Origin: Palleronia sp. LCG004
GTDB taxonomy: Bacteria; Pseudomonadota; Alphaproteobacteria; Rhodobacterales; Rhodobacteraceae
Assembly: GCF_032931615.1 (NCBI RefSeq)
Contig: NZ_CP136759.1
Span: forward strand, 248,001 to 312,000
Length of the DNA: 64,000 nucleotides
Direction of reading: 5' to 3'
Made by a program: the position numbers and the translations under genes. Each line of letters starts with the position of its first letter. The stretch's first letter is position 1. This document shows positions 1-64,000 of this stretch, in pieces. The notes under the pieces were generated by a model. The model saw only the letters and a list, made by a program, of their open reading frames with translations, ran no database searches and was not told where the DNA came from.

Positions 1-1607
1 TCACGCCCGAGCAGGCGGTGGCGGCAGAGACGCTGCGCGCGGGCGTGGAAAGTGGCCGCTACGCCACCACCATGCTCAGGGGCGTTACCGGGTCGGGCAA
101 GACCGAGGTCTACCTCGAGGCCGTGGCCGCCTGTCTTTCGGTGGGGCGTCAGGCCCTGGTCCTCCTGCCGGAGATCGCGCTCACCGCGGAGTTCCTGACC
201 CGCGTCGAGGCACGGTTCGGCGCGAAGCCCGCAGAATGGCATTCCGGTGTCACCCAGACCGAGCGGCGTCGGGTCTGGCGGATGGTGGGCGAAGGGGGGG
301 CCGAACTCGTGGTCGGAGCGCGATCGGCGCTCTTCCTGCCCTATCGCGACCTCGGCCTCGTCGTCGTCGACGAGGAGCATGACACGTCCTACAAGCAGGA
401 AGACGGGGTTCTCTACTCCGCGCGTGACATGGCCGTCCTGCGCGCGGCGATCGGCGGCGCGCAGGTCGTACTGGCATCGGCCACCCCGTCGCTTGAGACC
501 TGGGCGAATGTCGACGCCGGGAAATACGGTGCGTTGACGTTGACCTCGCGGTTCGGTCCGGCAGTCATGCCGCAGATGCGGGCGATAGACTTGCGGGGCG
601 AGGATCTGCCGTCCGGGCGCTGGATCTCGCCGACACTCAAGACCGCGGTCGAGGCACGGATCGAACGAGGCGAGCAATCGCTGCTCTTTCTCAACCGCCG
701 TGGCTATGCGCCGGTGACGATCTGCCGCGCCTGCGGGCATCAGATAGGCTGCGATCATTGCGATGCCCGGATGGTCGAGCATCGCTTTCTCAAGCGGCTG
801 GTGTGCCACCAATGCGGAGAGACGAAGCCCGTCCCCGAGGCGTGTCCATCATGCGGTGTAGAGGGCAAGCTTGCGGCCGTGGGCCCGGGCGTCGAACGGA
901 TGGGCGAGGAGGCCGCGGCGCTGTTCCCCGATGCCAAGGTCGAGGTGCTGAGCTCGGACATGTATGGCAGCGCGCGCGCGCTGAAGGAGCGGATCGTGGC
1001 GATCGCGGAGGGCGATGCCGATATCGTCATCGGCACGCAGCTGGTGGCGAAGGGACACAACTTTCCGAACCTTACCCTGGTCGGCGTGATCGACGCCGAC
1101 CTCGGGCTGCAGGGCAGCGATCTGCGCGCGGCCGAGCGCACGTTCCAGCTCATGCGTCAGGTTGCGGGCCGCGCAGGCCGGGCCGAGCGTGCGGGCGAGG
1201 CGCTGCTGCAGACCTTCCAGCCCGAGCACCCCGTGATCCGAGCGATCCTTGCCGGCGACGAGGATCGGTTCTGGGCCGCCGAAGCTGCGGAGCGGCGTGC
1301 GGCGGGGGTACCGCCTTACGGCCGCATGGCCGGCATCGTCCTGAGCGCGCCCGACATGCAGGCGATCTTCGATCTGGGCGGCGAGATGGCACGGCGCGAC
1401 GGGCCGCTGAGGCAGATCGGCGCGCAGGTCTTCGGGCCGGCACCCGCACCGATCGCACGGATCCGAGGACGGCATCGCGTCCGTCTGCTGGTCAAGGCCG
1501 ACAAGGCCGCACCGTTGCAAGCCGCACTTTCCGAATGGCTGAGGCAGTTCCGCTGGAAGGGCGACATACGCCTCAGCGTCGATATCGATCCGCAGAGCTT
1601 CTACTGA
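1..1607 (+). CDS. priA: Primosomal protein N' (replication restart helicase), 5'-truncated by the window
   Basis: PriA is a 3'-5' superfamily 2 DNA helicase that reloads the replicative helicase at stalled forks. The visible reading frame is open from the first bases (codons in phase with position 3), so the true N-terminus, including the 3'-DNA-binding domain, lies outside the window. Visible motifs are Walker A GSGKT near position 110, the DEEH box near 375, and the PriA-specific paired zinc-binding cysteines (CRACG, CDHCD, CHQCG, CPSCG) between about 720 and 860. The C-terminal helicase motifs GTQLVAKGHNFPN and VAGRAGRA follow. The gene ends convergently with the next one, and a terminator lies between them. 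The family call is secure. Confidence 0.96.
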   Translation, partial: TPEQAVAAETLRAGVESGRYATTMLRGVTGSGKTEVYLEAVAACLSVGRQALVLLPEIALTAEFLTRVEARFGAKPAEWHSGVTQTERRRVWRMVGEGGAELVVGARSALFLPYRDLGLVVVDEEHDTSYKQEDGVLYSARDMAVLRAAIGGAQVVLASATPSLETWANVDAGKYGALTLTSRFGPAVMPQMRAIDLRGEDLPSGRWISPTLKTAVEARIERGEQSLLFLNRRGYAPVTICRACGHQIGCDHCDARMVEHRFLKRLVCHQCGETKPVPEACPSCGVEGKLAAVGPGVERMGEEAAALFPDAKVEVLSSDMYGSARALKERIVAIAEGDADIVIGTQLVAKGHNFPNLTLVGVIDADLGLQGSDLRAAERTFQLMRQVAGRAGRAERAGEALLQTFQPEHPVIRAILAGDEDRFWAAEAAERRAAGVPPYGRMAGIVLSAPDMQAIFDLGGEMARRDGPLRQIGAQVFGPAPAPIARIRGRHRVRLLVKADKAAPLQAALSEWLRQFRWKGDIRLSVDIDPQSFY

Positions 1608-1609
1608 AC

Positions 1610-1640
1610 AAAAAAACCGCGCCGGAGTGATCCGACGCGG
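1610..1640 (-). terminator. Rho-independent terminator of the SurA-like gene
   Basis: On the minus strand the arms CCGCGTCGGA and TCCGGCGCGG (one mismatch, 4-nt loop) are followed by seven Ts. This lies just past the stop of the minus-strand gene at 1669 and 3 nt from the priA stop, so it separates two convergent genes. Confidence 0.8.
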
Positions 1641-1668
1641 CCATAGTACCTTTGGTCTGAGCAGCGGC

Positions 1669-2628
1669 TCAGTTCGAGTTTGTGCTGCTGTCGGAACTCG
1701 AGCTTCCGTCGCTGGAGCTGCCGCTCGACGAACCGCTGTCGCCGCTCGACGTGTCGCTGTCCGTCGACATTTCGCTTTCCGACGAAGCGTCGCCGGACAT
1801 GCCGCCCTCGGACGAGGAACTGTCGTCCGATGACATTCCGCTGTCCGTGGAACTATCGTCCGACATGCTGCCGTCCGATGACGAACCCTGAGCGCCCATC
1901 GTTTCGCGCGGTTCACCATCCGGGCCGTAATAGACGATCTCAACGCCATCCATCAGGTCGCTGCGCAACTCGGCAAGGCGCTCCTGACGCAGCTGCTGCT
2001 CGATCTGCGGGCGGACGGCTTCGAGCGGGGGCAGCTCTTCTTCGGTATCCGCGGCAACCTCGTCATAGGCTTCCTGCACGGCATCGTCGGTGACGACACC
2101 CTCCATCTGCTGGTTGAGATACGCCTCGATCGTCGCATTCTCCTGCGCCATCTCGGGCTGATCGTCGGAAACATCGCCCGTGATGCCCTGCTCCTCGGCA
2201 TCCTGAAGGATCAGCTCACGCAGAACGAGCTGTTCGACTGCGAAGGGGACGAGTTGCTCGGGGGGGGTCTGCTGCATCTGCGGCGGCAGGGCGGAGATCG
2301 CCGCCGTCACGTCGGCGGCCGTGATGTCGCTGTCGCCGACCGAAACGACGACGGCATCTTCATCGGGGGAGGCCATATCAGAGCTGCCCGACATGTCGGA
2401 ATCGCCGGATGCGGACGACGAACTGTCGGACGCCGTCGAGTCGGAAGACGTCGAAGATCCTGTGTCCGACATTCCCGAGCTGCCCGATTGGCCGCTTTCG
2501 GAACTGCTGCTCGTCGACATGTCGGTGTCGGAGTTCGTGTCGCTGGAGCTTTGCGCGAGTGCGGGCTGCGCGATTGCGAAAGGTACGGCGACGAGTGCCG
2601 CGATCGCTGTGCTGGTCAGTCTGTTCAT
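1669..2628 (-). CDS. Secreted SurA/PrsA-like protein without a PPIase domain, Ser/Asp-rich
   Basis: The 319-residue product starts at an ATG with GGAGG 7 nt upstream. Residues 1-26 are a Sec signal peptide ending in ALA-Q. Residues 27-90 are almost only Ser, Asp, Gly, Thr and Met. Residues 92-190 resemble the SurA/peptidyl-prolyl isomerase N-terminal chaperone domain ([24 protein letters not shown]). A conserved closing helix ([21 protein letters not shown]) follows. The parvulin domain that normally sits between these two parts is missing: only about ten acidic residues (near 190-200) connect them. The tail, 247-319, is another disordered Ser/Asp/Gly run. It is probably a periplasmic holdase-type chaperone. 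The two low-complexity segments are unusual for this family. Confidence 0.7.
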
Positions 2629-2819
2629 CTCTGGTCCTCCAGAATTTGTCAGTCTTGGACCGCTCAACCACGCGCGTGCCATGCTGTTCCATGCCTGCTT
2701 CATCCCCTTTCCGCGATTTGTCTTGGATTGGGCTCCGGAGCAGCGCGGTAGCGTTCCATGCCATGGCGACGGGCGGGCAGGGTTCCTATATGACCGGCAA
2801 AGAGAAAGGGAGACCGAAC

Positions 2820-3479
2820 ATGTTTCAGCTTCTGCGCAGAAAAGCCGAGATGGTGGCCCGCGACGATGCCCTACCGGGCCGTGATACGCCGATTGCAATG
2901 GACGAGAGGCATTTCGTGAAGGATGTGCCCCTCACCGGTGACGTTCCCGACGGCATGGAAGTCGCGATCTTCGGCATGGGATGTTTCTGGGGCGTCGAGC
3001 GGATGTTCTGGAAGCTCGACGGCGTGCAATCGACGATGGTCGGCTATGCGGGAGGCTATACGCCCAACCCGACCTATGAGGAGGTGTGTTCCGGCCGCAC
3101 CGGCCATAACGAGGTCGTGCGCGTAGTCTATGATCCTGACGTGATTTCCTACGAAGACCTCTTGCGGGTGTTCTGGGAGGGACACGATCCGACCCAGGGT
3201 ATGCGGCAGGGCAATGACGTGGGAACTCAGTACCGGTCCGGTATCTACGTGACGACCGAGGCGCAGCGCCGGAGTGCCGAAGCGAGCCGGGAGCGTTTTG
3301 CGCCGGAGCTGAGCAAGTCGGGCTACGGAGCGATCACGACCGAAATCGTTGACGCCCCCGACTTCTACTTTGCCGAAGGCTATCACCAGCAGTATCTCGC
3401 GAAGAATCCCGGTGGTTATTGCGGGATCGGCGGTACCGGGGTGAGCTGTCCGATCGGCACGGGCGCGAGCGCCGCCTGA
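2820..3479 (+). CDS. msrA: Peptide-methionine (S)-S-oxide reductase
   Basis: MsrA reduces methionine-S-sulfoxide in oxidised proteins using thioredoxin. The product is 219 residues. The catalytic motif GCFWG has its nucleophile at Cys55, and candidate resolving cysteines are Cys201 and Cys210 in the C-terminal tail. GYAGG and the GTQYRS region are also typical. The ATG at 2820 has an AGGGAG element upstream; an in-frame ATG at 2790 would add ten residues without obvious conservation. It is transcribed divergently from the SurA-like gene and ends 7 nt from the convergent MarR gene. No MsrB is encoded beside it. Confidence 0.95.
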
Positions 3480-3486
3480 TCGGCGC

Positions 3487-3966
3487 TCACGGGCGGATTC
3501 CCGTGAACTTGTGCAGAAGCGCGACCAGCGTCGCAGCTTCATCGGTGCTCAGACGCGCGGTCTCCCGCCGCGTCTGATCCAGAAAGGCAGGCGCACGTTC
3601 CTCCACGAAGCGTGCGCCGCCTTCGGTCAGAAATATCCTCAATGCCCGGCGATCGCCTTCAGGAACCTCTCGCCGGAGAAGATCGCGGGCTTCGAGACCT
3701 GTCACGAGTTTTGCCATATGGGCACGCTTTATTCTCAGCCGTCTGGCAAGCGCCCCCTGACGCGCACCGGGGTTGATCGACGCCAGATAGAGAATCGAGA
3801 ATTCACCCGGCCGTACGCCTTCGAGCCCCTCCGCCTCGTAAAACATCTCGAAAATCTCGAGCTGAGCGAGGCGGACGAGGAATCCGACTGATCCGCCGAG
3901 GGCACCGAGCTCCAGATCCTCTGCTTCGTGCATGATGGATCTGGTTGCGACCTTGTCCCCGGCCAT
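3487..3966 (-). CDS. MarR-family transcriptional regulator
   Basis: This is a 159-residue winged-helix protein of MarR type. Its helix-turn-helix lies around residues 55-85 (NPGARQGALARRLRIKRAHMAKLV) and is followed by the wing segment RREVPEGDRRALRIFLT. The ATG at 3966 has GGAAGG 7 nt upstream. It is divergent from the feruloyl-CoA-synthase-like gene, and the shared 87-bp gap contains a perfect inverted repeat. MarR proteins in this position (FerC, CouR and HcaR types) repress hydroxycinnamate genes and release DNA when the CoA thioester binds. By analogy this one probably represses the neighbouring ligase; that role is inferred from position only. Confidence 0.85.
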   Translation of the reverse strand: MAGDKVATRSIMHEAEDLELGALGGSVGFLVRLAQLEIFEMFYEAEGLEGVRPGEFSILYLASINPGARQGALARRLRIKRAHMAKLVTGLEARDLLRREVPEGDRRALRIFLTEGGARFVEERAPAFLDQTRRETARLSTDEAATLVALLHKFTGIRP

Positions 3967-4009
3967 TACGCATCCTTCCACTCTATTCTGTTGACCTGTC
4001 TCGCGTCCG

Positions 4010-4029
4010 ACTGTTTCCATGTAAACAGT
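4010..4029. promoter_or_regulatory. Candidate MarR operator (inverted repeat)
   Basis: A perfect inverted repeat ACTGTTT-N6-AAACAGT sits in the divergent MarR/CoA-ligase gap, 25 nt before the ligase ATG. A TTGACC hexamer at 3991 could be the -35 of the ligase promoter, which would put its -10 (weak, near 4014) inside the repeat. That arrangement fits repression by steric block. Binding by the adjacent MarR protein is inferred. Confidence 0.6.
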
Positions 4030-4053
4030 TATCGCGATCTGGGAGGGGGCGAT

Positions 4054-5895
4054 ATGGCGAAGGTGGACGGGGAGCGCGAGGTCAGGGTCTGGAAACCGGA
4101 CCTCAGGTGGAGGACGAGACCCGACGGCACGACATTGATCTGGCGTGCGGATCCATTGGGCGAGGTACCGCACCGCCTGACCGACCGGATCGACCATTGG
4201 GCCAACGTCGCGCCCGACCGCATCTGGATGGCCGAACGCGCGGGGGCCGGCTGGCGCAGGATCAGCTATGGCGAACTTGCGCGCGCCGTGCGCCACGCAG
4301 GGCAATGGATGATAGATGCCGGCCTCACGGTCGAGCGGCCTCTCGCCATACTGTCGGGCAACTCGCTAGACCATGCGATCATGGCTCTCTCCGCTCAGTA
4401 TGTCGGTGTGCCGTCGGCCGCGATATCGCCCGCATATTCGCTGATGGCAGAGGATTTCGACAAGCTTTCCTCCATCCTCCAACAGATTACCCCCGGTGCG
4501 ATCTTCGTGGAGGATGCAGCCCCCTTTGCCGGGGCGATAGATGCCGTTTTGCCCGACGGTGCCACGGTCGTGGCAAGCCGTGGTGCGATCGAAGGTCGTC
4601 ACATCACGCCGTTCGAGACACTGCTTGGCACGACGCCGACCGATGCGGTCGCGCATGCGCACGACGCCGTCGGTCCCGACACGGTCGCGAAGTTCCTTTT
4701 CACCTCGGGGACGACAGGCAGCCCGAAGGCCGTGATCAACACCAACCGAATGCTGTGCGCCAACATGGAAATGGTGCGCGATTGCTTCGCCTTCATGAAG
4801 GACACGCCGCCGATCCTGTGCGACTGGGCCCCGTGGAGTCATACGGCCTCGGGCAACAAGGCATTCAACATCGTCCTCTGGAACGGCGGGACGTTCCATA
4901 TCGACGGAGGCAAGCCGAGTCCGGAAGGTATCGAGGAGACCGTGCGCAATCTGCGGGAGGTCTCGCCCACGTGGTATTTCAACGTGCCCGTCGGATACGA
5001 ACGCCTCGTCGAACGGATGGAGCGGGATGCCGTCCTCCGCGACAGCTTCTTCGCGAACCTTTCGATGATGATGTATGCTGGGGCGGGTATGGCGGCGCAT
5101 ACCTGGACGGCACTCGAACGGCTGGCCCGGGAAGCCGTCGGCCACCCCGTTCTCATGTGTTCCGGGCTCGGCGCGACCGAAACGAGCCCATTCGCGATCT
5201 TCTGCACCGATCCGCAGCGGGCACCGGGCAATATCGGCATTCCAGCGCGTGGAGTGACACTGAAGCTCGTGCCATCGGGCGAGCGGCTGGAGGCGCGCGT
5301 GAAAGGGCCGAACGTCACGCCGGGATATTGGCGCGCCCCGGATCTGACCGCCAACGCGTTCGACGATGAGGGGTTCTACCTGCTGGGCGACGCCCTTCGC
5401 TTCGAGGTTCCGGGAGAGCCCCGCCGTGGTTTCCGCTTCGACGGACGCATCGCCGAGAACTTCAAGCTGCGGACCGGAACATGGGTCGCGGTGGGGACCT
5501 TGCGTTCGCGGATCGTCGACCAGATGGACGGCCTTGTCAGTGATGCGATCGTCGCGGGAGAGGATCGCGACACGCTCGGGGCGATCTTGCTCCCGGATCT
5601 GGAACGGCTCCGCATGATCGCCCCGAATGCGAAAGGCAGCGCCCTTTTGTCGCATCCCGAGGTCCGCTCCGCGATTGCCCGACGTCTCGCGCGTCATCTT
5701 GCCGCGGCCGAAGGGTCCGCCACACGGATCACCCGTGCCCTGCTGCTCGACGGGACGCTCTCGCTCGCGCGCGGAGAGGTGACGGACAAGGGTTCGGTCA
5801 ATCAACGTGCGGTCTTGCGGGAACGGGCCCATCTGGTCGAAGCGCTTTACGGCGATGGGCCGGACGTCATCATTCCCGCGCCAACGCCCGCATAA
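4054..5895 (+). CDS. Feruloyl-CoA synthase-like acyl-CoA ligase
   Basis: This is a 613-residue ANL-superfamily adenylating enzyme. The AMP-binding P-loop TSGTTGSPK is at 217-226, the ATETSP-type motif near 370-376 and the GDA hinge region near 450. The C-terminal Lys of the thioester/adenylation half is K579 (VTDKGSVNQRA). Length, the GYWRAPDLT motif and the conserved C-terminus match feruloyl-CoA synthases, which activate ferulate, coumarate or caffeate with ATP and CoA. The ATG follows a strong GGGAGGGGG element; upstream in-frame codons were rejected because they overlap the operator. No enoyl-CoA hydratase/aldolase or vanillin dehydrogenase is adjacent, so the pathway must continue elsewhere or the substrate differs. 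Confidence 0.82.
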   Translation: MAKVDGEREVRVWKPDLRWRTRPDGTTLIWRADPLGEVPHRLTDRIDHWANVAPDRIWMAERAGAGWRRISYGELARAVRHAGQWMIDAGLTVERPLAILSGNSLDHAIMALSAQYVGVPSAAISPAYSLMAEDFDKLSSILQQITPGAIFVEDAAPFAGAIDAVLPDGATVVASRGAIEGRHITPFETLLGTTPTDAVAHAHDAVGPDTVAKFLFTSGTTGSPKAVINTNRMLCANMEMVRDCFAFMKDTPPILCDWAPWSHTASGNKAFNIVLWNGGTFHIDGGKPSPEGIEETVRNLREVSPTWYFNVPVGYERLVERMERDAVLRDSFFANLSMMMYAGAGMAAHTWTALERLAREAVGHPVLMCSGLGATETSPFAIFCTDPQRAPGNIGIPARGVTLKLVPSGERLEARVKGPNVTPGYWRAPDLTANAFDDEGFYLLGDALRFEVPGEPRRGFRFDGRIAENFKLRTGTWVAVGTLRSRIVDQMDGLVSDAIVAGEDRDTLGAILLPDLERLRMIAPNAKGSALLSHPEVRSAIARRLARHLAAAEGSATRITRALLLDGTLSLARGEVTDKGSVNQRAVLRERAHLVEALYGDGPDVIIPAPTPA

Positions 5896-5908
5896 CCTCC
5901 GGAAAGAG

Positions 5909-5950
5909 GCCGCCGATCGTTCGCGGTGCCAGCGAACCGGTCGAGGCGGC
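5909..5950. terminator. Bipartite hairpin after the CoA ligase
   Basis: Outer arms GCCGCC/GGCGGC enclose inner arms GTTCGC/GCGAAC. The structure begins 14 nt after the ligase stop. There is no T-tract, so it may stabilise the mRNA 3' end or act in a Rho-dependent context rather than as a classical terminator. Confidence 0.3.
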
Positions 5951-6013
5951 AGGTCAATTTACATCCTCCGGTCGCGCGTTATCTAGCGCAAAGCTCAACC
6001 GGAAGGCCGCTCA

Positions 6014-7477
6014 GTGAAACCATCGAATGCTCTCTCGCCTGCAGTTCTTGCCGTGCTGCTGATCGGCACGCCCGTATTTGCACAGGAAGATGGTTCGGGC
6101 GGCGATGGCGATGGTCAGGAGCAGCAGGGCGGTCAGGGATCCCAAGGCGGATCCGAGGGCGGCGATGCCCCGGTGATCGATCTGCCGCTGCTCGGCGAAG
6201 TGCCGGTGCCGGGTTTCCTTGCAGGACTTTTCGGCATCGAAAGCGGAGAGGGCGACGACCAGCAACAGGAGCAGGGACCCCCAGCAGTCGTCTATTCCGT
6301 GGCGGAGGTACAGTCGGTGGCCGAGACCTTCCGCTTTCTGGGTCGTATCCAGCCGATCGAGCGGGTCGACGTGCGTGCCCGCGTTCCGGGTTTCATAGAC
6401 GAGGTCGCCTTTCGCGGCGGCCAGCAGGTCGAGGAGGGTGATCTGCTGTTCCAGATCGAGACGGCCCAGTACGACGCGGCGCTGCAATCCGCGCGCGCGC
6501 AGGAGGAAAGCGCCCGGGCCCAGTTCACCACGGCCGAGCGGGCGCTGGCCCGTGCCGAGGAACTGCGGGAGAGCGGAACGGTCTCGCAATCGCAACTCGA
6601 CGATGCCGTCGCCGCGTTCGAGACGGCCCGCGGGACGGTCCTGCAAGCAGAGGCGGCCGTTCGCCAGGCCGAACTCGACCTCGATTATACGTCGATCACG
6701 GCACCCATTTCGGGCCGCATGTCCGAGCCTTATCAGACCCAGGGAAATTACGTGAGCGCGAGCAGCAACGCCATTGCCGAGCTCACCCAGATGGATCCGG
6801 TCTGGGGCGTCTTCGCCCTGGGCGAGAACCGTCTCATCGAATGGCAACAGCTGGGTATCGGCGGGACGGACCTCGCCCCGATCGCCGCGTCGGGCGAGGA
6901 AGGGGCATCGGCCGGAGGCGAAGCCTCACCGGGCGGAGACGGCGCGGTGGAGGTCGATCCCCCGCGACCCGACGGCGATCTCGATGTCGCGAACGACATG
7001 TCGGAAGAAGGGGCCGATCCCGAGGATTACGACCTCCTCCTCCTGTTGCCCGACGGATCCAGTTACGCCGACGAGGGCGAATTGTCCTTCGTCGGCAACA
7101 GCGTCGATCCGCAGACCGGGACGGTCGACGTGCGGGTCGAGTTCAGCAATCCATCGGGCATCCTCTTGCCCAACCAGAACGTCACGCTGGTCGTGACCGA
7201 GGCCGATCCACCGCGAATGCCGGTCATTCCCCAATCGGCGGTCCTGCTCGCCCGCGAGGGCCGCTCGGTCTGGGTCGTCCGGGATGACGACACGGCGACG
7301 CAGATCCCGGTCGAGGTGACGTCGGTCGACGTTCCGGGCCAGGTCGCAGTGACGCGCGGGCTCGATGGTGGAGAGCGGGTGATCGTGCGCGGAACGATGG
7401 CGCTCGAGGAGGGGGCAAAGGTCGACCCAAGGCAATCTAGTGACAATTCCGGTCTTCCCGGGGCATCCGGTCAATGA
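6014..7477 (+). CDS. RND efflux periplasmic adaptor (AcrA/MexA family lipidless adaptor)
   Basis: This is a 487-residue membrane-fusion protein joining the inner-membrane RND pump to an outer-membrane channel. It starts at GTG with GGAAGG 7 nt upstream. Residues 1-24 are a Sec signal peptide without a lipobox Cys. Lipoyl/barrel-sandwich halves lie near 95-150 and 215-250, separated by the alpha-hairpin (AQEESARAQFTTAERALARAEEL). Beta-barrel and membrane-proximal domains follow. Two insertions are unusual: a Gly/Gln/Asp-rich segment at about 25-85, and an acidic Gly-rich segment near 295-345 in the beta-barrel region. It overlaps the pump gene by ATGA. No outer-membrane factor gene is present, so a shared TolC is presumed. 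Confidence 0.93.
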   Translation: MKPSNALSPAVLAVLLIGTPVFAQEDGSGGDGDGQEQQGGQGSQGGSEGGDAPVIDLPLLGEVPVPGFLAGLFGIESGEGDDQQQEQGPPAVVYSVAEVQSVAETFRFLGRIQPIERVDVRARVPGFIDEVAFRGGQQVEEGDLLFQIETAQYDAALQSARAQEESARAQFTTAERALARAEELRESGTVSQSQLDDAVAAFETARGTVLQAEAAVRQAELDLDYTSITAPISGRMSEPYQTQGNYVSASSNAIAELTQMDPVWGVFALGENRLIEWQQLGIGGTDLAPIAASGEEGASAGGEASPGGDGAVEVDPPRPDGDLDVANDMSEEGADPEDYDLLLLLPDGSSYADEGELSFVGNSVDPQTGTVDVRVEFSNPSGILLPNQNVTLVVTEADPPRMPVIPQSAVLLAREGRSVWVVRDDDTATQIPVEVTSVDVPGQVAVTRGLDGGERVIVRGTMALEEGAKVDPRQSSDNSGLPGASGQ

Positions 7478-10400
7478 TCTCGAAGACCTTCATCGAGCGT
7501 CCGCGTCTTTCGGCCGTCATTTCGCTCGTCCTCGTCATCGCGGGACTTCTGGCGATGTTCGCCCTGCCGATCACGCAATATCCCAACATCTCCCCGCCAA
7601 CGGTGCAGGTATCGGCATCCTATCCCGGGGCAGACAGCACGGTTCTGGCCGAAACGGTCGGCGCACCGCTGGAGCGCGCGATCAACGGGGTCGACGGCAT
7701 GATCTACATGTCGTCATCGTCTTCGAACCAGGGCACCTATTCACTGTCGATCACCTTCGAGATCGGGACCGATCCCGACATCGCGCAGGTGAACGTCTCG
7801 AACCGGGTGCAACTCGCGACCTCGCAGCTTCCGACATCCGTGGTCGATCAGGGCGTGACGGTCACGACGCAATCGCCGAACTTCCTCGCCGCGGTCGCAT
7901 TCGTGGTGGATGACGACAGCGACGTCTCGATCATCGAGGCTGCCAACTACGTCTCGACCAACGTTACGACCAGTCTGCAGCGCATCAACGGGGTCGGCAA
8001 CGCACAGGTGCTCGGCCCCGCGAACTACGCGCTGAGGATCTGGACCGATCCCGGCAAGATGACGGCGCTCGACCTGTCGCCGGACGACATCTCCGAAGCG
8101 GTGCGCGGTCAGAACCTCGCCGCGGCGCTGGGCCAGGTCGGCGGCTCGCCCGCTGTCGAGGGTCAGTCCCTCGTCTATACCGTGACTTCCAGGGGCCGGC
8201 TGTCCGAGGTCGAGGAATTCGAGGACATCGTCATCCGTTCGGGCGGGAATGGCGGTCTCGTGAGGCTCAGGGACGTGGCGCGGGTGGAGCTCGGCGCGGA
8301 GGATTATTCGACGAACTCGTTTCTCGGCGATCAGCCGAGCCTTTCGATCCAGCTCAACCAGGCTCCGGGTGCGAACGGGCTCAACGTCATGGGGCAGGTC
8401 CGATCCGAGCTCGAGCGGATCGCGCCGACCTTTCCCGAGGGGCTCAGCTACGAGATCATCTACGACAGCACCGATTACGTCCGCGTCACCATCGAGGAGA
8501 TCGTGAAGACACTGCTCATCACCGCGGGGATCATCGTCCTCGTGGTCTATGTCTTCCTTCAGGGTATCCGCTCCACGATCATTCCGCTGATCGCAATTCC
8601 CGTCTCGCTGATTGGAACCTTTGCCTTCCTGCTGGCCGTCGGATTTTCCATCAACGTGATCACCCTCCTGGCACTCATTCTCGCCATCGGCCTCGTGGTC
8701 GACGATGCGATCCTCGTGGTCGAGAACGCCCGCCGCGTAATGGAAGAAACCGACAAGACCGGACGTGAGGCCGTCATCCATGCCATGGGCGAGATCACGG
8801 GGCCGATCATTTCGACCACGCTCGTGCTTTTGGCCGTTTTCGTTCCGACGACGCTGCTGCCCGGCCTTTCCGGTCAGCTTTACCGGCAGTTCGGGCTGAC
8901 GCTTTCGATCTCCGTCGTTCTGTCCTCGGTGGTGGCGCTGACGCTGACCCCGGCGCTTTGCGGATGGCTGCTGCAACCCCACGGGCAGGGCAGCAGGATA
9001 TTCAAACCCTTTAACTGGGGGCTCGAAAAAGCCCGGAACGGCTATTCACGCGTTGTGAAGTTCTTCGTGACGAAGGGTTTGCTCACGCTTGCCGCGCTCG
9101 TCGCGGCGATCGGCCTCGCGCTCTGGTCATACACCACCCTTCCCGGAGAGCTCGTCCCCGCCGAGGATCAGGGTGCCATCCTGGTCGACGTGTCCCTGCC
9201 GGACGGTGCCTCGCTCGAACGTACGACCGAAGCCATGCGGGAAATCGGCGACATCATCCAGAACACCGATGGTGTCGAGGCGGTGATCCAGGTCGCCGGC
9301 TTCAGCTTTCTCGGCGGATCGCGCTCTTCGGTGGGCATCGCGATCGCGACGCTCAAGCCATGGGGCGAACGACGCGACCTCTTCGCCATTCTCGGTCAGC
9401 TCAACGGCCGGTTCCAGACAATTCCGGGCGTTCAGGTTTCGGCCTTTCCGCCCCCCTCGATCCCCGGCACGGGCAGCGTCGGTGGCGTCAGTTTCGAGGT
9501 GCTGGCGACCGAAGGGCAATCGCCCGAAGAAGTCGCGCAGGTCGCGCGTTCCTTCGTGCAGGCCGCGAACCAGCGTCCCGAAATCGGCAATGTCCGCACC
9601 ACGTTCTCGGCCAGTGTGCCGCGCATCTTCGTCGATGTGGACAGTGATCGCGCCGCGCAACTGGGCCTTACCGTCGCCGACATCTACAACACGCTCGGAC
9701 AGACGCTCGGGGCGGGCTTCATCAACCAGTTCGTCTACGAGGGGCGCGTCTATCAGGTGCGCGTGCAGGCCGATGCGCCCTTCCGTTCGACGCCCGAGGA
9801 CATCTCGGACCTCTACGTGCAGAATGCCACGGGCGAAGAGGTCTCGATCGGTGATCTGACCGATCTCAGAACCGAGTTCGGGCCCTACATCCTGCCGCGC
9901 TTCAATCTCTTCACCACGGCGTCGATCTCGGGAAATCCTGCCGAGGGGGCATCGACCGGCGATGCGCTCACGGCACTCGAAGAGGTCGCGCAGGAGACGC
10001 TTCCGAGCGGATATACCTATGCCTTCTCAGGCGCGTCCTATCAGCAGCAGCAGGCGGGCGGAGCCACGATCTACGCATTCATCTTCGCCTTCGTGTTCGC
10101 CTATCTCTTCCTCGTCGCGCAGTTCGAGAACTGGCTTCAGCCATTGGCGGTCATGCTTTCGGTGATGGTTGCGATGGCGGGGGCCGCGACGACGCTGCTC
10201 ATCACGGGGTTCACGGCAAACCTCTATGCGCAGATCGGCATGGTGATGCTGGTGGGGCTTGCCGCCAAGAACGCGATCCTGATCGTGGAGTTCGCCAAGC
10301 TGCGCCATGCCGAGGGAATGCCGATCACCGAGGCGGCGATCTTCGGTGCGCGGCAGCGGTACCGCGCCGTGTTAATGACCGCACTCGCCTTCGTCTTCGG

Positions 10401-10635
10401 GATGTTGCCACTGGTCTTCGCTTCCGGTGCCGGTGCCGCGTCGCGCAACGCCATCGGTACCGCGGCGCTGGGCGGTATGATCGCCGCGACCTTCCTCGGA
10501 ATTCTCATCATTCCCGCGCTTTACGCGATATTCGAGCGGCTGGGCGAGGGGGCCAAGGGCGTGCTCTGGGGCCGGGAGGACTATACCGAGGACGAGCTGG
10601 AGAACGTGCCCGAAGAGGCCAGGCTCTCCTCGTGA
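7474..10635 (+). CDS. RND multidrug efflux transporter, HAE1 family
   Basis: This is a 1053-residue AcrB/MexB-type proton-driven pump of the inner membrane with twelve transmembrane segments and two large periplasmic loops. The family hallmark in TM4, GLVVDDAILVVEN, carries the two proton-relay Asp residues. TM10 contains the relay Lys (GLAAKNAILIVEFAK). The N-terminus (MISKTFIERPRLSAVISLVL) and the length are standard. Translation starts at the ATG of the ATGA overlap with the adaptor, so the two proteins are coupled. Substrates cannot be read from sequence. Its 3' end meets the convergent purine transporter operon with one base between the stop codons. Confidence 0.96.
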   Translation: MISKTFIERPRLSAVISLVLVIAGLLAMFALPITQYPNISPPTVQVSASYPGADSTVLAETVGAPLERAINGVDGMIYMSSSSSNQGTYSLSITFEIGTDPDIAQVNVSNRVQLATSQLPTSVVDQGVTVTTQSPNFLAAVAFVVDDDSDVSIIEAANYVSTNVTTSLQRINGVGNAQVLGPANYALRIWTDPGKMTALDLSPDDISEAVRGQNLAAALGQVGGSPAVEGQSLVYTVTSRGRLSEVEEFEDIVIRSGGNGGLVRLRDVARVELGAEDYSTNSFLGDQPSLSIQLNQAPGANGLNVMGQVRSELERIAPTFPEGLSYEIIYDSTDYVRVTIEEIVKTLLITAGIIVLVVYVFLQGIRSTIIPLIAIPVSLIGTFAFLLAVGFSINVITLLALILAIGLVVDDAILVVENARRVMEETDKTGREAVIHAMGEITGPIISTTLVLLAVFVPTTLLPGLSGQLYRQFGLTLSISVVLSSVVALTLTPALCGWLLQPHGQGSRIFKPFNWGLEKARNGYSRVVKFFVTKGLLTLAALVAAIGLALWSYTTLPGELVPAEDQGAILVDVSLPDGASLERTTEAMREIGDIIQNTDGVEAVIQVAGFSFLGGSRSSVGIAIATLKPWGERRDLFAILGQLNGRFQTIPGVQVSAFPPPSIPGTGSVGGVSFEVLATEGQSPEEVAQVARSFVQAANQRPEIGNVRTTFSASVPRIFVDVDSDRAAQLGLTVADIYNTLGQTLGAGFINQFVYEGRVYQVRVQADAPFRSTPEDISDLYVQNATGEEVSIGDLTDLRTEFGPYILPRFNLFTTASISGNPAEGASTGDALTALEEVAQETLPSGYTYAFSGASYQQQQAGGATIYAFIFAFVFAYLFLVAQFENWLQPLAVMLSVMVAMAGAATTLLITGFTANLYAQIGMVMLVGLAAKNAILIVEFAKLRHAEGMPITEAAIFGARQRYRAVLMTALAFVFGMLPLVFASGAGAASRNAIGTAALGGMIAATFLGILIIPALYAIFERLGEGAKGVLWGREDYTEDELENVPEEARLSS

Positions 10636-10636
10636 T

Positions 10637-11548
10637 CTAGCGCCCGAAGGGTTCGCCCAGCGATGCCACGGAATTGAGCCGCATCCGCCGCCGGTTCGAC
10701 GAGATGAGGGCAAGTACGACGATCGTCGCGAGGTAGGGAAGGGCCGCGAGTGCCTGGCTCGGGATCGGGACGCCCGTCGCCTGCACGACCAGCTCGCCGA
10801 TCGAAAGCGCCCCGAAGAGGATCGCGCCCATCGCGACGCGTCCGGTCTGCCACGTGCCGAACACCACGAGCGCGACCGCGATCCAGCCGCGCCCGGCGAT
10901 CATCCCGTCGGCCCAGAGCGGCGTGTAGACCGTCGAGGCATACGCCCCGCCGAGCCCGGCAAGTGCGCCGCCGAAGGCGATGCAGGCCGCCCGCACCGCA
11001 AGGACGGGCGTGCCGATTGCTCTCGCGGCCTCGGGGTTTTCGCCCACTGCCCGGATCCGCCAGCCGAGCCGGGTGGCGCGGAATGTCCATGCCATCACGA
11101 CCGCGAGGGTGAGCGAGGCCCATACGACGACATCCTGCGTGAAGAGCGGGCCGATCACCGGAAGATCCGAAAGGACCGGCAGTTCGATCCGCGGGATGCC
11201 GCGCACCGTGAGGCTTTCGTAGGGTCGCCCGAACAGCGCCGACAGCCCGCCCGCGAGGATCCCGATCGCGAGGCCGGCCGCCACCTGATTGGCGCGGAAC
11301 ATGAGCACGGGGATCGCGAAGACCAGCGCCGCGGCCATGCCCGCACCTGCCCCCGCGAGAAAGGCCCATGCGTGGCCGCCGGTGTGATAGGTCACGATGA
11401 AGGCGATCGCCGCACCGAGCGCCATCATCCCCTCGACCCCGAGATTGAGAACGCCCGAGCGTTCCACAACGAGTTCGCCCAGGGCCGCGAGAAGCAGCGG
11501 CGTCGCGGCGGCGAGCGTGCCCGCGAGGATGAAAGCCAGCGCACTCAT
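10637..11548 (-). CDS. ABC transporter permease 2, BMP/nucleoside type
   Basis: This is a 303-residue inner-membrane permease of the BPD_transp_2 family (RbsC-like; NupQ/YufQ relatives). It has about eight to ten hydrophobic segments and the family motif GVEGMMALGAAIAF near residue 40. It is the last gene of the eight-gene minus-strand operon and overlaps permease 1 by ATGA (11545-11548). Together with permease 1 and the ATPase it forms the channel of a nucleoside/purine importer. The substrate is inferred from the substrate-binding protein family and the co-transcribed deaminase. Confidence 0.9.
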   Translation of the reverse strand: MSALAFILAGTLAAATPLLLAALGELVVERSGVLNLGVEGMMALGAAIAFIVTYHTGGHAWAFLAGAGAGMAAALVFAIPVLMFRANQVAAGLAIGILAGGLSALFGRPYESLTVRGIPRIELPVLSDLPVIGPLFTQDVVVWASLTLAVVMAWTFRATRLGWRIRAVGENPEAARAIGTPVLAVRAACIAFGGALAGLGGAYASTVYTPLWADGMIAGRGWIAVALVVFGTWQTGRVAMGAILFGALSIGELVVQATGVPIPSQALAALPYLATIVVLALISSNRRRMRLNSVASLGEPFGR

Positions 11549-12612
11549 GCGGACGACCCGCGCAGGGGCACGATCCTGTAGCGCACCAGCGTCACGGCGA
11601 TGAGGTAGAAGATCAGAAGCAGCCCCTGAACCACGCGCACGGCCGCTTGGGGCAGGTCGGCGAAGACGGTCGCGTTGTCACCGCCGATATAGATCGCTGA
11701 CATCACGAAGGATGACACGAGGATGCCCAACGGATGCAATCCGCCCAGATAGGCGACGATGATCGCCGCGAAGCCGTAACCTTGGCTCACCGAGCGCTGA
11801 AGCTGGCCCAAAGGCCCAGCGACTTCGGCGGCTCCGGCGAGCCCCGCAGCGGCACCCGAAACGAGGAGCGAGATCCAGACCCCCCGCGCGGCCGAAAATC
11901 CCGCATATCCCGCCGCACGTGGCGCGGTGCCCGTGACGATCAGCCTGTATCCCGCAAGACTTTTCTGCATCAGGACATAGGCCGCGCCGCTCGCGACAAG
12001 CGCAAAGAGAAGCGAGATATTGACGCGTGTCCCCGGCAGCAGCGCTGGCAGGAGCGCCTCGAACGGGAACATCACCGTCTGCGGAAAATTGAAGCCGGCC
12101 GGATCCTTCCATGGCCCCAGCAAAAGCCAGTTGAGCAGCTGCACCGCGACCAGCGACAGCATCAGCGTCACGAGGATCTCGTTCGCATTGAGCCGCGTGC
12201 GCCAGAAGGCGGCGATCCCGGCCCACAGGGCACCCCCCGCCATGCCCATCGCCATCATCGCGACCCACAGGACCGGCGAGGTGGCACCCGGGGCCATGAC
12301 CGGCAGGATCGAGGCGAAGATCGCACCGAGGATCAACTGCCCCTCGGCCCCGATGTTGAAGACCCGGGCACGAAATCCGATGGCAAGGCCCTGCGCGATC
12401 AGCAGGAGCGGCCCCATCTTCAGCAGGACTTCGGAGAAGTCGTACCAATTGGTGAAAGGGCTCGCCGCCAGGGTCCAGAGCGCGTGGCCCGCAGGCACGC
12501 CGAGCGCGGCAAAGAGGGCCCACGACACGATCGCAGTCGCCCCGAGGGCCAGAACCGGTGCGAGACATGCCATGGCAAGCGAGGCGCGGTCCCGGCGGAC
12601 GAGCTCAAACAC
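11545..12612 (-). CDS. ABC transporter permease 1, BMP/nucleoside type
   Basis: This is a 355-residue inner-membrane permease of the same BPD_transp_2 family (NupP/YufP relatives). The GAEGQLILGAIFAS motif near residue 90 is the counterpart of that in permease 2. I prefer the GTG at 12612, which overlaps the ATPase stop by 8 nt and has GGAGG 6 nt upstream; a GTG at 12633 is the longer alternative. The tight overlaps on both sides indicate translational coupling and a heterodimeric permease. Confidence 0.9.
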   Translation of the reverse strand: MFELVRRDRASLAMACLAPVLALGATAIVSWALFAALGVPAGHALWTLAASPFTNWYDFSEVLLKMGPLLLIAQGLAIGFRARVFNIGAEGQLILGAIFASILPVMAPGATSPVLWVAMMAMGMAGGALWAGIAAFWRTRLNANEILVTLMLSLVAVQLLNWLLLGPWKDPAGFNFPQTVMFPFEALLPALLPGTRVNISLLFALVASGAAYVLMQKSLAGYRLIVTGTAPRAAGYAGFSAARGVWISLLVSGAAAGLAGAAEVAGPLGQLQRSVSQGYGFAAIIVAYLGGLHPLGILVSSFVMSAIYIGGDNATVFADLPQAAVRVVQGLLLIFYLIAVTLVRYRIVPLRGSSA

Positions 12613-14140
12613 GGGCGTCCTCCGTTCGCGCACCGATCATCCATTCACCGATCTCCTCGGCGCTGGTCTCGGCAACGGGGAGCGAGGGCGAAAGCCTGCC
12701 GTCCCTGAGCACATGGAGCCGGTCGCAGATCTCGAACAGTTCCTCGATCTCTTCCGAGATGACGAGGACGGCGCAGCCGGCGTTGCGCATCAGGACCAGG
12801 CGTCGCCGGATGGCGGCGGCGGCCGCCACGTCGACGCCCCAGGTGGGCTGTTGCACGAAGAGGATGCGGGGCGAGAGCATGATCTCGCGGCCCACCACGA
12901 ATTTCTGCAGGTTGCCCCCCGAGAGCGCGCCGGCCTCGGCCTCGACGCCGGGGGTGCGGACATCGAAATCCGCGATGCAATCCTCGGCGAACCGGTTCGC
13001 GGCAGCGCGGTCGACCATGCCGCCGCGTGCAAGCCCGCGATCATGGGCCGTCAAGATGGCATTCTGCCAGAGCGCCATATCAGGTACCGCCCCGCGACCG
13101 AGCCGTTCTTCGGGAACGAAGGCAAGGCCCCGCGCGCGGCGTGCGGCGGCTCCGAGATGTCCCACGGGCTGTCCGTCGATCGCGATCGCGCCCGAACGTG
13201 CGCGCGACAATACCCGTTCGCCCGAAATGACGGCGGCGAGGTCCGCCTGGCCATTGCCGGAAATCCCGGCGATGCCGACGATCTCGCCCGACCGGATCGA
13301 CAGATCGATGCCCGACAGGTCAGGCGCGTATGGGTCCGAGCTGGACACGTCGAGCGCCGAAAGCTCGAGCCTCGCTTCACCGGGAACGCCGGCCTCCACG
13401 GGCAGCGGCGCAGGCATCTCGCGACCGATCATCATCGTGGCGAGGCTGCGCGTGTCGGTCTGTCGCGGATCTGCGTGACCCGTCACCTGCCCATCGCGGA
13501 GGATCGTCGCAGTGTCGCAAAGTGCGCGGATCTCGTCGAGCTTGTGCGAGATGAAGAGGATCGACACGCCCCGGTCACGCAATGCGCGCAGCGTCGCGAA
13601 AAGCCGTTCGACCATCTGCGGCGGCAGGACCGCCGTGGGTTCGTCAAGGATCAGCAGCTTGGGATCGAGCATCAGGCAGCGCAGGATCTCGACCCGCTGG
13701 CGTTCGCCGACCGACAGCGCATGGACATGCGCGCGCGGATCGACGTCGAGCCCGTATTGCCGCCCCAGATCGCCGATCCGCGCGGCGAGATCGCGCGCGC
13801 GTCCCGGTACGACCAGCGCCACGTTCTCGAGCACGCTCAGCGTATCGAAGAGCGAGAAATGCTGGAACACCATGCCGATACCCAGGGCGCGTGCCTCGGC
13901 GGGCGATGCAGGCGCGACCGTCCGCCCCTGCCATTCGATGCGGCCGGCATCGGGCATCTCGATGCCGTAAATCATTTTCATCAGCGTCGACTTGCCCGCG
14001 CCGTTCTCGCCCAGGATCGCATGGATGGAGCGTGGCATGACCGCGAGGTCCACGCCGCGATTGGCATGGACGGAGCCGTAGCTCTTCGTGACCCCTTCGA
14101 GTCTCAGAAGAGGGGCCGTGCTCCGTGCCTCGGCGGTCAT
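12605..14140 (-). CDS. ABC transporter ATP-binding protein, two fused nucleotide-binding domains
   Basis: The 511-residue ATPase carries two tandem ABC domains, as in sugar and nucleoside (RbsA/NupO-type) importers. The first domain has a canonical Walker A (GENGAGKST, near 45), signature LSVGERQRVEI (near 145) and Walker B LLILDEPTA. The second has a degenerate Walker A region (GISGNGQAD, near 290) and an intact signature LSGGNLQKFVVG. Its Walker B reads ILFVQQPTWGVD, with Gln in place of the usual catalytic-region Glu. Asymmetric sites of this type are normal in the family. It lies 8 nt downstream of the substrate-binding protein gene. Confidence 0.93.
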   Translation of the reverse strand: MTAEARSTAPLLRLEGVTKSYGSVHANRGVDLAVMPRSIHAILGENGAGKSTLMKMIYGIEMPDAGRIEWQGRTVAPASPAEARALGIGMVFQHFSLFDTLSVLENVALVVPGRARDLAARIGDLGRQYGLDVDPRAHVHALSVGERQRVEILRCLMLDPKLLILDEPTAVLPPQMVERLFATLRALRDRGVSILFISHKLDEIRALCDTATILRDGQVTGHADPRQTDTRSLATMMIGREMPAPLPVEAGVPGEARLELSALDVSSSDPYAPDLSGIDLSIRSGEIVGIAGISGNGQADLAAVISGERVLSRARSGAIAIDGQPVGHLGAAARRARGLAFVPEERLGRGAVPDMALWQNAILTAHDRGLARGGMVDRAAANRFAEDCIADFDVRTPGVEAEAGALSGGNLQKFVVGREIMLSPRILFVQQPTWGVDVAAAAAIRRRLVLMRNAGCAVLVISEEIEELFEICDRLHVLRDGRLSPSLPVAETSAEEIGEWMIGARTEDARV

Positions 14141-14148
14141 GCGCAGGC

Positions 14149-15231
14149 TCAGTTCGGCAGTGGCGTCGTCACGCCTTGGACATGCCAGTCCATTCCCTGG
14201 ATCTCGGCATCGGTCATCGTCGTCCCGTCTGGGACGCGGGTCTCGCCGGACTGATCGACGAGCGGACCCGAAAGCGGGTTGAACGTGCCGGATGCGATCT
14301 CGGACAGGCGCTCTTCGATCTGTGCCTTCACGTCATCGGGGATCGCAGGGTTCCAGTCATCGACATAGACGACCTCGTCGGACATTCCGAGATAATGGTT
14401 GGCACCCTCAAAACTGCCGTCGAGATGCGCCTGCGCCTGCGCGGTGAAGAACGGCTCCCAATCGGTGCCGACGACACCGAGATAATATTCGGGCGCGTAG
14501 GATTTCATCGAGGAATTGAGGTTGAACGCATAGACGCCTTCCTCTTCGGCAAGCGAGATGACCGACGGCGTATCCTGCGCGTTCGAGAAGAGGACGTCGC
14601 AATCCTGGCTGATGAGCGCCTGGGCGGCCTCCCGCTCGGACGCCGGGTCGAACCAGGAATTGACCCAGACGACGACCACCTCGATGTCGGGGTTGATCGC
14701 CTGTGCGCCGAGCGTGAAGGCGTTGACCGAGGTGATGAGCTCGGGGATCGCGAAGGCCGAGACCGATCCGATCTTGCCGGTCTGCGACAGGGCGGCGGCC
14801 GCCATGCCCATGAGATAGGTGCCCTGGTAGTATTTCGCGGCGAAGGGCGAGAAGTTCTGCGCGACCTGGTAGCCCGATGCGTGAAGGATCGACACGTCGG
14901 GATAGCGGCGGGCCAATTGCAATCCGCCGTTCATGTAGCCGAAGGATCCGAGGATCACGAAGCCCGCCCCGTTCGCGGCCGCGCGCTGCATGATGCGGTC
15001 GGCATCGGGACCCTCGGCGATGTTCTCGAGCACCGAAAGCTCGCCGCCCACGGTTTCGGCTGTCGCGCTCGCCGCCTCGACGAGCGTATGCGACCAGCCC
15101 ACATCGGCGGTGGGCGAGGGCGTGACGAGCGCCATCTGAAGGCTTTCCTGCGCGGAAAGCTTCATCGGAAGCGCACTGGCGAGGCCGGCGGCGGAGGCGG
15201 TGCCGAGAAAGGCGCGGCGGGTCTGGGTCAT
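14149..15231 (-). CDS. BMP-family (PnrA/Med) periplasmic substrate-binding protein
   Basis: This is a 360-residue periplasmic receptor of the basic membrane protein family, whose characterised members (Treponema PnrA, Bacillus BmpA/NupN) bind purine nucleosides. The N-terminus TRRAFLGTASAAG is a twin-arginine signal, so export is probably by Tat, with cleavage after LSA-Q near residue 28. It is not a lipoprotein. The ligand-binding fold shows the family segments DVGWSHT, VILGSFGY and GTYLMGMAAA. The gene lies 16 nt after the amidohydrolase and just before the ATPase. A purine-type ligand is inferred from the family and from the deaminase next door. Confidence 0.92.
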   Translation of the reverse strand: MTQTRRAFLGTASAAGLASALPMKLSAQESLQMALVTPSPTADVGWSHTLVEAASATAETVGGELSVLENIAEGPDADRIMQRAAANGAGFVILGSFGYMNGGLQLARRYPDVSILHASGYQVAQNFSPFAAKYYQGTYLMGMAAAALSQTGKIGSVSAFAIPELITSVNAFTLGAQAINPDIEVVVVWVNSWFDPASEREAAQALISQDCDVLFSNAQDTPSVISLAEEEGVYAFNLNSSMKSYAPEYYLGVVGTDWEPFFTAQAQAHLDGSFEGANHYLGMSDEVVYVDDWNPAIPDDVKAQIEERLSEIASGTFNPLSGPLVDQSGETRVPDGTTMTDAEIQGMDWHVQGVTTPLPN

Positions 15232-15247
15232 GGTCTCTTTCCTGTCA

Positions 15248-16612
15248 TCAGGCGCCGAGGGCGCGGGTCATCGCGGTTTCGGCCGCCCGGGCGAGCGCGC
15301 CTTCATCGAGGCCGGGGAACTCGCCGTTCTCCCAGACGATGCGGCCGTCGATCATCGTAAGGTCCACGGCCCTGCCGATCCCGACCTTTGCCGGCAGCGA
15401 GACGGGATCGTGGCGCGTGCCGACATATTCGAGACCGGACGTGTCGATCGCGAAGAGATCGGCCGCCATGCCGGGCGCGATCCGGCCGAGCTCAGGCCGC
15501 GCGAGCAGATCCGCGCCACCCCTCGTCGCATAGCGCAGAAAGGCGGATGGCGGCGGTACGGGATCGCGGCGCGATTTCGCGGCAAGGGACTGAAGCATGT
15601 AGGCGGAATGGATGCAGTGCATCAGGTTCGAGTTGTCATTGGATGCCGCACCATCCGCGCCGAGGCCGATCGTGATACCGGCAGCCTCCATCGCCGGGAT
15701 GTCGGTGATCTCCGCCCCGACGAGATAGACTGGCTCGGGACAGTGCGAGACGCCGGTTCCGCTCGCGGCAAGCTTCGCGATCTCGTCCCGTGTCAGTTCC
15801 CAGCAATGCGCGAGCCATGTCTCGCGGCCGAGAAAATCGAGGCTCTCCAGATAGTCGATCGTTCGCATGCCATGACGCGTCAGGATGGCATCGCTTTCGC
15901 CCTCGCCGGCATGGGTATGGAGCCGCGCGCCCGTTTCGCGGGCAAGCGTCACCGAGCTTTCGAAGGTCTCGCGTCGGCAGTTGACAGGCTGACAGGGCGC
16001 GATCGCGATCTGAACCATCGCGAAGGGGTCGGGGTCGTGATAGGAGGAGATGAGCCGTGCGCAATCGGCTATGAACTCGTCCGTCGTCTCGCACAGGGCG
16101 TCGGGGATCGTGCTGCCCTCGGATTTCGGAAGGGTATTGCCGCCGCGGCCCGCGACGAAGCGCATGCCCATCAACCTCGCTGCCTCGATCTGGCGGTCGA
16201 TCAGGTTTTTGCCGGCATGGTCGGGAAATGCGTATTGGTGGTCGAATGCCGTGGTGCAGCCGTGCTTGATCAATTCGGCCATGGTCACGACCGAGGAATG
16301 ATAGAAGCATGCCTCGTCGAGGCGTGCGAAGATCGGATAGATCGTGTCGAGCCACTCGATCAGGCTCAGTCGGGTCCAGTCGAGATCTACCCGGTTGCGG
16401 ACGAAGGACTGGAAGAAATGGTGATGCGTGTTGACGAGGCCGGGATAGAGGAACAGGTCGCGCGCGTCGATCACGCGCGTGCCCTGCGGAACCTCGAGGT
16501 TCGGGCCGATCGCCTCGATGCGGTTGCCGCTCGTCAGTAGATCGAGGTCGCGCTGCGGAACGGCGTCGGCATCGGTGACGATCGCGGCGCAATTTCGGAA
16601 CAGGACGCTCAT
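15248..16612 (-). CDS. 8-oxoguanine deaminase-like amidohydrolase
   Basis: This is a 454-residue metal-dependent hydrolase of the AtzB/TrzN/8-oxoguanine deaminase branch (cog0402). The metal-binding motif NTHHHFFQ is at 61-68. Further ligands are expected in HTHAGEGES, LAHCWEL and LGADGAASND. The segments LIEWLDTIYPIFARL and CTTAFDHQYAFP recall 8-oxoguanine deaminases such as PA0142, which convert 8-oxoguanine to urate and ammonia in the cytoplasm. The start is the ATG in an ATGA overlap with the GST. Position between a Rieske oxygenase system and a purine importer supports a purine substrate, but guanine, isocytosine or a methylated analogue are alternatives. Confidence 0.8.
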   Translation of the reverse strand: MSVLFRNCAAIVTDADAVPQRDLDLLTSGNRIEAIGPNLEVPQGTRVIDARDLFLYPGLVNTHHHFFQSFVRNRVDLDWTRLSLIEWLDTIYPIFARLDEACFYHSSVVTMAELIKHGCTTAFDHQYAFPDHAGKNLIDRQIEAARLMGMRFVAGRGGNTLPKSEGSTIPDALCETTDEFIADCARLISSYHDPDPFAMVQIAIAPCQPVNCRRETFESSVTLARETGARLHTHAGEGESDAILTRHGMRTIDYLESLDFLGRETWLAHCWELTRDEIAKLAASGTGVSHCPEPVYLVGAEITDIPAMEAAGITIGLGADGAASNDNSNLMHCIHSAYMLQSLAAKSRRDPVPPPSAFLRYATRGGADLLARPELGRIAPGMAADLFAIDTSGLEYVGTRHDPVSLPAKVGIGRAVDLTMIDGRIVWENGEFPGLDEGALARAAETAMTRALGA

Positions 16613-17262
16613 TCGATGGCGGTTTCCATCTCGGGCTCGGGCAAAAGCTCGTGCAGGCGATGGATCCCGGGCATTTCGACGAAGCCCGGGAGGGCGCGGA
16701 CGGCGCGGGTCCAGAGCCTGATCGACGGGTAGGGTGCGAGGGTAATCCCGCCATCGGGGGCGAGCATCACATGCGGGAAACAGGCGATATCGGCGATCGT
16801 CGGCCCGTCACCCACCAGGAATGTCGCACCCTCCATCCGTCGTTCCGACAATGCCGCCTCGAGTTGCCTGAGGCAGGCGCGACCGCCGGTCTGCGCGGTC
16901 GCGAGCGATCCCGGAACGCCGAGCATGTCGATGGACCGCGCAAGGCCCGCGGTCGCGTTCAGCCGTTCCGCGAAGGAAAGCCAGTTCTGCAGATGCGCGG
17001 CATCGGCCGGCCCCTCGGCGAGCCAGCCGCCCGAGCGCCGGGCGAGATAGGTCAGGATCGCGGCGCTTTCGGTCAGGACCAGATCGCCATCCTGCAGGAT
17101 CGGCAACGTGCCCGCGGGATTGAGCCCGATGCAGGGTTCGGAAAGATGCTCCCGCCCGGGATAGAGATCGACGGCATGCAGGCTCAGCCGCTCACCGCAG
17201 AGCGCCGCCATCAGCCGGACCTTGTAGCAATTCGGCGAAAGGACCCAGTCGTACAGGATCAT
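16609..17262 (-). CDS. Glutathione S-transferase family protein (NdmE-like context)
   Basis: The 217-residue protein has an N-terminal thioredoxin-like domain (1-76; SPNCYKVRL at the glutathione site, NPAGTLPIL with the cis-Pro, and TESAAILTYLA) and an all-helical C-terminal domain (FLVGDGPTIADIACFP). It overlaps the oxygenase gene upstream and the deaminase gene downstream by ATGA. In Pseudomonas putida CBB5 the GST homologue NdmE is needed for the NdmCDE caffeine N7-demethylase complex. The same neighbourhood here (Rieske-less oxygenase plus GST) suggests a structural or assembly role rather than general detoxification. That is inference. Confidence 0.88.
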   Translation of the reverse strand: MILYDWVLSPNCYKVRLMAALCGERLSLHAVDLYPGREHLSEPCIGLNPAGTLPILQDGDLVLTESAAILTYLARRSGGWLAEGPADAAHLQNWLSFAERLNATAGLARSIDMLGVPGSLATAQTGGRACLRQLEAALSERRMEGATFLVGDGPTIADIACFPHVMLAPDGGITLAPYPSIRLWTRAVRALPGFVEMPGIHRLHELLPEPEMETAIE

Positions 17263-18089
17263 GCCGCCACCAACTGCGCGCCGTAGATGTAGCCATGCGA
17301 CTTGAGCCAGCGCCGGTACGCGACCGAGGTCATGTCTGCACGTGTCGGGATCTCCAGCCCGGGATCGAGCGGCAGGAGCGCGGGCACTTGATTCTCGAGG
17401 ATCGAGCGGTCCTGAACGAAAATCATCTGCTGGAAAGCGACGAGATCGGCCTGCGGCGATACGTCGTCGAAAAGCGCCATCCATGGCCAGACGTCGCAGG
17501 TCGTCTCGGTCACGGGCTGCACGAAGATCGCGATCACGTCCCATTCGCCGGGACGCGGCGGACAGGTCTTGTAAAGCACCGAGGAGGTCGGCGCGGGCAC
17601 GCGGTACATGTATTCCGTGGTGGTCCCGCCGCTTGCCGATTTCGCGGCCTGTGGCTGATAGAACTCGACCTTGGTTGCCCAGACTTCGTCTTCTTCCTCG
17701 CGGACCTCGGCCTTGTAGCGGGCAACCTCGGTATGCGGCTCGGAACCGAGGATGTCGGTATGGACAAATGGAAAATGCGCGATGTCGAGGAAGTTCTCGA
17801 CCGCGCGCAGGGGCGAGCAGGCGACGCGCACGCGACCGCAGGGGACGAAGCGGCGACCGGGCTGGCGTGCTTCGGGAATGTCGAAGATCGGCCGGTTCGG
17901 CGTGCCGAGCGAGATCCAGAGATGATGGTAGGCCTCCGTCACAGGCAAGTCGCGACCGTCCTCGGCCTCGGCGCGGACGGTTCCGTCGGCGTCGCGCCAG
18001 ACGCGGACGGGCGTCTCCATCAGGATCGTGTTTCGTGGGGCGGGGCCGAGATCCGCAAGCATCGCGACCGGGTACCATTGATCTTTCAT
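17259..18089 (-). CDS. Rieske-less non-heme iron oxygenase catalytic subunit (VanA/NdmA class)
   Basis: The 276-residue protein matches only the C-terminal catalytic half of Rieske mono-oxygenases. The mononuclear iron site is visible as N99-x2-D102-x2-H105-x4-H110 (ENFLDIAHFPFVH) with the third ligand at D227 in FVQDRSILENQ. Asp102 would be the residue that normally receives electrons from the Rieske cluster of a neighbouring subunit. The tail SVAYRRWLK is typical of vanillate and caffeine demethylases. No CxH/CxxH Rieske motif is present. NdmC, the caffeine N7-demethylase, has the same Rieske-less layout and similar length. The gene overlaps the Rieske-domain gene by ATGA, so the two are likely made together. 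Confidence 0.85.
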   Translation of the reverse strand: MKDQWYPVAMLADLGPAPRNTILMETPVRVWRDADGTVRAEAEDGRDLPVTEAYHHLWISLGTPNRPIFDIPEARQPGRRFVPCGRVRVACSPLRAVENFLDIAHFPFVHTDILGSEPHTEVARYKAEVREEEDEVWATKVEFYQPQAAKSASGGTTTEYMYRVPAPTSSVLYKTCPPRPGEWDVIAIFVQPVTETTCDVWPWMALFDDVSPQADLVAFQQMIFVQDRSILENQVPALLPLDPGLEIPTRADMTSVAYRRWLKSHGYIYGAQLVAA

Positions 18090-18691
18090 GCAGCGGCCTC
18101 CGCCTCGAAGGTGCGGCGCAGTTGCTCGAGGCGACGGCTCGCCGCGCGGGCATCGGTATCGGGCGAGACAAGCGCATGGACCATCGACGTTCCCGCGTCG
18201 ATCGGTTGGATCAAGGCAAAAAGGCCCTCGCCCAAGGCGACAGGCCACCCCTCGCCGAGATCTCCGGCGGGACGCTCGACCGGAAGCGACCGCAGGGGGT
18301 GCAGATCTCCGGGCAGGGCGGGCGGTTCGGGGGCGGATGGGTCGGCTGCGATCCAGACCACGCCATCGCGTTCGGCCACCGAAAAGGTCGGCACCGCAAT
18401 GGATGTGGGCGGCTCGAGGCCGGGATGGGCGGGGATCTTGCGGCAGGTTCCGGAGCCGTCGTAGCGCCATCCGTGATAGATGCAGCTCAGCATTTCCCCG
18501 CGAACGAAACCGTGGGACAGTCGCATGCCGCGATGCGGGCAGCGGTCCTGCCAGGCAGCAATCCGGCCCGATGCGCTACGCCAGAGGGCGATCTCGTGCG
18601 CGCCGCATCGCGTGGGGATCACGGTGGCGGGGGGCAGGTCCTGAGACAATGCCGCAGGCTGCCAGAGAGAGATGTCTATATCGCTGGTCAA
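18086..18691 (-). CDS. Stand-alone Rieske [2Fe-2S] protein
   Basis: The 201-residue protein contains a complete Rieske domain of oxygenase type: C51-x-H53-x16-C70-x2-H73 (CPHRGMRL...CIYHGW), followed by the usual IPAHPG segment. Residues 115-201 are an extra region without a recognisable domain, ending in a charged helix. It appears to be the missing N-terminal half of the oxygenase encoded next, either split off or acting as an electron-transfer subunit. Start is TTG at 18691 with GGAAGG 7 nt upstream; no in-frame ATG precedes the Rieske motif. It is the first gene of the eight-gene operon. No flavin reductase gene is in the operon. Confidence 0.87.
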   Translation of the reverse strand: MTSDIDISLWQPAALSQDLPPATVIPTRCGAHEIALWRSASGRIAAWQDRCPHRGMRLSHGFVRGEMLSCIYHGWRYDGSGTCRKIPAHPGLEPPTSIAVPTFSVAERDGVVWIAADPSAPEPPALPGDLHPLRSLPVERPAGDLGEGWPVALGEGLFALIQPIDAGTSMVHALVSPDTDARAASRRLEQLRRTFEAEAAA

Positions 18692-18771
18692 TGGACGGCC
18701 TTCCGATCCGGTCGGGCACGATCCCTAGCGCATCTGGCGGCGGGCGGAACAGGAAATGTCGTCTTGTCGAC

Positions 18772-18791
18772 GCATTTGGCGGCAAAAATGC
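18772..18791. promoter_or_regulatory. Candidate operator upstream of the purine/Rieske operon
   Basis: GCATTT and AAATGC form an inverted repeat with an 8-nt spacer, about 80 nt upstream of the first operon gene, in the 166-bp gap before the acylphosphatase-like gene. No convincing -35/-10 pair could be fixed and no regulator gene is adjacent, so function is uncertain. Confidence 0.3.
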
Positions 18792-18857
18792 CTAAGAGAT
18801 GTGCAAAAACTGAATGCTTTCGCCCGCTTTATCAGCTTGGCCCAGCGACTTCGGTCG

Positions 18858-19112
18858 TCACTCGGTGAGAATCCGTCGGTCGATGCGCCGAACGTCGACC
18901 GTGATGGGGCCGAGGCTGCATCCCATCTCCATCGCGTCGAGCATGTCGGGTGCGCCCTCGGCCGAGAATGTCACGGTGTTGCCTTGAGCCTCGATCGGTC
19001 CGCAGAAAATACCCAGCTTGCGGGCGTGTCGGTCGATCCAGTCAGGGAAGGTCGCGTGATCGACGCGCCCTTCGATGACGAAGCGTTCTGATCTGAGATC
19101 AGTCGAACTCAT
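18858..19112 (-). CDS. Degenerate acylphosphatase-like protein
   Basis: The 84-residue product has the length and pattern of an acylphosphatase (IEGRV near 14, a helix, a central strand, ML...GC..GP.TVDV). The catalytic loop is not conserved: the usual GRVQGVGFR reads GRVDHATFP, losing the phosphate-binding Arg, and the catalytic Asn position of the N-x-x-D-G turn is altered. It is therefore probably not an active acylphosphatase. It begins within the treY stop (ATGA) and forms the last gene of the treZ-treY operon. Its role, perhaps a binding or regulatory domain, is unknown. Confidence 0.65.
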   Translation of the reverse strand: MSSTDLRSERFVIEGRVDHATFPDWIDRHARKLGIFCGPIEAQGNTVTFSAEGAPDMLDAMEMGCSLGPITVDVRRIDRRILTE

Positions 19113-21343
19113 GCCGGTGTCTTGAGTCTGATAACCGTCCGGATCTCGTCCGAACCGCCTTCCCAGACGGTATTGCCAGTTCCGTCGGCATTCCCCAGCG
19201 TGACTGTCAGTACCGTATCGCCATGCCGACGGGTCAAGCGGCGCGTCTCGTCATCCCAAAGCGCCTCACCATTGGAGAAGAGATCGGGATGCGTGTTCCT
19301 GAGCTCGAGCAGCGTGGTCAACAGGCGGAACTTCTCGCTCGACGGATCGTCCCCACGGGGAAGGGAGGCGAGCATGTCCCAGTCGGGTGCACGGCGGTTG
19401 TCCGGGTCGGTCAGTTGCAACAGCATGCCCTCGCCGCCCTGATAGATATCGGGCATGCCGGGCAGGGTGCAGCGCAGGGCGAGCTCGCGCAGGCTCAGTG
19501 CCGCTCCGATCCGGACGAGGCGTTCGAGCCCATCGGGCCTCCGCGCGTCCCAATCCGCAAGCAGGCGTCTGACCCAGTCCTGCATCCGCGCCTCGCGCTC
19601 CTCGTCGGGCGCGGTCCAATAACTGACCTCCTTGCCCTCTCGCAAAGCCTTGACCAGATGGTCGGCCACGCGGTCATGTGCCTCGGGCTCGTCCCAGAGC
19701 GCGAGCGCGACCTGGAAGGCATAGAAAAGCCGGTTCGGTTCGAGTTGCTCATCGCCGGCAAGCGCCCTTTCCCAGAGCTCTGCCACCGCGTAGGGCGCGT
19801 GGGTCATCGCGGCGATCCGCGCGCGCGCGTCCTCGGAACGCTTTGTATCGTGGCTCGACCCGAGGTTCAGGGCGTGTGGAAACCGCGCCATCCTCTCATC
19901 GAGGAACGATTGCACCTCGCCTGCACGGGGCAGGGGATGTCCGGGCTCGGCACCGACCTCGTTCGCGGCAAGATATCGGTTGAACCTGAAACCGGCGGTA
20001 TCCTCGTGCGCCTTGGCAATGAGGGCTCCGGTCACCTGCTCGATCCTGACGGCGAGCGCGCGCGACGCGTTCGTATCGCTCGCGAGAATGCGCGCGACGA
20101 TCCAGTCGATCACGTCGGCGGACCGGACATGCTCTGCCGCGCGGACAGCGCTGTCCTCCCACAGGGCGCGATCGATATCTGCGCCGGTATCGCCGATATA
20201 GGATCTGTATTGCGGGAAGGCGGTCAGAAGCTCGGTCAGCGCCTCGCGCAGCATTTCGGGGCCAGCCATGAAGCCGTCCTCCTCCGCCGCCCGTTCGGCG
20301 AGGCCGATGAGCTGCCGGAGTTCCGCGGCAAGTTCGTCGGTCAGGATCTCGCGTTTGGCTTCCTCCACGAAGGGGTGGAAATCTCCTTCGATCCCGGACG
20401 CCTCGCGCCAGAGCGTGTCGATCCGCTCCATGCCGGCAGGCTCGGTCAGAAGGCGCGCGATGATCGTGGCGGCGTCATACCCGGTCGAACCGGCGATGGG
20501 CCAGTCGCGCAAGGCTTCGCCATCGACCAGAATCTTCTCGATCCAGACGGGAACGCTTTCGGGAAGTGCCTCGCGCAGCCGGCGCAGATAACCGCCCGGA
20601 TCGACGAGTCCGTCGACATGATCGACGCGGAGCCCCTGGATCAGGTCCGACCGCGCCAGATCGAGGACGGTGGCATGGGTCCGCTCGAAAATCTCGGGAT
20701 CCTCGATCCTGACGCCGACGAGACCGGTGACCGAAAAGAAGCGGCGATGGGTGATGCTGTCGCGCTCCATCTGCCACGGAAGAAGCCGCCAGGATTGAGC
20801 CTCGTGCAGCGCTGTCGCCGCCGTCTCGTCGAGCGTGCCGTTCCCCATCGCACTGCCGGGGGCGAGCGGAATGCGCAGATCGCCCACGACAAGCGCGTCA
20901 TCCTCGACCGAAACCTCACCCCTTTCGGCCAGCACCGGCAGAGGATCGGTGAGCCATGGCAGGGCAAGCGGTCCGGCCTGCCAGTCGATGTCGAAGGTTC
21001 GGGCGTGTTCGCTTTTCTCGCCATGGCGCAGCACGTCGACGAGCCACGGGGTGTCGAGCCCGAAGGCCATGTGGTTCGGCACGATGTCGAGGATGATGGC
21101 GAGCCCGCGTGCCTTCGCCTCGGCGTTCAGGCGCTCGAACCCTTCCCGACCACCAAGGCTTTCGTCGATGGTGGTGGGATCGGTCACATCGTATCCGTGG
21201 GTCGATCCCGGCGCGGCGGTCAGGATCGGCGCGAGGTAGAGATGGCTGACGCCCAGTCCCGCGATATGATCGAGCCGCGAGACGATCGTGTCGAAATCGA
21301 CGCCCTCGCGCAGCTGGATGCGATAGCTTGCAGTATGGATCAT
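19109..21343 (-). CDS. treY: Maltooligosyl trehalose synthase
   Basis: TreY isomerises the reducing-end alpha-1,4 bond of maltodextrins to alpha,alpha-1,1, giving maltooligosyl trehalose. The 744-residue GH13 protein starts MIHTASYRIQLREGVDF, typical for the family. Conserved boxes are GSTHGYDVTDP, ILDIVPNHMA, LRVDHVDGLVDP (nucleophile Asp) and WIEKIL (acid Glu). The C-terminal ALRCTLPGMPDIYQGGE-type region is present. The ATG lies in an ATGA overlap with treZ. Together they give trehalose from glycogen-like polymers, a common compatible solute in salt-exposed bacteria. No treX debranching enzyme is adjacent. Confidence 0.95.
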   Translation of the reverse strand: MIHTASYRIQLREGVDFDTIVSRLDHIAGLGVSHLYLAPILTAAPGSTHGYDVTDPTTIDESLGGREGFERLNAEAKARGLAIILDIVPNHMAFGLDTPWLVDVLRHGEKSEHARTFDIDWQAGPLALPWLTDPLPVLAERGEVSVEDDALVVGDLRIPLAPGSAMGNGTLDETAATALHEAQSWRLLPWQMERDSITHRRFFSVTGLVGVRIEDPEIFERTHATVLDLARSDLIQGLRVDHVDGLVDPGGYLRRLREALPESVPVWIEKILVDGEALRDWPIAGSTGYDAATIIARLLTEPAGMERIDTLWREASGIEGDFHPFVEEAKREILTDELAAELRQLIGLAERAAEEDGFMAGPEMLREALTELLTAFPQYRSYIGDTGADIDRALWEDSAVRAAEHVRSADVIDWIVARILASDTNASRALAVRIEQVTGALIAKAHEDTAGFRFNRYLAANEVGAEPGHPLPRAGEVQSFLDERMARFPHALNLGSSHDTKRSEDARARIAAMTHAPYAVAELWERALAGDEQLEPNRLFYAFQVALALWDEPEAHDRVADHLVKALREGKEVSYWTAPDEEREARMQDWVRRLLADWDARRPDGLERLVRIGAALSLRELALRCTLPGMPDIYQGGEGMLLQLTDPDNRRAPDWDMLASLPRGDDPSSEKFRLLTTLLELRNTHPDLFSNGEALWDDETRRLTRRHGDTVLTVTLGNADGTGNTVWEGGSDEIRTVIRLKTPA

Positions 21344-23076
21344 CCTTCGGAAACTCCAACGCGGATGCCCGCTCCACTGTCGTCTGTCATGTAATAGATC
21401 TCCCGCGTGTCTCGACCGAGCGAGCCGGGCGGTCCTTCCATCGTGAAGATGATCTCGAGCGCCCCATCCTCGAAGATCCACCGTGCCGACATAGACCTTC
21501 CTGAAAGACGCTCGACCTGCTCGCTCTTCCAGCCGCTGATGAGCAGCGGTACGACATGCTCATGGCGCAGGTTGAGGAGATGTGTCGTCAGCTCGCGCCA
21601 TTCGGCGGCATCATCTTCCAGAGCATCATAGGGCCGGGAATTGACGAAGGTCGATTTCTCGTTCGGATCGGGGACGTCCTCGTTCGCGAAATCGGGAAAC
21701 TCGGATTTGCGTCCCTCGCTGACCGCGCGGGCAAGATCGCCGTCGAAATCCGTGAAGAACTGGAACGGTGCCCGGCTCCCCTCTTCCTCGCCCATGAAGA
21801 ACATCGGGATGAACGGGGCGAGCGCCAAGAGCGCGTGGACGATGCGGACCTGACCCGGCCCCGTGAGCGAGATGAGCCTGTCGCCACGCGCGCGATTGCC
21901 GATCTGATCATGCGTCTGGTTGGAGTTGACGAAACATTCGGGAGGCAGATGGTTCGAGGGTTCGCCACGCGGTTCGTGCTGACCCGGACGCTCCTGCCCC
22001 TGATCGACCTGACCGTCCCGCATCGCGGTCACGAGGTCGCCGAACGGATCGACGGCAAAGGGCGCATAGTAGGAAAAGCTCTCCCCCGTCAGAAGCGTGT
22101 GCACCGCGTGGTGGTAGTCGTCGTTCCACTGGGCACGCATGTTCGGCGCGTCGATCACGTAATCCGCAAGGTTGCGCTCATCCTCCGGCACCAGGTGCAC
22201 TGGCCGTCCGAGGTCGAGCTTATCGACATGATCCGCGAGGGTGCGCAGGAATGCCGTGTCTCCCGGAAGGCCGATCTGATGGACGGCGTCGAGCCTCAGC
22301 CCGTCGACCCCGTAATCCCGCAGCCACATCGTCGCATTGTCCAGAAAGAACTGCCGAACCTCGGGCCGGTCGAAGTCGATCGCTCCCCCCCAGGGCGTTT
22401 CGCGGGTCTCGTCGAAAAAGGCGGGGCAGAGCTGCTTCTGGACGCAACCTTCCGGGCCGAAATGGTTGTAGACCGCATCGACGATCACCATGAGACCGTG
22501 CGTCTGGGCGATGCGCACGAAATCCGCCAGATCGTGTGGTGTGCCGTAGGCAGGATGCACGGCATAGGGCAGGACCACATCGTAACCCCAGCCCCGGTTG
22601 CCCGCAAATTGCCCGAGCGGCATGAGTTCGATCCCGGTAAAGCCCATCGCCGCGATCTCCGCCATCCGGCGCGCGGCTGCCTTCAGCGTTCCGTCCCGGG
22701 TGAACGTGCCGACGTGAAGCTCCATGATCACCGCGCTGCGCCAGTCGCGTCCCCGCCACCCGGCGGGCTGGCTCAACGTTGCCGGGTCGAGAAGCTTCGA
22801 AAGCGCATGAACGCCGCCATCCTGCCAGTGCGACGCGGGATCCGGGAAAACCTGACCGTCACGCTCGAACCCGTAGAGTATCCCCTGTTCCGCCGCCGCG
22901 GTGGCGACGTGCCATCCGCCTGACTTCGCCATCACCTGCTGGCGACCGTCGAGGTGGAGCGTGATCTCATCTGCGTCCGGTGCCCATAGGCCGAATGACC
23001 AGTCGTCGGTGTCGCGTTGTTTCCGTGCACCCCAGACCGGGGTCTCCGCGTATTCCTTCACCCTGATCCCTCGCAT
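21340..23076 (-). CDS. treZ: Malto-oligosyltrehalose trehalohydrolase
   Basis: TreZ cuts the terminal trehalose from maltooligosyl trehalose. The 578-residue protein has an N-terminal carbohydrate-binding E-set domain (FGLWAPDADEITLHL) and a GH13 barrel with VYNHFGPEG, the nucleophile box DGLRLDAVHQI and the acid region HLVPEDERN. It is the first gene of treZ-treY-acylphosphatase-like. The ATG at 23076 has no clear ribosome site, whereas an in-frame GTG at 23061 follows a GAGGG 6 nt upstream and would give 573 residues; the true start is uncertain. It is divergent from the glycerate kinase gene. Confidence 0.94.
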   Translation of the reverse strand: MRGIRVKEYAETPVWGARKQRDTDDWSFGLWAPDADEITLHLDGRQQVMAKSGGWHVATAAAEQGILYGFERDGQVFPDPASHWQDGGVHALSKLLDPATLSQPAGWRGRDWRSAVIMELHVGTFTRDGTLKAAARRMAEIAAMGFTGIELMPLGQFAGNRGWGYDVVLPYAVHPAYGTPHDLADFVRIAQTHGLMVIVDAVYNHFGPEGCVQKQLCPAFFDETRETPWGGAIDFDRPEVRQFFLDNATMWLRDYGVDGLRLDAVHQIGLPGDTAFLRTLADHVDKLDLGRPVHLVPEDERNLADYVIDAPNMRAQWNDDYHHAVHTLLTGESFSYYAPFAVDPFGDLVTAMRDGQVDQGQERPGQHEPRGEPSNHLPPECFVNSNQTHDQIGNRARGDRLISLTGPGQVRIVHALLALAPFIPMFFMGEEEGSRAPFQFFTDFDGDLARAVSEGRKSEFPDFANEDVPDPNEKSTFVNSRPYDALEDDAAEWRELTTHLLNLRHEHVVPLLISGWKSEQVERLSGRSMSARWIFEDGALEIIFTMEGPPGSLGRDTREIYYMTDDSGAGIRVGVSEG

Positions 23077-23227
23077 ACGTTCGTCGGTCTAACTGCAATG
23101 GTGTGCCGAACCCCACGGTTCCGGTCTGCTGCTTATTATCCCACCGACCATGCTGTCGCTTGATGTTGTCGACGGGGCACGAAGCCGTCATGTTCGCCTC
23201 GAAAGATGCTTGCGAACCGGACCAGAC

Positions 23228-24505
23228 ATGATCGACGACCCGAAGACCTTTCTGACGGATCTCTTCAAGACGGCGGTCGCCCGTGCCGATCCAATGGAGG
23301 TCGTCCCGGCTCATCTGCCGCCACGTCCCGACGGACGCCTGATCGTGATCGGTGCGGGCAAGGCCAGTGCACGGATGGCCGAGGCGGCGGAGGCATATTA
23401 CGGACCATGCGACGGCCTCGTGGTCACGCGCTATGGCTACGGCCGGCCCTGCGAGAAGATCGAGATCGTCGAGGCCGCGCATCCGGTGCCCGACGCTGCG
23501 GGACAGGAGGTGACCCTGCGGCTTCTGGACCTGCTCTCCGACCTCGATGAAGGGGATCTTGTGGTCGCCTTGATCTCTGGCGGAGGATCCGCACTGCTTT
23601 GCGCGCCGATCGACGGTCTGACGCTCGACGACAAGCAGGTGCTCAACCGCGCGCTCCTGTCGTCAGGCGCGCCGATCTCTGTAATGAACCGCATCCGCAA
23701 GCATGCGAGCGCCGTCAAGGGAGGCCGTCTGGCTGCTGCCGCGGCTCCCGCGAGAATCCTGAGCCTCGTCATCTCCGACGTCCCCGGCGACGATCCTGCC
23801 GAAATCGCCTCGGGGCCCACGACGGGCGACGGAGAGCGGGAATGGGAGCCGGTGGCCGAGCTCGTCTCCCGATATGGCATCGAGCTGCCGGAACGTATCC
23901 TCGAAATCATCCGTGAGGCGGAAGGGCCGCTTCGGGCGGTCGACCCGCTGCTGTCGCATGCCGAGACCATCATCGTCGCGGCCCCGCGCCAATCGCTCGA
24001 CGCTGCCGCCGCCGCGGCGCGCGACCGCGAAATCGATGTCCGGATCCTGGGCGACGCGTTGGAAGGGGAGGCACGAGACCTTGCCCGCGATCAAGCGGCC
24101 GAGGCGATCGAGATCGCTGAAAGCCTTGGGGCAGGTGATGCACCCGTTCTGCTGCTGTCCGGGGGCGAATGCACGGTGACGCGGCGCGGCGATGGGACGG
24201 GCGGACCGAATGCCGAATTCGCGCTGGCCGCCGCCTTGGCGCTCGACGGTCATCCGAGGATACATGCCGTCGCCTGCGACACCGACGGCGTCGATGGCGC
24301 GGCCGAGATCGCCGGAGCCTATGTCGGTCCCGAAACGCTCTCGCGTGCGGCTGACTTGGGCGTCGATCCCGTTGCAGCACTCGAACGCAACGATGCACAT
24401 ACGTTCTTCAGAGCGCTGGGCGATCAGATCGAAACCGGCCCGACCCTTACCAACGTGAACGATTTTCGGGCCTTCCTCGTCCTGCCGCCGCAACCATCCA
24501 GTTGA
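23228..24505 (+). CDS. Glycerate 2-kinase (MOFRL family)
   Basis: This is a 425-residue cytoplasmic kinase that phosphorylates D-glycerate to 2-phosphoglycerate in serine-cycle or tartronate/glyoxylate metabolism. N-terminal features VIGAGKASARM and LISGGGSALL and the C-terminal MOFRL-domain segments LLLSGGECTVT, GGPNAEFAL and ACDTDGVDG are all present. The start at MIDDPKTFL gives the usual family length; upstream in-frame residues are unlike any homologue. Downstream of the stop is a short GGGCG/CGCCC hairpin followed by CTCTTTGCTTTC, possibly a weak terminator. The D-glycerate-dehydrogenase-like gene at 38709 may supply its substrate. Confidence 0.92.
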   Translation: MIDDPKTFLTDLFKTAVARADPMEVVPAHLPPRPDGRLIVIGAGKASARMAEAAEAYYGPCDGLVVTRYGYGRPCEKIEIVEAAHPVPDAAGQEVTLRLLDLLSDLDEGDLVVALISGGGSALLCAPIDGLTLDDKQVLNRALLSSGAPISVMNRIRKHASAVKGGRLAAAAAPARILSLVISDVPGDDPAEIASGPTTGDGEREWEPVAELVSRYGIELPERILEIIREAEGPLRAVDPLLSHAETIIVAAPRQSLDAAAAAARDREIDVRILGDALEGEARDLARDQAAEAIEIAESLGAGDAPVLLLSGGECTVTRRGDGTGGPNAEFALAAALALDGHPRIHAVACDTDGVDGAAEIAGAYVGPETLSRAADLGVDPVAALERNDAHTFFRALGDQIETGPTLTNVNDFRAFLVLPPQPSS

Positions 24506-24586
24506 AGGGCGGCACAGTCGCCCCTCTTTGCTTTCTGAAATACGCATGTCGGTCCGCCGGAGCCCGGGGCGGGGCGGATCCCACCG

Positions 24587-25606
24587 TCACGTCCCGGAAT
24601 AGAGCCCTTCGTAGATCGGCCCGAGCGTCTCGGGATCGAAGAGCGAGCTTACCGACGTGCCGTGCCAGATGTTGAGGATCGCCTGTGCGAGCATCGGGGC
24701 GGTCGGAACGATGCGGATGCTCTGCGACTGGCGTACGGCATCCGTCGCCTCGATGCTGTCCGAGATGACGAGCGATTTCATCACCGAATTCTCGACCCTG
24801 TCCACGGCCGGTCCCGACAACACGCCGTGGGTGATGTAGGCGTGCACCTCTTTCGCGCCTTGCGAGATCAGCGTCTCGGCCGCCTTGCAGAGCGTGCCGG
24901 CGGTGTCGACGATGTCGTCGACGATGATGCAGGTCTTGTCCGTCACGTCGCCGATCACCGTCATCTCGGCCACTTCACCGGCCTTCTCGCGGCGCTTGTC
25001 GACGATCGAAAGCGGTGCGTTGATCCGCTTGGCCAGTTCGCGCGCGCGGGCCACACCACCGACATCGGGCGAGACCACCATCAGATCGTTGAGCTGGTCG
25101 CGGAACATGTTGCGGATGTCGAGAGCGAAGACAGGCGACGCATAGAGGTTATCGACGGGAATATCGAAGAATCCCTGGATCTGCGCGGCGTGAAGGTCGA
25201 GCGTCAGAACACGTTCGATGCCCGATTCGACGATCATGTTGGCGACGAGTTTCGAGGTGATCGGCGTGCGAGCCTTGGTTCGCCGATCCTGCCGTGCATA
25301 CCCGAAATAGGGAATGACGGCCGTGATCCGCGCGGCCGACGAACGTCGCAGCGCATCGGCCATGATAAGCAGTTCCATCAGGTTGTCGTTTGCCGGATTT
25401 GACGTCGGCTGGATGATGAACATGTCCTCGCCGCGCACGTTCTCGTAGACCTCGACGAAGATCTCGGCATCGTTGAACCGTTCGACCCGTGCATCCACCA
25501 GACCGATATTGAGGCCCCGATGCATCGACATGCGACGCGAGATCGCCTTCGCCAGAGTCCGGTTTGCATTGCCGGAGATCAGCTTCGGCTCGAGTGAGTT
25601 TGGCAT
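24587..25606 (-). CDS. prs: Ribose-phosphate pyrophosphokinase
   Basis: Prs makes PRPP from ribose 5-phosphate and ATP for nucleotide, histidine and NAD synthesis. The 339-residue class I enzyme shows the ATP loop region (YARQDRR), the [14 protein letters not shown] motif, the [12 protein letters not shown] flexible loop and the PRPP-binding [12 protein letters not shown]. The start [15 protein letters not shown] fits the family, with an extra few residues at the N-terminus compared with E. coli. The gene is transcribed alone, divergent from the DsbA-like isomerase gene. Confidence 0.97.
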
Positions 25607-25651
25607 TGAACGAGGTCCTCGGATCCGCTGCGCCGCTCGGATTCGCGACGT

Positions 25652-25679
25652 TTGACACCGCCTAGCACGCGTCTAGGAT
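25652..25679 (+). promoter_or_regulatory. Sigma-70-type promoter of the DsbA-like isomerase gene
   Basis: TTGACA and TAGGAT are separated by 16 nt in the prs/isomerase divergent gap. The -10 ends 33 nt before the start codon, which would leave a short leader. Confidence 0.5.
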
Positions 25680-25712
25680 CGGGGGAACACAGACAGTTGA
25701 ACGGGCATTACT

Positions 25713-26309
25713 TTGGCGCAAATCGACTACTACTTCTCGCCGGTCTCACCCTACACCTACCTGTCGGCCATGCGGCTCGAGCGTATTGCCCAGGCGCACG
25801 GGGTTTCGATCGCGTATAAACCGTTCGACGTCGCCGGACTTTTCGCACGGACCGGTGGTCTGCCCCCGAAGGATCGGCATCCGAACCGGCAGGCCTACCG
25901 TGAGCAGGATCTCGCGCGGACGGCTGCCTATCTGGATCTTCCGCTGAATGTCCGGCCGATGTTCTGGCCCACGAATCCGGCCCCGGCCTCCTATGCGATC
26001 ATCGCCGCACAACTGGCGGGAGGGGGCGATGTCGGAAAGCTCGCCCATGCGCTCGCCCGGGCCTGCTGGGCCGAGGAACAGAATGTCGCGGACGACGCGG
26101 TGATCCGTGTCTGCCTCGATGGGGCGGGGTTCGATCCGGGCCTCGCCGATAGCGGTCTGCTGACCGGTGCCGAAATCTATTCGCGCAATCTCGAGGAGGC
26201 CTTCGCCGCCGGTGTCTTCGGTGCGCCTTTCTACGTCACCGAAGATGACGAAAGGTTCTGGGGGCAGGACCGGCTCGATCAGCTCGACTGGCATCTCGGC
26301 CGATCCTGA
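25713..26309 (+). CDS. 2-hydroxychromene-2-carboxylate isomerase family (DsbA-like/kappa GST fold)
   Basis: The 198-residue protein of the NahD/kappa-GST group begins IDYYFSPVSPYTYL, with the Ser that activates glutathione in this family. It has the GVFGAPFYVTEDDERFWGQDRLDQL C-terminal signature, including the cis-Pro. Such enzymes use glutathione for cis-trans isomerisation in aromatic degradation, but many genomic members have no assigned substrate. The start appears to be TTG (no ATG precedes the conserved N-terminus). No naphthalene-pathway genes are near. It ends 6 nt from the convergent threonine aldolase gene. Confidence 0.85.
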   Translation: MAQIDYYFSPVSPYTYLSAMRLERIAQAHGVSIAYKPFDVAGLFARTGGLPPKDRHPNRQAYREQDLARTAAYLDLPLNVRPMFWPTNPAPASYAIIAAQLAGGGDVGKLAHALARACWAEEQNVADDAVIRVCLDGAGFDPGLADSGLLTGAEIYSRNLEEAFAAGVFGAPFYVTEDDERFWGQDRLDQLDWHLGRS

Positions 26310-26315
26310 CGGATT

Positions 26316-27356
26316 TTACCCGATGAGGTCGAGGAATCGTTCGGTATTGTCGTCACTCGCCGACCAGTCGCAGACGAGCCGCGCGGGTACCATCGCGTCA
26401 TCGGGGCCGTCCAGGTTGCCCATCGAATAGAATTGCGCCCCCGCATCGCGCGCCCGCAGATGCGCAGCACGCGGAAATTCGCAATAGACCATGTTCGCCT
26501 GCGGCTCATGCAGAAGGCGCGCGTCATTGTTCTCGCGAAGTCCCTGCGCAAGCCGCGCGGCGGATTTGTTGGCCGACCGCGCCATCTCCAGCCAGAGATC
26601 GTCGCGCAGATAGGCTTCCATCTGGGCGCTGAGATAACGGTGCTTCGAAAAGAGATGCCCGCCGCGCTTGCGCCTGAGTTCGAATTCCCAGGCGTGTTTC
26701 GGATCGAAGAATATCGCCGCCTCGACGCCGAGAAGCCCGTTCTTGGTGCCACCGAAGCTCACCGCATCGATGCCCGAGCGCCAGGTCAGATCCGCCGGCG
26801 AGACGTCGAGGCCAACCAGTGCGTTCGCGATCCGCGCTCCGTCGAGATGTACGGGAAGACCGGCATCCTTCGCGATCCCCGTCAGACTGCGAAGATGATC
26901 GAGGCCGTAGACTGTTCCCCGCTCGCTGACCGTGGTCAGCGTGAGTGGACCGCGCTGCACGCCATGCACGACGCCCTGCGCGGTGGCCGCGACCCTCGCC
27001 CGAAGGCTCTCGGGGTCCATGAGGCCGTCGGGCGCATCGACGAGCGTCAGTTTCGCGCCGCCGGTGAAGAATTCAGGCGCACCGCATTCGTCTTCCTGCA
27101 CATGCGCCACGTCGGAGCAGAAGATCGTCTCCCACGGCTCGCAGAGCGTCGCGAGAGCGAGCGCGTTGCACGAGGACCCCGTCCCGACGAGGTAGACCGC
27201 CGCCTCCGGTGCCTCGAAGACGTCGCGGATCCGTGCCACGACCGCGTCCGTGGCCGGGTCTTTGCCGTAGGGCATCGCGTAGCCCTCGTTCGCGTCGATC
27301 AGGGCGCGCATGACCTTGGGATGGGCCGGTCCGGAATTGTCGGAAGCAAAGTGCAT
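26316..27356 (-). CDS. ltaE: Low-specificity L-threonine aldolase
   Basis: This is a 346-residue PLP enzyme that cleaves L-threonine/L-allo-threonine to glycine and acetaldehyde. The start MHFASDNSGPAHPKVM and the PLP Lys in SFGGTKNGLLG are characteristic, as are HLDGARIANAL and the GTGSSCNALAL phosphate loop. It is the last gene of ribF-ycgN-ltaE: its ATG shares one base with the ycgN stop (TGATG). Strict stereochemistry cannot be decided by eye. Confidence 0.92.
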   Translation of the reverse strand: MHFASDNSGPAHPKVMRALIDANEGYAMPYGKDPATDAVVARIRDVFEAPEAAVYLVGTGSSCNALALATLCEPWETIFCSDVAHVQEDECGAPEFFTGGAKLTLVDAPDGLMDPESLRARVAATAQGVVHGVQRGPLTLTTVSERGTVYGLDHLRSLTGIAKDAGLPVHLDGARIANALVGLDVSPADLTWRSGIDAVSFGGTKNGLLGVEAAIFFDPKHAWEFELRRKRGGHLFSKHRYLSAQMEAYLRDDLWLEMARSANKSAARLAQGLRENNDARLLHEPQANMVYCEFPRAAHLRARDAGAQFYSMGNLDGPDDAMVPARLVCDWSASDDNTERFLDLIG

Positions 27357-27826
27357 CAGGTCGGTTCCTCGATGATGTGATCCTCCCAATCCTCCTCGTC
27401 GACCTCGAATTCGGGCACGGTCAGGCCCTGCGCAGAGACGCCCGCATCGTGCACGCTCTGGGGGTCGCCGGTAAGAAGGGGGTGCCAGGGATAGAGCGGC
27501 TTGCCCTCGTGGAGCAGGCGATAGGCGCAGGTTCTGGGCATCCAGTAGGCTGCATCCGGCAGCGTCTTCGGCGTCAGGACCACGCATTCGGGCACGAATT
27601 GCTTGCGGATCTCGTAATGCGCGCAACGGCAGGTCCCGTCGTCGAAGAGACGGCACGCCACGCGCGTCAGCTCGACCTCGCCCGTCTCCTCGTCCTCGAG
27701 CTTGTTGAGACAACACTTGCCGCAACCGTCGCAGAGCGCCTCCCATTCCGCGCTCGACAGTTCCTCGAGCGGATAGCGCTCCCAGAATCGCGGCCGGCCG
27801 ACACTGCGCTCGATCGGATCGCTCAC
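27356..27826 (-). CDS. YcgN-family cysteine cluster protein
   Basis: The 156-residue protein of the UPF0260/YcgN family has conserved cysteines CDGCGKCC near residue 32, then CRLFDDGTCRCAHY and VPECV, which may bind zinc or an iron-sulfur cluster. Its C-terminus (VDEEDWEDHIIEEPT) is acidic. Biochemical function is unknown. Starting at GTG in a GTGA overlap with ribF and leading directly into the aldolase gene, it is translationally coupled on both sides. Confidence 0.9.
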   Translation of the reverse strand: MSDPIERSVGRPRFWERYPLEELSSAEWEALCDGCGKCCLNKLEDEETGEVELTRVACRLFDDGTCRCAHYEIRKQFVPECVVLTPKTLPDAAYWMPRTCAYRLLHEGKPLYPWHPLLTGDPQSVHDAGVSAQGLTVPEFEVDEEDWEDHIIEEPT

Positions 27827-28743
27827 GAGAGGATCTCCCGTGCCTGCGCGCTGTCGATGTCCATCTGACGGATCAACGCGTCGAGGCTGTCGAACTTCTC
27901 CTCGCCGCGCAGATACTCGACCAGCCCCACGGACAGATGCGTGCCGTAGAGGTCCCCGGCGAAATCGAAGAGATGCGTCTCGAGATTAGGGAGGTTTTCG
28001 CCGAACATCGGACGCACGCCGAGAGAGGCCACCCCCGGATAGGTCCCTTCGTGCGGGCCTGCCGCCACGTCCACCGTAACGGCATAGACGCCAAGCTTCG
28101 GCAGGTGCAGACCGTCGAGGCCCATATTGGCCGTGGGATACCCCAGATCGCGGCCCCGTCTGTCGCCATGCAGCACCGGTCCCTCGATCCTGTGAAGGTG
28201 CCCCAGAAGCTGCGCGGCGAGCCGTGGATCGCCCTCGCTCAGCGCGTCGCGGATGCGGGTGCTCGAGACCTCGACGCCGTCGCTTTTTCTCAACCGGGCG
28301 ATCGTGACGTCGAACCCGAAGCGTTCTCCGAGGGCGCGCAGCGTCCCGGCATCGCCCGCGCGATCGCGTCCAAAGCGGAAATCTGCCCCCGTCACCACAT
28401 GCGAAAGGCCGAGAGCGTCCCTGAGGATATCGCCGGCAAATTCCTCGGGCGACAGACGCGTCAGCGTCCTGTCGAACGGGATCTCGAAGAGATGGGTGAC
28501 GCCGAGCTTGTCGAGCCTGTGGGCACGGGCTTCCCGGTTCATCAGTCGAAAGGGCGGTGCGTCGGGTGCGAAGACCTCGCGCGGATGAGGCTCGAACGTC
28601 ACGACGGAGAGTGGTGCGCCGTGCCTGCGTGCGATGTCGATCACCGCCTGATGGCCGAGATGGACGCCATCGAAATTGCCCATCGCGGCACTCGTGCCGC
28701 GAGCTTCCTCGGGGATATCTGTAATGTCGCGGAAGCTGCGCAT
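27823..28743 (-). CDS. ribF: Bifunctional riboflavin kinase/FAD synthetase
   Basis: RibF converts riboflavin to FMN and then FAD. The 306-residue protein has an N-terminal adenylyltransferase domain (MGNFDGVHLGHQ near residue 22; SSTRIRDAL) and a C-terminal kinase domain (GDRRGRDLGYPTANM, VYAV, ETHLFDF). It lies 55 nt downstream of the HAD phosphatase gene and is followed by overlapping ycgN and the aldolase gene. The HAD phosphatase upstream may be co-transcribed; whether it acts on flavin intermediates is not known. Confidence 0.96.
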   Translation of the reverse strand: MRSFRDITDIPEEARGTSAAMGNFDGVHLGHQAVIDIARRHGAPLSVVTFEPHPREVFAPDAPPFRLMNREARAHRLDKLGVTHLFEIPFDRTLTRLSPEEFAGDILRDALGLSHVVTGADFRFGRDRAGDAGTLRALGERFGFDVTIARLRKSDGVEVSSTRIRDALSEGDPRLAAQLLGHLHRIEGPVLHGDRRGRDLGYPTANMGLDGLHLPKLGVYAVTVDVAAGPHEGTYPGVASLGVRPMFGENLPNLETHLFDFAGDLYGTHLSVGLVEYLRGEEKFDSLDALIRQMDIDSAQAREILS

Positions 28744-28798
28744 GGCACTCGCGATACCGGGAGGGGCCCGCCCGCGCAAGGGGCCCGGAGCGGTGCGA

Positions 28799-29671
28799 TC
28801 AGCGCAGCTTGCCGATGGTGAATTCGGGATTGGCGCGCTGCGTGTCCAGGAAGCGGTCGAGTGCCTCCGGCTCGGGCTGACGTTCGGTGGCGGTTTCCTT
28901 CAGCGCCAGTCCGCCCGAGACGAACAGCACGTCGAGCCCTTCGAGCGCGCCTCCGAGCACGTCGGTCGCGATACCGTCGCCGATGGCGAGGATGCGCTCG
29001 TCCGGCACCGGGTCACCGAATTCGGCAAGCCGCCTGCGCGCCAGGTCATAGACCGGCGGATGCGGCTTTCCGAAGGACAGGACCTCGCCGCCCATCGATT
29101 TGTAGAGCTCGGCGATCGCGCCGCCGCAGAATTCGCGCTTGTCGCCCTTGTCGACGACGATGTCGGGATTCGCGCTCAGAAGCTTCAGCCCCCGCGCCTT
29201 GGCCGAGAGAAGCTGCGGCCGAACGGCCTCGGGTGGCTCGGATGGGTCGAACGGGCCTGTCACCACGATCCCCTCGGCCTCCCCGAGCGGGACGCGCTCG
29301 ATCGCAACCGGATCTTCGACGGTCGCGATGGGTTCGAAGAAGACATGGTCCCGCTCCTCCCCCATGAAGTAGATGCGGGACCCGACCGCTCCGCGGAACA
29401 TGGCGTCGCGCGCCGCGTCGCCCGAGGTCGCAATCGTATCCCAGGCGTCATCGGGCACGCCCAGCGCCTCGATCTGCAGGGCCACCGAGGCGCGGGGCCG
29501 CGGCGCATTGGTCAGCAGCACGACCGAGCCGCCACGCGCCCGATAGGCCCTGAGGGCCTCGACCGCTTCGGGCAGCGCCGCAATCCCGTCATGCACGCAG
29601 CCCCAGAGATCGCAGAAGAGCGCGTCATACTCGTCCGAGATCTCTTCGAGCGCCTCGATGATCCGCGTCAT
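28799..29671 (-). CDS. HAD-superfamily hydrolase, subclass IIA (TIGR01459-like)
   Basis: This is a 290-residue NagD-like phosphatase. Motif I is DLWGCVHDG (nucleophile Asp near residue 21; the second Asp of the usual DxD is Gly here, as in this alphaproteobacterial subfamily). Motif II is VLLTNAPRP, Lys of motif III is in FGKPHPPVY, and motif IV is ILAIGDGIATD. The substrate is unknown; sugar phosphates or nucleotides are usual. It is on the same strand as ppaC upstream and ribF downstream. Confidence 0.88.
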   Translation of the reverse strand: MTRIIEALEEISDEYDALFCDLWGCVHDGIAALPEAVEALRAYRARGGSVVLLTNAPRPRASVALQIEALGVPDDAWDTIATSGDAARDAMFRGAVGSRIYFMGEERDHVFFEPIATVEDPVAIERVPLGEAEGIVVTGPFDPSEPPEAVRPQLLSAKARGLKLLSANPDIVVDKGDKREFCGGAIAELYKSMGGEVLSFGKPHPPVYDLARRRLAEFGDPVPDERILAIGDGIATDVLGGALEGLDVLFVSGGLALKETATERQPEPEALDRFLDTQRANPEFTIGKLR

Positions 29672-29776
29672 TCTCGTTCTTCCTCAATGGTGCCGGGGCC
29701 GCTCGTGCGACCGCGCTCTCTTTGCTTTTCCAAGTACGCACGGTCCGCCCGAACGATTTCGGCGGGCGGTCTGCCC

Positions 29777-30703
29777 TCAGAGCGTCAGGTTCGGGATGAT
29801 CTGCTTCTTGCGCGACACGATCCCGGGCAGCACGACCTGATCGGCTTCCTTGCCGCAGACGGTCGAGAAGCTCTTCTCGGCGATGCCGCGGACGGTGTCG
29901 TTGGGCAGGAGCATCGTCGCTTCTTCCTTCAGGATATCGACGATGAAGAGCAGGACTTCCTCGACGCCATCCTCCTCGGCGACGTCGCGCATCGACGCGA
30001 TCAGTGCGTCCTTGCGGCTCAGCACGGTTTCCGGGGATGTCGTCTCGAGCACGCTCACCCGGAACTTGCGACCGTCGATCTCGGTCTCCTTGCTGTCCAT
30101 CCGCAGGAGTTCCGCATCCGAGAAGGCCGAGACGTCGGACTTTGCCGCGAACATGTCCGAGGCGAAGGCGGGGATCTGGACATCGAGCTCTTCGGCGAGC
30201 TTGCGCGCGAGCTTCTTGTCCGTCTCGGTCGTGGTCGGCGAGCGGAATTCGAGTGTGTCGCTCAGGATGCAGGCCAGCATCGTGCCCTTCGCCCAGTCGG
30301 GCATCTGCTCGGCGTCGCGACCGATCAGCTTGTGGATGATCGTCGCCGTGCAGGCCAGCGGCTTCATCGTGATGTTGATCGGACCCTTGGTCTGCAATCC
30401 GGGCACCAGGCGGTGGTGATCGATGATGCGGCGGATGTCGGCATTGTTGATGTTGGCCGGAAGCTCCGCAGGATTGTTGGTATCGACGATGACGACCCGC
30501 TGTCCGTCCTCCACGTCGTCGATGATCCGCGGCTTCGGAAGGTCGTACTTCTTCAGAAGCCAGGCGGCTTCGGTGTTGGGCTCGCCCAACAGGACGGCTT
30601 CGGCCGTCTGGCCGAGCACGTCGTTCAGATACCACGCCCAGAGGATGGCGGATCCGGTCGTGTCGGTGTCGGGTGCCTTGTGGCCGAAGACGAGGGTGCT
30701 CAT
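29777..30703 (-). CDS. ppaC: Manganese-dependent inorganic pyrophosphatase (family II)
   Basis: This is a 308-residue DHH-family pyrophosphatase that drives biosynthesis by hydrolysing PPi. It starts STLVFGHKAPDTDTTGSAI (metal ligands His and Asp) and carries VDTNNPAEL, the DHH motif in RRIIDHHRLV, and the C-terminal substrate loop SRKKQIIP. The ATG follows AGGGA at a good distance. A CCGCCCG/CGGGCGG hairpin at 29745-29769 lies just downstream but lacks a T-tract. Family II enzymes are common in Rhodobacterales, where most proteobacteria have family I. Confidence 0.95.
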   Translation of the reverse strand: MSTLVFGHKAPDTDTTGSAILWAWYLNDVLGQTAEAVLLGEPNTEAAWLLKKYDLPKPRIIDDVEDGQRVVIVDTNNPAELPANINNADIRRIIDHHRLVPGLQTKGPINITMKPLACTATIIHKLIGRDAEQMPDWAKGTMLACILSDTLEFRSPTTTETDKKLARKLAEELDVQIPAFASDMFAAKSDVSAFSDAELLRMDSKETEIDGRKFRVSVLETTSPETVLSRKDALIASMRDVAEEDGVEEVLLFIVDILKEEATMLLPNDTVRGIAEKSFSTVCGKEADQVVLPGIVSRKKQIIPNLTL

Positions 30704-30807
30704 GTCGATGTCCCTGAAAATCACAATCGGCGTGCTTATAGGCCGGGACGATATGTTTGTCACCGCCCGGCGATTCCATCGACCGGGCGGCTGCGCTAGG
30801 CAGGGGA

Positions 30808-31455
30808 ATGACCGCGCGCGAAACCGATCTCTACGCTCCCCTGAAGGCGTTTCTGGAAAGCCAGGGCTACGAGGTGAAGGGGGAGGTGGGGCGCGTCGAC
30901 CTGATGGCCGTCCGGGGTGCCGAGCCGCCCGTCCTGGTCGAGATGAAGCTCTCGTTCACGCTTTCGCTCGTCCATCAGGGAATCGACCGGCAGGCGCTCA
31001 GCGACTGGGTCTATCTCGCGGTGCCGCATCCGAAGGGCGGGGTCCGCAAGCGCCCTCTCGCGCTCTGCCGTCGCCTGGGGCTCGGCCTCGTCACCGTGCG
31101 GATGAATGACGCGCTCGTGACGGTCCATTGCGATCCCGCTCCCTTCGCGCCGCGCCGGTTCCCGGCACGACAGGGGCGGCTCCTGCGCGAATTCGCACGG
31201 CTCGAGGGCGATCCCAATATCGGCGGGGGAACGCGGCGCGGATTAATGACGGCCTATCGGCAGGATGCGCTCCGATGCGCGGCCCACCTGGCGGTCGAAG
31301 GTCCCGCGCGTGGTGCCGAGACCGCGCGCGCGACGGGTGTCGCCACGGCGACGCGGATCATGCGCGACAACCATCACGGCTGGTTCCGGAAGGTCCGTAC
31401 GGGCGTCTACGACCTGAGCGAGGCGGGTCACCGGGCGATTCCCGACCGGGACTGA
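30808..31455 (+). CDS. DUF2161-type putative PD-(D/E)XK nuclease-like protein
   Basis: The 215-residue protein has an N-terminal restriction-nuclease-like core: GRVDLMAVRG (Asp) and VLVEMKLSF (Glu-x-Lys) at about residues 28-50, the PD-(D/E)XK metal site. The C-terminal part (about 140-210) looks like a winged helix (AETARATGVATATRIMRDNHHGWFRKV...GVYDLSEAG). The family is recorded as DUF2161 and has no proven role. It is divergent from ppaC and upstream of groESL, separated by the groES promoter. Confidence 0.8.
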   Translation: MTARETDLYAPLKAFLESQGYEVKGEVGRVDLMAVRGAEPPVLVEMKLSFTLSLVHQGIDRQALSDWVYLAVPHPKGGVRKRPLALCRRLGLGLVTVRMNDALVTVHCDPAPFAPRRFPARQGRLLREFARLEGDPNIGGGTRRGLMTAYRQDALRCAAHLAVEGPARGAETARATGVATATRIMRDNHHGWFRKVRTGVYDLSEAGHRAIPDRD

Positions 31456-31484
31456 TTTTTGTCCGAAACTGACTTCCAATCCAG

Positions 31485-31513
31485 TTGACACGAAGTTGAC
31501 GCGTCCCTACTTC
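31485..31513 (+). promoter_or_regulatory. groESL promoter
   Basis: TTGACA is followed after 17 nt by TACTTC, placing the transcription start about 60 nt before the groES ATG and just ahead of the near-CIRCE element. The -10 is imperfect, so activity may depend on an alternative sigma factor as well. Confidence 0.5.
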
Positions 31514-31521
31514 ACCGTCCG

Positions 31522-31547
31522 TTAGCACTCGACGAGACGAGTGATAA
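31522..31547. promoter_or_regulatory. CIRCE-like HrcA operator, imperfect
   Basis: The left arm TTAGCACTC is a perfect CIRCE half-site. The right arm reads GAGTGATAA (one mismatch to GAGTGCTAA), and the spacer is 8 nt instead of the canonical 9. It lies between the promoter and groES, the usual place for HrcA repression of groESL. Confidence 0.75.
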
Positions 31548-31580
31548 CCTAAAGCAACGAACTCATAGGAGCGTTCAGAG

Positions 31581-33561
<1,981 letters not shown>

Positions 33562-33602
33562 TAGGGCCCACGCCCTTTACTCCGCCATGTTGCGGTCAAG
33601 GC

Positions 33603-33625
33603 AAAGGGCCCCTCGCGGGCCCTTT
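33603..33625 (+). terminator. groESL terminator
   Basis: Perfect 9-bp arms AAAGGGCCC/GGGCCCTTT with a 5-nt loop lie 42 nt after the groEL stop. The T-tract is short (TTT), but the arm composition is typical for terminators of this genome. Confidence 0.75.
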
Positions 33626-33705
33626 GTCGCGTTCTGCGACCGGGCATTCTGGCGATTGAAGCATGCGGACCTGCAACCTAACCCCGATTGGGGTATTGTC
33701 CCTTC

Positions 33706-34413
33706 ATGCTGAATGCCCTGCTGCTCCTGCTCCTGTCGGTTTTCGGATCGTCCACGGCCATAGCCGAGGCCGAGGAGGAATGCGTCGTCCTGCTGCACGG
33801 GCTCGCGCGCAGCTCCGCCTCCATGGCGATCATGGCAGAGGCCCTGCAGGCACAAGGGTTCGGGACGGTCAACGCGGATTACCCCTCCACCGCCGCCCCG
33901 ATCGAGGAACTGACGCAGGATATCGTCCCCCGCGCCGTCGCGGCTTGCGGCGATCGACGCGTCAGTTTCGTGACGCATTCCATGGGCGGCATTCTGGTCC
34001 GGGCCTGGCTCGAGGATCATCGGCCGGACAATATGGGCCGGGTCGTCATGCTCGCCCCTCCCAATCACGGCACCGAACTGGTCGATGCCTTCGACGAACT
34101 CGTCGCCTTCGAATGGTTGAACGGAGAGGCCGGCCTGCAACTCGGAACCGATGAGGAATCGTTTCCCAACCGCCTCGAACTGCCTGATTTCGAGCTTGGC
34201 GTGATCGCGGGGGACCGCTCTCTCAACCCGATCTATTCTTCGATGATCAACGGCCCCGACGACGGGAAGGTCTCGGTCGAATCGACGCGGGTCGAAGGCA
34301 TGGACGATCACATCGTGATGCCGGTCACCCATACGTTCATCATGGTCAATCCGGGCGTGATCTCGCAGGTGGTCGCGTTCCTGCGCAACGGGCGGTTCGA
34401 CCGTGGCGGCTAG
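33706..34413 (+). CDS. Secreted lipase-like alpha/beta hydrolase
   Basis: The 235-residue protein has a Sec signal peptide ([20 protein letters not shown]). The alpha/beta-hydrolase oxyanion motif [14 protein letters not shown] and the nucleophile elbow THSMGG (Ser near 95) follow, with APPNHGTEL and a C-terminal THTFIM His. It resembles triacylglycerol lipase/esterase EstA-type proteins. A palindrome ACCCC-N4-GGGGT ends 11 nt before the ATG and could fold over the initiation region. It overlaps purK tail-to-tail by 4 nt. Confidence 0.82.
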
Positions 34414-35474
34414 CGCCGGCGGTTGACATGTCCCATCTTGCGGCCCGGCCGCGCTGCGCCCTTGCCATAGAGATGCAGCGAGGCGGACGGATCGCGGAGG
34501 ATCGCGTCGATCCCGTCGACGTCGTCGCCGATCAGGTTCTCCATCGTGATATCGCCGCTTCGGGATCCGTCGCCGAGAGGCAGGCCGGCGATCGCACGGA
34601 TATGCTGCTCGAACTGATCCACCGGGGCCCCGTCCTGCGTCCAATGGCCTGAATTGTGAACCCGCGGCGCGATCTCGTTGACGAGAAGACCGTCCTTCGT
34701 GACGAAAAGCTCGATCCCCATGACGCCGACGTATTCGAGCGCGTTGAGGATCCGCCCGGCAAGCAGGACAGCATCCGTGGCGACCGAATGGGAAACAGCG
34801 GCGGGAACCGTGGTCTTGCGCAGGATCCCGTCGACATGCTCGTTCTCGCCGGGGTCGTAGCAGGCGATGGACCCGTCGAGTCCCCGCGCCGCGATGACCG
34901 AAATCTCGCGCTCGAACGCGACGAAGCCTTCGAGCACCGCAGGCGCGCCGGATATCGCGTCCCAGGCGGCATCTGCTTCGGAGACATCGTCGATCCGGAC
35001 CTGCCCCTTTCCGTCATAGCCGAAGCGCCGGGTCTTGAGGATCGCGGGCGTGCCGAGCTCTGCGAGTGCGGCGTCGAGCGCCGCGCGATCGGCCACATCC
35101 GCGAAGGGGGCGGGCGACAGGCCAAGATCCGCAAGCCAGGTCTTCTCGGTCAACCGGTCCTGCGAGACGCGCAACGCCTCCCGACCGGGACGGATCGGGC
35201 AATGCCGTTCGATCGTGTCGAGCGCATCCGTCGGGATGTTCTCGAATTCATAGGTCACGACGTCGACGGACCGGGCGAAACGCGTCAATGCGTCCACATC
35301 GTCATACGCCGCCTTCAGATGGAAATTCGCGACATGCGCGGCGGGCGGATCGTCCGACGGGTCGAGGATGCAGCATTTGTATCCGAGGCGCGCCGCCGCG
35401 ACCGACAGCATGCGGCCGAGCTGCCCGCCTCCCAGGATGCCGATGGTCGCGCCGGTGGGAAGCCGATCACTCAT
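34410..35474 (-). CDS. purK: N5-carboxyaminoimidazole ribonucleotide synthase
   Basis: PurK carboxylates AIR with ATP and bicarbonate in purine synthesis. The 354-residue ATP-grasp protein begins after the purE 3' end with [18 protein letters not shown]. It also shows [19 protein letters not shown] and [14 protein letters not shown]. Its ATG overlaps the purE stop by 8 nt, so the pair is coupled. Confidence 0.97.
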
Positions 35475-35952
35475 CGGTCGGCTCCTCGGGAATGGAGGCC
35501 GAAAGGGCCGCCCGCCACGCATCGAGCCGCTGCGCCAGATCCGCATCGCCGAGCGCGAGGATGCCGGCAGCCATGAGCCCCGCATTCGCGGCCCCGGCAG
35601 AGCCGATCGCCATGGTCGCCACCGGATACCCCTTGGGCATCTGGACGATCGAATAAAGGCTGTCGACGCCCGAAAGCGCGCGGGTCTGTACCGGAACGCC
35701 GATCACGGGCAGGCGGGTCTTGGACGACATCATGCCGGGCAGATGTGCTGCCCCGCCGGCACCGGCCACGATCACCTTGAGGCCCCGGTCGACCGCATTG
35801 CGCCCGTATTCCCAGAGACGGTCCGGCGTTCGGTGGGCCGACACGATTCGCGCCTCGTAGGTGACCCCGAGTTCATCGAGGATCGCCGCCGCCTCGCGCA
35901 GGGTCGGCCAGTCGGACTGGCTCCCCATGATGATGCCGACATCGACCGCCAT
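35467..35952 (-). CDS. purE: N5-CAIR mutase
   Basis: PurE class I moves the carboxylate of N5-CAIR to give CAIR, directly after PurK. The 161-residue protein has [27 protein letters not shown] and [10 protein letters not shown], the full set of class I signature segments. It is the first gene of purE-purK on the minus strand. Confidence 0.97.
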
Positions 35953-36022
35953 TCGCGCCTCCGGTTCCGCCTGCGGCCGTTATAACAGCCATGTCGGACT
36001 GAACCAGTCCCACGGTCACCCT

Positions 36023-36238
36023 TCAGGCGATGATGTCGGGAAAGAGGCGATCCTCGAGGGCCGCGATGCGGTCCTTGAGCGCCAGCTTGCGCCGTTTCAG
36101 CCGTTGAAGCGTCAGCATGTCCGTGCCCGCGGCCCGTTCCTGAAGCGCGCGAACCGACTCGTCGAGATCCCGGTGCTCGTGCTTGAGCACCTCGAGCTCC
36201 ACGCGCAGGATCTCGTCTTCTTCCATCTTGCGGTCCAT
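36023..36238 (-). CDS. YdcH/DUF465 family small coiled-coil protein
   Basis: The 71-residue, highly charged helical protein contains the DUF465 pattern (HRDLDESVRALQE...LKRRKLALKDRIAALE), probably a two-helix coiled coil. Members are small cytoplasmic proteins without known function. It stands alone between purE and hsp20. Confidence 0.82.
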   Translation of the reverse strand: MDRKMEEDEILRVELEVLKHEHRDLDESVRALQERAAGTDMLTLQRLKRRKLALKDRIAALEDRLFPDIIA

Positions 36239-36408
36239 CGCACAGGCTCCTCGTTCCGCGAGGCTCCGGCATGCCGCCGGTGCCCAAATGCCCCCGGGCC
36301 ACGGCGCACTTGCGCGGGACCGGGCCCTCTCCCATATCTAGCACAAGCAGGCGGTTGCCGGAACGGGGCCGTTTGGAGATCACACGATCGCTTTGAAAAG
36401 GACGTGTC

Positions 36409-36852
36409 ATGACGAAGATGGCTTTGGGGTCTCACCCATTCCTGCTCGGTTTCGAGCAGCTCGAACGACTTGTCGAGCGTACGGCAAAGTCCGATGCCGG
36501 CGGGTATCCGCCCTACAACATCGAACAGGTGAGCGAACGGGAATACAGGATCACCCTCGCGGTGGCAGGTTTCCCGGAAGAGGCGCTCGAGATCACCGTC
36601 GAGGACCGGCAGCTGGTCGTTCGCGGCCGCCAGTGCGAGCCGGATGGCGAGAGGATCTTCCTTCACCGTGGCATCGCGTCGCGTCAGTTCCAGAGGACCT
36701 TCGTCCTTGCGGACGGCGTTGAGGTGACGGGTGCAGGGTTGAAGAACGGCCTTCTTCACCTCGATCTCGAACGCGCGCCTCAGGACAGGATCGTCCGAAC
36801 TATCGCGATCGAGCGTGATCGATCCGACAAGGCAAAGGAGTCAGAGACATGA
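36409..36852 (+). CDS. Small heat shock protein, Hsp20/IbpA family
   Basis: This 147-residue ATP-independent holdase binds unfolded proteins. The alpha-crystallin domain spans about 32-125 (PPYNIEQVSEREYRITLAVAGF, LVVRGRQ, FQRTFVLADGVEV, GLLHLDLER). AAGGA precedes the ATG. It overlaps the DUF1150 gene by ATGA, a pairing seen repeatedly in Rhodobacterales. Confidence 0.95.
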   Translation: MTKMALGSHPFLLGFEQLERLVERTAKSDAGGYPPYNIEQVSEREYRITLAVAGFPEEALEITVEDRQLVVRGRQCEPDGERIFLHRGIASRQFQRTFVLADGVEVTGAGLKNGLLHLDLERAPQDRIVRTIAIERDRSDKAKESET

Positions 36853-37088
36853 CCGATGAATATCAGGGCGTCCTGAAGGACGATACCGGTGCAGAGGACA
36901 AGATCGTCTATGTGCGCCCCGTCGAGGTCGCGGACCTCCCCGAGGAAATCCGCGAACAGGCTGAGGGGCTGGACCTCATCTACGCCGTGCACAACGCCGA
37001 CGGTGATCGGCTCGCGCTCGTGAAGGACCGGGATCTGGCCTTCGTGGTCGCGCGGCAGAACGACCTTGCCCCGGTAAGCGTTCACTGA
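36849..37088 (+). CDS. DUF1150 family protein
   Basis: The 79-residue acidic protein matches DUF1150 (YVRPVEVADLPEEIR, LYAVHNADGDRLALVKDR-type core). Function is unknown. Its obligate-looking coupling to hsp20 suggests a role in the heat or envelope stress response. A strong terminator follows. Confidence 0.88.
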   Translation: MTDEYQGVLKDDTGAEDKIVYVRPVEVADLPEEIREQAEGLDLIYAVHNADGDRLALVKDRDLAFVVARQNDLAPVSVH

Positions 37089-37113
37089 GGCGGAATCTAT
37101 ACCGACAGCATGC

Positions 37114-37141
37114 GGCCCCGGACAATCGTCCGGGGCCTTTT
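37114..37141 (+). terminator. Terminator of hsp20-DUF1150
   Basis: Perfect 10-bp arms GGCCCCGGAC/GTCCGGGGCC with a 4-nt loop are followed by TTTT. It ends on the stop codon of the convergent CDF gene. Confidence 0.88.
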
Positions 37142-38034
37142 CATTCGGGGCTGAGCCCGCGCACCGGATCCTTGTGAATGATCACGTCGGTCTGCGGGTA
37201 TTTTTCCAGGATGGCCCGGCGCAGGCCCGCACCGATGTCATGCGCCTCGGCGAGCGTGAGCGAGCCGTCGATCTCCACGTGAATGTTGACGAAGACCCGG
37301 CTTCCGGCCGTCCGGGTCTTCAGATCGTGATGTCCGTGCAGCCCCGGCCAGTTCCGCGCGAGCGTCTCGATCCCCCGCACCATCTCGTCGGGTGCGGCCC
37401 GGTCCATCAGCGCATTCCAGGCCCCTGCGGCGATGCGGATCGCCCCGGCCGCGAGCAACACGGCCGCGGCGAGTGCAATGAAGCTGTCGAGCGCGAAGAT
37501 ACCGAACCGGGCCGAGACGAAGAGGGCCACGATCGCGCCGAGATTGGGCAGAAGGTCGCTCAGGTAATGAAGCCTGTCGGCAAGCACCACGCGGTTTCCG
37601 GTGGTCCTGGCGATGCGCGATTGCAGGATCACGAGGCCGATCGTCAGGACGATGCCGAAGACCATGACGGCTATGCCCGCCCCTTCGTTCGCGAGGGAGC
37701 CGTCCTCGGGTGTCGCGATACGCATGATGGCGGCAACGGCGATCGCGATGGACGAGACGAGGATGAAGGCCGATTGCCCGAGCGCGGCCAGATCCTCGGC
37801 CGAGGAATGTCCGAAGGCGTGGTCGTGGTCCGGCGGTCGCTGCGCGTAGCGGACGGCCGCGAAGCCGGCGAGCGATACCATGAGGTCCAGCGCCGAATCG
37901 GCGAGCGATGCCGCGACCGAAAGCGACCCCGTCGCCGCGAGCGCCCAGAACTTGGCCAGAACGAGCAGCATCGCCACCAGGACCGACGCCCCCGTGGCGA
38001 TCAGGTTCAGACGATTGTTGCGTGCGACATCCAT
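37141..38034 (-). CDS. Cation diffusion facilitator (FieF-like metal exporter)
   Basis: The 297-residue inner-membrane antiporter has six predicted helices (residues 10-215) and a cytoplasmic C-terminal domain (about 216-297). Metal-site motifs are SLADSALDLMVS (TM2, ligand Asp pair) and DHDHAFGHSSAEDLAAL. TM5 has the HYLSDLLPNL segment, which gives the D-x3-D/H-x3-D-like site. The C-terminal domain carries HDLKTRTAGSRVFVNIHVEID. Likely substrates are Zn, Fe, Co or Cd. Confidence 0.92.
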   Translation of the reverse strand: MDVARNNRLNLIATGASVLVAMLLVLAKFWALAATGSLSVAASLADSALDLMVSLAGFAAVRYAQRPPDHDHAFGHSSAEDLAALGQSAFILVSSIAIAVAAIMRIATPEDGSLANEGAGIAVMVFGIVLTIGLVILQSRIARTTGNRVVLADRLHYLSDLLPNLGAIVALFVSARFGIFALDSFIALAAAVLLAAGAIRIAAGAWNALMDRAAPDEMVRGIETLARNWPGLHGHHDLKTRTAGSRVFVNIHVEIDGSLTLAEAHDIGAGLRRAILEKYPQTDVIIHKDPVRGLSPE

Positions 38035-38074
38035 GCGCGGGGGATTAGGACGGCGAAGGCCGGGACGGCAACCG

Positions 38075-38587
38075 CTATTCTATGATCTCGGTCGGCTCGA
38101 CACCCCAGAGCGCGGTCTTGTGCGTCCACCCGCCATATCCGCCGGCGCGCAGGCGGCACCATTCGACGCCGCATTGCTCGATCCGGGCCACGACGCCCCG
38201 ACGCAGGCGGGCATTCTCGGGAGAGCCTTCCACCGGCTTCATCAGGAGGGCGATCTCGTCCTCCTCGATCATCACGGTGCGCACGCCCGACAGCAGCGAG
38301 TAATGGACCCATCCGCCCAGACCGTCGCGATCCTCGACCCGGCGCCAGTGCCCGTGCTCGGCGGTGATCTGCAACGGAAGATCCTTGAGACGGTACACCC
38401 AGTCGATCCGGTGACCGAGCGACGGGCCCCGCCGCACGTTCCCCTCGGAGGCCTTCATCGAGACGAAACGCGGCAAGGGCAGGTGGGTCACGGGGCCGAG
38501 CGTGTCCTGCGCGGGCGCGGCGTGCCCGAGGCCCGCGACGAGCATTGCCGCGACGGCAAGCGTCGCCTTCTTCACCGTGACTGCCAT
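38075..38587 (-). CDS. Secreted bacterial SH3-domain protein
   Basis: The 170-residue product has a signal peptide (residues 1-27) and two SH3-like repeats: FVSMKASEGNVRRGPSLGHRIDWVY...GGWVHYSLLSG and LMKPVEGSPENARLRRGVVARIEQC...GGWTHKTALWG. Such proteins bind peptidoglycan or cell-wall peptides in the periplasm. GGAG lies 7 nt before the ATG. It is divergent from the hydroxyacid dehydrogenase gene. Confidence 0.88.
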   Translation of the reverse strand: MAVTVKKATLAVAAMLVAGLGHAAPAQDTLGPVTHLPLPRFVSMKASEGNVRRGPSLGHRIDWVYRLKDLPLQITAEHGHWRRVEDRDGLGGWVHYSLLSGVRTVMIEEDEIALLMKPVEGSPENARLRRGVVARIEQCGVEWCRLRAGGYGGWTHKTALWGVEPTEIIE

Positions 38588-38708
38588 ATGCCACTCCGCC
38601 TCTGGGATAGGGGTCGTTCGGTCGGGCCTTCTTCGCATCTTGTGCCGGGTCCCGTTCGCCTGCACCTTGCGCCAAACGGAAGCCGACGGAAAGGCGGAGA
38701 ACGCGTGC

Positions 38709-39695
38709 ATGGGTCCTGAACGTCTGAGTGTTGTCGTCACGCGACGCCTTCCCGGCCCGATCGAGGGCCGGCTGGCGGAACTCTTCGACGCGACGCTCAG
38801 ATCCGAGGATGCGCCGATGACCCGCGAAGAGCTCGTCGCCGCGATCCGGAACGCGGACGTCCTCGTGCCGACCATCACCGACCGGATCGATGCGGGCCTT
38901 CTGGGTCGGGCGGGCACCCGGCTGAAGCTCGTCGCGCATTACGGGGCGGGCGTCGACAACGTGGATGTTCAGACCGCACGTCAGCGCGGCATCCTCGTCT
39001 CGAACACGCCGAACGTGACGACCGAGGATACGGCCGACATGACGATCGGTCTGATGCTGTCGGTGACGCGCCGCATTCCCGAAGGTCTCGCGATCATGCA
39101 GCGCGCAGGCTGGACCGGATGGTCGCCGACCGCCAATCTCGGGCGCCGGGCGACGGGGCGTCATCTCGGCATCCTCGGCATGGGCCGGATCGGCCGCGCG
39201 GTGGCGCGCCGCGCCCGGGCCTTCGGGATGCAGGTCCATTACCACAACCGCACGCCATCGGGTCCGTGCGAGGACGGTCTCGCCGAGGCGACCTATCACC
39301 CCTCGCTCGACCAGATGCTCGCGCGGATCGACGTGCTCTCGATCAACTGCCCCCACACGCCCGCGACCTTCCACCTTCTCAACGCTCGGCGGATCGCCCT
39401 GATGAAGCCCACTGCCGTGGTCATCAACACGTCGCGGGGCGAGGTGATCGACGAGGCCGCGCTGGCCCGCGCGCTGGAAGGCGGGCGGCTCGCGGGGGCC
39501 GGACTGGATGTCTTCGAGCATGGCGACGATGTCGATCCCCGTCTGCGCGCGCTGCCGAACGTGGTCCTGCTTCCGCATATGGGGTCGGCCACGCATGAGG
39601 GCCGCATCGAGATGGGAGAGCGCGTCATCGCCAATATCCTGGCCTTCTCCCGCGGTCAGCGGCCGCCGGATCAGGTCGTGCCCGGGACGTTCTGA
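38709..39695 (+). CDS. D-2-hydroxyacid dehydrogenase (glyoxylate/hydroxypyruvate reductase-like)
   Basis: This is a 328-residue NAD(P)-dependent enzyme. The Rossmann motif GILGMGRIGRAVARRA is near 160. Catalytic Arg is in NTSRGEVIDE, Glu follows near the VFEHGDDVDPRL region, and His is in LLPHMGSATHEGR. The overall pattern suits D-glycerate dehydrogenases that reduce glyoxylate or hydroxypyruvate. It could feed glycerate to the kinase encoded at 23228. The ATG was chosen because the sequence upstream is non-homologous and overlaps the divergent gene's promoter. Confidence 0.9.
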   Translation: MGPERLSVVVTRRLPGPIEGRLAELFDATLRSEDAPMTREELVAAIRNADVLVPTITDRIDAGLLGRAGTRLKLVAHYGAGVDNVDVQTARQRGILVSNTPNVTTEDTADMTIGLMLSVTRRIPEGLAIMQRAGWTGWSPTANLGRRATGRHLGILGMGRIGRAVARRARAFGMQVHYHNRTPSGPCEDGLAEATYHPSLDQMLARIDVLSINCPHTPATFHLLNARRIALMKPTAVVINTSRGEVIDEAALARALEGGRLAGAGLDVFEHGDDVDPRLRALPNVVLLPHMGSATHEGRIEMGERVIANILAFSRGQRPPDQVVPGTF

Positions 39696-39716
39696 AACCG
39701 GTTTCGCGGCGAAACC
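39694..39716. repeat. Triple GAAACC half-site cluster with 17-bp palindrome
   Basis: Three half-sites lie in 23 bp: GAAACC, its inverse GGTTTC directly adjacent, and GAAACC again after GCGGC. The last two form the 17-bp palindrome GGTTTCGCGGCGAAACC (39700-39716). It overlaps the dehydrogenase stop codon and precedes the CsbD-like gene by about 95 nt. The identical 17-mer recurs at 60979-60995. Confidence 0.8.
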
Positions 39717-39811
39717 TGACACTCGTCAGGTATTTATCCGTCCGGAACCGCGCGCGGAACGCGCAGGTTGGCGGAGAGACGACATACCGAGGCACGAGGA
39801 GGACCGAGGAC

Positions 39812-40009
39812 ATGAACTGGGATCAGATCGCCGGAAGCTGGAAGCAATTCACGGGCCGGATCCAGCAGAAATGGGGTCAGCTGACCCATGACGAGGTGGA
39901 CGAGGCGAAGGGCGACCGCGAGCGTCTCGAGGGCATCATCCAGAAGAAGTACGGCGTGACCAAGGAAGAGGCGCGCGCGCAGATCGACGAATGGATGGCC
40001 AAGCAGTGA
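39812..40009 (+). CDS. CsbD family stress-response protein
   Basis: The 65-residue protein is a clear CsbD member (MNWDQIAGSWKQFTGRIQQKWG...KGDRERLEGIIQKKYG). These small soluble helical proteins are often induced by general stress, but their biochemical role is unknown. The upstream gap of 116 bp contains the palindrome cluster. Confidence 0.93.
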   Translation: MNWDQIAGSWKQFTGRIQQKWGQLTHDEVDEAKGDRERLEGIIQKKYGVTKEEARAQIDEWMAKQ

Positions 40010-40018
40010 TCGCAATCC

Positions 40019-40046
40019 GGCGCGGGCATCATGGCCCGCCCGCGCC
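40019..40046 (+). terminator. Hairpin after the CsbD-like gene
   Basis: Perfect 9-bp arms GGCGCGGGC/GCCCGCGCC enclose a 10-nt loop, 10 nt after the stop codon. No T-tract follows, so termination here would be inefficient or Rho-assisted. Confidence 0.4.
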
Positions 40047-40141
40047 GTTCCAGCCATGGACCGGAACGCGCGTCATGTCCGGGCCTTGCACCACGCGCGG
40101 GGCGGTGAGACTTTGATCCGGCAATGCTGACGGGACAGGCA

Positions 40142-41785
40142 ATGAACGACATTCGACGGGACATTCCCTGGTGGAAACGCGCCGTGGGCTATCAGATCTA
40201 TCCGCGCAGCTTCGCGGACGGGAACGGCGACGGTATCGGCGACATTCCGGGTATCGTCGGACGTTTGGACCACCTGAAGGATCTGGGCGTCGGCTTCATC
40301 TGGCTCAGCCCGGTCTACGCCTCGCCGCAGCGCGACAACGGCTACGACATCTCCGACTATCGCGCGATCCATCACGAATACGGTACGCTCGACGATTTCG
40401 ACAGGCTGGTGGCCGAGGCAAAGGACCGCGGGATCGGCATCGTCATGGACCTCGTGGTCAATCACAGCTCGGACGAACATGCGTGGTTCAGGGCAGCCGC
40501 CGCGTCGCGCGATGCGCCCGAGCACGGATATTACGTCTGGCGCGAGGGTCGCGAGGGCGGCCTTCCGCCGACAGACCGGCGGGCCATCTTCGGCGGGCCG
40601 GCCTGGACCTATGTCGCGGCCGTCGACCGCTGGTATCTGCACACGTTCAGCCCGGGCCAGCCCGATCTCGACTGGAGCAATCCCGCGCTCCGCGCCGAGA
40701 TTTACGATATGATGAACTGGTGGATCGCCCGCGGCATCGCGGGTTTCCGGATGGATGTGATCGACCTCATCGGCAAGGATGTCGATCGCGACCTCTTCGA
40801 CGAGGGGCCCTTCGTCTGGGACCATCTGGGCGAGATGGCCCGCGAAACGTTCCAGGGTCGCGACCTGGTCACGATCGGAGAGAGCTGGGCCGTCAGCCGC
40901 GAAAGCATCATGCGCTATATCGGCGAGGACGGCCCGCTCGACATGATGTTCCACTTCGATCACGTGAAGCTCGGCTGGGATCCGGACTTCCACAAGTTCC
41001 GTCCGCGCGAGGTGACGCCCTCGATGCTGAAGCGCGAGATCATCGCCTGGCAGAATGCGCTGCGCGATGACGGGTGGGACGCGCTGTTCCTGTCGAACCA
41101 CGACCTGCCGCGGCAGGTCTCGCGCTATGGCGACGACGGAGCGCATCGCGTGGCCTCGGCAAAGGCGCTCGCCACGATGCTGCACATGCTGCGCGGCACG
41201 CCGTTCGTCTATCAGGGCGAAGAGATCGGCATGACCAATTTCCACGCCTCGTCGCTCGACCAGTTGCTCGATGTCGAGGTGCACGGACAATACCGGCAGT
41301 TCCTCGATCAGGGTCTCGGCCACGACGAATTCATGGCGGGCGTCAATCTCAACGGGCGCGACAATGCCCGGACGCCGATGCAATGGGACGGTCGGGCAGG
41401 GGCGGGGTTCACCAAAGGTACGCCCTGGATCGGGCTGAACCCGAACCATGCCGAGATCAACGTGGCCGCCGATCGCGCCGATCCCGACGGCATCTTCGCC
41501 TACTACGCCCGGCTCATCGCGCTGAGGGCCGAGCATCCCGTGATCGCCGACGGGGGCTTTCGTGCCCATCTCGAGGATCATCCGGCCGTGCTCGCCTTCA
41601 CCCGGGGGCATCGCAACCGCCGCCTCTCGGTCATGGTGAACCTGACGGGCGAGGCGCAGAAATTCGTCGTGCCCGACGCGATGGCCGGGTCCGGCACATC
41701 GCTTGTCGCGACGCACGGGGCGCGCGCCGGGTTGCAGGGCGAGATCACGATGGAGCCGTGGGAGGCCTTCGCGCTGCTGCGCTGA
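40142..41785 (+). CDS. Alpha-glucosidase, GH13 family
   Basis: This 547-residue GH13 enzyme hydrolyses terminal alpha-glucosidic bonds of maltose or isomaltose-type sugars. Conserved regions are DLVVNHSSDEH, nucleophile GFRMDVID, acid/base TIGESWAV and LSNHDLPRQ. The start WWKRAVGYQIYPRSF is typical. The ATG at 40142 (GGGACAGG upstream) is preferred over 40124. No signal peptide is seen, so it is cytoplasmic. No sugar transporter is adjacent; it could act on maltodextrins together with TreY/TreZ. Confidence 0.92.
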   Translation: MNDIRRDIPWWKRAVGYQIYPRSFADGNGDGIGDIPGIVGRLDHLKDLGVGFIWLSPVYASPQRDNGYDISDYRAIHHEYGTLDDFDRLVAEAKDRGIGIVMDLVVNHSSDEHAWFRAAAASRDAPEHGYYVWREGREGGLPPTDRRAIFGGPAWTYVAAVDRWYLHTFSPGQPDLDWSNPALRAEIYDMMNWWIARGIAGFRMDVIDLIGKDVDRDLFDEGPFVWDHLGEMARETFQGRDLVTIGESWAVSRESIMRYIGEDGPLDMMFHFDHVKLGWDPDFHKFRPREVTPSMLKREIIAWQNALRDDGWDALFLSNHDLPRQVSRYGDDGAHRVASAKALATMLHMLRGTPFVYQGEEIGMTNFHASSLDQLLDVEVHGQYRQFLDQGLGHDEFMAGVNLNGRDNARTPMQWDGRAGAGFTKGTPWIGLNPNHAEINVAADRADPDGIFAYYARLIALRAEHPVIADGGFRAHLEDHPAVLAFTRGHRNRRLSVMVNLTGEAQKFVVPDAMAGSGTSLVATHGARAGLQGEITMEPWEAFALLR

Positions 41786-41798
41786 GGGCCGCGTCTTG

Positions 41799-41826
41799 TT
41801 GACACGCGCGACGATGCGCTTATAAG
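41799..41826 (+). promoter_or_regulatory. rpsD promoter
   Basis: TTGACA and TATAAG are separated by 16 nt, the best promoter match in the window. The resulting leader of about 105 nt before the GTG contains GC-rich inverted segments and might host S4 autoregulation, as in other bacteria. Confidence 0.75.
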
Positions 41827-41938
41827 GCGCGCTTCGATGGTGTTGGTGGCCCCCGCGAGGGGATGCCTGTCGGGTGAGGGCCAAGGCCCGAGGCCAAAGG
41901 ACAACGCCCTTTTGACACGACGCAAAAGGAGATCAGCC

Positions 41939-42559
41939 GTGACCAAACGCACGTCTGCCAAGTACAAGATCGACCGCCGCATGGGCGAGAACATCTGGGG
42001 ACGCCCGAAATCCCCGGTGAACCGCCGCGAATACGGCCCCGGCCAGCACGGCCAGCGCCGCAAGGGCAAGATGTCCGATTTCGGCATCCAGCTTCGCGCC
42101 AAGCAGAAGCTCAAGGGCTATTACGGCGACCTGACCGAAAAGCAGTTCCGCCGCATCTATGCCGAGGCCGAGCGTCGCCGCGGCGATACCGGCGAGATCC
42201 TGATCGGCCTTCTCGAGCAGCGCCTCGACGCGGTCGTCTATCGCGCCAAGTTCGTCGCCACCGTCTTTGCCGCGCGCCAGTTCGTGAATCACGGCCATGT
42301 CCTCGTCAACGGCAAGCGGGTGAACATCCCCTCCTTCCGCGTCCGCGAGGGTGACGTCATCGAGGTCCGTCAGAAGTCGAAGCAGCTCGCCTCCGTTCTC
42401 GAGGCCGTCGGCCTGCCCGAGCGTGACGTGCCCGATTACATGGATGTCGATCACACCAAGATGACGGCGACCTTCACCCGCGTTCCGGGCCTGGGCGACG
42501 TGCCCTATCCGGTGCAGATGGAGCCGAACCTGGTCATCGAATATTACGCTCAGAACTGA
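41939..42559 (+). CDS. rpsD: 30S ribosomal protein S4
   Basis: This 206-residue primary 16S rRNA-binding protein nucleates small-subunit assembly. It starts at GTG with AAGGAG 7 nt upstream ([20 protein letters not shown]). The S4 domain is at about 94-157 ([27 protein letters not shown]). It is a single-gene unit with its own promoter and terminator. Confidence 0.99.
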
Positions 42560-42582
42560 TCCGAAGGATCATCGGAGCTTGG

Positions 42583-42612
42583 AAAGGCCGCCCCGATCCG
42601 GGCGGCCTTTTT
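42583..42612 (+). terminator. rpsD terminator
   Basis: Perfect 11-bp arms AAAGGCCGCCC/GGGCGGCCTTT with a 6-nt loop run into TTTTT. It lies 24 nt after the rpsD stop. Confidence 0.9.
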
Positions 42613-42735
42613 CGTGCGCGGCGTCGAGCGACCGCGCGATTTCGGACTGACGGTGGCGCGGCAGGCGCGAGCGACGATAAGCGTCTGGTCAGCCAAACGC
42701 GGCCCCGTTAGGAAGGGGCGCGAAGAGGATCACGC

Positions 42736-43821
42736 ATGACCCACGCTATCGAGCCGAAAGCCGGCATCATGGAAATCGCGCTCTATCAGGGTGGCGCAAG
42801 CCGCGCCCCGGGCGTGAGCGACGTGGTGAAGCTGTCGAGCAACGAAAACCCGCACGGCCCGCCCGAATCGGCGCGGGAGGCGCTGAGGAAGACGGCGCAC
42901 CTGCTGCACCGCTATCCCTCCACCGACCATGCGAGCCTGCGACAGGCGATCGGCGAGGTGCACGGGCTCGACCCCGAGCGGATCATCTGCGGGGCGGGCA
43001 GCGACGAGCTCATCCACATGATCTGCCAGGCCTATACCGGACCGGGCACCGAGGTGATCCATACCGAGCACGGCTTCGCGATGTATCGCATCAGTTCGCT
43101 CGCCTCCGGGGCCACGCCGGTGGAGGTGCGCGAGCACGAGCGCAAGGTCGATGTCGATGCGATCCTCGACGCGGTCAACTTTCGCACGCGGCTGGTCTTC
43201 ATCGCGAACCCGGCCAATCCCACCGGCACGATGCTCGGCAGCAACGAGATGGGTCGGCTCGCGGCGGAGTTGCCCGATCATGTGCTTCTCGTGCTCGACG
43301 GGGCCTATGCCGAATATGTCGACGGCTATGACGGCGGTGCCAAGCTGGTCGACAAGCGCGAGAACGTCGTGATGACGCGGACGTTTTCCAAGATCTACGG
43401 TCTCGGCGGTCTGCGCGTCGGCTGGGCCTACGGTCCGGCGCATGTGATCGACGTGCTCAACCGCGTTCGCGGACCCTTCAATCTGGGCGAGGCGCAGCTT
43501 GCCGCCGCCGAGGCGGCCGTGCGGGACCGCGACTTCGTCGACCGCTGCCGGGCCGAGAATGCCCGCATGCGGACCTGGATGGCCAAGGCACTGGCCGAGC
43601 TTGGCGTGATGTCCGATACCTCGACGGCGAATTTCATCCTGGCCCGGTTCGACAGCCCGGCGGAGGCCGAAAGATGCGAGGCCCATCTTCGTGCCGACGG
43701 TCTGCTGGTCCGGAATGTCGGTGGCTACAAGCTGCCCAATTGCCTGCGTATCACCGTGGGCGACGAGGCATCGTGCCGCCGGGTCGTCCATTCCATCGCC
43801 AAGTTCAAGGGACAGGATTGA
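42736..43821 (+). CDS. hisC: Histidinol-phosphate/aromatic aminotransferase
   Basis: This is a 361-residue class I/II PLP aminotransferase. [44 protein letters not shown] and the PLP Lys in [17 protein letters not shown] are all present. Because it is coupled (TGATG) to a prephenate/arogenate-type dehydrogenase, it probably also serves in phenylalanine and tyrosine synthesis, as in other alphaproteobacteria. Confidence 0.94.
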
Positions 43822-44729
43822 TGAGCCGGCTCTACGATCGCGTCGCCCTGATCGGGCTGGGCCTCATCGCGGGGTCCATGGCGCTCGCCATGAAGCGGGG
43901 AGGCCTCGCGGGCGAGATCGTGGGCCATGCGCGCTCGGCCGAGACCATGAAGGTCGCGATGGAGCGGGGTCTCTGCGACCGGGTCTGCGACACGCCCGAA
44001 GAGGCCGTCGCCGATGCCGATCTGGTCGTTCTGGCCGTCCCGGTCGGTGCGATGTCCGAGATCGCCGCGCGGATCGGGCCGCATCTCAAGCCGGACGCGA
44101 CCGTCACCGATGTCGGATCGGTGAAGCGCGCCGTGATCGATGCGGTCGCGCCGCATATTCCCGAAGGCGTGGTCTTCATTCCGGGCCATCCGCTCGCCGG
44201 GACCGAGCAATCGGGCCCGAGCTCCGGCTTTGCCGAGCTTTTTCGCAACCGTTTCGCGCTGCTGATCGACGAAGGCGTGCCGCCCGAACCGCTCGACCGG
44301 TTGGCCCAGCTCTGGAAGGGGATGGGCGCGCAGGTCGACGTGATGGATGCCGATCACCACGACCTCGTCCTCGCCGTGACGAGCCACTCGCCGCATCTCA
44401 TCGCCTACACGATGGTCGGGGTGGCCGACGATCTGAGCCGCGTGACCGACGGCGAGGTCATCAAGTATTCCGCCGCGGGATTTCGCGATTTCACGCGCAT
44501 CGCGGCGTCGGATCCCACGATGTGGCGCGACGTGTTCCTCAACAACCGCGAGGCGACGCTCGAGATCCTGGGCCGATTTACCGAGGAGCTCTTCGCGTTG
44601 CAGCGCGCCATCCGGACGGGCGACGGCGACATGCTCCACGACTATTTCACACGGACCCGCGCCATCCGTCGCGGCATCGTCGAGGCGGGTCAGGATACCG
44701 GCGCGCCCGATTTCGGACGGGGGCAATGA
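43821..44729 (+). CDS. Prephenate/cyclohexadienyl dehydrogenase family protein
   Basis: The 302-residue NAD-dependent enzyme of tyrosine synthesis has the N-terminal Rossmann motif VALIGLGLIAGSMA. It also has VTDVGSVKRAV, the catalytic His region IPGHPLAGTEQSGPSSG, and the helical dimerisation domain (SHSPHLIAYTMVG, AAGFRDFTRIAASDPTMW). No ACT domain is present. It shares one base with the hisC stop and overlaps the extensin-like gene by ATGA. Confidence 0.94.
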   Translation: MSRLYDRVALIGLGLIAGSMALAMKRGGLAGEIVGHARSAETMKVAMERGLCDRVCDTPEEAVADADLVVLAVPVGAMSEIAARIGPHLKPDATVTDVGSVKRAVIDAVAPHIPEGVVFIPGHPLAGTEQSGPSSGFAELFRNRFALLIDEGVPPEPLDRLAQLWKGMGAQVDVMDADHHDLVLAVTSHSPHLIAYTMVGVADDLSRVTDGEVIKYSAAGFRDFTRIAASDPTMWRDVFLNNREATLEILGRFTEELFALQRAIRTGDGDMLHDYFTRTRAIRRGIVEAGQDTGAPDFGRGQ

Positions 44730-45340
44730 CGATGCGGCTCGCACTTCTCCTGCCCCTCATGCTTGCCGCCTGTGCGCTTCTGCCGGGGGGCGACCGGGTG
44801 AGCCGCGACCTTCCGGGTGTTCCGATCTGCGGCGATCGCACGATTCTGGGCGAGACGATCGCGCCGATCGAGGGGCGTATCGCTGCCTGCGGGATCGACC
44901 GTCCGGTGCGCGTCTTCAGCGTGTCAGGCGTGACGCTCAGCCAGCCCGCCACGCTCGATTGCGGAACGGCCCGCGCGCTCAGGACGTGGGTGGATCGCGG
45001 TGCGAAGCCCGCGCTCCGGCGGCGCGGCGGCGGTCTGGCCGAATTGCAGGTGCCTGCGCATTATGCCTGCCGGACCCGCAACCATCAGGCCGGGGCCAAG
45101 ATCAGCGAACACGGCCGCGGCCGGGCGATCGACATCTCGGCCTTCAAGCTGCGTGACGGAAGCGAGATCACGGTTCTCGACCACTGGGACAGCTGGCGGC
45201 GGGGACGGCTTCTGCGCAGGATGCACGAAGCGGCCTGCGGGCCTTTCGGAACGGTCCTCGGGCCTGAATCCGACCGCTTTCACCGCGACCATTTCCACTT
45301 CGACACGGCAAGCTATCGGTCCGGGCCCTATTGCCGCTGA
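44726..45340 (+). CDS. Extensin-like C-terminal domain lipoprotein
   Basis: The 204-residue protein has a lipoprotein signal (LMLAAC, lipidation at Cys16). It continues into an extensin-like C-terminal domain: CGTARALRTWVDRG, HYACRTRNHQAGAKISEHGRGRAIDISAF, and HRDHFHFD with histidines in a metallopeptidase-like (M15-type) array. A role in peptidoglycan maturation is plausible but unproven. It overlaps the dehydrogenase gene upstream by ATGA and the convergent EamA gene by 13 bp. The in-frame ATG at 44732 is an alternative start. Confidence 0.87.
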   Translation: MTMRLALLLPLMLAACALLPGGDRVSRDLPGVPICGDRTILGETIAPIEGRIAACGIDRPVRVFSVSGVTLSQPATLDCGTARALRTWVDRGAKPALRRRGGGLAELQVPAHYACRTRNHQAGAKISEHGRGRAIDISAFKLRDGSEITVLDHWDSWRRGRLLRRMHEAACGPFGTVLGPESDRFHRDHFHFDTASYRSGPYCR

Positions 45341-46191
45341 TCGCGCGGCACTATCGCCACGAGGGCAAGACCCGCAAGGATGAGACCCACGCCCGCGAGC
45401 GAGCGTGAGGTGACGGGCTCGCCCACGATCCAGGTCGCGAACAACCATGCCGTCACGGGCTCTGCCAGCGCGAGGGTCACGGCCGTCGATGCGGCCACGT
45501 GGCCCAGCCCCCACGTGTAGAACGCATAGGACAGTCCCGTCGCACCGATCCCGAGAAAGGCGATTGCCCCCCACGACACCGCGGTGTCGAGCCAGACGGG
45601 CGGAAAGATCAGAAGGACGGGTGCGGCGAGAATCGCGGCGAGGCCGAAGGTCGTCGCCGCGACGAGGGTCGAGGGTGCCTGGCCGGACAGCCGGCTGGTC
45701 GCCAGCGAATAGCTTGCGTAGCAGGCCCCCGCAGCCAGCGCGAGCGCGATCCCGGGTGCCGAGCCGACCCCTCCGCCCGCAATGCCCAGCAATGCGACAC
45801 CCGCAATCGACAGGACCTGTCCCGCCCCCCTCAGCCGACCGGGCGCGCGCCGCTCCACCATGAATTCGTAGAGACTGGTCCAGATCGGCGCGCTGCCGAT
45901 GGTGACGGCCGTGCCGATCCCGACACCGGCCAGCGTCACCGCATGGAAGAAGAGGAGGTTGTAGCCCGCGATCGCGCCGGCGGCGAGCAGAAGGCCGGGC
46001 AGGGGCAACCCGCGCGGCAGACCGGTCCGCTGGACAAGAGCGAGTGCCGCCAGAGCCGCCGCGCCGATGACGAGCCGCAGCGCGCCCACGGCCAGCGGAT
46101 CGCGTGTTTCGGGCAGGAGGGCCTGCACCGTTCCGGTCGTCCCCCAGAGAATTGCCGCGGCGACGATCGCCGCGACGCCCAGGAAACGCAT
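45328..46191 (-). CDS. EamA/DMT-family transporter
   Basis: The 287-residue inner-membrane protein has ten predicted helices in two EamA repeats (AAILWGTTGTVQALLP in the first; AGACYASYSLATSRL in the second). It resembles drug/metabolite exporters of the RhaT/RarD group. Substrate is unknown. Its ATG shares one base with the pheT stop codon, so it may be expressed with pheT. Confidence 0.9.
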   Translation of the reverse strand: MRFLGVAAIVAAAILWGTTGTVQALLPETRDPLAVGALRLVIGAAALAALALVQRTGLPRGLPLPGLLLAAGAIAGYNLLFFHAVTLAGVGIGTAVTIGSAPIWTSLYEFMVERRAPGRLRGAGQVLSIAGVALLGIAGGGVGSAPGIALALAAGACYASYSLATSRLSGQAPSTLVAATTFGLAAILAAPVLLIFPPVWLDTAVSWGAIAFLGIGATGLSYAFYTWGLGHVAASTAVTLALAEPVTAWLFATWIVGEPVTSRSLAGVGLILAGLALVAIVPRDQRQ

Positions 46192-48587
46192 CAGCCGCGC
46201 AACGTGCCGCCGGTGGCCTTCTCAACCTTTCCGACGATCGCCTTCGAGACCGCTTCGATCTGGGCCTCCTTCAGGGTTTCGCCGCGTGGCTGCAGGCGGA
46301 CCGTGATGGCGAGGGATTTCTTGCCCTCGCCAAGGCTGCCGCCGATGAATTGGTCGAAGACGCGAACGTCCTCGATCAGGGTCTTGTCGGCCCCCTGCGC
46401 CGCGTTGAGGATCGTCGCCGCCTCGACATCCGCATCCACCACGAAGGCGAAGTCACGCTCAACCGCCTGCAGGTCGGCAAGGACGAGCGGGGATCGTGCA
46501 TGGCCCTGGTTGCGGGCGGCCGGAATCTCGTCGGGCCAGATCGTGAAGGCCACGACGTCAGCCCGGATGCCGAGTTCGCGCAGGATCCTGGGATGGATCT
46601 CTCCGAACACCCCAAGGGTCTTCTTCGGCCCGAGGCAGATGCGGCCGTGCCGGCCGGGATGCCACCAGCCCGCCCCGCCGCGCAGGATCTGTGTTTTCGC
46701 GGGCGCGCCAAGTGCCGAGAGGACGGCCAGCACATCCGCCTTCGCGTCGAACGTGTCGATCGCGCGGGATGCGCCGTGGACATCCTTGGGGCCCGTGCGT
46801 CCCGTCAGGATACCGGTGATCTCCACCGCCTGTTCGCCCGGTTCACCGCCCGAAAAGGCGGTGCCGACCTCGAAGAGCGCAAGATCGGATTGCCCGCGCT
46901 TCATGTTGCGGGCCGCCGCCTGCAACAGGCCCGGAAGCAGCGAGGGGCGCAGATGGCTCATCTCGGACGAGATCGGGTTCTCGAGCATCGCGGCGTCGTC
47001 TCCGCCATCGAAAAGCGTCGCGGCATTCCGGTCGATGAAGGAATAGCTCACGACTTCGTTGTAGCCGAGCGCGGCGCATGTGCGGCGCGCGGTCTGTTCG
47101 GCGCGTTGCCCGGGGGTCAGAATAGGTGCCGGGACGCCGGGCTTTTCGCGCGGCATGGGCTGGGGGGCGAGTTTCGTGAGGGAGGCCATGCGCGCGACCT
47201 CCTCGACGAGATCGGCCTCGCCGTGCACGTCGCGACGCCAGCTCGGAACCTCGGCCATGTCGCCATCGAGGGTGAATCCCAGGGCTTCGAGTGTCTTGCG
47301 CTGCGTTTCAGGCGCGATTTCCATGCCGACGAGGCTCTGAACGCGGTCCGTATCGAGTCGGTAGGCACGCGGCTGCAGCGCGGGCGCGCCGGCCTCGACG
47401 ACCTCCGAGGCCTCGCCGCCGCAGAGATCGAGGATCATCTTCGTCGCGAGATCGAGCCCCGGACGGGTGAAGGCGGGATCGACGCCGCGTTCGAACCGGT
47501 ACCGGGCGTCCGAGATGATCTTCAACGCACGACCCGTCCGCGCGATCGCGACCGGGTCCCACCAGGCCGATTCGAGGAAGACGTCGGTCGTTTCCTCGTC
47601 AACGCCGGATGGCGCGCCGCCCATGATCCCGGCAATCGATTCGACGCCGTTATCGTCGGAGATCGCCACGCTGCCCGCGGGGAACGTGTAGCTCCGTTCG
47701 TCGAGCGCCTCGAGGGTTTCGCCACCCGATGCGAGATGCACGCGCAGATCGCCCGTCACCCGCGTCGCATCGAAGACGTGCAGCGGACGGTTGCGGTCGA
47801 AGGTGAAGAAGTTGGTGATGTCGACCAGCGCCGAGATCGGCCTGAGCCCGATCGCCTTGAGCCGCGCCTGCAGCCAGGCGGGGGAGGGGCCGTTCTTGAC
47901 GCCGCGGATCAGCCGACCCGTGAAATGCGGTGCGTGCGGCAGCGCGTCCTCGTCGATGGACACGCCGATGGGGCAGGGGAAGCTGCCTGCGATCTCGGCT
48001 TCCGGCGCGGGCCTGAGCGTGCCGAGGCCCCGCGCGGCCAGATCGCGGGCGATGCCGCGCACGCCGAGCGCATCCTGCCGGTTGGGCGTGATCGCGATTT
48101 CGATCATCGGGTCGATCCGGGTGGGATCGTTCTGGGCGAGCCAGTCGATGAACCTCTGGCCAACCTCGCCCGACGGCAATTCGATGATGCCCGAATGCTC
48201 GTCCGAAAGCTCCATCTCGCGCTCGGAGGCCATCATGCCGTAGCTTTCGACGCCGCGGATCTTGCCGACCTGGATGGTCGTGTCGATGCCCGGGACATAG
48301 GTGCCGGGCTTGGCCACGACGACCGTGATCCCCTCCCGCGCGTTGGGGGCACCGCAGATGATCTGTTTCACGCCCTCGTCGGTCGCGACGCGGCAGACCC
48401 TGAGCCGGTCGGCATCGGGATGCTTCTCCGCCGCCTCGACATATCCGAGCGTGAAGTCCGAAAGGCGCGCGGCGGGGTCCGTGACCTCTTCGACCTCGAG
48501 CCCCAGATCGGTCAGCGTCTCGGCGATCTCGTCGACGCCCGCATCGGTCTCGAGGTGGTCGCGGAGCCAGGAGAGGGTGAATTTCAT
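46191..48587 (-). CDS. pheT: Phenylalanine-tRNA ligase beta subunit
   Basis: The 798-residue beta subunit of the alpha2beta2 enzyme has an N-terminal tRNA-binding OB fold (GYVEAAEKHPDADRLRVCRV, about 45-150), B3/B4 editing domain, B5 domain, and the C-terminal ferredoxin-fold anticodon-binding domain (about 700-798, FAFVVDADVEAATIL...AITVRLQP). It lies 1.5 kb downstream of pheS with a YrhK and a YfdX gene in between. Confidence 0.98.
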   Translation of the reverse strand: MKFTLSWLRDHLETDAGVDEIAETLTDLGLEVEEVTDPAARLSDFTLGYVEAAEKHPDADRLRVCRVATDEGVKQIICGAPNAREGITVVVAKPGTYVPGIDTTIQVGKIRGVESYGMMASEREMELSDEHSGIIELPSGEVGQRFIDWLAQNDPTRIDPMIEIAITPNRQDALGVRGIARDLAARGLGTLRPAPEAEIAGSFPCPIGVSIDEDALPHAPHFTGRLIRGVKNGPSPAWLQARLKAIGLRPISALVDITNFFTFDRNRPLHVFDATRVTGDLRVHLASGGETLEALDERSYTFPAGSVAISDDNGVESIAGIMGGAPSGVDEETTDVFLESAWWDPVAIARTGRALKIISDARYRFERGVDPAFTRPGLDLATKMILDLCGGEASEVVEAGAPALQPRAYRLDTDRVQSLVGMEIAPETQRKTLEALGFTLDGDMAEVPSWRRDVHGEADLVEEVARMASLTKLAPQPMPREKPGVPAPILTPGQRAEQTARRTCAALGYNEVVSYSFIDRNAATLFDGGDDAAMLENPISSEMSHLRPSLLPGLLQAAARNMKRGQSDLALFEVGTAFSGGEPGEQAVEITGILTGRTGPKDVHGASRAIDTFDAKADVLAVLSALGAPAKTQILRGGAGWWHPGRHGRICLGPKKTLGVFGEIHPRILRELGIRADVVAFTIWPDEIPAARNQGHARSPLVLADLQAVERDFAFVVDADVEAATILNAAQGADKTLIEDVRVFDQFIGGSLGEGKKSLAITVRLQPRGETLKEAQIEAVSKAIVGKVEKATGGTLRG

Positions 48588-48716
48588 CGCAGGAACGCCT
48601 TCTTTGCCATTGGGCCGGGAAGTATCCGATGACCCCGGAAAAGGGAACCCACGGGCGGGTACGACAAGGGACGGCCCGGCCGGGCCGCCCCTTTCGCATT
48701 CCGCGATGGCGATGCG

Positions 48717-49538
48717 TTACGATTTGGACTGCGACTGGGTGCTGCCCTGATCCGTCGGCGCAACATTCGACGTGCTGGGCGTCGCGCGCTCGGTCAGTGT
48801 CGCGAAGACCATGCTGTCCGAGACCGAGGCAAGCTGCTGTTCCGCCTGCTGCAGGTTGCTGTTGTCGATCTCGGTCAGGGCCTGGTCGATCGCCTTGACC
48901 GTCGCATCGTGAGGCAGCAGTGCCGCGACCTCGACCATGTCGATCTCGTCCACGCGGAAGATCGTGCGGCCCTTCTCGGACGAACCCGTCGATTGCGAGG
49001 CATCCGCCTTCTGCTGATCGGACCCGGTCTGGCCCTGCTTCGTGGTCGACGAGGCATCGGCCGTCTGGTCGTTCTGGTCGGTGCCGGTCTGCTGGCGAGT
49101 GCTCACGGATTCGGAGATCATCGTGTTGCTGCCCACGGCGAAGTACGAGGCGTCCGTGAGCTTGTCGAGCCCCTGGACCTTGCCGCCGCCGGACGCGTCT
49201 TTCTTCAGCATGTCGGGGGTGATTGCATCGCCCGAGGCGTCCTCAAGCTTGGACTTGGCGTCCTGCAGCAAGCTCTTTGCCTGATCGGCGCTGTCCTGAT
49301 GCAAGGCGATCCGCGCCATCTGAATGTCCCGAACGGCGTAGGATGCATTCTGGGACATCTTGAGCTGTTGCTGGTCGCTCTGGCTCTGAGAGGTCTGCTG
49401 CGTATCGCCGGCCTGCGCGGTCTGGGATTGTTCGGTCTGCGGCATCTTGGCCTGCTCTGCCATGGCGATGCCCGTGGTCAGAGATGTCGTCGCGAAGAGA
49501 GCCGCAAGGATCGCAGCGGAGGTTCTATGGTGTTTCAT
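48717..49538 (-). CDS. YfdX family periplasmic protein, Gln/Ser-rich
   Basis: The 273-residue secreted protein has a signal peptide at 1-27 (TTGIAMA). The YfdX core appears as ASYAVRDIQMARIALHQDSADQAKSLL (about 65-95) and, after a linker, VDEIDMVEVAALLPHDATVKAIDQALTEIDNSNLQQAEQQLASV. Two Gln/Ser/Thr-rich segments (28-62 and about 150-192) interrupt it. E. coli YfdX is an acid-stress periplasmic protein linked to the EvgA regulon; the role here is unknown. Confidence 0.85.
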   Translation of the reverse strand: MKHHRTSAAILAALFATTSLTTGIAMAEQAKMPQTEQSQTAQAGDTQQTSQSQSDQQQLKMSQNASYAVRDIQMARIALHQDSADQAKSLLQDAKSKLEDASGDAITPDMLKKDASGGGKVQGLDKLTDASYFAVGSNTMISESVSTRQQTGTDQNDQTADASSTTKQGQTGSDQQKADASQSTGSSEKGRTIFRVDEIDMVEVAALLPHDATVKAIDQALTEIDNSNLQQAEQQLASVSDSMVFATLTERATPSTSNVAPTDQGSTQSQSKS

Positions 49539-49665
49539 CGGTTTGCCCTTTCCAAAAGACCCGCATGGCGGGGTCCGTCGGCGTCTCGATCCGGGATGGA
49601 TCGTGGTTTGCGTCGGCGGGCACTGCTTGACCTGTGTTCCGACAGGATCGGTATCAAGATTTGAA

Positions 49666-49671
49666 ATTATA
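49666..49671 (-). promoter_or_regulatory. Candidate -10 element upstream of the yfdX-like gene
   Basis: On the minus strand a perfect TATAAT sits in an unusually AT-rich island (49650-49695) of the 229-bp gap between the YrhK and YfdX genes. No good -35 lies 17 nt upstream, so activation by a regulator or another sigma factor is possible. Confidence 0.4.
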
Positions 49672-49767
49672 CAAGAATTTAAGGTTTCTTATTGGAACAT
49701 CCGTGATCCGACACGAAACCGTCCGAAGGGCCTTCGGATAGGGCGGCGCGCAGTCATGCGGCGGACG

Positions 49768-50049
49768 TCATTCCCGGGCCGAGATATCCCCGTCATCGCC
49801 CATCGCGGCCAACCTCACTTCGCGGAAGAGGCGCAACGTGGGTTTGACGGCGAAGGCCACCGACCCCACGGTGAAACACCAGATCGCCGGTGTCTCGAGG
49901 CTGCTCCAGAAGAACATGATCGAGCCTGCGAGAAACAGGATCGCCGCGGAGAAATCGATGAAGGTATATGCGATTTCGACCCGCGCGTAGAAGCGCTTGG
50001 ATCGTTCCGATTTCTGGCGGTTCTCGTGCCGGAAAAGTCCCCAAGCCAA
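49768..50049 (-). CDS. YrhK-domain small membrane protein
   Basis: The 93-residue protein has two hydrophobic segments (AYTFIDFSAAILFLAGSIMFF and ETPAIWCFTVGSVAFAV) with the E-x-Y-x2-x-D-F pattern of YrhK-like proteins. It is otherwise uncharacterised. Start is probably TTG at 50049, 2 nt after the pheS stop, with an AGGGGCGG element inside the pheS 3' end; no ATG precedes the first helix. Translation is likely coupled to pheS. Confidence 0.7.
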   Translation of the reverse strand: MAWGLFRHENRQKSERSKRFYARVEIAYTFIDFSAAILFLAGSIMFFWSSLETPAIWCFTVGSVAFAVKPTLRLFREVRLAAMGDDGDISARE

Positions 50050-50051
50050 GG

Positions 50052-51128
50052 TCAGACCCCGCCCCTGAGCGTCGGTACCTGCAATGCGTTGAATCCGTAA
50101 TGCCTGAGCCAGCGGAGGTCGCTGTCGAAGAACGCGCGCAGGTCGGGAATGCCGTATTTCAGCATGGCGATCCGGTCGATTCCCATGCCGAAGGCAAAGC
50201 CCTGCCATTCGTCGGGATCGATCCCGCCGGCGCGCAGGACATCGGGATGGACCATGCCCGATCCCAGCACTTCCAGCCAGTCGTCGCCTTCGCCCACCTT
50301 CACGGTGCCGCCCTCGAAGCTGCACTGGATGTCGACCTCGGCCGACGGCTCGGTGAAGGGGAAATGCGAGGCCCGGAAGCGGGTCTTGACCTTGGTGCCG
50401 AAGAAGGCGGTGAAGAACTCCTCGAGCACCCATTTCAGGTTCGCCATCGAGATGTCGCGCCCGATGGCGAGCCCCTCGATCTGGTGGAACATGGGCGTGT
50501 GCGTCTGGTCGAAATCGGCACGATAGACGCGGCCGGGGCAGATGATCCGGAGCGGTGCGCCATGCTCCTGCATCGAGCGGATCTGAACGGGCGACGTATG
50601 GGTGCGAAGGACGTGCGGCGGGCGGTCGTCGCCGTCCGCGCGGTGCATGTAGAACGTGTCCATCTCGCCGCGGGCGGGGTGATGGTCGGGGATGTTCAGC
50701 GCATCGAAATTGTACCAATCGCTTTCGACCTGGGGGCCCTCGGCGACGCGGAAGCCCATATCGGCGAAGATCGCGGTGCATTCCTCCCAGACCTGGCTTA
50801 CCGGATGCACGGATCCCTCGGCCACGCCGCGCGCGCCGCCACGCCCCGGCAGCGTCACGTCGAGCCATTCTTCCGAAAGGCGCGCATCGAGCGCCGCATC
50901 GGCGAGCGCGGCCTTCTTCGCGGCAATGGCGGACGTGATCTCGTCCTTCAGCGCATTGAGCCGGGGCCCGGCTTCCTGCCGTTCCTCCGCGCTCATCTTG
51001 CCGAGAGAGCGCATGGCGAGGCTCACCTCGCCCTTCTTGCCGATCGCGGCGAGGCGCAGCTCCTCGAGCGCGGCCTCGTCTTGCGCCGCGTCGATCAGGG
51101 GCAGGTATTTCGTGCGAAGCTCGTCCAT
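50052..51128 (-). CDS. pheS: Phenylalanine-tRNA ligase alpha subunit
   Basis: The 358-residue catalytic subunit has an N-terminal coiled coil (about 1-90) and class II motifs. Motif 2 region appears as TSPVQIRSM and [11 protein letters not shown]; motif 3 is [18 protein letters not shown]. Phe activation uses the [10 protein letters not shown] loop. It is the first gene of a minus-strand group pheS-yrhK-yfdX-pheT. Confidence 0.98.
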
Positions 51129-51271
51129 CGGTCCATCCAGTCAGCGCGTTGGCGCGGTTGCTATCGCGGGCGACGTTGCGTGGCAAGTCGCGGCCACCGG
51201 ATCGGGCGGGCTTCGCGGGGGCGTCGCCCTATATGGCAGGCGACAAACATGGAAAAACGGGGAGAATTCAC

Positions 51272-51619
51272 ATGTACGCACGGTTCATCACCACGACGCT
51301 CGGTCTGGCGCTTCTTGCAGGCCCGTCGGTCGCCGCGACGGCCGACGAGATCACGCAGGCGCTCGTCGGCAATACGTTCCAGGGCGATATGGGCGGCGGT
51401 GGCTATTCGAGTTTCTTCGCCGAGGACGGGACCTATCACGACGCGTCGGGCTCGGGCCCCTACGAGATCACCGAGGAGGGCGTCTGCTATCCCGAGACGG
51501 AATACGGCTGTTACCAGGCCGAGATCGACGGCTCGTCGCTCGAATGGATGCAGGGCGGCGAAAGCGCCGGAACGGGCGAGATCCTCGAGGGCGACGCGCT
51601 CGACCTTGCCGGCAATTGA
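51272..51619 (+). CDS. Small secreted protein of unknown function
   Basis: The 115-residue product has a Sec signal peptide (residues 1-22, VAAT) and an acidic mature part. That part resembles the fold of small proteins with an ED-GTY-x-SGSGPYEITEEGVCYP motif. Two cysteines (CYPETEYGC) could form a disulfide. GGGGAG precedes the ATG. It lies 16 nt before the dienelactone-hydrolase-like gene, probably one operon. I do not recognise a function. Confidence 0.75.
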   Translation: MYARFITTTLGLALLAGPSVAATADEITQALVGNTFQGDMGGGGYSSFFAEDGTYHDASGSGPYEITEEGVCYPETEYGCYQAEIDGSSLEWMQGGESAGTGEILEGDALDLAGN

Positions 51620-51635
51620 TTGGAGGGAACCTCAC

Positions 51636-52379
51636 ATGAAGACGCTTTCAACCATATCCCTGCTCGCCCTTACGGCGGCTCCCGCGCTGGCCGAGGATGT
51701 CGGGTACGACGTCGACGGGGTCGAGCATACCGGCTATTTCGCCGCCGCGGATGACGGCGAGGCGGCCGGGCTGGTCGTGCTGGTCCACGACTGGAACGGC
51801 ATCGACGATTTCGAGCGCGAGCAGGCCGACATGATGGCCGCCGAAGGCTACGATGTCTTCGTGGTCGACATGTTCGGGGCCGATACGCCGACCGGCACGA
51901 TGGAGCAGAACCGTGCCGCATCGTCCGAACTGGGCCAGGACCGCGAGAAGATGCGCATGCTGTTGCAGGCCGGGCTCGACCAGGCGGAACAGCAATCCGA
52001 TGCGGATGGCATGGTCGTCGCGGGGTATTGCTTCGGGGGCGGGGTCGCGCTCGAGATGGCGCGTTCGGATTTCGCGGACCGTGCAGACGGCTTCGGGTCG
52101 TTCCACGGGTCGCTCGGGCTGCCCGAGGGGCAGAGCTACTCCCCGGATGCGGCACCGATCCTGATCATGCATGGCGGCGGTGACGAGTCGCAACCGCTCG
52201 GCAGTGTGTATGAACTGATGCAGACCCTCGAGGAGGCCGGAGCGACCTATACGGTCGAGGTCTATTCCGGTGCGCCGCACGGGTTCACCGAACCGGGCGA
52301 CCGCTATCAGGAACGTGCGGCGACCGAGAGCTGGGAGACCTTCAACGATTTCCTCGAAGATCGTCTCGATAACGGTTGA
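51636..52379 (+). CDS. Secreted dienelactone hydrolase family protein
   Basis: This 247-residue alpha/beta hydrolase has a signal peptide (MKTLSTISLLALTAAPALA). The nucleophile elbow GYCFGGG carries Cys rather than Ser, as in dienelactone hydrolase. The acid Asp is in MHGGGDES and the His in GAPHGFTEPG. Export to the periplasm is unusual for pathway dienelactone hydrolases, so the natural ester substrate is unclear. TGGAGG precedes the ATG. Confidence 0.88.
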   Translation: MKTLSTISLLALTAAPALAEDVGYDVDGVEHTGYFAAADDGEAAGLVVLVHDWNGIDDFEREQADMMAAEGYDVFVVDMFGADTPTGTMEQNRAASSELGQDREKMRMLLQAGLDQAEQQSDADGMVVAGYCFGGGVALEMARSDFADRADGFGSFHGSLGLPEGQSYSPDAAPILIMHGGGDESQPLGSVYELMQTLEEAGATYTVEVYSGAPHGFTEPGDRYQERAATESWETFNDFLEDRLDNG

Positions 52380-52394
52380 TCGCGGGCGGCCATG

Positions 52395-52428
52395 AAAAAG
52401 GGCCGGATGCGTATCCCGCATCCGGCCC
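52395..52428 (-). terminator. rpmI-rplT terminator
   Basis: On the minus strand, perfect 12-bp arms GGGCCGGATGCG/CGCATCCGGCCC with a 5-nt loop are followed by TTTTTC, 27 nt after the rplT stop. Reading from the plus strand it may also end the dienelactone-hydrolase-like transcript. Confidence 0.9.
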
Positions 52429-52454
52429 CTCATATCGTCGATCGGTAGATCGGA

Positions 52455-52820
52455 TCAGGCGGCGAGCGCACCCTTTGCCTGATCGACGATCGCCGAGAAC
52501 GCCTCGGGCTCGTGCACGGCGAGATCGGCGAGAACCTTGCGGTCCACCTCGATCCCGGCGAGCGACAGGCCGTTGATGAAGCGCGAATAGGTCATCGTCT
52601 CGTCGTTCAAACGTACCGCCGCGTTGATCCGCTGGATCCACAGGGCGCGGAAATTGCGCTTGCGGTTCTTGCGGTCGCGGGTCGCATACTGGTTGGCCTT
52701 GTCGACGGCCTGCGTGGCGGTCTTGAAGACGTTCTTGCGACGGCCGTAATAGCCTTTCGCGGCCTTCGTGATCTTCTTGTGACGGGCGTGGGTGACGGTC
52801 CCACCTTTGACGCGTGCCAT
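52455..52820 (-). CDS. rplT: 50S ribosomal protein L20
   Basis: The 121-residue assembly protein begins [29 protein letters not shown] and contains [12 protein letters not shown] and YSRFINGL, as expected for L20. It follows rpmI by 15 nt. infC is not adjacent, unlike in enterobacteria. Confidence 0.99.
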
Positions 52821-52835
52821 TGGGTCAGTCTCCTC

Positions 52836-53036
52836 TTAGCGGGCGTAAGGCATGTAGGTTTTGGCGAGCTTCTGATCGGGCTCGCTCAGAACGCGGGTTC
52901 CGCGCGCGTCACGAATGAACTTCGTGCTGCGCTTGATCATGCCGTGCCGCTTGCCGGCGTATCCGCCGACCACCTTGCCGGTGGCTGTCACCTTGAAGCG
53001 CTTCTTCGCGCTCGATTTCGTCTTCATCTTGGGCAT
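52836..53036 (-). CDS. rpmI: 50S ribosomal protein L35
   Basis: The 66-residue basic protein starts [22 protein letters not shown] and has the family segment [10 protein letters not shown]. Upstream in-frame codons were rejected because they lie in the leader; the promoter is well defined. Confidence 0.98.
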
Positions 53037-53115
53037 TTCCGTCTCCTCGATATCGCAAACGGTGAAAGGGGCAGCTCGGCATGCCGCATCGGCCGGCCAC
53101 CCCGTCGGAACGCGC

Positions 53116-53144
53116 CCTATAGAATGACGGGCGCTCTTTGGCAA
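53116..53144 (-). promoter_or_regulatory. rpmI-rplT promoter
   Basis: On the minus strand TTGCCA and TATAGG are 17 nt apart, about 80 nt before the rpmI ATG and beginning just after the pyk stop. It gives the ribosomal genes independent transcription. Confidence 0.7.
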
Positions 53145-53147
53145 GCC

Positions 53148-54593
53148 TCAGCCGGGATCGGTCGCGTAGATCAGCCGTTCCTCGCAGGGGGCAACCCGCA
53201 GGATGTTCGTCGTCCCCGACTGACCGAACGGCACGCCCGCCGTCACGACGATCTGGTCGGTCGCGTCGGCGAACCCTTCGGAGCGGGCGGCGCGGGCTGC
53301 GTTGATCACCGCTTCCTTGAAGCGGCTCACCTCGCCGGTATGGACGCAATGCATCCCCCAGCTCAGGCAGAGCCTCCTCGCCGTGCCGAGCATCGAGGTC
53401 AGCGCGATGATCGGCACATGCGGCCGTTCGCGCGCGACGAGCGTGGCGGTCGTGCCCGATTGCGAGAAGCAGCAGATCGCGGTGATGTCGGTCGTCTCGG
53501 CGATCTCGCGGGCGGCCGACACGATGGCATCGGCCACGGTCTGCTTGTCGCCGCCGCGGCTGGCGTTGATGATATCGCGGTAGGTCGGGTCGTTCTCGAC
53601 CTCGATCGCGACGTTGTTCATCGTCTCGACCGCTTCGACCGGATAGGAGCCGGCCGCCGATTCCGCGCTCAGCATCACGGCGTCCGCGCCTTCGTAGATC
53701 GCCGCCGCCACGTCCGAGACCTCGGCCCGGGTCGGCATGGGCGATTCGATCATCGATTCGAGCATCTGCGTCGCGACGATCACGGGCTTGGCTGCGGCGC
53801 GGCACTTGCGCACGAGACGCTTCTGGATCGGCGGCACGTTCTGCACTGGAAGCTCGACGCCGAGATCGCCGCGCGCCACCATGATCCCGTCGGATGCCTC
53901 GAGGATCGCCTCGAAATTCTTGACCGCGCTCGGCTTCTCGATCTTCGAGAGCACCGCCGCCCGCCCGCGGGCGAGCTCGCGCGCCTCATCGACGTCGCGG
54001 GGCCGCTGCACGAAGGACAGGGCCAGCCAGTCGACGCCCAGCCCGCAGACGAAATCGAGATCCTTGCGATCCTTCTCGCTCAGCGCGGCGAGGGGCAGCT
54101 CCACGTCGGGCACGTTGACGCCCTTGCGGTTCGAGATCGTACCGCCGACGGCGACGGTGCAATTGGCGTAATCGGCCCCGTAATCCTTGACCTTCAGGCG
54201 GATCTTGCCGTCGTTGACGAGAAGCGTCGCTCCTTCCTCGAGTGCGGCGAAGATCTCTTCGTGGGGGAGTTGCACGCGCGTCGCGTCGCCGGGCGTCTCG
54301 TCGAGGTCGAGGCGGAAATCCTGGCCCTCGGAAAGCTCCTCGGAGCCATTGGCGAACGTGCCGACCCGCAGCTTCGGGCCCTGCAGATCGGCGAGGATCG
54401 CGATCGGGCGGCCCGTATCCTCCTCGATCTGACGGATGATGCGATGACGTTCCGCGATGTCGGAATGTTCGCCATGGCTCATGTTCAGCCGGAAGACGTC
54501 AGCCCCGGCCTCGAACAGCGCACGGATCGTGTTGTAATCGCTCGATGCTGGGCCGAGGGTCGCGACGATCTTGATCTTACGAAGGCGTCTCAT
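53148..54593 (-). CDS. pyk: Pyruvate kinase
   Basis: Pyk converts phosphoenolpyruvate and ADP to pyruvate and ATP. The 481-residue protein contains IVATLGPASS, FRLNMSHG, the catalytic Lys/metal region AVLSKIEKPSAVKN, ARGDLGVELP, ATQMLESMIESPMPTRAEVSD and DAVMLSAESAAGSYPVEAV. The C-terminal domain lacks an obvious extra PEP-utiliser domain. It ends just before the rpmI promoter. Confidence 0.98.
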   Translation of the reverse strand: MRRLRKIKIVATLGPASSDYNTIRALFEAGADVFRLNMSHGEHSDIAERHRIIRQIEEDTGRPIAILADLQGPKLRVGTFANGSEELSEGQDFRLDLDETPGDATRVQLPHEEIFAALEEGATLLVNDGKIRLKVKDYGADYANCTVAVGGTISNRKGVNVPDVELPLAALSEKDRKDLDFVCGLGVDWLALSFVQRPRDVDEARELARGRAAVLSKIEKPSAVKNFEAILEASDGIMVARGDLGVELPVQNVPPIQKRLVRKCRAAAKPVIVATQMLESMIESPMPTRAEVSDVAAAIYEGADAVMLSAESAAGSYPVEAVETMNNVAIEVENDPTYRDIINASRGGDKQTVADAIVSAAREIAETTDITAICCFSQSGTTATLVARERPHVPIIALTSMLGTARRLCLSWGMHCVHTGEVSRFKEAVINAARAARSEGFADATDQIVVTAGVPFGQSGTTNILRVAPCEERLIYATDPG

Positions 54594-54732
54594 GATCGGA
54601 AAAACTCCGTTAGCGTCCGACAGGTTTGCCTCGAGCTTATGACCGCTTTGCGGGGGGGTCGCAACCGGGGGCGGGGTTGAAGGCGGCGGTTCGACACCCA
54701 GCTAGTGAGCGGACAAGAACAAGGAGAAGACC

Positions 54733-55008
54733 ATGGATCAGCAGACCCGCATCGAACTCGAAGCCGCCGCCTTCCGCCGCCTCCGCCAGCACCTGAGCGA
54801 GCGGACGGATGTCCAGAATGTCGACCTGATGGAGACGGCGGGCTTCTGCCGCAACTGCCTCAGCCGCTGGTACATGGAAGAAGCCCAGAAGCGCGATATC
54901 GCGATGAGCCAGGCCGAAGCGCGCGAGGCGTTCTATGGCATGCCCTACGAGGTGTGGCGCGACATGTATCAGAAGGATGCGCCCGAGAAGGCCGACCAGG
55001 CCGGCTGA
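54733..55008 (+). CDS. DUF1244 family protein
   Basis: The 91-residue soluble protein has the family pattern LEAAAFRRLRQHLSERTDVQNVDLMET, FCRNCLSRWY (two cysteines) and MPYEVWRDMYQ. Function is unknown. AAGGAGA precedes the ATG. Its stop shares one base with the start of the DUF5671 gene. Confidence 0.92.
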   Translation: MDQQTRIELEAAAFRRLRQHLSERTDVQNVDLMETAGFCRNCLSRWYMEEAQKRDIAMSQAEAREAFYGMPYEVWRDMYQKDAPEKADQAG

Positions 55009-55619
55009 TGGCCCGCGGCCCTGCGCTCGACACCTTCGTGCGTGACGCCCTGATGGCCGGACGGTCACGCGACGAGATCGACCGCGTTCTCGTCGAGGCA
55101 GGCTGGTCAACGCGGGATGTCGAGCGGGCGCTTGCGACCTATGCCGATATCGACTTTTCGCCGCCCGTTCCGCGTCGCCAGCCCTATGTCTCGGCCCGCG
55201 ATGCGTTCTTCTACGGGCTGACATTCGTGGCGCTCGTCGTGGTCGTCGCGAATCTGGTCTCGGCGTCGTTCAAGGCGATCGAATGGGCGCTGGAGACCCG
55301 CGACCATCTGCGACTGAACTGGAACGTCGCGGCTCTCGTGGTCTTTGCGCCCGTCTTTGCCATTCTCGACCGGCGGGTGCGCGGCGACGACCGCGAAACG
55401 CCCATGCGCAAGATCTTTGCCTACGGAGCGCTGTTCCTGGCGTCCCTCGTCCTGCTGGTCGATCTCGTGGCGGCGATCGCGCTCGCCATCGGCGGCGGTC
55501 TCGGGGTGGAGGTCGCGTCCAAAGCCGGGGTCGTCGCGTTGGTCGCGGCGCTGGTCCTGCTCTACTACCGTGCGGATCTCAGCGGCGACGCGGGCACCCC
55601 CCGGCGGACCGGACGCTAG
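55008..55619 (+). CDS. DUF5671-like membrane protein
   Basis: The 203-residue protein has an N-terminal soluble segment (about 1-45, DTFVRDALMAGRSRDEIDRVLVEAGW, UBA/SHOCT-like helices). Four hydrophobic segments then follow between about 60 and 195. It matches the DUF5671 arrangement; function is unknown. It is translationally coupled (TGATG) to DUF1244 and overlaps the convergent aminotransferase gene by 4 bp. Confidence 0.72.
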   Translation: MARGPALDTFVRDALMAGRSRDEIDRVLVEAGWSTRDVERALATYADIDFSPPVPRRQPYVSARDAFFYGLTFVALVVVVANLVSASFKAIEWALETRDHLRLNWNVAALVVFAPVFAILDRRVRGDDRETPMRKIFAYGALFLASLVLLVDLVAAIALAIGGGLGVEVASKAGVVALVAALVLLYYRADLSGDAGTPRRTGR

Positions 55620-56473
55620 ATCGCCGACTTGCGGCTTTCGTCGAGATAGATCTCGCGCAGACGGGTCGCGACGGGGCCGGGGGTGCCGCTGCCGACGGCC
55701 GTCCCGTCGATCTCCACCACCGGAAGAACGAAGGTCGAGGCCGAAGTGACGAAGGCCTCGTCGGCCGCCATCGCCTCCTCGATCGTGAAGGGCCGCTCCT
55801 CGACCTTCATCTGCGCCTCGCGGGCGAAGCGCAAAACCGCCTTGCGCGTGATGCCGTGCAGGATCTCGTTCCCGAGCTGACGGGTCACGATCGTTCCGTC
55901 CTTGACGATATAGGCGTTGTTCGACGTGCCTTCGGTGACGTGGCCGTCCTCGACCATCCAGGCATCGTTCGCCCCGGCGGCCTTGGCCATCATCTTGCCC
56001 ATCGACGGGTAGAGAAGCTGCACCGTCTTGATGTCGCGCCGGCCCCAGCGTTCGTCCGGGATCGAAATGATGCTGAGCCCCTTGGCTGCCATCGGGTTGT
56101 CGACGAGATCGGCGCGCGCCTGCGTGAAGAGGACGAGCGTCTGCCCGGTCCCGGCGGCGGGATAGATGAAATCGCGATCCGCGGCACCGCGCGTCACCTG
56201 CAGATAGATCGTACCCTCGCGCAGATCGTTCTCGGCGATGAGCCGGCGATGGATCTCGAGAAGCTCCCCGGCGGGGACGGGCATCTCCATGCCAAGCTCG
56301 CCCAGCGAGCGTTCGAGCCGTTCGACATGCCCCTCGAAGTCGAGAATGCGCCCGTCCAGAACGCTCGTCACCTCGTAGACGCCGTCGGCGAAGAGGAATC
56401 CGCGGTCGAAGACGGAAACCGTCGCGCTTTCCTCGGGCACGTAATCTCCGTTGACATAGACGATGCGCGACAT
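55616..56473 (-). CDS. dat: D-amino-acid aminotransferase (class IV PLP)
   Basis: The 285-residue fold-type IV enzyme has [32 protein letters not shown] Lys in [12 protein letters not shown], the Glu segment [12 protein letters not shown] and [15 protein letters not shown]. These match D-alanine/D-amino acid transaminases, which make D-glutamate or D-alanine for peptidoglycan. Branched-chain or 4-amino-4-deoxychorismate activity are less likely alternatives. Confidence 0.88.
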
Positions 56474-56555
56474 GGGGACGGGCTCCTTACCTGCTCGGAT
56501 CGCACATCGGCCAGGCATGCGATCCTGTCAAGCTCGGGGCCCGGGGCGGCCCCAA

Positions 56556-56575
56556 ATGTTTCGCGCGCGAAACAT
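56556..56575. repeat. 20-bp perfect palindrome related to the GGTTTCGCGGCGAAACC repeat
   Basis: ATGTTTCGCGCGCGAAACAT lies in the gap between the divergent aminotransferase gene and accA, 86 nt before the accA start. It shares the TTTCGC...GCGAAA arms with the palindromes at 39700 and 60979. It also resembles a parS site in its arms but not its centre. Confidence 0.75.
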
Positions 56576-56660
56576 CCGTGCCGAGGGCGATACCTCCCCG
56601 CGAGTTGCATCCCCTGCGCGCCGCGTTCATAGAGACGCGAGATCGACGGAGCGTCCCCAG

Positions 56661-57623
56661 ATGGCACATTATCTTGATTTCGAGAAATCCCTGGCCGAGA
56701 TCGAAGGCAAGGCCGGAGAGTTGCGCGCCATGTCGCGGCGCGACGACGGCACCGACATGGAGGAGCAGGCCCGCGCGCTCGACCAGAAGGCGGACACGCT
56801 GCTCGACGACATCTACAAGAACCTCACGCCCTGGCGGAAATGCCAGGTCGCGCGGCACCCCGACCGGCCGCATTGCGTCGATTACATCCGTGCCCTCTTC
56901 ACCGAATACACCCCGCTCGCCGGCGACCGGAACTTCGCCGACGACGAGGCCGTGATGGGCGGGCTCGCCCGGCTCGACGGTCGTCCGGTCATGGTGATCG
57001 GCCACGAGAAGGGCAACGACACCAAGTCGCGGCTGGAGCGGAACTTCGGCATGGCCCGGCCCGAGGGCTACCGCAAGGCGATCCGCCTCATGGAGATGGC
57101 CGACCGCTTCGGGCTGCCCGTCGTGACTCTGATCGACACGCCGGGCGCATTCCCCGGCAAGGGGGCCGAGGAGCGTGGCCAGTCCGAGGCGATCGCGCGT
57201 TCGACGCAGACCTGCCTCGGGCTCGGCGTGCCGCTCGTCAGCGTGGTGATCGGCGAGGGCGGATCGGGCGGTGCCGTGGCCTTCGCCACCGCGAATCGCG
57301 TCGCGATGCTCGAGCATTCGGTCTATTCGGTGATCTCGCCCGAAGGCTGCGCGTCGATCCTGTGGAAGGATGCCGACAAGATGCGCGAGGCGGCCGAGGC
57401 GCTCAGGTTGACCGCGCAGGATCTCAAGAAGCTCGGCGTCATCGACCGGATCATCCCCGAGCCGCGCGGCGGTGCGCAGCGCGACGCGCGGGCTGCCATG
57501 GATGCGGTCGGGGCCGAGATCGGACGGATGATCGAGGAGCTCTCCAAGCTCGATCGCGACGCGCTGCGCCACGATCGTCGCCGGAAATTCGTCGACATGG
57601 GAAGCAAGGGGCTCGCCGCCTGA
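56661..57623 (+). CDS. accA: Acetyl-CoA carboxylase carboxyltransferase subunit alpha
   Basis: AccA transfers the carboxyl group from biotin to acetyl-CoA to form malonyl-CoA, together with AccD. The 320-residue protein starts [21 protein letters not shown] and contains [33 protein letters not shown] and [14 protein letters not shown]. The in-frame extension upstream was rejected because it is non-homologous. It precedes secE, with a promoter between them. Confidence 0.98.
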
Positions 57624-57645
57624 TCGGCAGGGCCCCCGAGAGTCC

Positions 57646-57674
57646 TTGATCTGACGCGGCGAAATCCGTATCTG
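57646..57674 (+). promoter_or_regulatory. secE-nusG promoter
   Basis: TTGATC and TATCTG are separated by 17 nt, 34 nt before the secE ATG. It would separate translation/secretion genes from accA. Confidence 0.55.
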
Positions 57675-57707
57675 CACCCCCGACCCATTCCCCGAGGATC
57701 GAAGTTC

Positions 57708-57908
57708 ATGGCCAGCCGCACCAACCCGCTCCAGTTCATCCAGCAGGCCCGCGCGGAAATCGCGAAGGTCGTCTGGCCGACGCGGCGCGAGGTCCTGCTG
57801 ACGACCGTCATGGTCTTCATCATGGCGTCGCTGACGGCGGTGTTCTTCTTCTTCGTGGATTTCATCATCCGGCAGGGGCTGCAGGCCGCGCTGACTTTCT
57901 TCGGCTAG
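57708..57908 (+). CDS. secE: Preprotein translocase subunit SecE
   Basis: The 66-residue clamp subunit of SecYEG has the short one-helix form found in alphaproteobacteria. The amphipathic helix ARAEIAKVVWPTRREVLLTT (residues 12-31) is followed by a transmembrane helix (VMVFIMASLTAVFFFFVDFI). The 135-bp gap to nusG is longer than usual and has no detectable gene. Confidence 0.97.
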   Translation: MASRTNPLQFIQQARAEIAKVVWPTRREVLLTTVMVFIMASLTAVFFFFVDFIIRQGLQAALTFFG

Positions 57909-58043
57909 GCTTGCATCCATGGCCCGCGCCGGTTAGAGGGGCGTTCGATTCCCCCAGACTGACGGCGTGCTTTCGATCGACGTGGCGCGCCGATTTCATA
58001 TTCGGGGCCGCGGAACTAACGCACAGGCGAGGCGAGCATTCAG

Positions 58044-58577
58044 ATGGCAAAGCGATGGTATTCGGTTAGCGTCCTGTCGAATTTCGAGAAGAAGATCGCC
58101 GAGCAGATCCGCTCCGAAGTCGCCGAGAAGAACCTGGGCGAGGAGATCGACGAGGTCCTGGTCCCGACCGAGGAGGTGATCGAGATCCGCCGCGGCAAGA
58201 AGGTCCCGACCGAGCGGCGCTTCATGCCGGGCTACGTGCTCGTCCACATGGAAATGAGCGATCACGGCTATCACCTCATCAGCTCGATCAACCGCGTGAC
58301 CGGCTTCCTCGGTCCGCAGGGGCGTCCGATGCCCATGCGCGACGCCGAGGTCGAGGCGATCCTCGGCCGCGTCCAGGAAGGCGAGGAAACGCCCCGGATC
58401 GAGATCAGCTTCGAGACGGGCGAGCGCGTCAAGGTCACCGACGGTCCGTTCGAAGGGTTCGACGGCATGGTCGAGGACGTGGACGACGACAACCAGCGCC
58501 TCAAGGTGTCGGTGTCGATCTTCGGCCGGGCCACCCCGGTCGAGCTGGAATACACTCAGGTCTCCAAGGAGATCTGA
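58044..58577 (+). CDS. nusG: Transcription termination/antitermination protein NusG
   Basis: The 177-residue protein has the NGN domain ([32 protein letters not shown]) at about 1-115. The KOW domain ([19 protein letters not shown]) is at about 125-177. It binds RNA polymerase and couples it to Rho or the ribosome. Confidence 0.98.
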
Positions 58578-58693
58578 GCGTTCGACGTGGGAGGGCGGCC
58601 TTCGGGTCCGTCCGAACCACGGCAAGCGGACCCTCATCCGATGGTCCATGTGCAGGACGGGAAGTGTCCCGTCGCGAATGAAAGGAGGCCGTC

Positions 58694-59119
58694 ATGGCCA
58701 AGAAGAAGATCGGCAGCATGAAGCTGCAGGTGCCTGCGGGCCAGGCGAACCCGTCGCCCCCCGTCGGCCCCGCGCTCGGTCAGCGCGGCATCAACATCAT
58801 GGAATTCTGCAAGGCGTTCAACGCGCGCACGCAGGAGATGGAGCAGGGCGCGCCGTGCCCCACCGTGATCACCTACTATCAGGACAAGTCCTTCACGATG
58901 GAGATCAAGACGCCGCCCGCGTCGTATTATCTCAAGAAGGCCGCCAAGGTGAAATCGGGTGCCAAGACCCCCTCGCGCGAGACTGTCGGCACGGTCACCG
59001 TCAAGCAGGTCCGCGAGATCGCCGAGGCCAAGATGAAGGACCTCAACGCCACCGATATCGACCAGGCGATGAAGATCATCCTCGGGTCGGCATCCTCCAT
59101 GGGCATCGAGGTGAAGTAA
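58694..59119 (+). CDS. rplK: 50S ribosomal protein L11
   Basis: The 141-residue GTPase-centre protein has a Pro-rich N-terminal domain ([28 protein letters not shown]). The rRNA-binding C-terminal domain carries [29 protein letters not shown] precedes the ATG. Its stop shares bases with the rplA start (TAATG). Confidence 0.99.
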
Positions 59120-59820
59120 TGGCAAAGCTCAGCAAAAAGCAGAAGGTGCAGCGCGAAGCCGTCGCCGGCAAGGAAAACCTCTCCGTCGATGCGGCCGTGG
59201 CGCTCGTGAAGGGCAATGCGACCTCGAAATTCGACGAGACGATCGAGATCGCGATGAACCTCGGCGTCGATCCGCGCCATGCGGACCAGATGGTGCGCGG
59301 CAGCGTGACGCTGCCCAACGGGACGGGCAAGACCGTTCGTGTCGCCGTCTTCGCACGCGGTCCCAAGGCCGAGGAGGCGCAGGCCGCCGGAGCCGATATC
59401 GTCGGTGCCGAGGATCTCATGGAGCAGATCCAGGGCGGTCAGATCAACTTCGACCGCTGCATCGCGACGCCCGACATGATGCCGATCGTCGGTCGCCTGG
59501 GCAAGATCCTGGGCCCGCGCAACCTCATGCCGAACCCGCGCGTCGGCACGGTGACGATGGACGTCAAGGAAGCGGTCGAGGCCGCGAAGGGCGGTCAGGT
59601 CCAGTTCAAGGCCGAGAAGGCCGGCGTGATCCATGCCGGGATCGGCAAGGCCTCGTTCGACGCCGAGAAACTGGCCGAGAACCTGCGTGCCTTCGTCGAT
59701 GCCGTCGGCAAGGCGAAGCCGGCGGGTGCCAAGGGCACCTACATGAAGCAGGTCGCCATCAGCTCGACCATGGGGCCCGGCGTGACCGTCGACGTGGCTT
59801 CGGCGACCGGCAACGAATGA
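59119..59820 (+). CDS. rplA: 50S ribosomal protein L1
   Basis: The 233-residue stalk-base protein has [29 protein letters not shown] and [23 protein letters not shown]1 is also the translational repressor of the rplK-rplA mRNA in many bacteria. A strong terminator follows, so rplJ-rplL are not transcribed with it. Confidence 0.99.
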
Positions 59821-59845
59821 TCTAGTTCGTTTCGAACCGATCTCG

Positions 59846-59881
59846 AAAGGGGCGCATTCCGGGTGGGATGCGCCCCTTTTT
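59846..59881 (+). terminator. rplK-rplA terminator
   Basis: Arms AAAGGGGCGCAT/ATGCGCCCCTTT form a 12-bp stem with TTTTT at the 3' end, 26 nt after the rplA stop. It cleanly ends the secE-nusG-rplK-rplA unit before the inserted oxidoreductase gene. Confidence 0.92.
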
Positions 59882-59975
59882 CGTTTGCCGGGAATCGGAA
59901 TGGCCGCGATGCGGACCCGACCGGTCGGATCGGGGGTTGTCGAAACAACAACAGACAGTCCCGGAGATGACCGAC

Positions 59976-61538
59976 ATGACCGAATACCGTGCCGCTGCGC
60001 TGGACGATCTCGCTCAGAACGACCCGACCGAGGTGGAACTCGGGGAAACGAAGGTTCTCCTCGTGCGGCAGGGCGACGATGTGCATGCGATGGCGGCGAC
60101 CTGTCCGCACAAGGGCGTGCCGCTGAAGAACGGCGCGATCGACGGCGATCGCATCGTCTGCCCTGCCCATCGCGCATCTTTTGGCCTCGCGACGGGCGAG
60201 CTGATCGCGCCGCCGGCCTGCGAGGCGCTCGCCACCTATCCCGTACGTATCGACGATGGTGAGATCTTCGTGACCGTCGCCGAGGGTGTCGAGCCGCATC
60301 CGCTGCCTGAGCATGCGCGGCGCGGTGACGACGATCGCAAGTTCGTGATCATCGGCAGTGGCGCGGCCGGCTGGCGCGCCGCCGAGACGCTGCGTCGGGA
60401 GGGCTTTGAGGGCAGTATCATCGTCGTCACCGACGAAGGTGGTTCCCCGTTCGACCGCACCGGCTTCTCGAAGGCCTATATCGGCAGCGAGGATACGCCG
60501 GATGCCCCGCTCGTCCGCAAGCCCTCGAATATCGGTGATTTCGATATCGAGATCCGTCAGGGCAAGGCCATCGCGCTGGATCCGCGGGACAGGGCCGTCA
60601 CCCTCGAAGGTCAATCCGAGGTCCTCCGCTATGACAAGCTGCTGGTCGCGACCGGCTCCGGCGCGCGGGAGGCAGGTTTGCCGGGTGGCGATCTCGAAGG
60701 CATTCACCGCATCCGCACGAAGACGGATGCCGATACGCTTCGCGATGACATTGCGGCGCGCAAGGACGGCGGGACCTGCCGGGTTGCGATCGTCGGGGGA
60801 GGGTTCATCGGGCTCGAGGCCGCCACTTTCCTCGGGCGACGCGATGGTGTCGAGGTGACCATGATCATCCGCGAGCACGTGCCGCTCGCCTCGAAATTCG
60901 GTGCTGCCTTCGGGACGCGTATCCTGAGCGAGCAGAAGGAGGCCGGCGTGACGATGCTGACCGGCGCAACCGTCGAGAGGTTTCGCGGCGAAACCAGGGT
61001 CAGCGGCGTGGAGCTTGAGAATGGTGAGGTCGTCGATTGCGACATCGCGATCGTTGCGATCGGCGCGGATCCCCGAACGGAATGGCTGCCGTTCACGAAA
61101 GATGACGATGGCGGCATCTCGGTCGAGCCGACACTGTCCGTGCCGGACCATCCCGACGTGTTCCTGGCCGGCGATATTGCATGCGTTCCGACCGCATGGG
61201 GCCCTAAAAGGATCGAGCATTGGCGTTTCGCGCAGGAACTGGGCGAGCTTGCCGCGCGCAACATGCTCGGGCAGGGCGGGCGCTACGAAGGGACGCCGTT
61301 CTTCTGGACGATGCAGCAGGCGAAGGGATCCTATACCTATACCGGCAATGCATCGGACTGGGACAGGATCGACGGGACGCCAGACGGCGGAAAATTCGCG
61401 TTGTCCTTCGTCAAGGACGGCGAGGTTCCCGCGGTGCTTGCGTTGGGGTTCGACGACCGGGTCACGCTGATGGAGCGCAAGATGGCCGGAACCGGGCCGG
61501 TCCCGGAAGCGGACGCAGTGGCCTACGGGCCCGACTAG
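59976..61538 (+). CDS. Rieske-FAD oxidoreductase (AIFM3/Nfrl-like)
   Basis: The 520-residue fusion has an N-terminal Rieske domain (about 1-105; CPHKG...CPAH cluster ligands near residues 40-62) and a pyridine nucleotide-disulfide type reductase. FAD binding is at VIIGSGAAGWRAAETLR and NAD(P)H binding at VAIVGGGFIGLEAATFLGRR. The second FAD motif DVFLAGDIACVP and a C-terminal reductase domain follow. It resembles ferredoxin reductases of oxygenase systems and AIF-like proteins. The ATG at 59976 has GGAG 9 nt upstream; 59967 is an alternative. It sits between rplA and rplJ and could supply electrons to oxygenases, but no partner is adjacent. Confidence 0.9.
   Translation: MTEYRAAALDDLAQNDPTEVELGETKVLLVRQGDDVHAMAATCPHKGVPLKNGAIDGDRIVCPAHRASFGLATGELIAPPACEALATYPVRIDDGEIFVTVAEGVEPHPLPEHARRGDDDRKFVIIGSGAAGWRAAETLRREGFEGSIIVVTDEGGSPFDRTGFSKAYIGSEDTPDAPLVRKPSNIGDFDIEIRQGKAIALDPRDRAVTLEGQSEVLRYDKLLVATGSGAREAGLPGGDLEGIHRIRTKTDADTLRDDIAARKDGGTCRVAIVGGGFIGLEAATFLGRRDGVEVTMIIREHVPLASKFGAAFGTRILSEQKEAGVTMLTGATVERFRGETRVSGVELENGEVVDCDIAIVAIGADPRTEWLPFTKDDDGGISVEPTLSVPDHPDVFLAGDIACVPTAWGPKRIEHWRFAQELGELAARNMLGQGGRYEGTPFFWTMQQAKGSYTYTGNASDWDRIDGTPDGGKFALSFVKDGEVPAVLALGFDDRVTLMERKMAGTGPVPEADAVAYGPD
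60979..60995. repeat. Second copy of the 17-bp palindrome, inside a coding region
   Basis: GGTTTCGCGGCGAAACC, identical to 39700-39716, lies within the Rieske-FAD oxidoreductase gene, encoding part of VERFRGETR. A chance repeat of a 17-mer in 64 kb is improbable, but codon constraint and GC bias could help. Confidence 0.8.
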
Positions 61539-61776
61539 ATCCGACTTTGCGCGGGGCATCAGAGCCTCGCGGAACCCCCTTGCCGAGCCTTAACGAAAGG
61601 CTTAGACGGACCACTTGGACGATCTGTCGGTGATTCGCCGATGGATCATCCATTTCGTCCGAGACGGTGGGTGAGAGCGATCTCGTAAATCCTGCCCGAG
61701 ACGGGAAGAGACATTGATCGATCGGCCCTTCCGGGGCGCGTTCTGGGATGTGACGACCCGTTCGGACCGCATGATC

Positions 61777-61836
61777 GGACCTTCTGGTCCGGTTGAACGA
61801 GCCGGAGGGGAGACCCTCCAAACTTGGAGTGAAACT
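61777..61836 (+). promoter_or_regulatory. L10 (rplJ) structured mRNA leader
   Basis: Just before rplJ two stable hairpins can form: GGACC-TTCT-GGTCC (61777-61790) and GGAGGG-GAGA-CCCTCC (61804-61819). The rplJ GTG follows with GGAG in between. This is the position of the L10(L12)4 autoregulatory leader known in other bacteria. The 298-bp gap from 61539 also holds an AGCCTT/AAGGCT inverted repeat at 61586-61602. Confidence 0.6.
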
Positions 61837-62355
61837 GTGGATAGAGCTCAAAAAGAGAAAGTGGTCGAGGAACTCGGCCAGATCTTCGAAAGCTCTGGCG
61901 TCGTGGTGGTTGCACACTACGCGGGCCTCACGGTTGCCGAGATGCAGGACCTGCGGGCGCGGCTGCGCCAAGCCGGCGGATCCGTGCGCGTTGCCAAGAA
62001 CAAGCTCGCCAAGATCGCCCTCGAGGGAAAGCCGAACGCCAAGCTTTCGGATCTCCTGACGGGGATGACCGTCCTGTCCTATTCCGAGGATCCCGTGGCT
62101 GCGGCCAAGGCAGCCGAGGATTACGCCAAGGATAACTCGAAGTTCGAGATCCTCGGCGGCTCTATGGGCGAGACACAACTGGACCGTGCCGGTGTTGCCG
62201 CGGTCGCCAAGCTGCCCAGTCGCGACGAGCTCATCGCTTCGATCGCGGCCACGCTTGGCGCACCCGCATCGAACATCGCAGGGGCCATTGGCGCGCCGGC
62301 TTCGAACATCGCGAGCATCCTGTCGACCATCGAGGAGAAGGCGGAAGCCGCCTGA
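61837..62355 (+). CDS. rplJ: 50S ribosomal protein L10
   Basis: The 172-residue stalk protein starts at GTG with TTGGAG 7 nt upstream ([20 protein letters not shown]). It contains [13 protein letters not shown] and the C-terminal helix that anchors L7/L12 dimers. Longer in-frame starts were rejected because they disrupt the leader. Confidence 0.98.
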
Positions 62356-62418
62356 TCCGCATCGCCGGGGCTTGTGCCCCGGGGCGCTGGAACACATCTT
62401 AACGAACGGAACGGAAAA

Positions 62419-62799
62419 ATGGCTGATCTGAAGAAACTTGCCGAAGAGATCGTCGGGCTGACCCTGCTCGAAGCTCAGGAACTGAAAACCATCCTCAAGG
62501 ACGAGTATGGCATCGAGCCCGCCGCCGGCGGCGCGGTCATGATGGCCGGTCCCGCGGACGGTGCCGGTGGTGCCGCCGAGGAAGAGCAGACCGAATTCGA
62601 CGTGATCCTCAAGAGCGCCGGTGCGCAGAAGATCAACGTCATCAAGGAGGTCCGCGCGATCACCGGTCTTGGTCTGAAAGAAGCCAAGGAACTGGTCGAA
62701 GCCGGCGGCAAGGCCGTCAAGGAAGGCGTCGACAAGTCCGAAGCCGAGGACATCAAGGCGAAGCTCGAAGCGGCCGGTGCCGAGATCGAGCTGAAGTGA
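62419..62799 (+). CDS. rplL: 50S ribosomal protein L7/L12
   Basis: The 126-residue acidic stalk protein has an N-terminal dimerisation domain ([21 protein letters not shown]), an Ala/Gly-rich hinge near 38-55, and the factor-binding domain ([37 protein letters not shown]). Confidence 0.99.
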
Positions 62800-62887
62800 T
62801 CGACGCCCCCGCGATGTCCGCATCCGGGTCCAGTCCTTCGGGAACAGGGATCCGGCAGCAGGCACCGAGGGGCCGATGACATGACCC

Positions 62888-62913
62888 GGCTGGTTCCGTT
62901 CGCGGGACCAGCC
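62888..62913 (+). terminator. Hairpin in the rplL-rpoB gap (possible attenuator)
   Basis: Arms GGCTGGT/ACCAGCC with an additional internal CC/GG pair lie 88 nt after rplL in the 288-bp rplL-rpoB gap. No T-tract follows. In enterobacteria a partial terminator and RNase III site lie in this gap, so attenuation is a reasonable but unproven guess. Confidence 0.45.
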
Positions 62914-63087
62914 TTCCGCGTCTCAAAGAGGGCCGTCAGGCGCGACCTTCTTTCAGGTGCGGCTTCGAGGATCGGGCGGCCGTCTGTGGGAGGATGGCCA
63001 GGTATGGATCCGAAGCTCCCGTTTCGTCAGGGTGCGCGACCTCTCCCCAAGGTGGCGTGACCCGCGAAAAGCAAAGGTGATATCCCC

Positions 63088-64000
63088 ATGGCATCCAGCT
63101 ATCTTGGTCAGAAGCGGCTTCGTAAGTATTACGGCAAGATCCGCGAAGTCCTCGAAATGCCGAACCTCATCGAGGTTCAGAAATCGAGCTACGATCTGTT
63201 CCTGAAATCCGGCGACCAGCTCGAACCGCTGGACGGCGAGGGGATCAAGGGCGTCTTCCAGTCGGTCTTTCCGATCAAGGACTTCAACGAGACCGCCGTT
63301 CTGGAATTCGTGAAGTACGAGCTCGAGAAGCCGAAATACGATGTCGAGGAATGCCAGCAGCGCGACATGACCTACAGCGCGCCGCTGAAGGTCACGCTGC
63401 GTCTCATCGTGTTCGATATCGACGAGGATACGGGCGCGAAATCCGTGAAGGACATCAAGGAGCAGGACGTGTTCATGGGCGACATGCCGCTCATGACGCC
63501 GAACGGCACCTTCATCGTGAACGGGACCGAGCGCGTCATCGTGTCGCAGATGCATCGCTCCCCGGGTGTCTTCTTCGACCACGACAAGGGCAAGACCCAC
63601 AGCTCGGGCAAGCTGCTCTTCGCCTGCCGCATCATTCCCTATCGCGGGTCCTGGCTCGATTTCGAGTTCGACGCCAAGGATCTCGTCTATGCGCGGATCG
63701 ACCGCCGCCGGAAGCTCCCGGTCACGACGCTGCTCTATGCGCTCGGGCTCGATCAGGAAGCGATCATGGACGCCTATTACGACACGGTGTCCTTCACGCT
63801 GGAGAAGAACCGCGGCTGGGTGACGAAGTTCTTCCCCGAGCGGGTGCGCGGTACCCGTCCGGGCTATGACCTCGTCGATGCGAAGTCGGGTGAAGTGATC
63901 GCCGAGGCCGGCAAGAAAGTGACGCCGCGTGCCGTCAAGCAGCTGATCGATGCGGGCGAGGTCACGGACCTGCTGCTGCCCTTCGACCAGATCCTGGGCC
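63088..64000 (+). CDS. rpoB: RNA polymerase beta subunit, 3'-truncated by the window
   Basis: The first 304 codons of rpoB are visible and the frame is open to the window end. The N-terminus ([18 protein letters not shown]) and the protrusion/lobe segments [25 protein letters not shown] and [30 protein letters not shown] are unmistakable. The rifampicin pocket lies beyond the window. The gene follows rplL after 288 nt. Confidence 0.99.

What the first reader, a model, noticed from the sequence alone, without database searches (positions are those of the whole stretch)
10637..18691. Eight-gene operon joining a split Rieske oxygenase, a GST, an 8-oxoguanine-deaminase-like enzyme and a purine importer
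Seen: eight minus-strand genes, six of the seven junctions overlapping or within 8 nt, five of them ATGA-type. Known: BMP-type ABC systems import purine nucleosides, and 8-oxoguanine deaminases make urate. Rieske VanA/NdmA enzymes demethylate aromatic and methylxanthine substrates, and NdmE is a GST. Inferred: the operon takes up a purine (N-methylated, such as 7-methylguanine or a methylxanthine, or plain guanine), oxidises it at a methyl group or at C8, and deaminates the product. Such a route would bypass guanine deaminase and xanthine dehydrogenase.
Basis: partly seen in the sequence, partly recalled or inferred. Interest (0 to 1): 0.85.

Follow-up and report, generated by a model that had tools for sequence, protein, structure and literature searches.

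The report
Operon for breaking down methylated guanines
This is a conserved nine-gene bacterial operon that most likely imports methyl-modified guanine bases, such as those left over from RNA, and strips off their methyl and amino groups to make ordinary xanthine; it gives a likely physiological home to a recently discovered enzyme whose natural role was unknown.

Summary
All eight named genes stand in order in 41 of 47 fetched loci of alpha- and gammaproteobacteria. Gene 4 does not pass as an 8-oxoguanine deaminase. It belongs with NdmH, the N2,N2-dimethylguanine hydrolase described in 2026: all 13 residues named for the Pleomorphomonas oryzae enzyme fit a P. oryzae protein whose gene sits inside this same operon. 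The authors wrote that its physiological context was still being studied. The split Rieske pair plus GST is homologous to NdmD(N-terminus)/NdmC/NdmE, the N7-demethylase of 7-methylxanthine, but the Rieske protein stands alone and no reductase gene is in the operon. The binding protein is closest to guanine-binding AtzT. Best reading: uptake of N-methylated guanines, oxidative removal of a ring N-methyl (probably N7), hydrolysis at N2, product xanthine. A bypass of xanthine dehydrogenase is not supported; 15 of 15 carriers searched have it. Shown: genes, orthology, context. Inferred: reaction, substrate, N7 specificity, role of the acylphosphatase-like protein.

The parts
18858..19112 (-). g0: acylphosphatase-fold protein, 84 aa, without the conserved catalytic stretches; conserved ninth gene of the system
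18086..18691 (-). g1: stand-alone Rieske [2Fe-2S] protein, 201 aa (CPH...CIYH), plus a variable C-terminal tail
   Evidence: Pfam Rieske 78.3 bits; 35-46% to NdmD-type proteins; cluster ligands invariant in 20 sequences
17259..18089 (-). g2: NdmC-like catalytic chain, 276 aa, cluster-binding part of the Rieske domain absent; 2-His-1-Asp site kept (D102 bridging, H105, H110, D227)
   Evidence: VanA_C 83.2 bits; 43-45% to NdmC-type proteins; columns; tree; fold
16609..17262 (-). g3: glutathione S-transferase-like protein, NdmE-like, 217 aa
   Evidence: Pfam GST_N_2 and others; 37-40% to NdmE-type proteins
15248..16612 (-). g4: NdmH-type N2,N2-dimethylguanine hydrolase (amidohydrolase), 454 aa
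   Evidence: 68.95% over 438 aa to the gene of P. oryzae P0136; N159, C207, Q208, N211 at the rbNdmH positions, offset 0
14149..15231 (-). g5: Bmp/PnrA-type binding protein, AtzT-like, 360 aa
   Evidence: best solved relative AtzT (6pi5), E 1.2e-80; six of nine guanine-pocket residues kept
12605..14140 (-). g6: ABC transporter ATP-binding protein, 511 aa
   Evidence: Pfam ABC_tran
11545..12633 (-). g7: ABC permease, 362 aa (GTG start; a second GTG lies at 12612)
   Evidence: Pfam BPD_transp_2; start region
10637..11548 (-). g8: ABC permease, 303 aa
   Evidence: Pfam BPD_transp_2

Best explanation
A catabolic/salvage operon for N-methylated guanine bases. The Bmp-type ABC importer (g5-g8) brings in a methylated guanine. 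An NdmCDE-like split Rieske N-demethylase, made of catalytic chain g2, stand-alone Rieske electron donor g1 and GST-like scaffold g3, with the acylphosphatase-fold protein g0 as a further, probably structural, subunit, oxidises a ring N-methyl group, most likely N7, to release formaldehyde. NdmH (g4) hydrolyses the N2 substituent (dimethylamine, methylamine or ammonia). The product xanthine goes to the cell's xanthine dehydrogenase. Electrons come from an unlinked housekeeping reductase. Shown: genes, orthology, conserved context, intact active-site residues, and that the operon's Pleomorphomonas orthologue of g4 matches the characterised N2,N2-dimethylguanine hydrolase. Inferred: the Rieske reaction and its position, the order of steps, the exact substrate, and the role of g0.
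For: g4 = NdmH: 13 of 13 named residues of poNdmH match P0136 ('amidohydrolase [Pleomorphomonas oryzae]') at the printed positions; P0136 is 100% identical to a gene in genome G160, between g3 and g5 of a complete g0-g8 operon, and the next of the three amidohydrolase matches in G160 is 28% identical. Paper sections read. g1/g2/g3 are homologous to NdmD/NdmC/NdmE-type proteins; 32 Rieske-less chains group together with NdmC-type chains inside; D102, H105, H110, D227 in 32 of 32, the full set of Rieske ligands in 0 of 32. NdmCDE removes the N7-methyl of 7-methylxanthine and needs its GST (passages). g5: nearest solved relative AtzT binds guanine at 110 nM; six of nine pocket positions are invariant over 45 operon proteins. 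Related operons with GuaD in place of NdmH (L032, L051), and GuaD-type genes beside the catalytic chains of L109, L110 and L115, point to guanine derivatives.
Against: No activity was measured for any protein of this window. The N7 assignment rests on 43-45% identity to NdmC-type proteins, which does not fix regiospecificity; the CBB5 proteins themselves were not in hand. NdmH enzymes are promiscuous: poNdmH (then called AtzB_Hom_Pleo) also turned over compound 5, the 8-oxoguanine deaminase substrate; I saw no test on N7-methylated bases in the parts read. No reductase in the operon; the one PF00970 match of the genome is GbcB-like and beside a GbcA-like gene. The TIGR03105 family (taken, from memory, as a marker of methylamine assimilation) is over cut-off in only 3 of 9 carriers and not in the own genome. 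The accession of poNdmH was not seen; identity with P0136 rests on species, residue numbering and lack of a close paralogue. L005, L030 and L024 lack g4, so hydrolase and oxygenase are separable.
Confidence: 0.66

Rival explanations
1. Guanine C8 oxidation: the Rieske pair makes 8-oxoguanine, which g4 deaminates to urate, bypassing guanine deaminase and xanthine dehydrogenase.
For: N7 and C8 are neighbours; HpxD, annotated as a Mo-independent xanthine hydroxylase, is a distant full-length relative; poNdmH also turned over the 8-oxoguanine deaminase substrate; one related operon (L109) holds an 8-oxoguanine deaminase over cut-off.
Against: g4 is below the 8-oxoguanine deaminase cut-off and has the NdmH residue set; HpxD groups with full-length oxygenases, outside the split group; XDH over cut-off in 15 of 15 carriers and GuaD in the own genome make a bypass redundant.
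Confidence: 0.1
2. The Rieske system acts at the exocyclic N2: it turns N2-methylguanine or N2,N2-dimethylguanine into guanine, and NdmH is a parallel hydrolytic route for the same bases.
For: Fits the related operons in which GuaD replaces NdmH, for example L032 with a catalytic chain 67% identical to g2.
Against: NdmH removes the whole dimethylamino group in one step, so a second N2 enzyme in 41 of 47 loci would be redundant; the catalytic chain groups with NdmC-type (N7) chains.
Confidence: 0.14
3. A plain methylxanthine (7-methylxanthine/caffeine-type) demethylation operon, with g4 deaminating incidental guanine.
For: Homology to NdmCDE; similar split sets on a Komagataeibacter plasmid from kombucha tea.
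Against: Xanthines have no 2-amino group, so an NdmH gene kept in 41 of 47 loci would have no function; the guanine-pocket Glu of AtzT is E in 45 of 45 operon binding proteins but S or D in two related systems.
Confidence: 0.06
4. A triazine (hydroxyatrazine-type) degradation operon, as some sources annotate g4 homologues.
For: Source names 'hydroxyatrazine ethylaminohydrolase'; AtzT and AtzB kinship.
Against: g4 has CQNN, the set of the NdmH enzymes, not the SSII of AtzB; the operon is spread over alpha- and gammaproteobacteria with divergent sequences.
Confidence: 0.02

Closest known systems
NdmCDE, N7-demethylase of 7-methylxanthine in Pseudomonas putida CBB5 (PMC4408171, passages seen)
   Same: Catalytic chain without Rieske cluster, separate Rieske domain supplied in trans, GST-like partner; 35-46% identity of the components to NdmC/D/E-type proteins
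   Different: Rieske protein is a free 201-aa protein instead of being fused to the reductase; no reductase in the operon; an acylphosphatase-fold gene added; linked to NdmH and a Bmp importer; substrate unknown
NdmH, N2,N2-dimethylguanine hydrolase (PMC13054789; sections 7, 8, 11 and passages seen)
   Same: g4: all four CQNN residues at rbNdmH positions; about 69% to the P. oryzae protein; same operon around the P. oryzae gene
   Different: Not assayed here; the paper's main text has no match for operon, gene cluster, transporter or Rieske
AtzT, guanine-binding periplasmic protein (6pi5; PMC6834077, passages seen)
   Same: g5 best PDB match; S97, F98, T139, E165, W194, N218 kept
   Different: Y45 is W, N169 is S, N220 is D in the window protein
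Acylphosphatase family
   Different: Catalytic stretches not conserved; linked to a Rieske gene in 46 of 46 testable loci
HpxD Rieske xanthine hydroxylase
   Same: Rieske oxygenase annotated as acting on a purine
   Different: Single chain with its own cluster; outside the split group

Membership tests
NdmCDE (N7-demethylase complex) | Catalytic chain lacks the Rieske cluster but keeps 2-His-1-Asp iron site and bridging Asp | tested here: met
   Asp102, His105, His110, Asp227 in 32 of 32 split chains; the full set of Rieske ligands in none
NdmCDE (N7-demethylase complex) | GST-like partner encoded alongside | tested here: met
   g3, 37-40% to NdmE-type proteins
NdmCDE (N7-demethylase complex) | Rieske domain fused to the reductase (NdmD) | tested here: not met
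   g1 is a 201-aa stand-alone Rieske protein; no reductase among g0-g8
NdmCDE (N7-demethylase complex) | Removes the N7-methyl of 7-methylxanthine | not testable with these tools
   Needs purified proteins
NdmH (N2,N2-dimethylguanine hydrolase) | CQNN residue set plus catalytic Q/E/H/D | tested here: met
   four of four CQNN in the window protein and 13 of 13 named residues in the L022 orthologue; 13 of 13 in P0136. The nine other residues were not counted one by one in the window protein
NdmH (N2,N2-dimethylguanine hydrolase) | Orthologue of an assayed NdmH | tested here: met
   68.95% to the gene of P0136 and same operon; P0136 taken as poNdmH by species and numbering, accession not seen
NdmH (N2,N2-dimethylguanine hydrolase) | Hydrolyses N2,N2-dimethylguanine at 1e5-1e6 per M per s | not testable with these tools
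   Assay
8-oxoguanine deaminase (NF006055) | Score over the curated cut-off of 532 bits | tested here: not met
   393.9 bits; comparators 580.6, 673.2, 645.7
Bmp/PnrA-type purine-binding proteins (AtzT type) | Bmp domain and guanine-pocket residues | tested here: met
   Pfam Bmp 135.4 bits; six of nine AtzT pocket residues identical
Acylphosphatase (enzyme) | Fold | tested here: met
Acylphosphatase (enzyme) | Catalytic Arg and Asn | tested here: not met
   Alignment with 1v3z and A1; which residues are catalytic is recalled, from no call
Acylphosphatase (enzyme) | Pfam PF00708 over its gathering score | tested here: not met
   21.5 bits against 22.5

The most novel reading that the evidence does not exclude
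The operon encodes a complete route for multiply methylated guanines, in the boldest form N2,N2,7-trimethylguanine, the base of the trimethylguanosine cap of eukaryotic small RNAs: import, N7-demethylation by a four-subunit Rieske oxygenase (catalytic chain, free Rieske protein, GST-like scaffold and a pseudo-acylphosphatase that my one literature search did not find tied to Rieske enzymes), then removal of dimethylamine by NdmH to give xanthine. The acylphosphatase-fold protein stands in for the reductase fusion of NdmD, docking the free Rieske protein to a general reductase or to the catalytic chain.
Probability: 0.27. Interest if true: 0.85.

Novelty: new variant of a known kind. Interest (0 to 1): 0.7.

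Why it matters
It places a 2026 enzyme of unstated physiological role (NdmH) in a conserved operon and so predicts its pathway and partner enzymes. It extends the NdmCDE oddity, a Rieske oxygenase with its cluster on another chain and a GST, to a widespread family with the Rieske protein free and with an acylphosphatase-fold partner. It suggests that RNA-derived methylated guanines are a nutrient for rhizosphere and marine bacteria, which is directly testable, and helps to re-annotate genes now called 'hydroxyatrazine ethylaminohydrolase' or 'aromatic ring-hydroxylating dioxygenase'.

Tried and rejected
Tried without result: Rfam on 10000-20000 (none at E up to 1, so no RNA of a family in that library); sigma-70 promoter scan of 18600-19200 (none); a search for other conserved flanking genes in the loci (by their coordinates the larger clusters are mostly antisense or shadow ORFs of the operon; they were not checked one by one). 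Papers: no held paper has acylphosphatase, Rieske, glutathione S-transferase and operon together; none has at least two of 8-oxoguanine deaminase, Rieske and 7-methylguanine; of 11 papers with 'dimethylguanine hydrolase' or 'NdmH' 8 were listed and only PMC13054789 is relevant; the listings (20 of 68; 12 of 24; 1 of 1) showed no title on bacterial 7-methylguanine or trimethylguanine catabolism. These were listings only, and nothing wider is claimed. Passages of PMC6186785 report that two 8-oxoguanine-deaminase-like enzymes also convert guanine to xanthine, a reminder that this group is promiscuous.

Rejected: 8-oxoguanine deaminase as the main role of g4; bypass of XDH/GuaD; triazine role. A Fisher test on co-occurrence of g0 and the catalytic chain is not used: I sorted strong from weak hits by hand after seeing them. 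In the 149-genome survey 33 genomes hit g2 at E up to 1e-3, but I judge only nine to hold split chains (G000, G088, G104, G094, G116, G046, G078, G033, G124); the other 24 are low-scoring and were not checked one by one. In the g0 survey 21 of 149 genomes hit; eight lie beside Rieske/GST genes; of the other 13, four were looked at (L155, L157, L158, L159: no Rieske or GST match in about 3.2 kb each) and nine were not. In the profile scan, 17 of 24 loci hit g0; the seven misses are L046 (cut), L053-L056 (NdmD-type), and L112 and L113; L113 has a Rieske match, so g0 is not universal.
Full report
What is there. The window holds eight minus-strand genes at the stated coordinates. Four junctions are 4-nt ATGA overlaps (g1/g2, g2/g3, g3/g4, g7/g8), g6/g7 overlaps by 29 or 8 nt depending on the GTG start, g5/g6 are 8 nt and g4/g5 16 nt apart. 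Pfam gives Rieske; VanA_C without a Rieske match; GST; amidohydrolase; Bmp; ABC_tran; and two BPD_transp_2. The downstream end meets a convergent plus-strand ORF that ends at 10635.

The deaminase is NdmH-type. PMC13054789 (sections 7, 8 and 11) describes N2,N2-dimethylguanine hydrolases of Pleomorphomonas oryzae, Haliea and a Rhodobacteraceae bacterium (kcat/KM 1e5-1e6, 150-3600 times that for guanine) and says that their physiological context is being studied. All 13 residues named for poNdmH are found, at the printed positions, in the g4 of a Pleomorphomonas MAG operon (L022) and in P0136, named by its source as from P. oryzae. The four CQNN positions of rbNdmH fit the window protein with no offset, and the four residues with the same spacing are in 42 of 44 loci with a g4 hit outside the own genome; the misses are L032 (GuaD-type) and L035 (contig end) (offsets of up to 12 allowed). 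P0136 is identical to a gene in genome G160 inside a full g0-g8 operon, and three more Pleomorphomonas genomes show the same set, though g3 is only partly matched in L143. Five of 14 genomes of that genus hold such a gene at 91-100%. g4 is 68.95% identical to the P0136 gene. It scores 394 bits against the 8-oxoguanine deaminase cut-off of 532. Against a strict reading: poNdmH, under its earlier name, also turned over the 8-oxoguanine deaminase substrate (PMC12828455, part 1 of 3 of section 5), although PMC13054789 says that N2,N2-dimethylguanine was, besides guanine, the only natural compound fully degraded.

The importer. g5 is closest to AtzT, which was crystallised with guanine (KD 110 nM; PMC6834077 passages). 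Of nine pocket residues six are identical in g5. Across 45 operon binding proteins W, S, F, E, W and D at AtzT positions 45, 97, 98, 165, 194 and 220 are invariant, and N218 is kept in 44 of 45, the exception being L032 by the aligned stretch; positions 139 and 169 vary. In the R. tumorigenes and S. meliloti systems E165 is S and D.

Context elsewhere. The eight genes are in order in 41 of 47 loci; the exceptions are given in the observation check. In R. tumorigenes and Tateyamaria a guanine deaminase takes the place of NdmH; GuaD-type genes also sit by catalytic chains in L109, L110 and L115, and L109 further holds an 8-oxoguanine deaminase over cut-off. In L109 and L110 two catalytic chains stand by one g0-Rieske-GST set, which suggests that a shared Rieske donor is one reason for the split. 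XDH is over cut-off in 15 of 15 carriers, the own genome has GuaD, and its XDH gene lies by a second Bmp-type transporter (L108).

How it most likely works (inference). Methylated guanines are imported; the Rieske complex removes a ring methyl, probably N7 by kinship with NdmC; NdmH hydrolyses the 2-amino substituent; xanthine joins the normal route. A base that needs both enzymes is N2,N2,7-trimethylguanine; 7-methylguanine and N2,N2-dimethylguanine would each need one of them, 7-methylguanine with a deaminase besides. The order of steps is open. Against a full use of the released dimethylamine: TIGR03105, which I take from memory as its marker, is over cut-off in 3 of 9 carriers and not in the own genome.

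Verdict. A new variant of the NdmCDE kind, in an operon that supplies a likely physiological setting for NdmH. Interest 0.7.

Noticed in passing
L109 and L110 (G046, G116): Two Rieske-less catalytic chains around one acylphosphatase-like/Rieske/GST set, with different amidohydrolases (GuaD-type, 8-oxoguanine deaminase, PRK07228-type): one electron donor may serve several demethylases.
   Followed up: partly
L052 (Komagataeibacter nataicola plasmid pKNA08): Kombucha isolate plasmid with two split Rieske/GST sets, a VanB-type reductase and two full-length oxygenases, with transposase genes around; possibly tea methylxanthine demethylation.
   Followed up: no
L146 (Leptolyngbya boryana plasmid pLBX): A single-chain Rieske oxygenase gene follows Bmp-type ABC transporter genes; possible unsplit counterpart.
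   Followed up: no
L050 (Qingshengfaniella plasmid): The operon is followed by a YcaQ-family DNA glycosylase gene and, nearby, allantoinase AllB.
   Followed up: no
window 7474-10635 (+): A 1053-aa ORF that looks like an RND efflux pump subunit (recalled, not searched) ends 1 nt from the operon's end, convergent.
   Followed up: no
window 19109-21481 (-): An ORF that looks like maltooligosyltrehalose synthase (recalled, not searched) overlaps the acylphosphatase-like gene by 4 nt, so that gene may be read from an upstream promoter here.
   Followed up: no
L108 (G000:C1:2187001-2206000): The own xanthine dehydrogenase gene lies beside a second Bmp-type ABC transporter.
   Followed up: partly
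G066 (same genus as the window genome): No g2 match at E up to 1e-3 and only a weak acylphosphatase-like match, so the operon is patchy within the genus.
   Followed up: no
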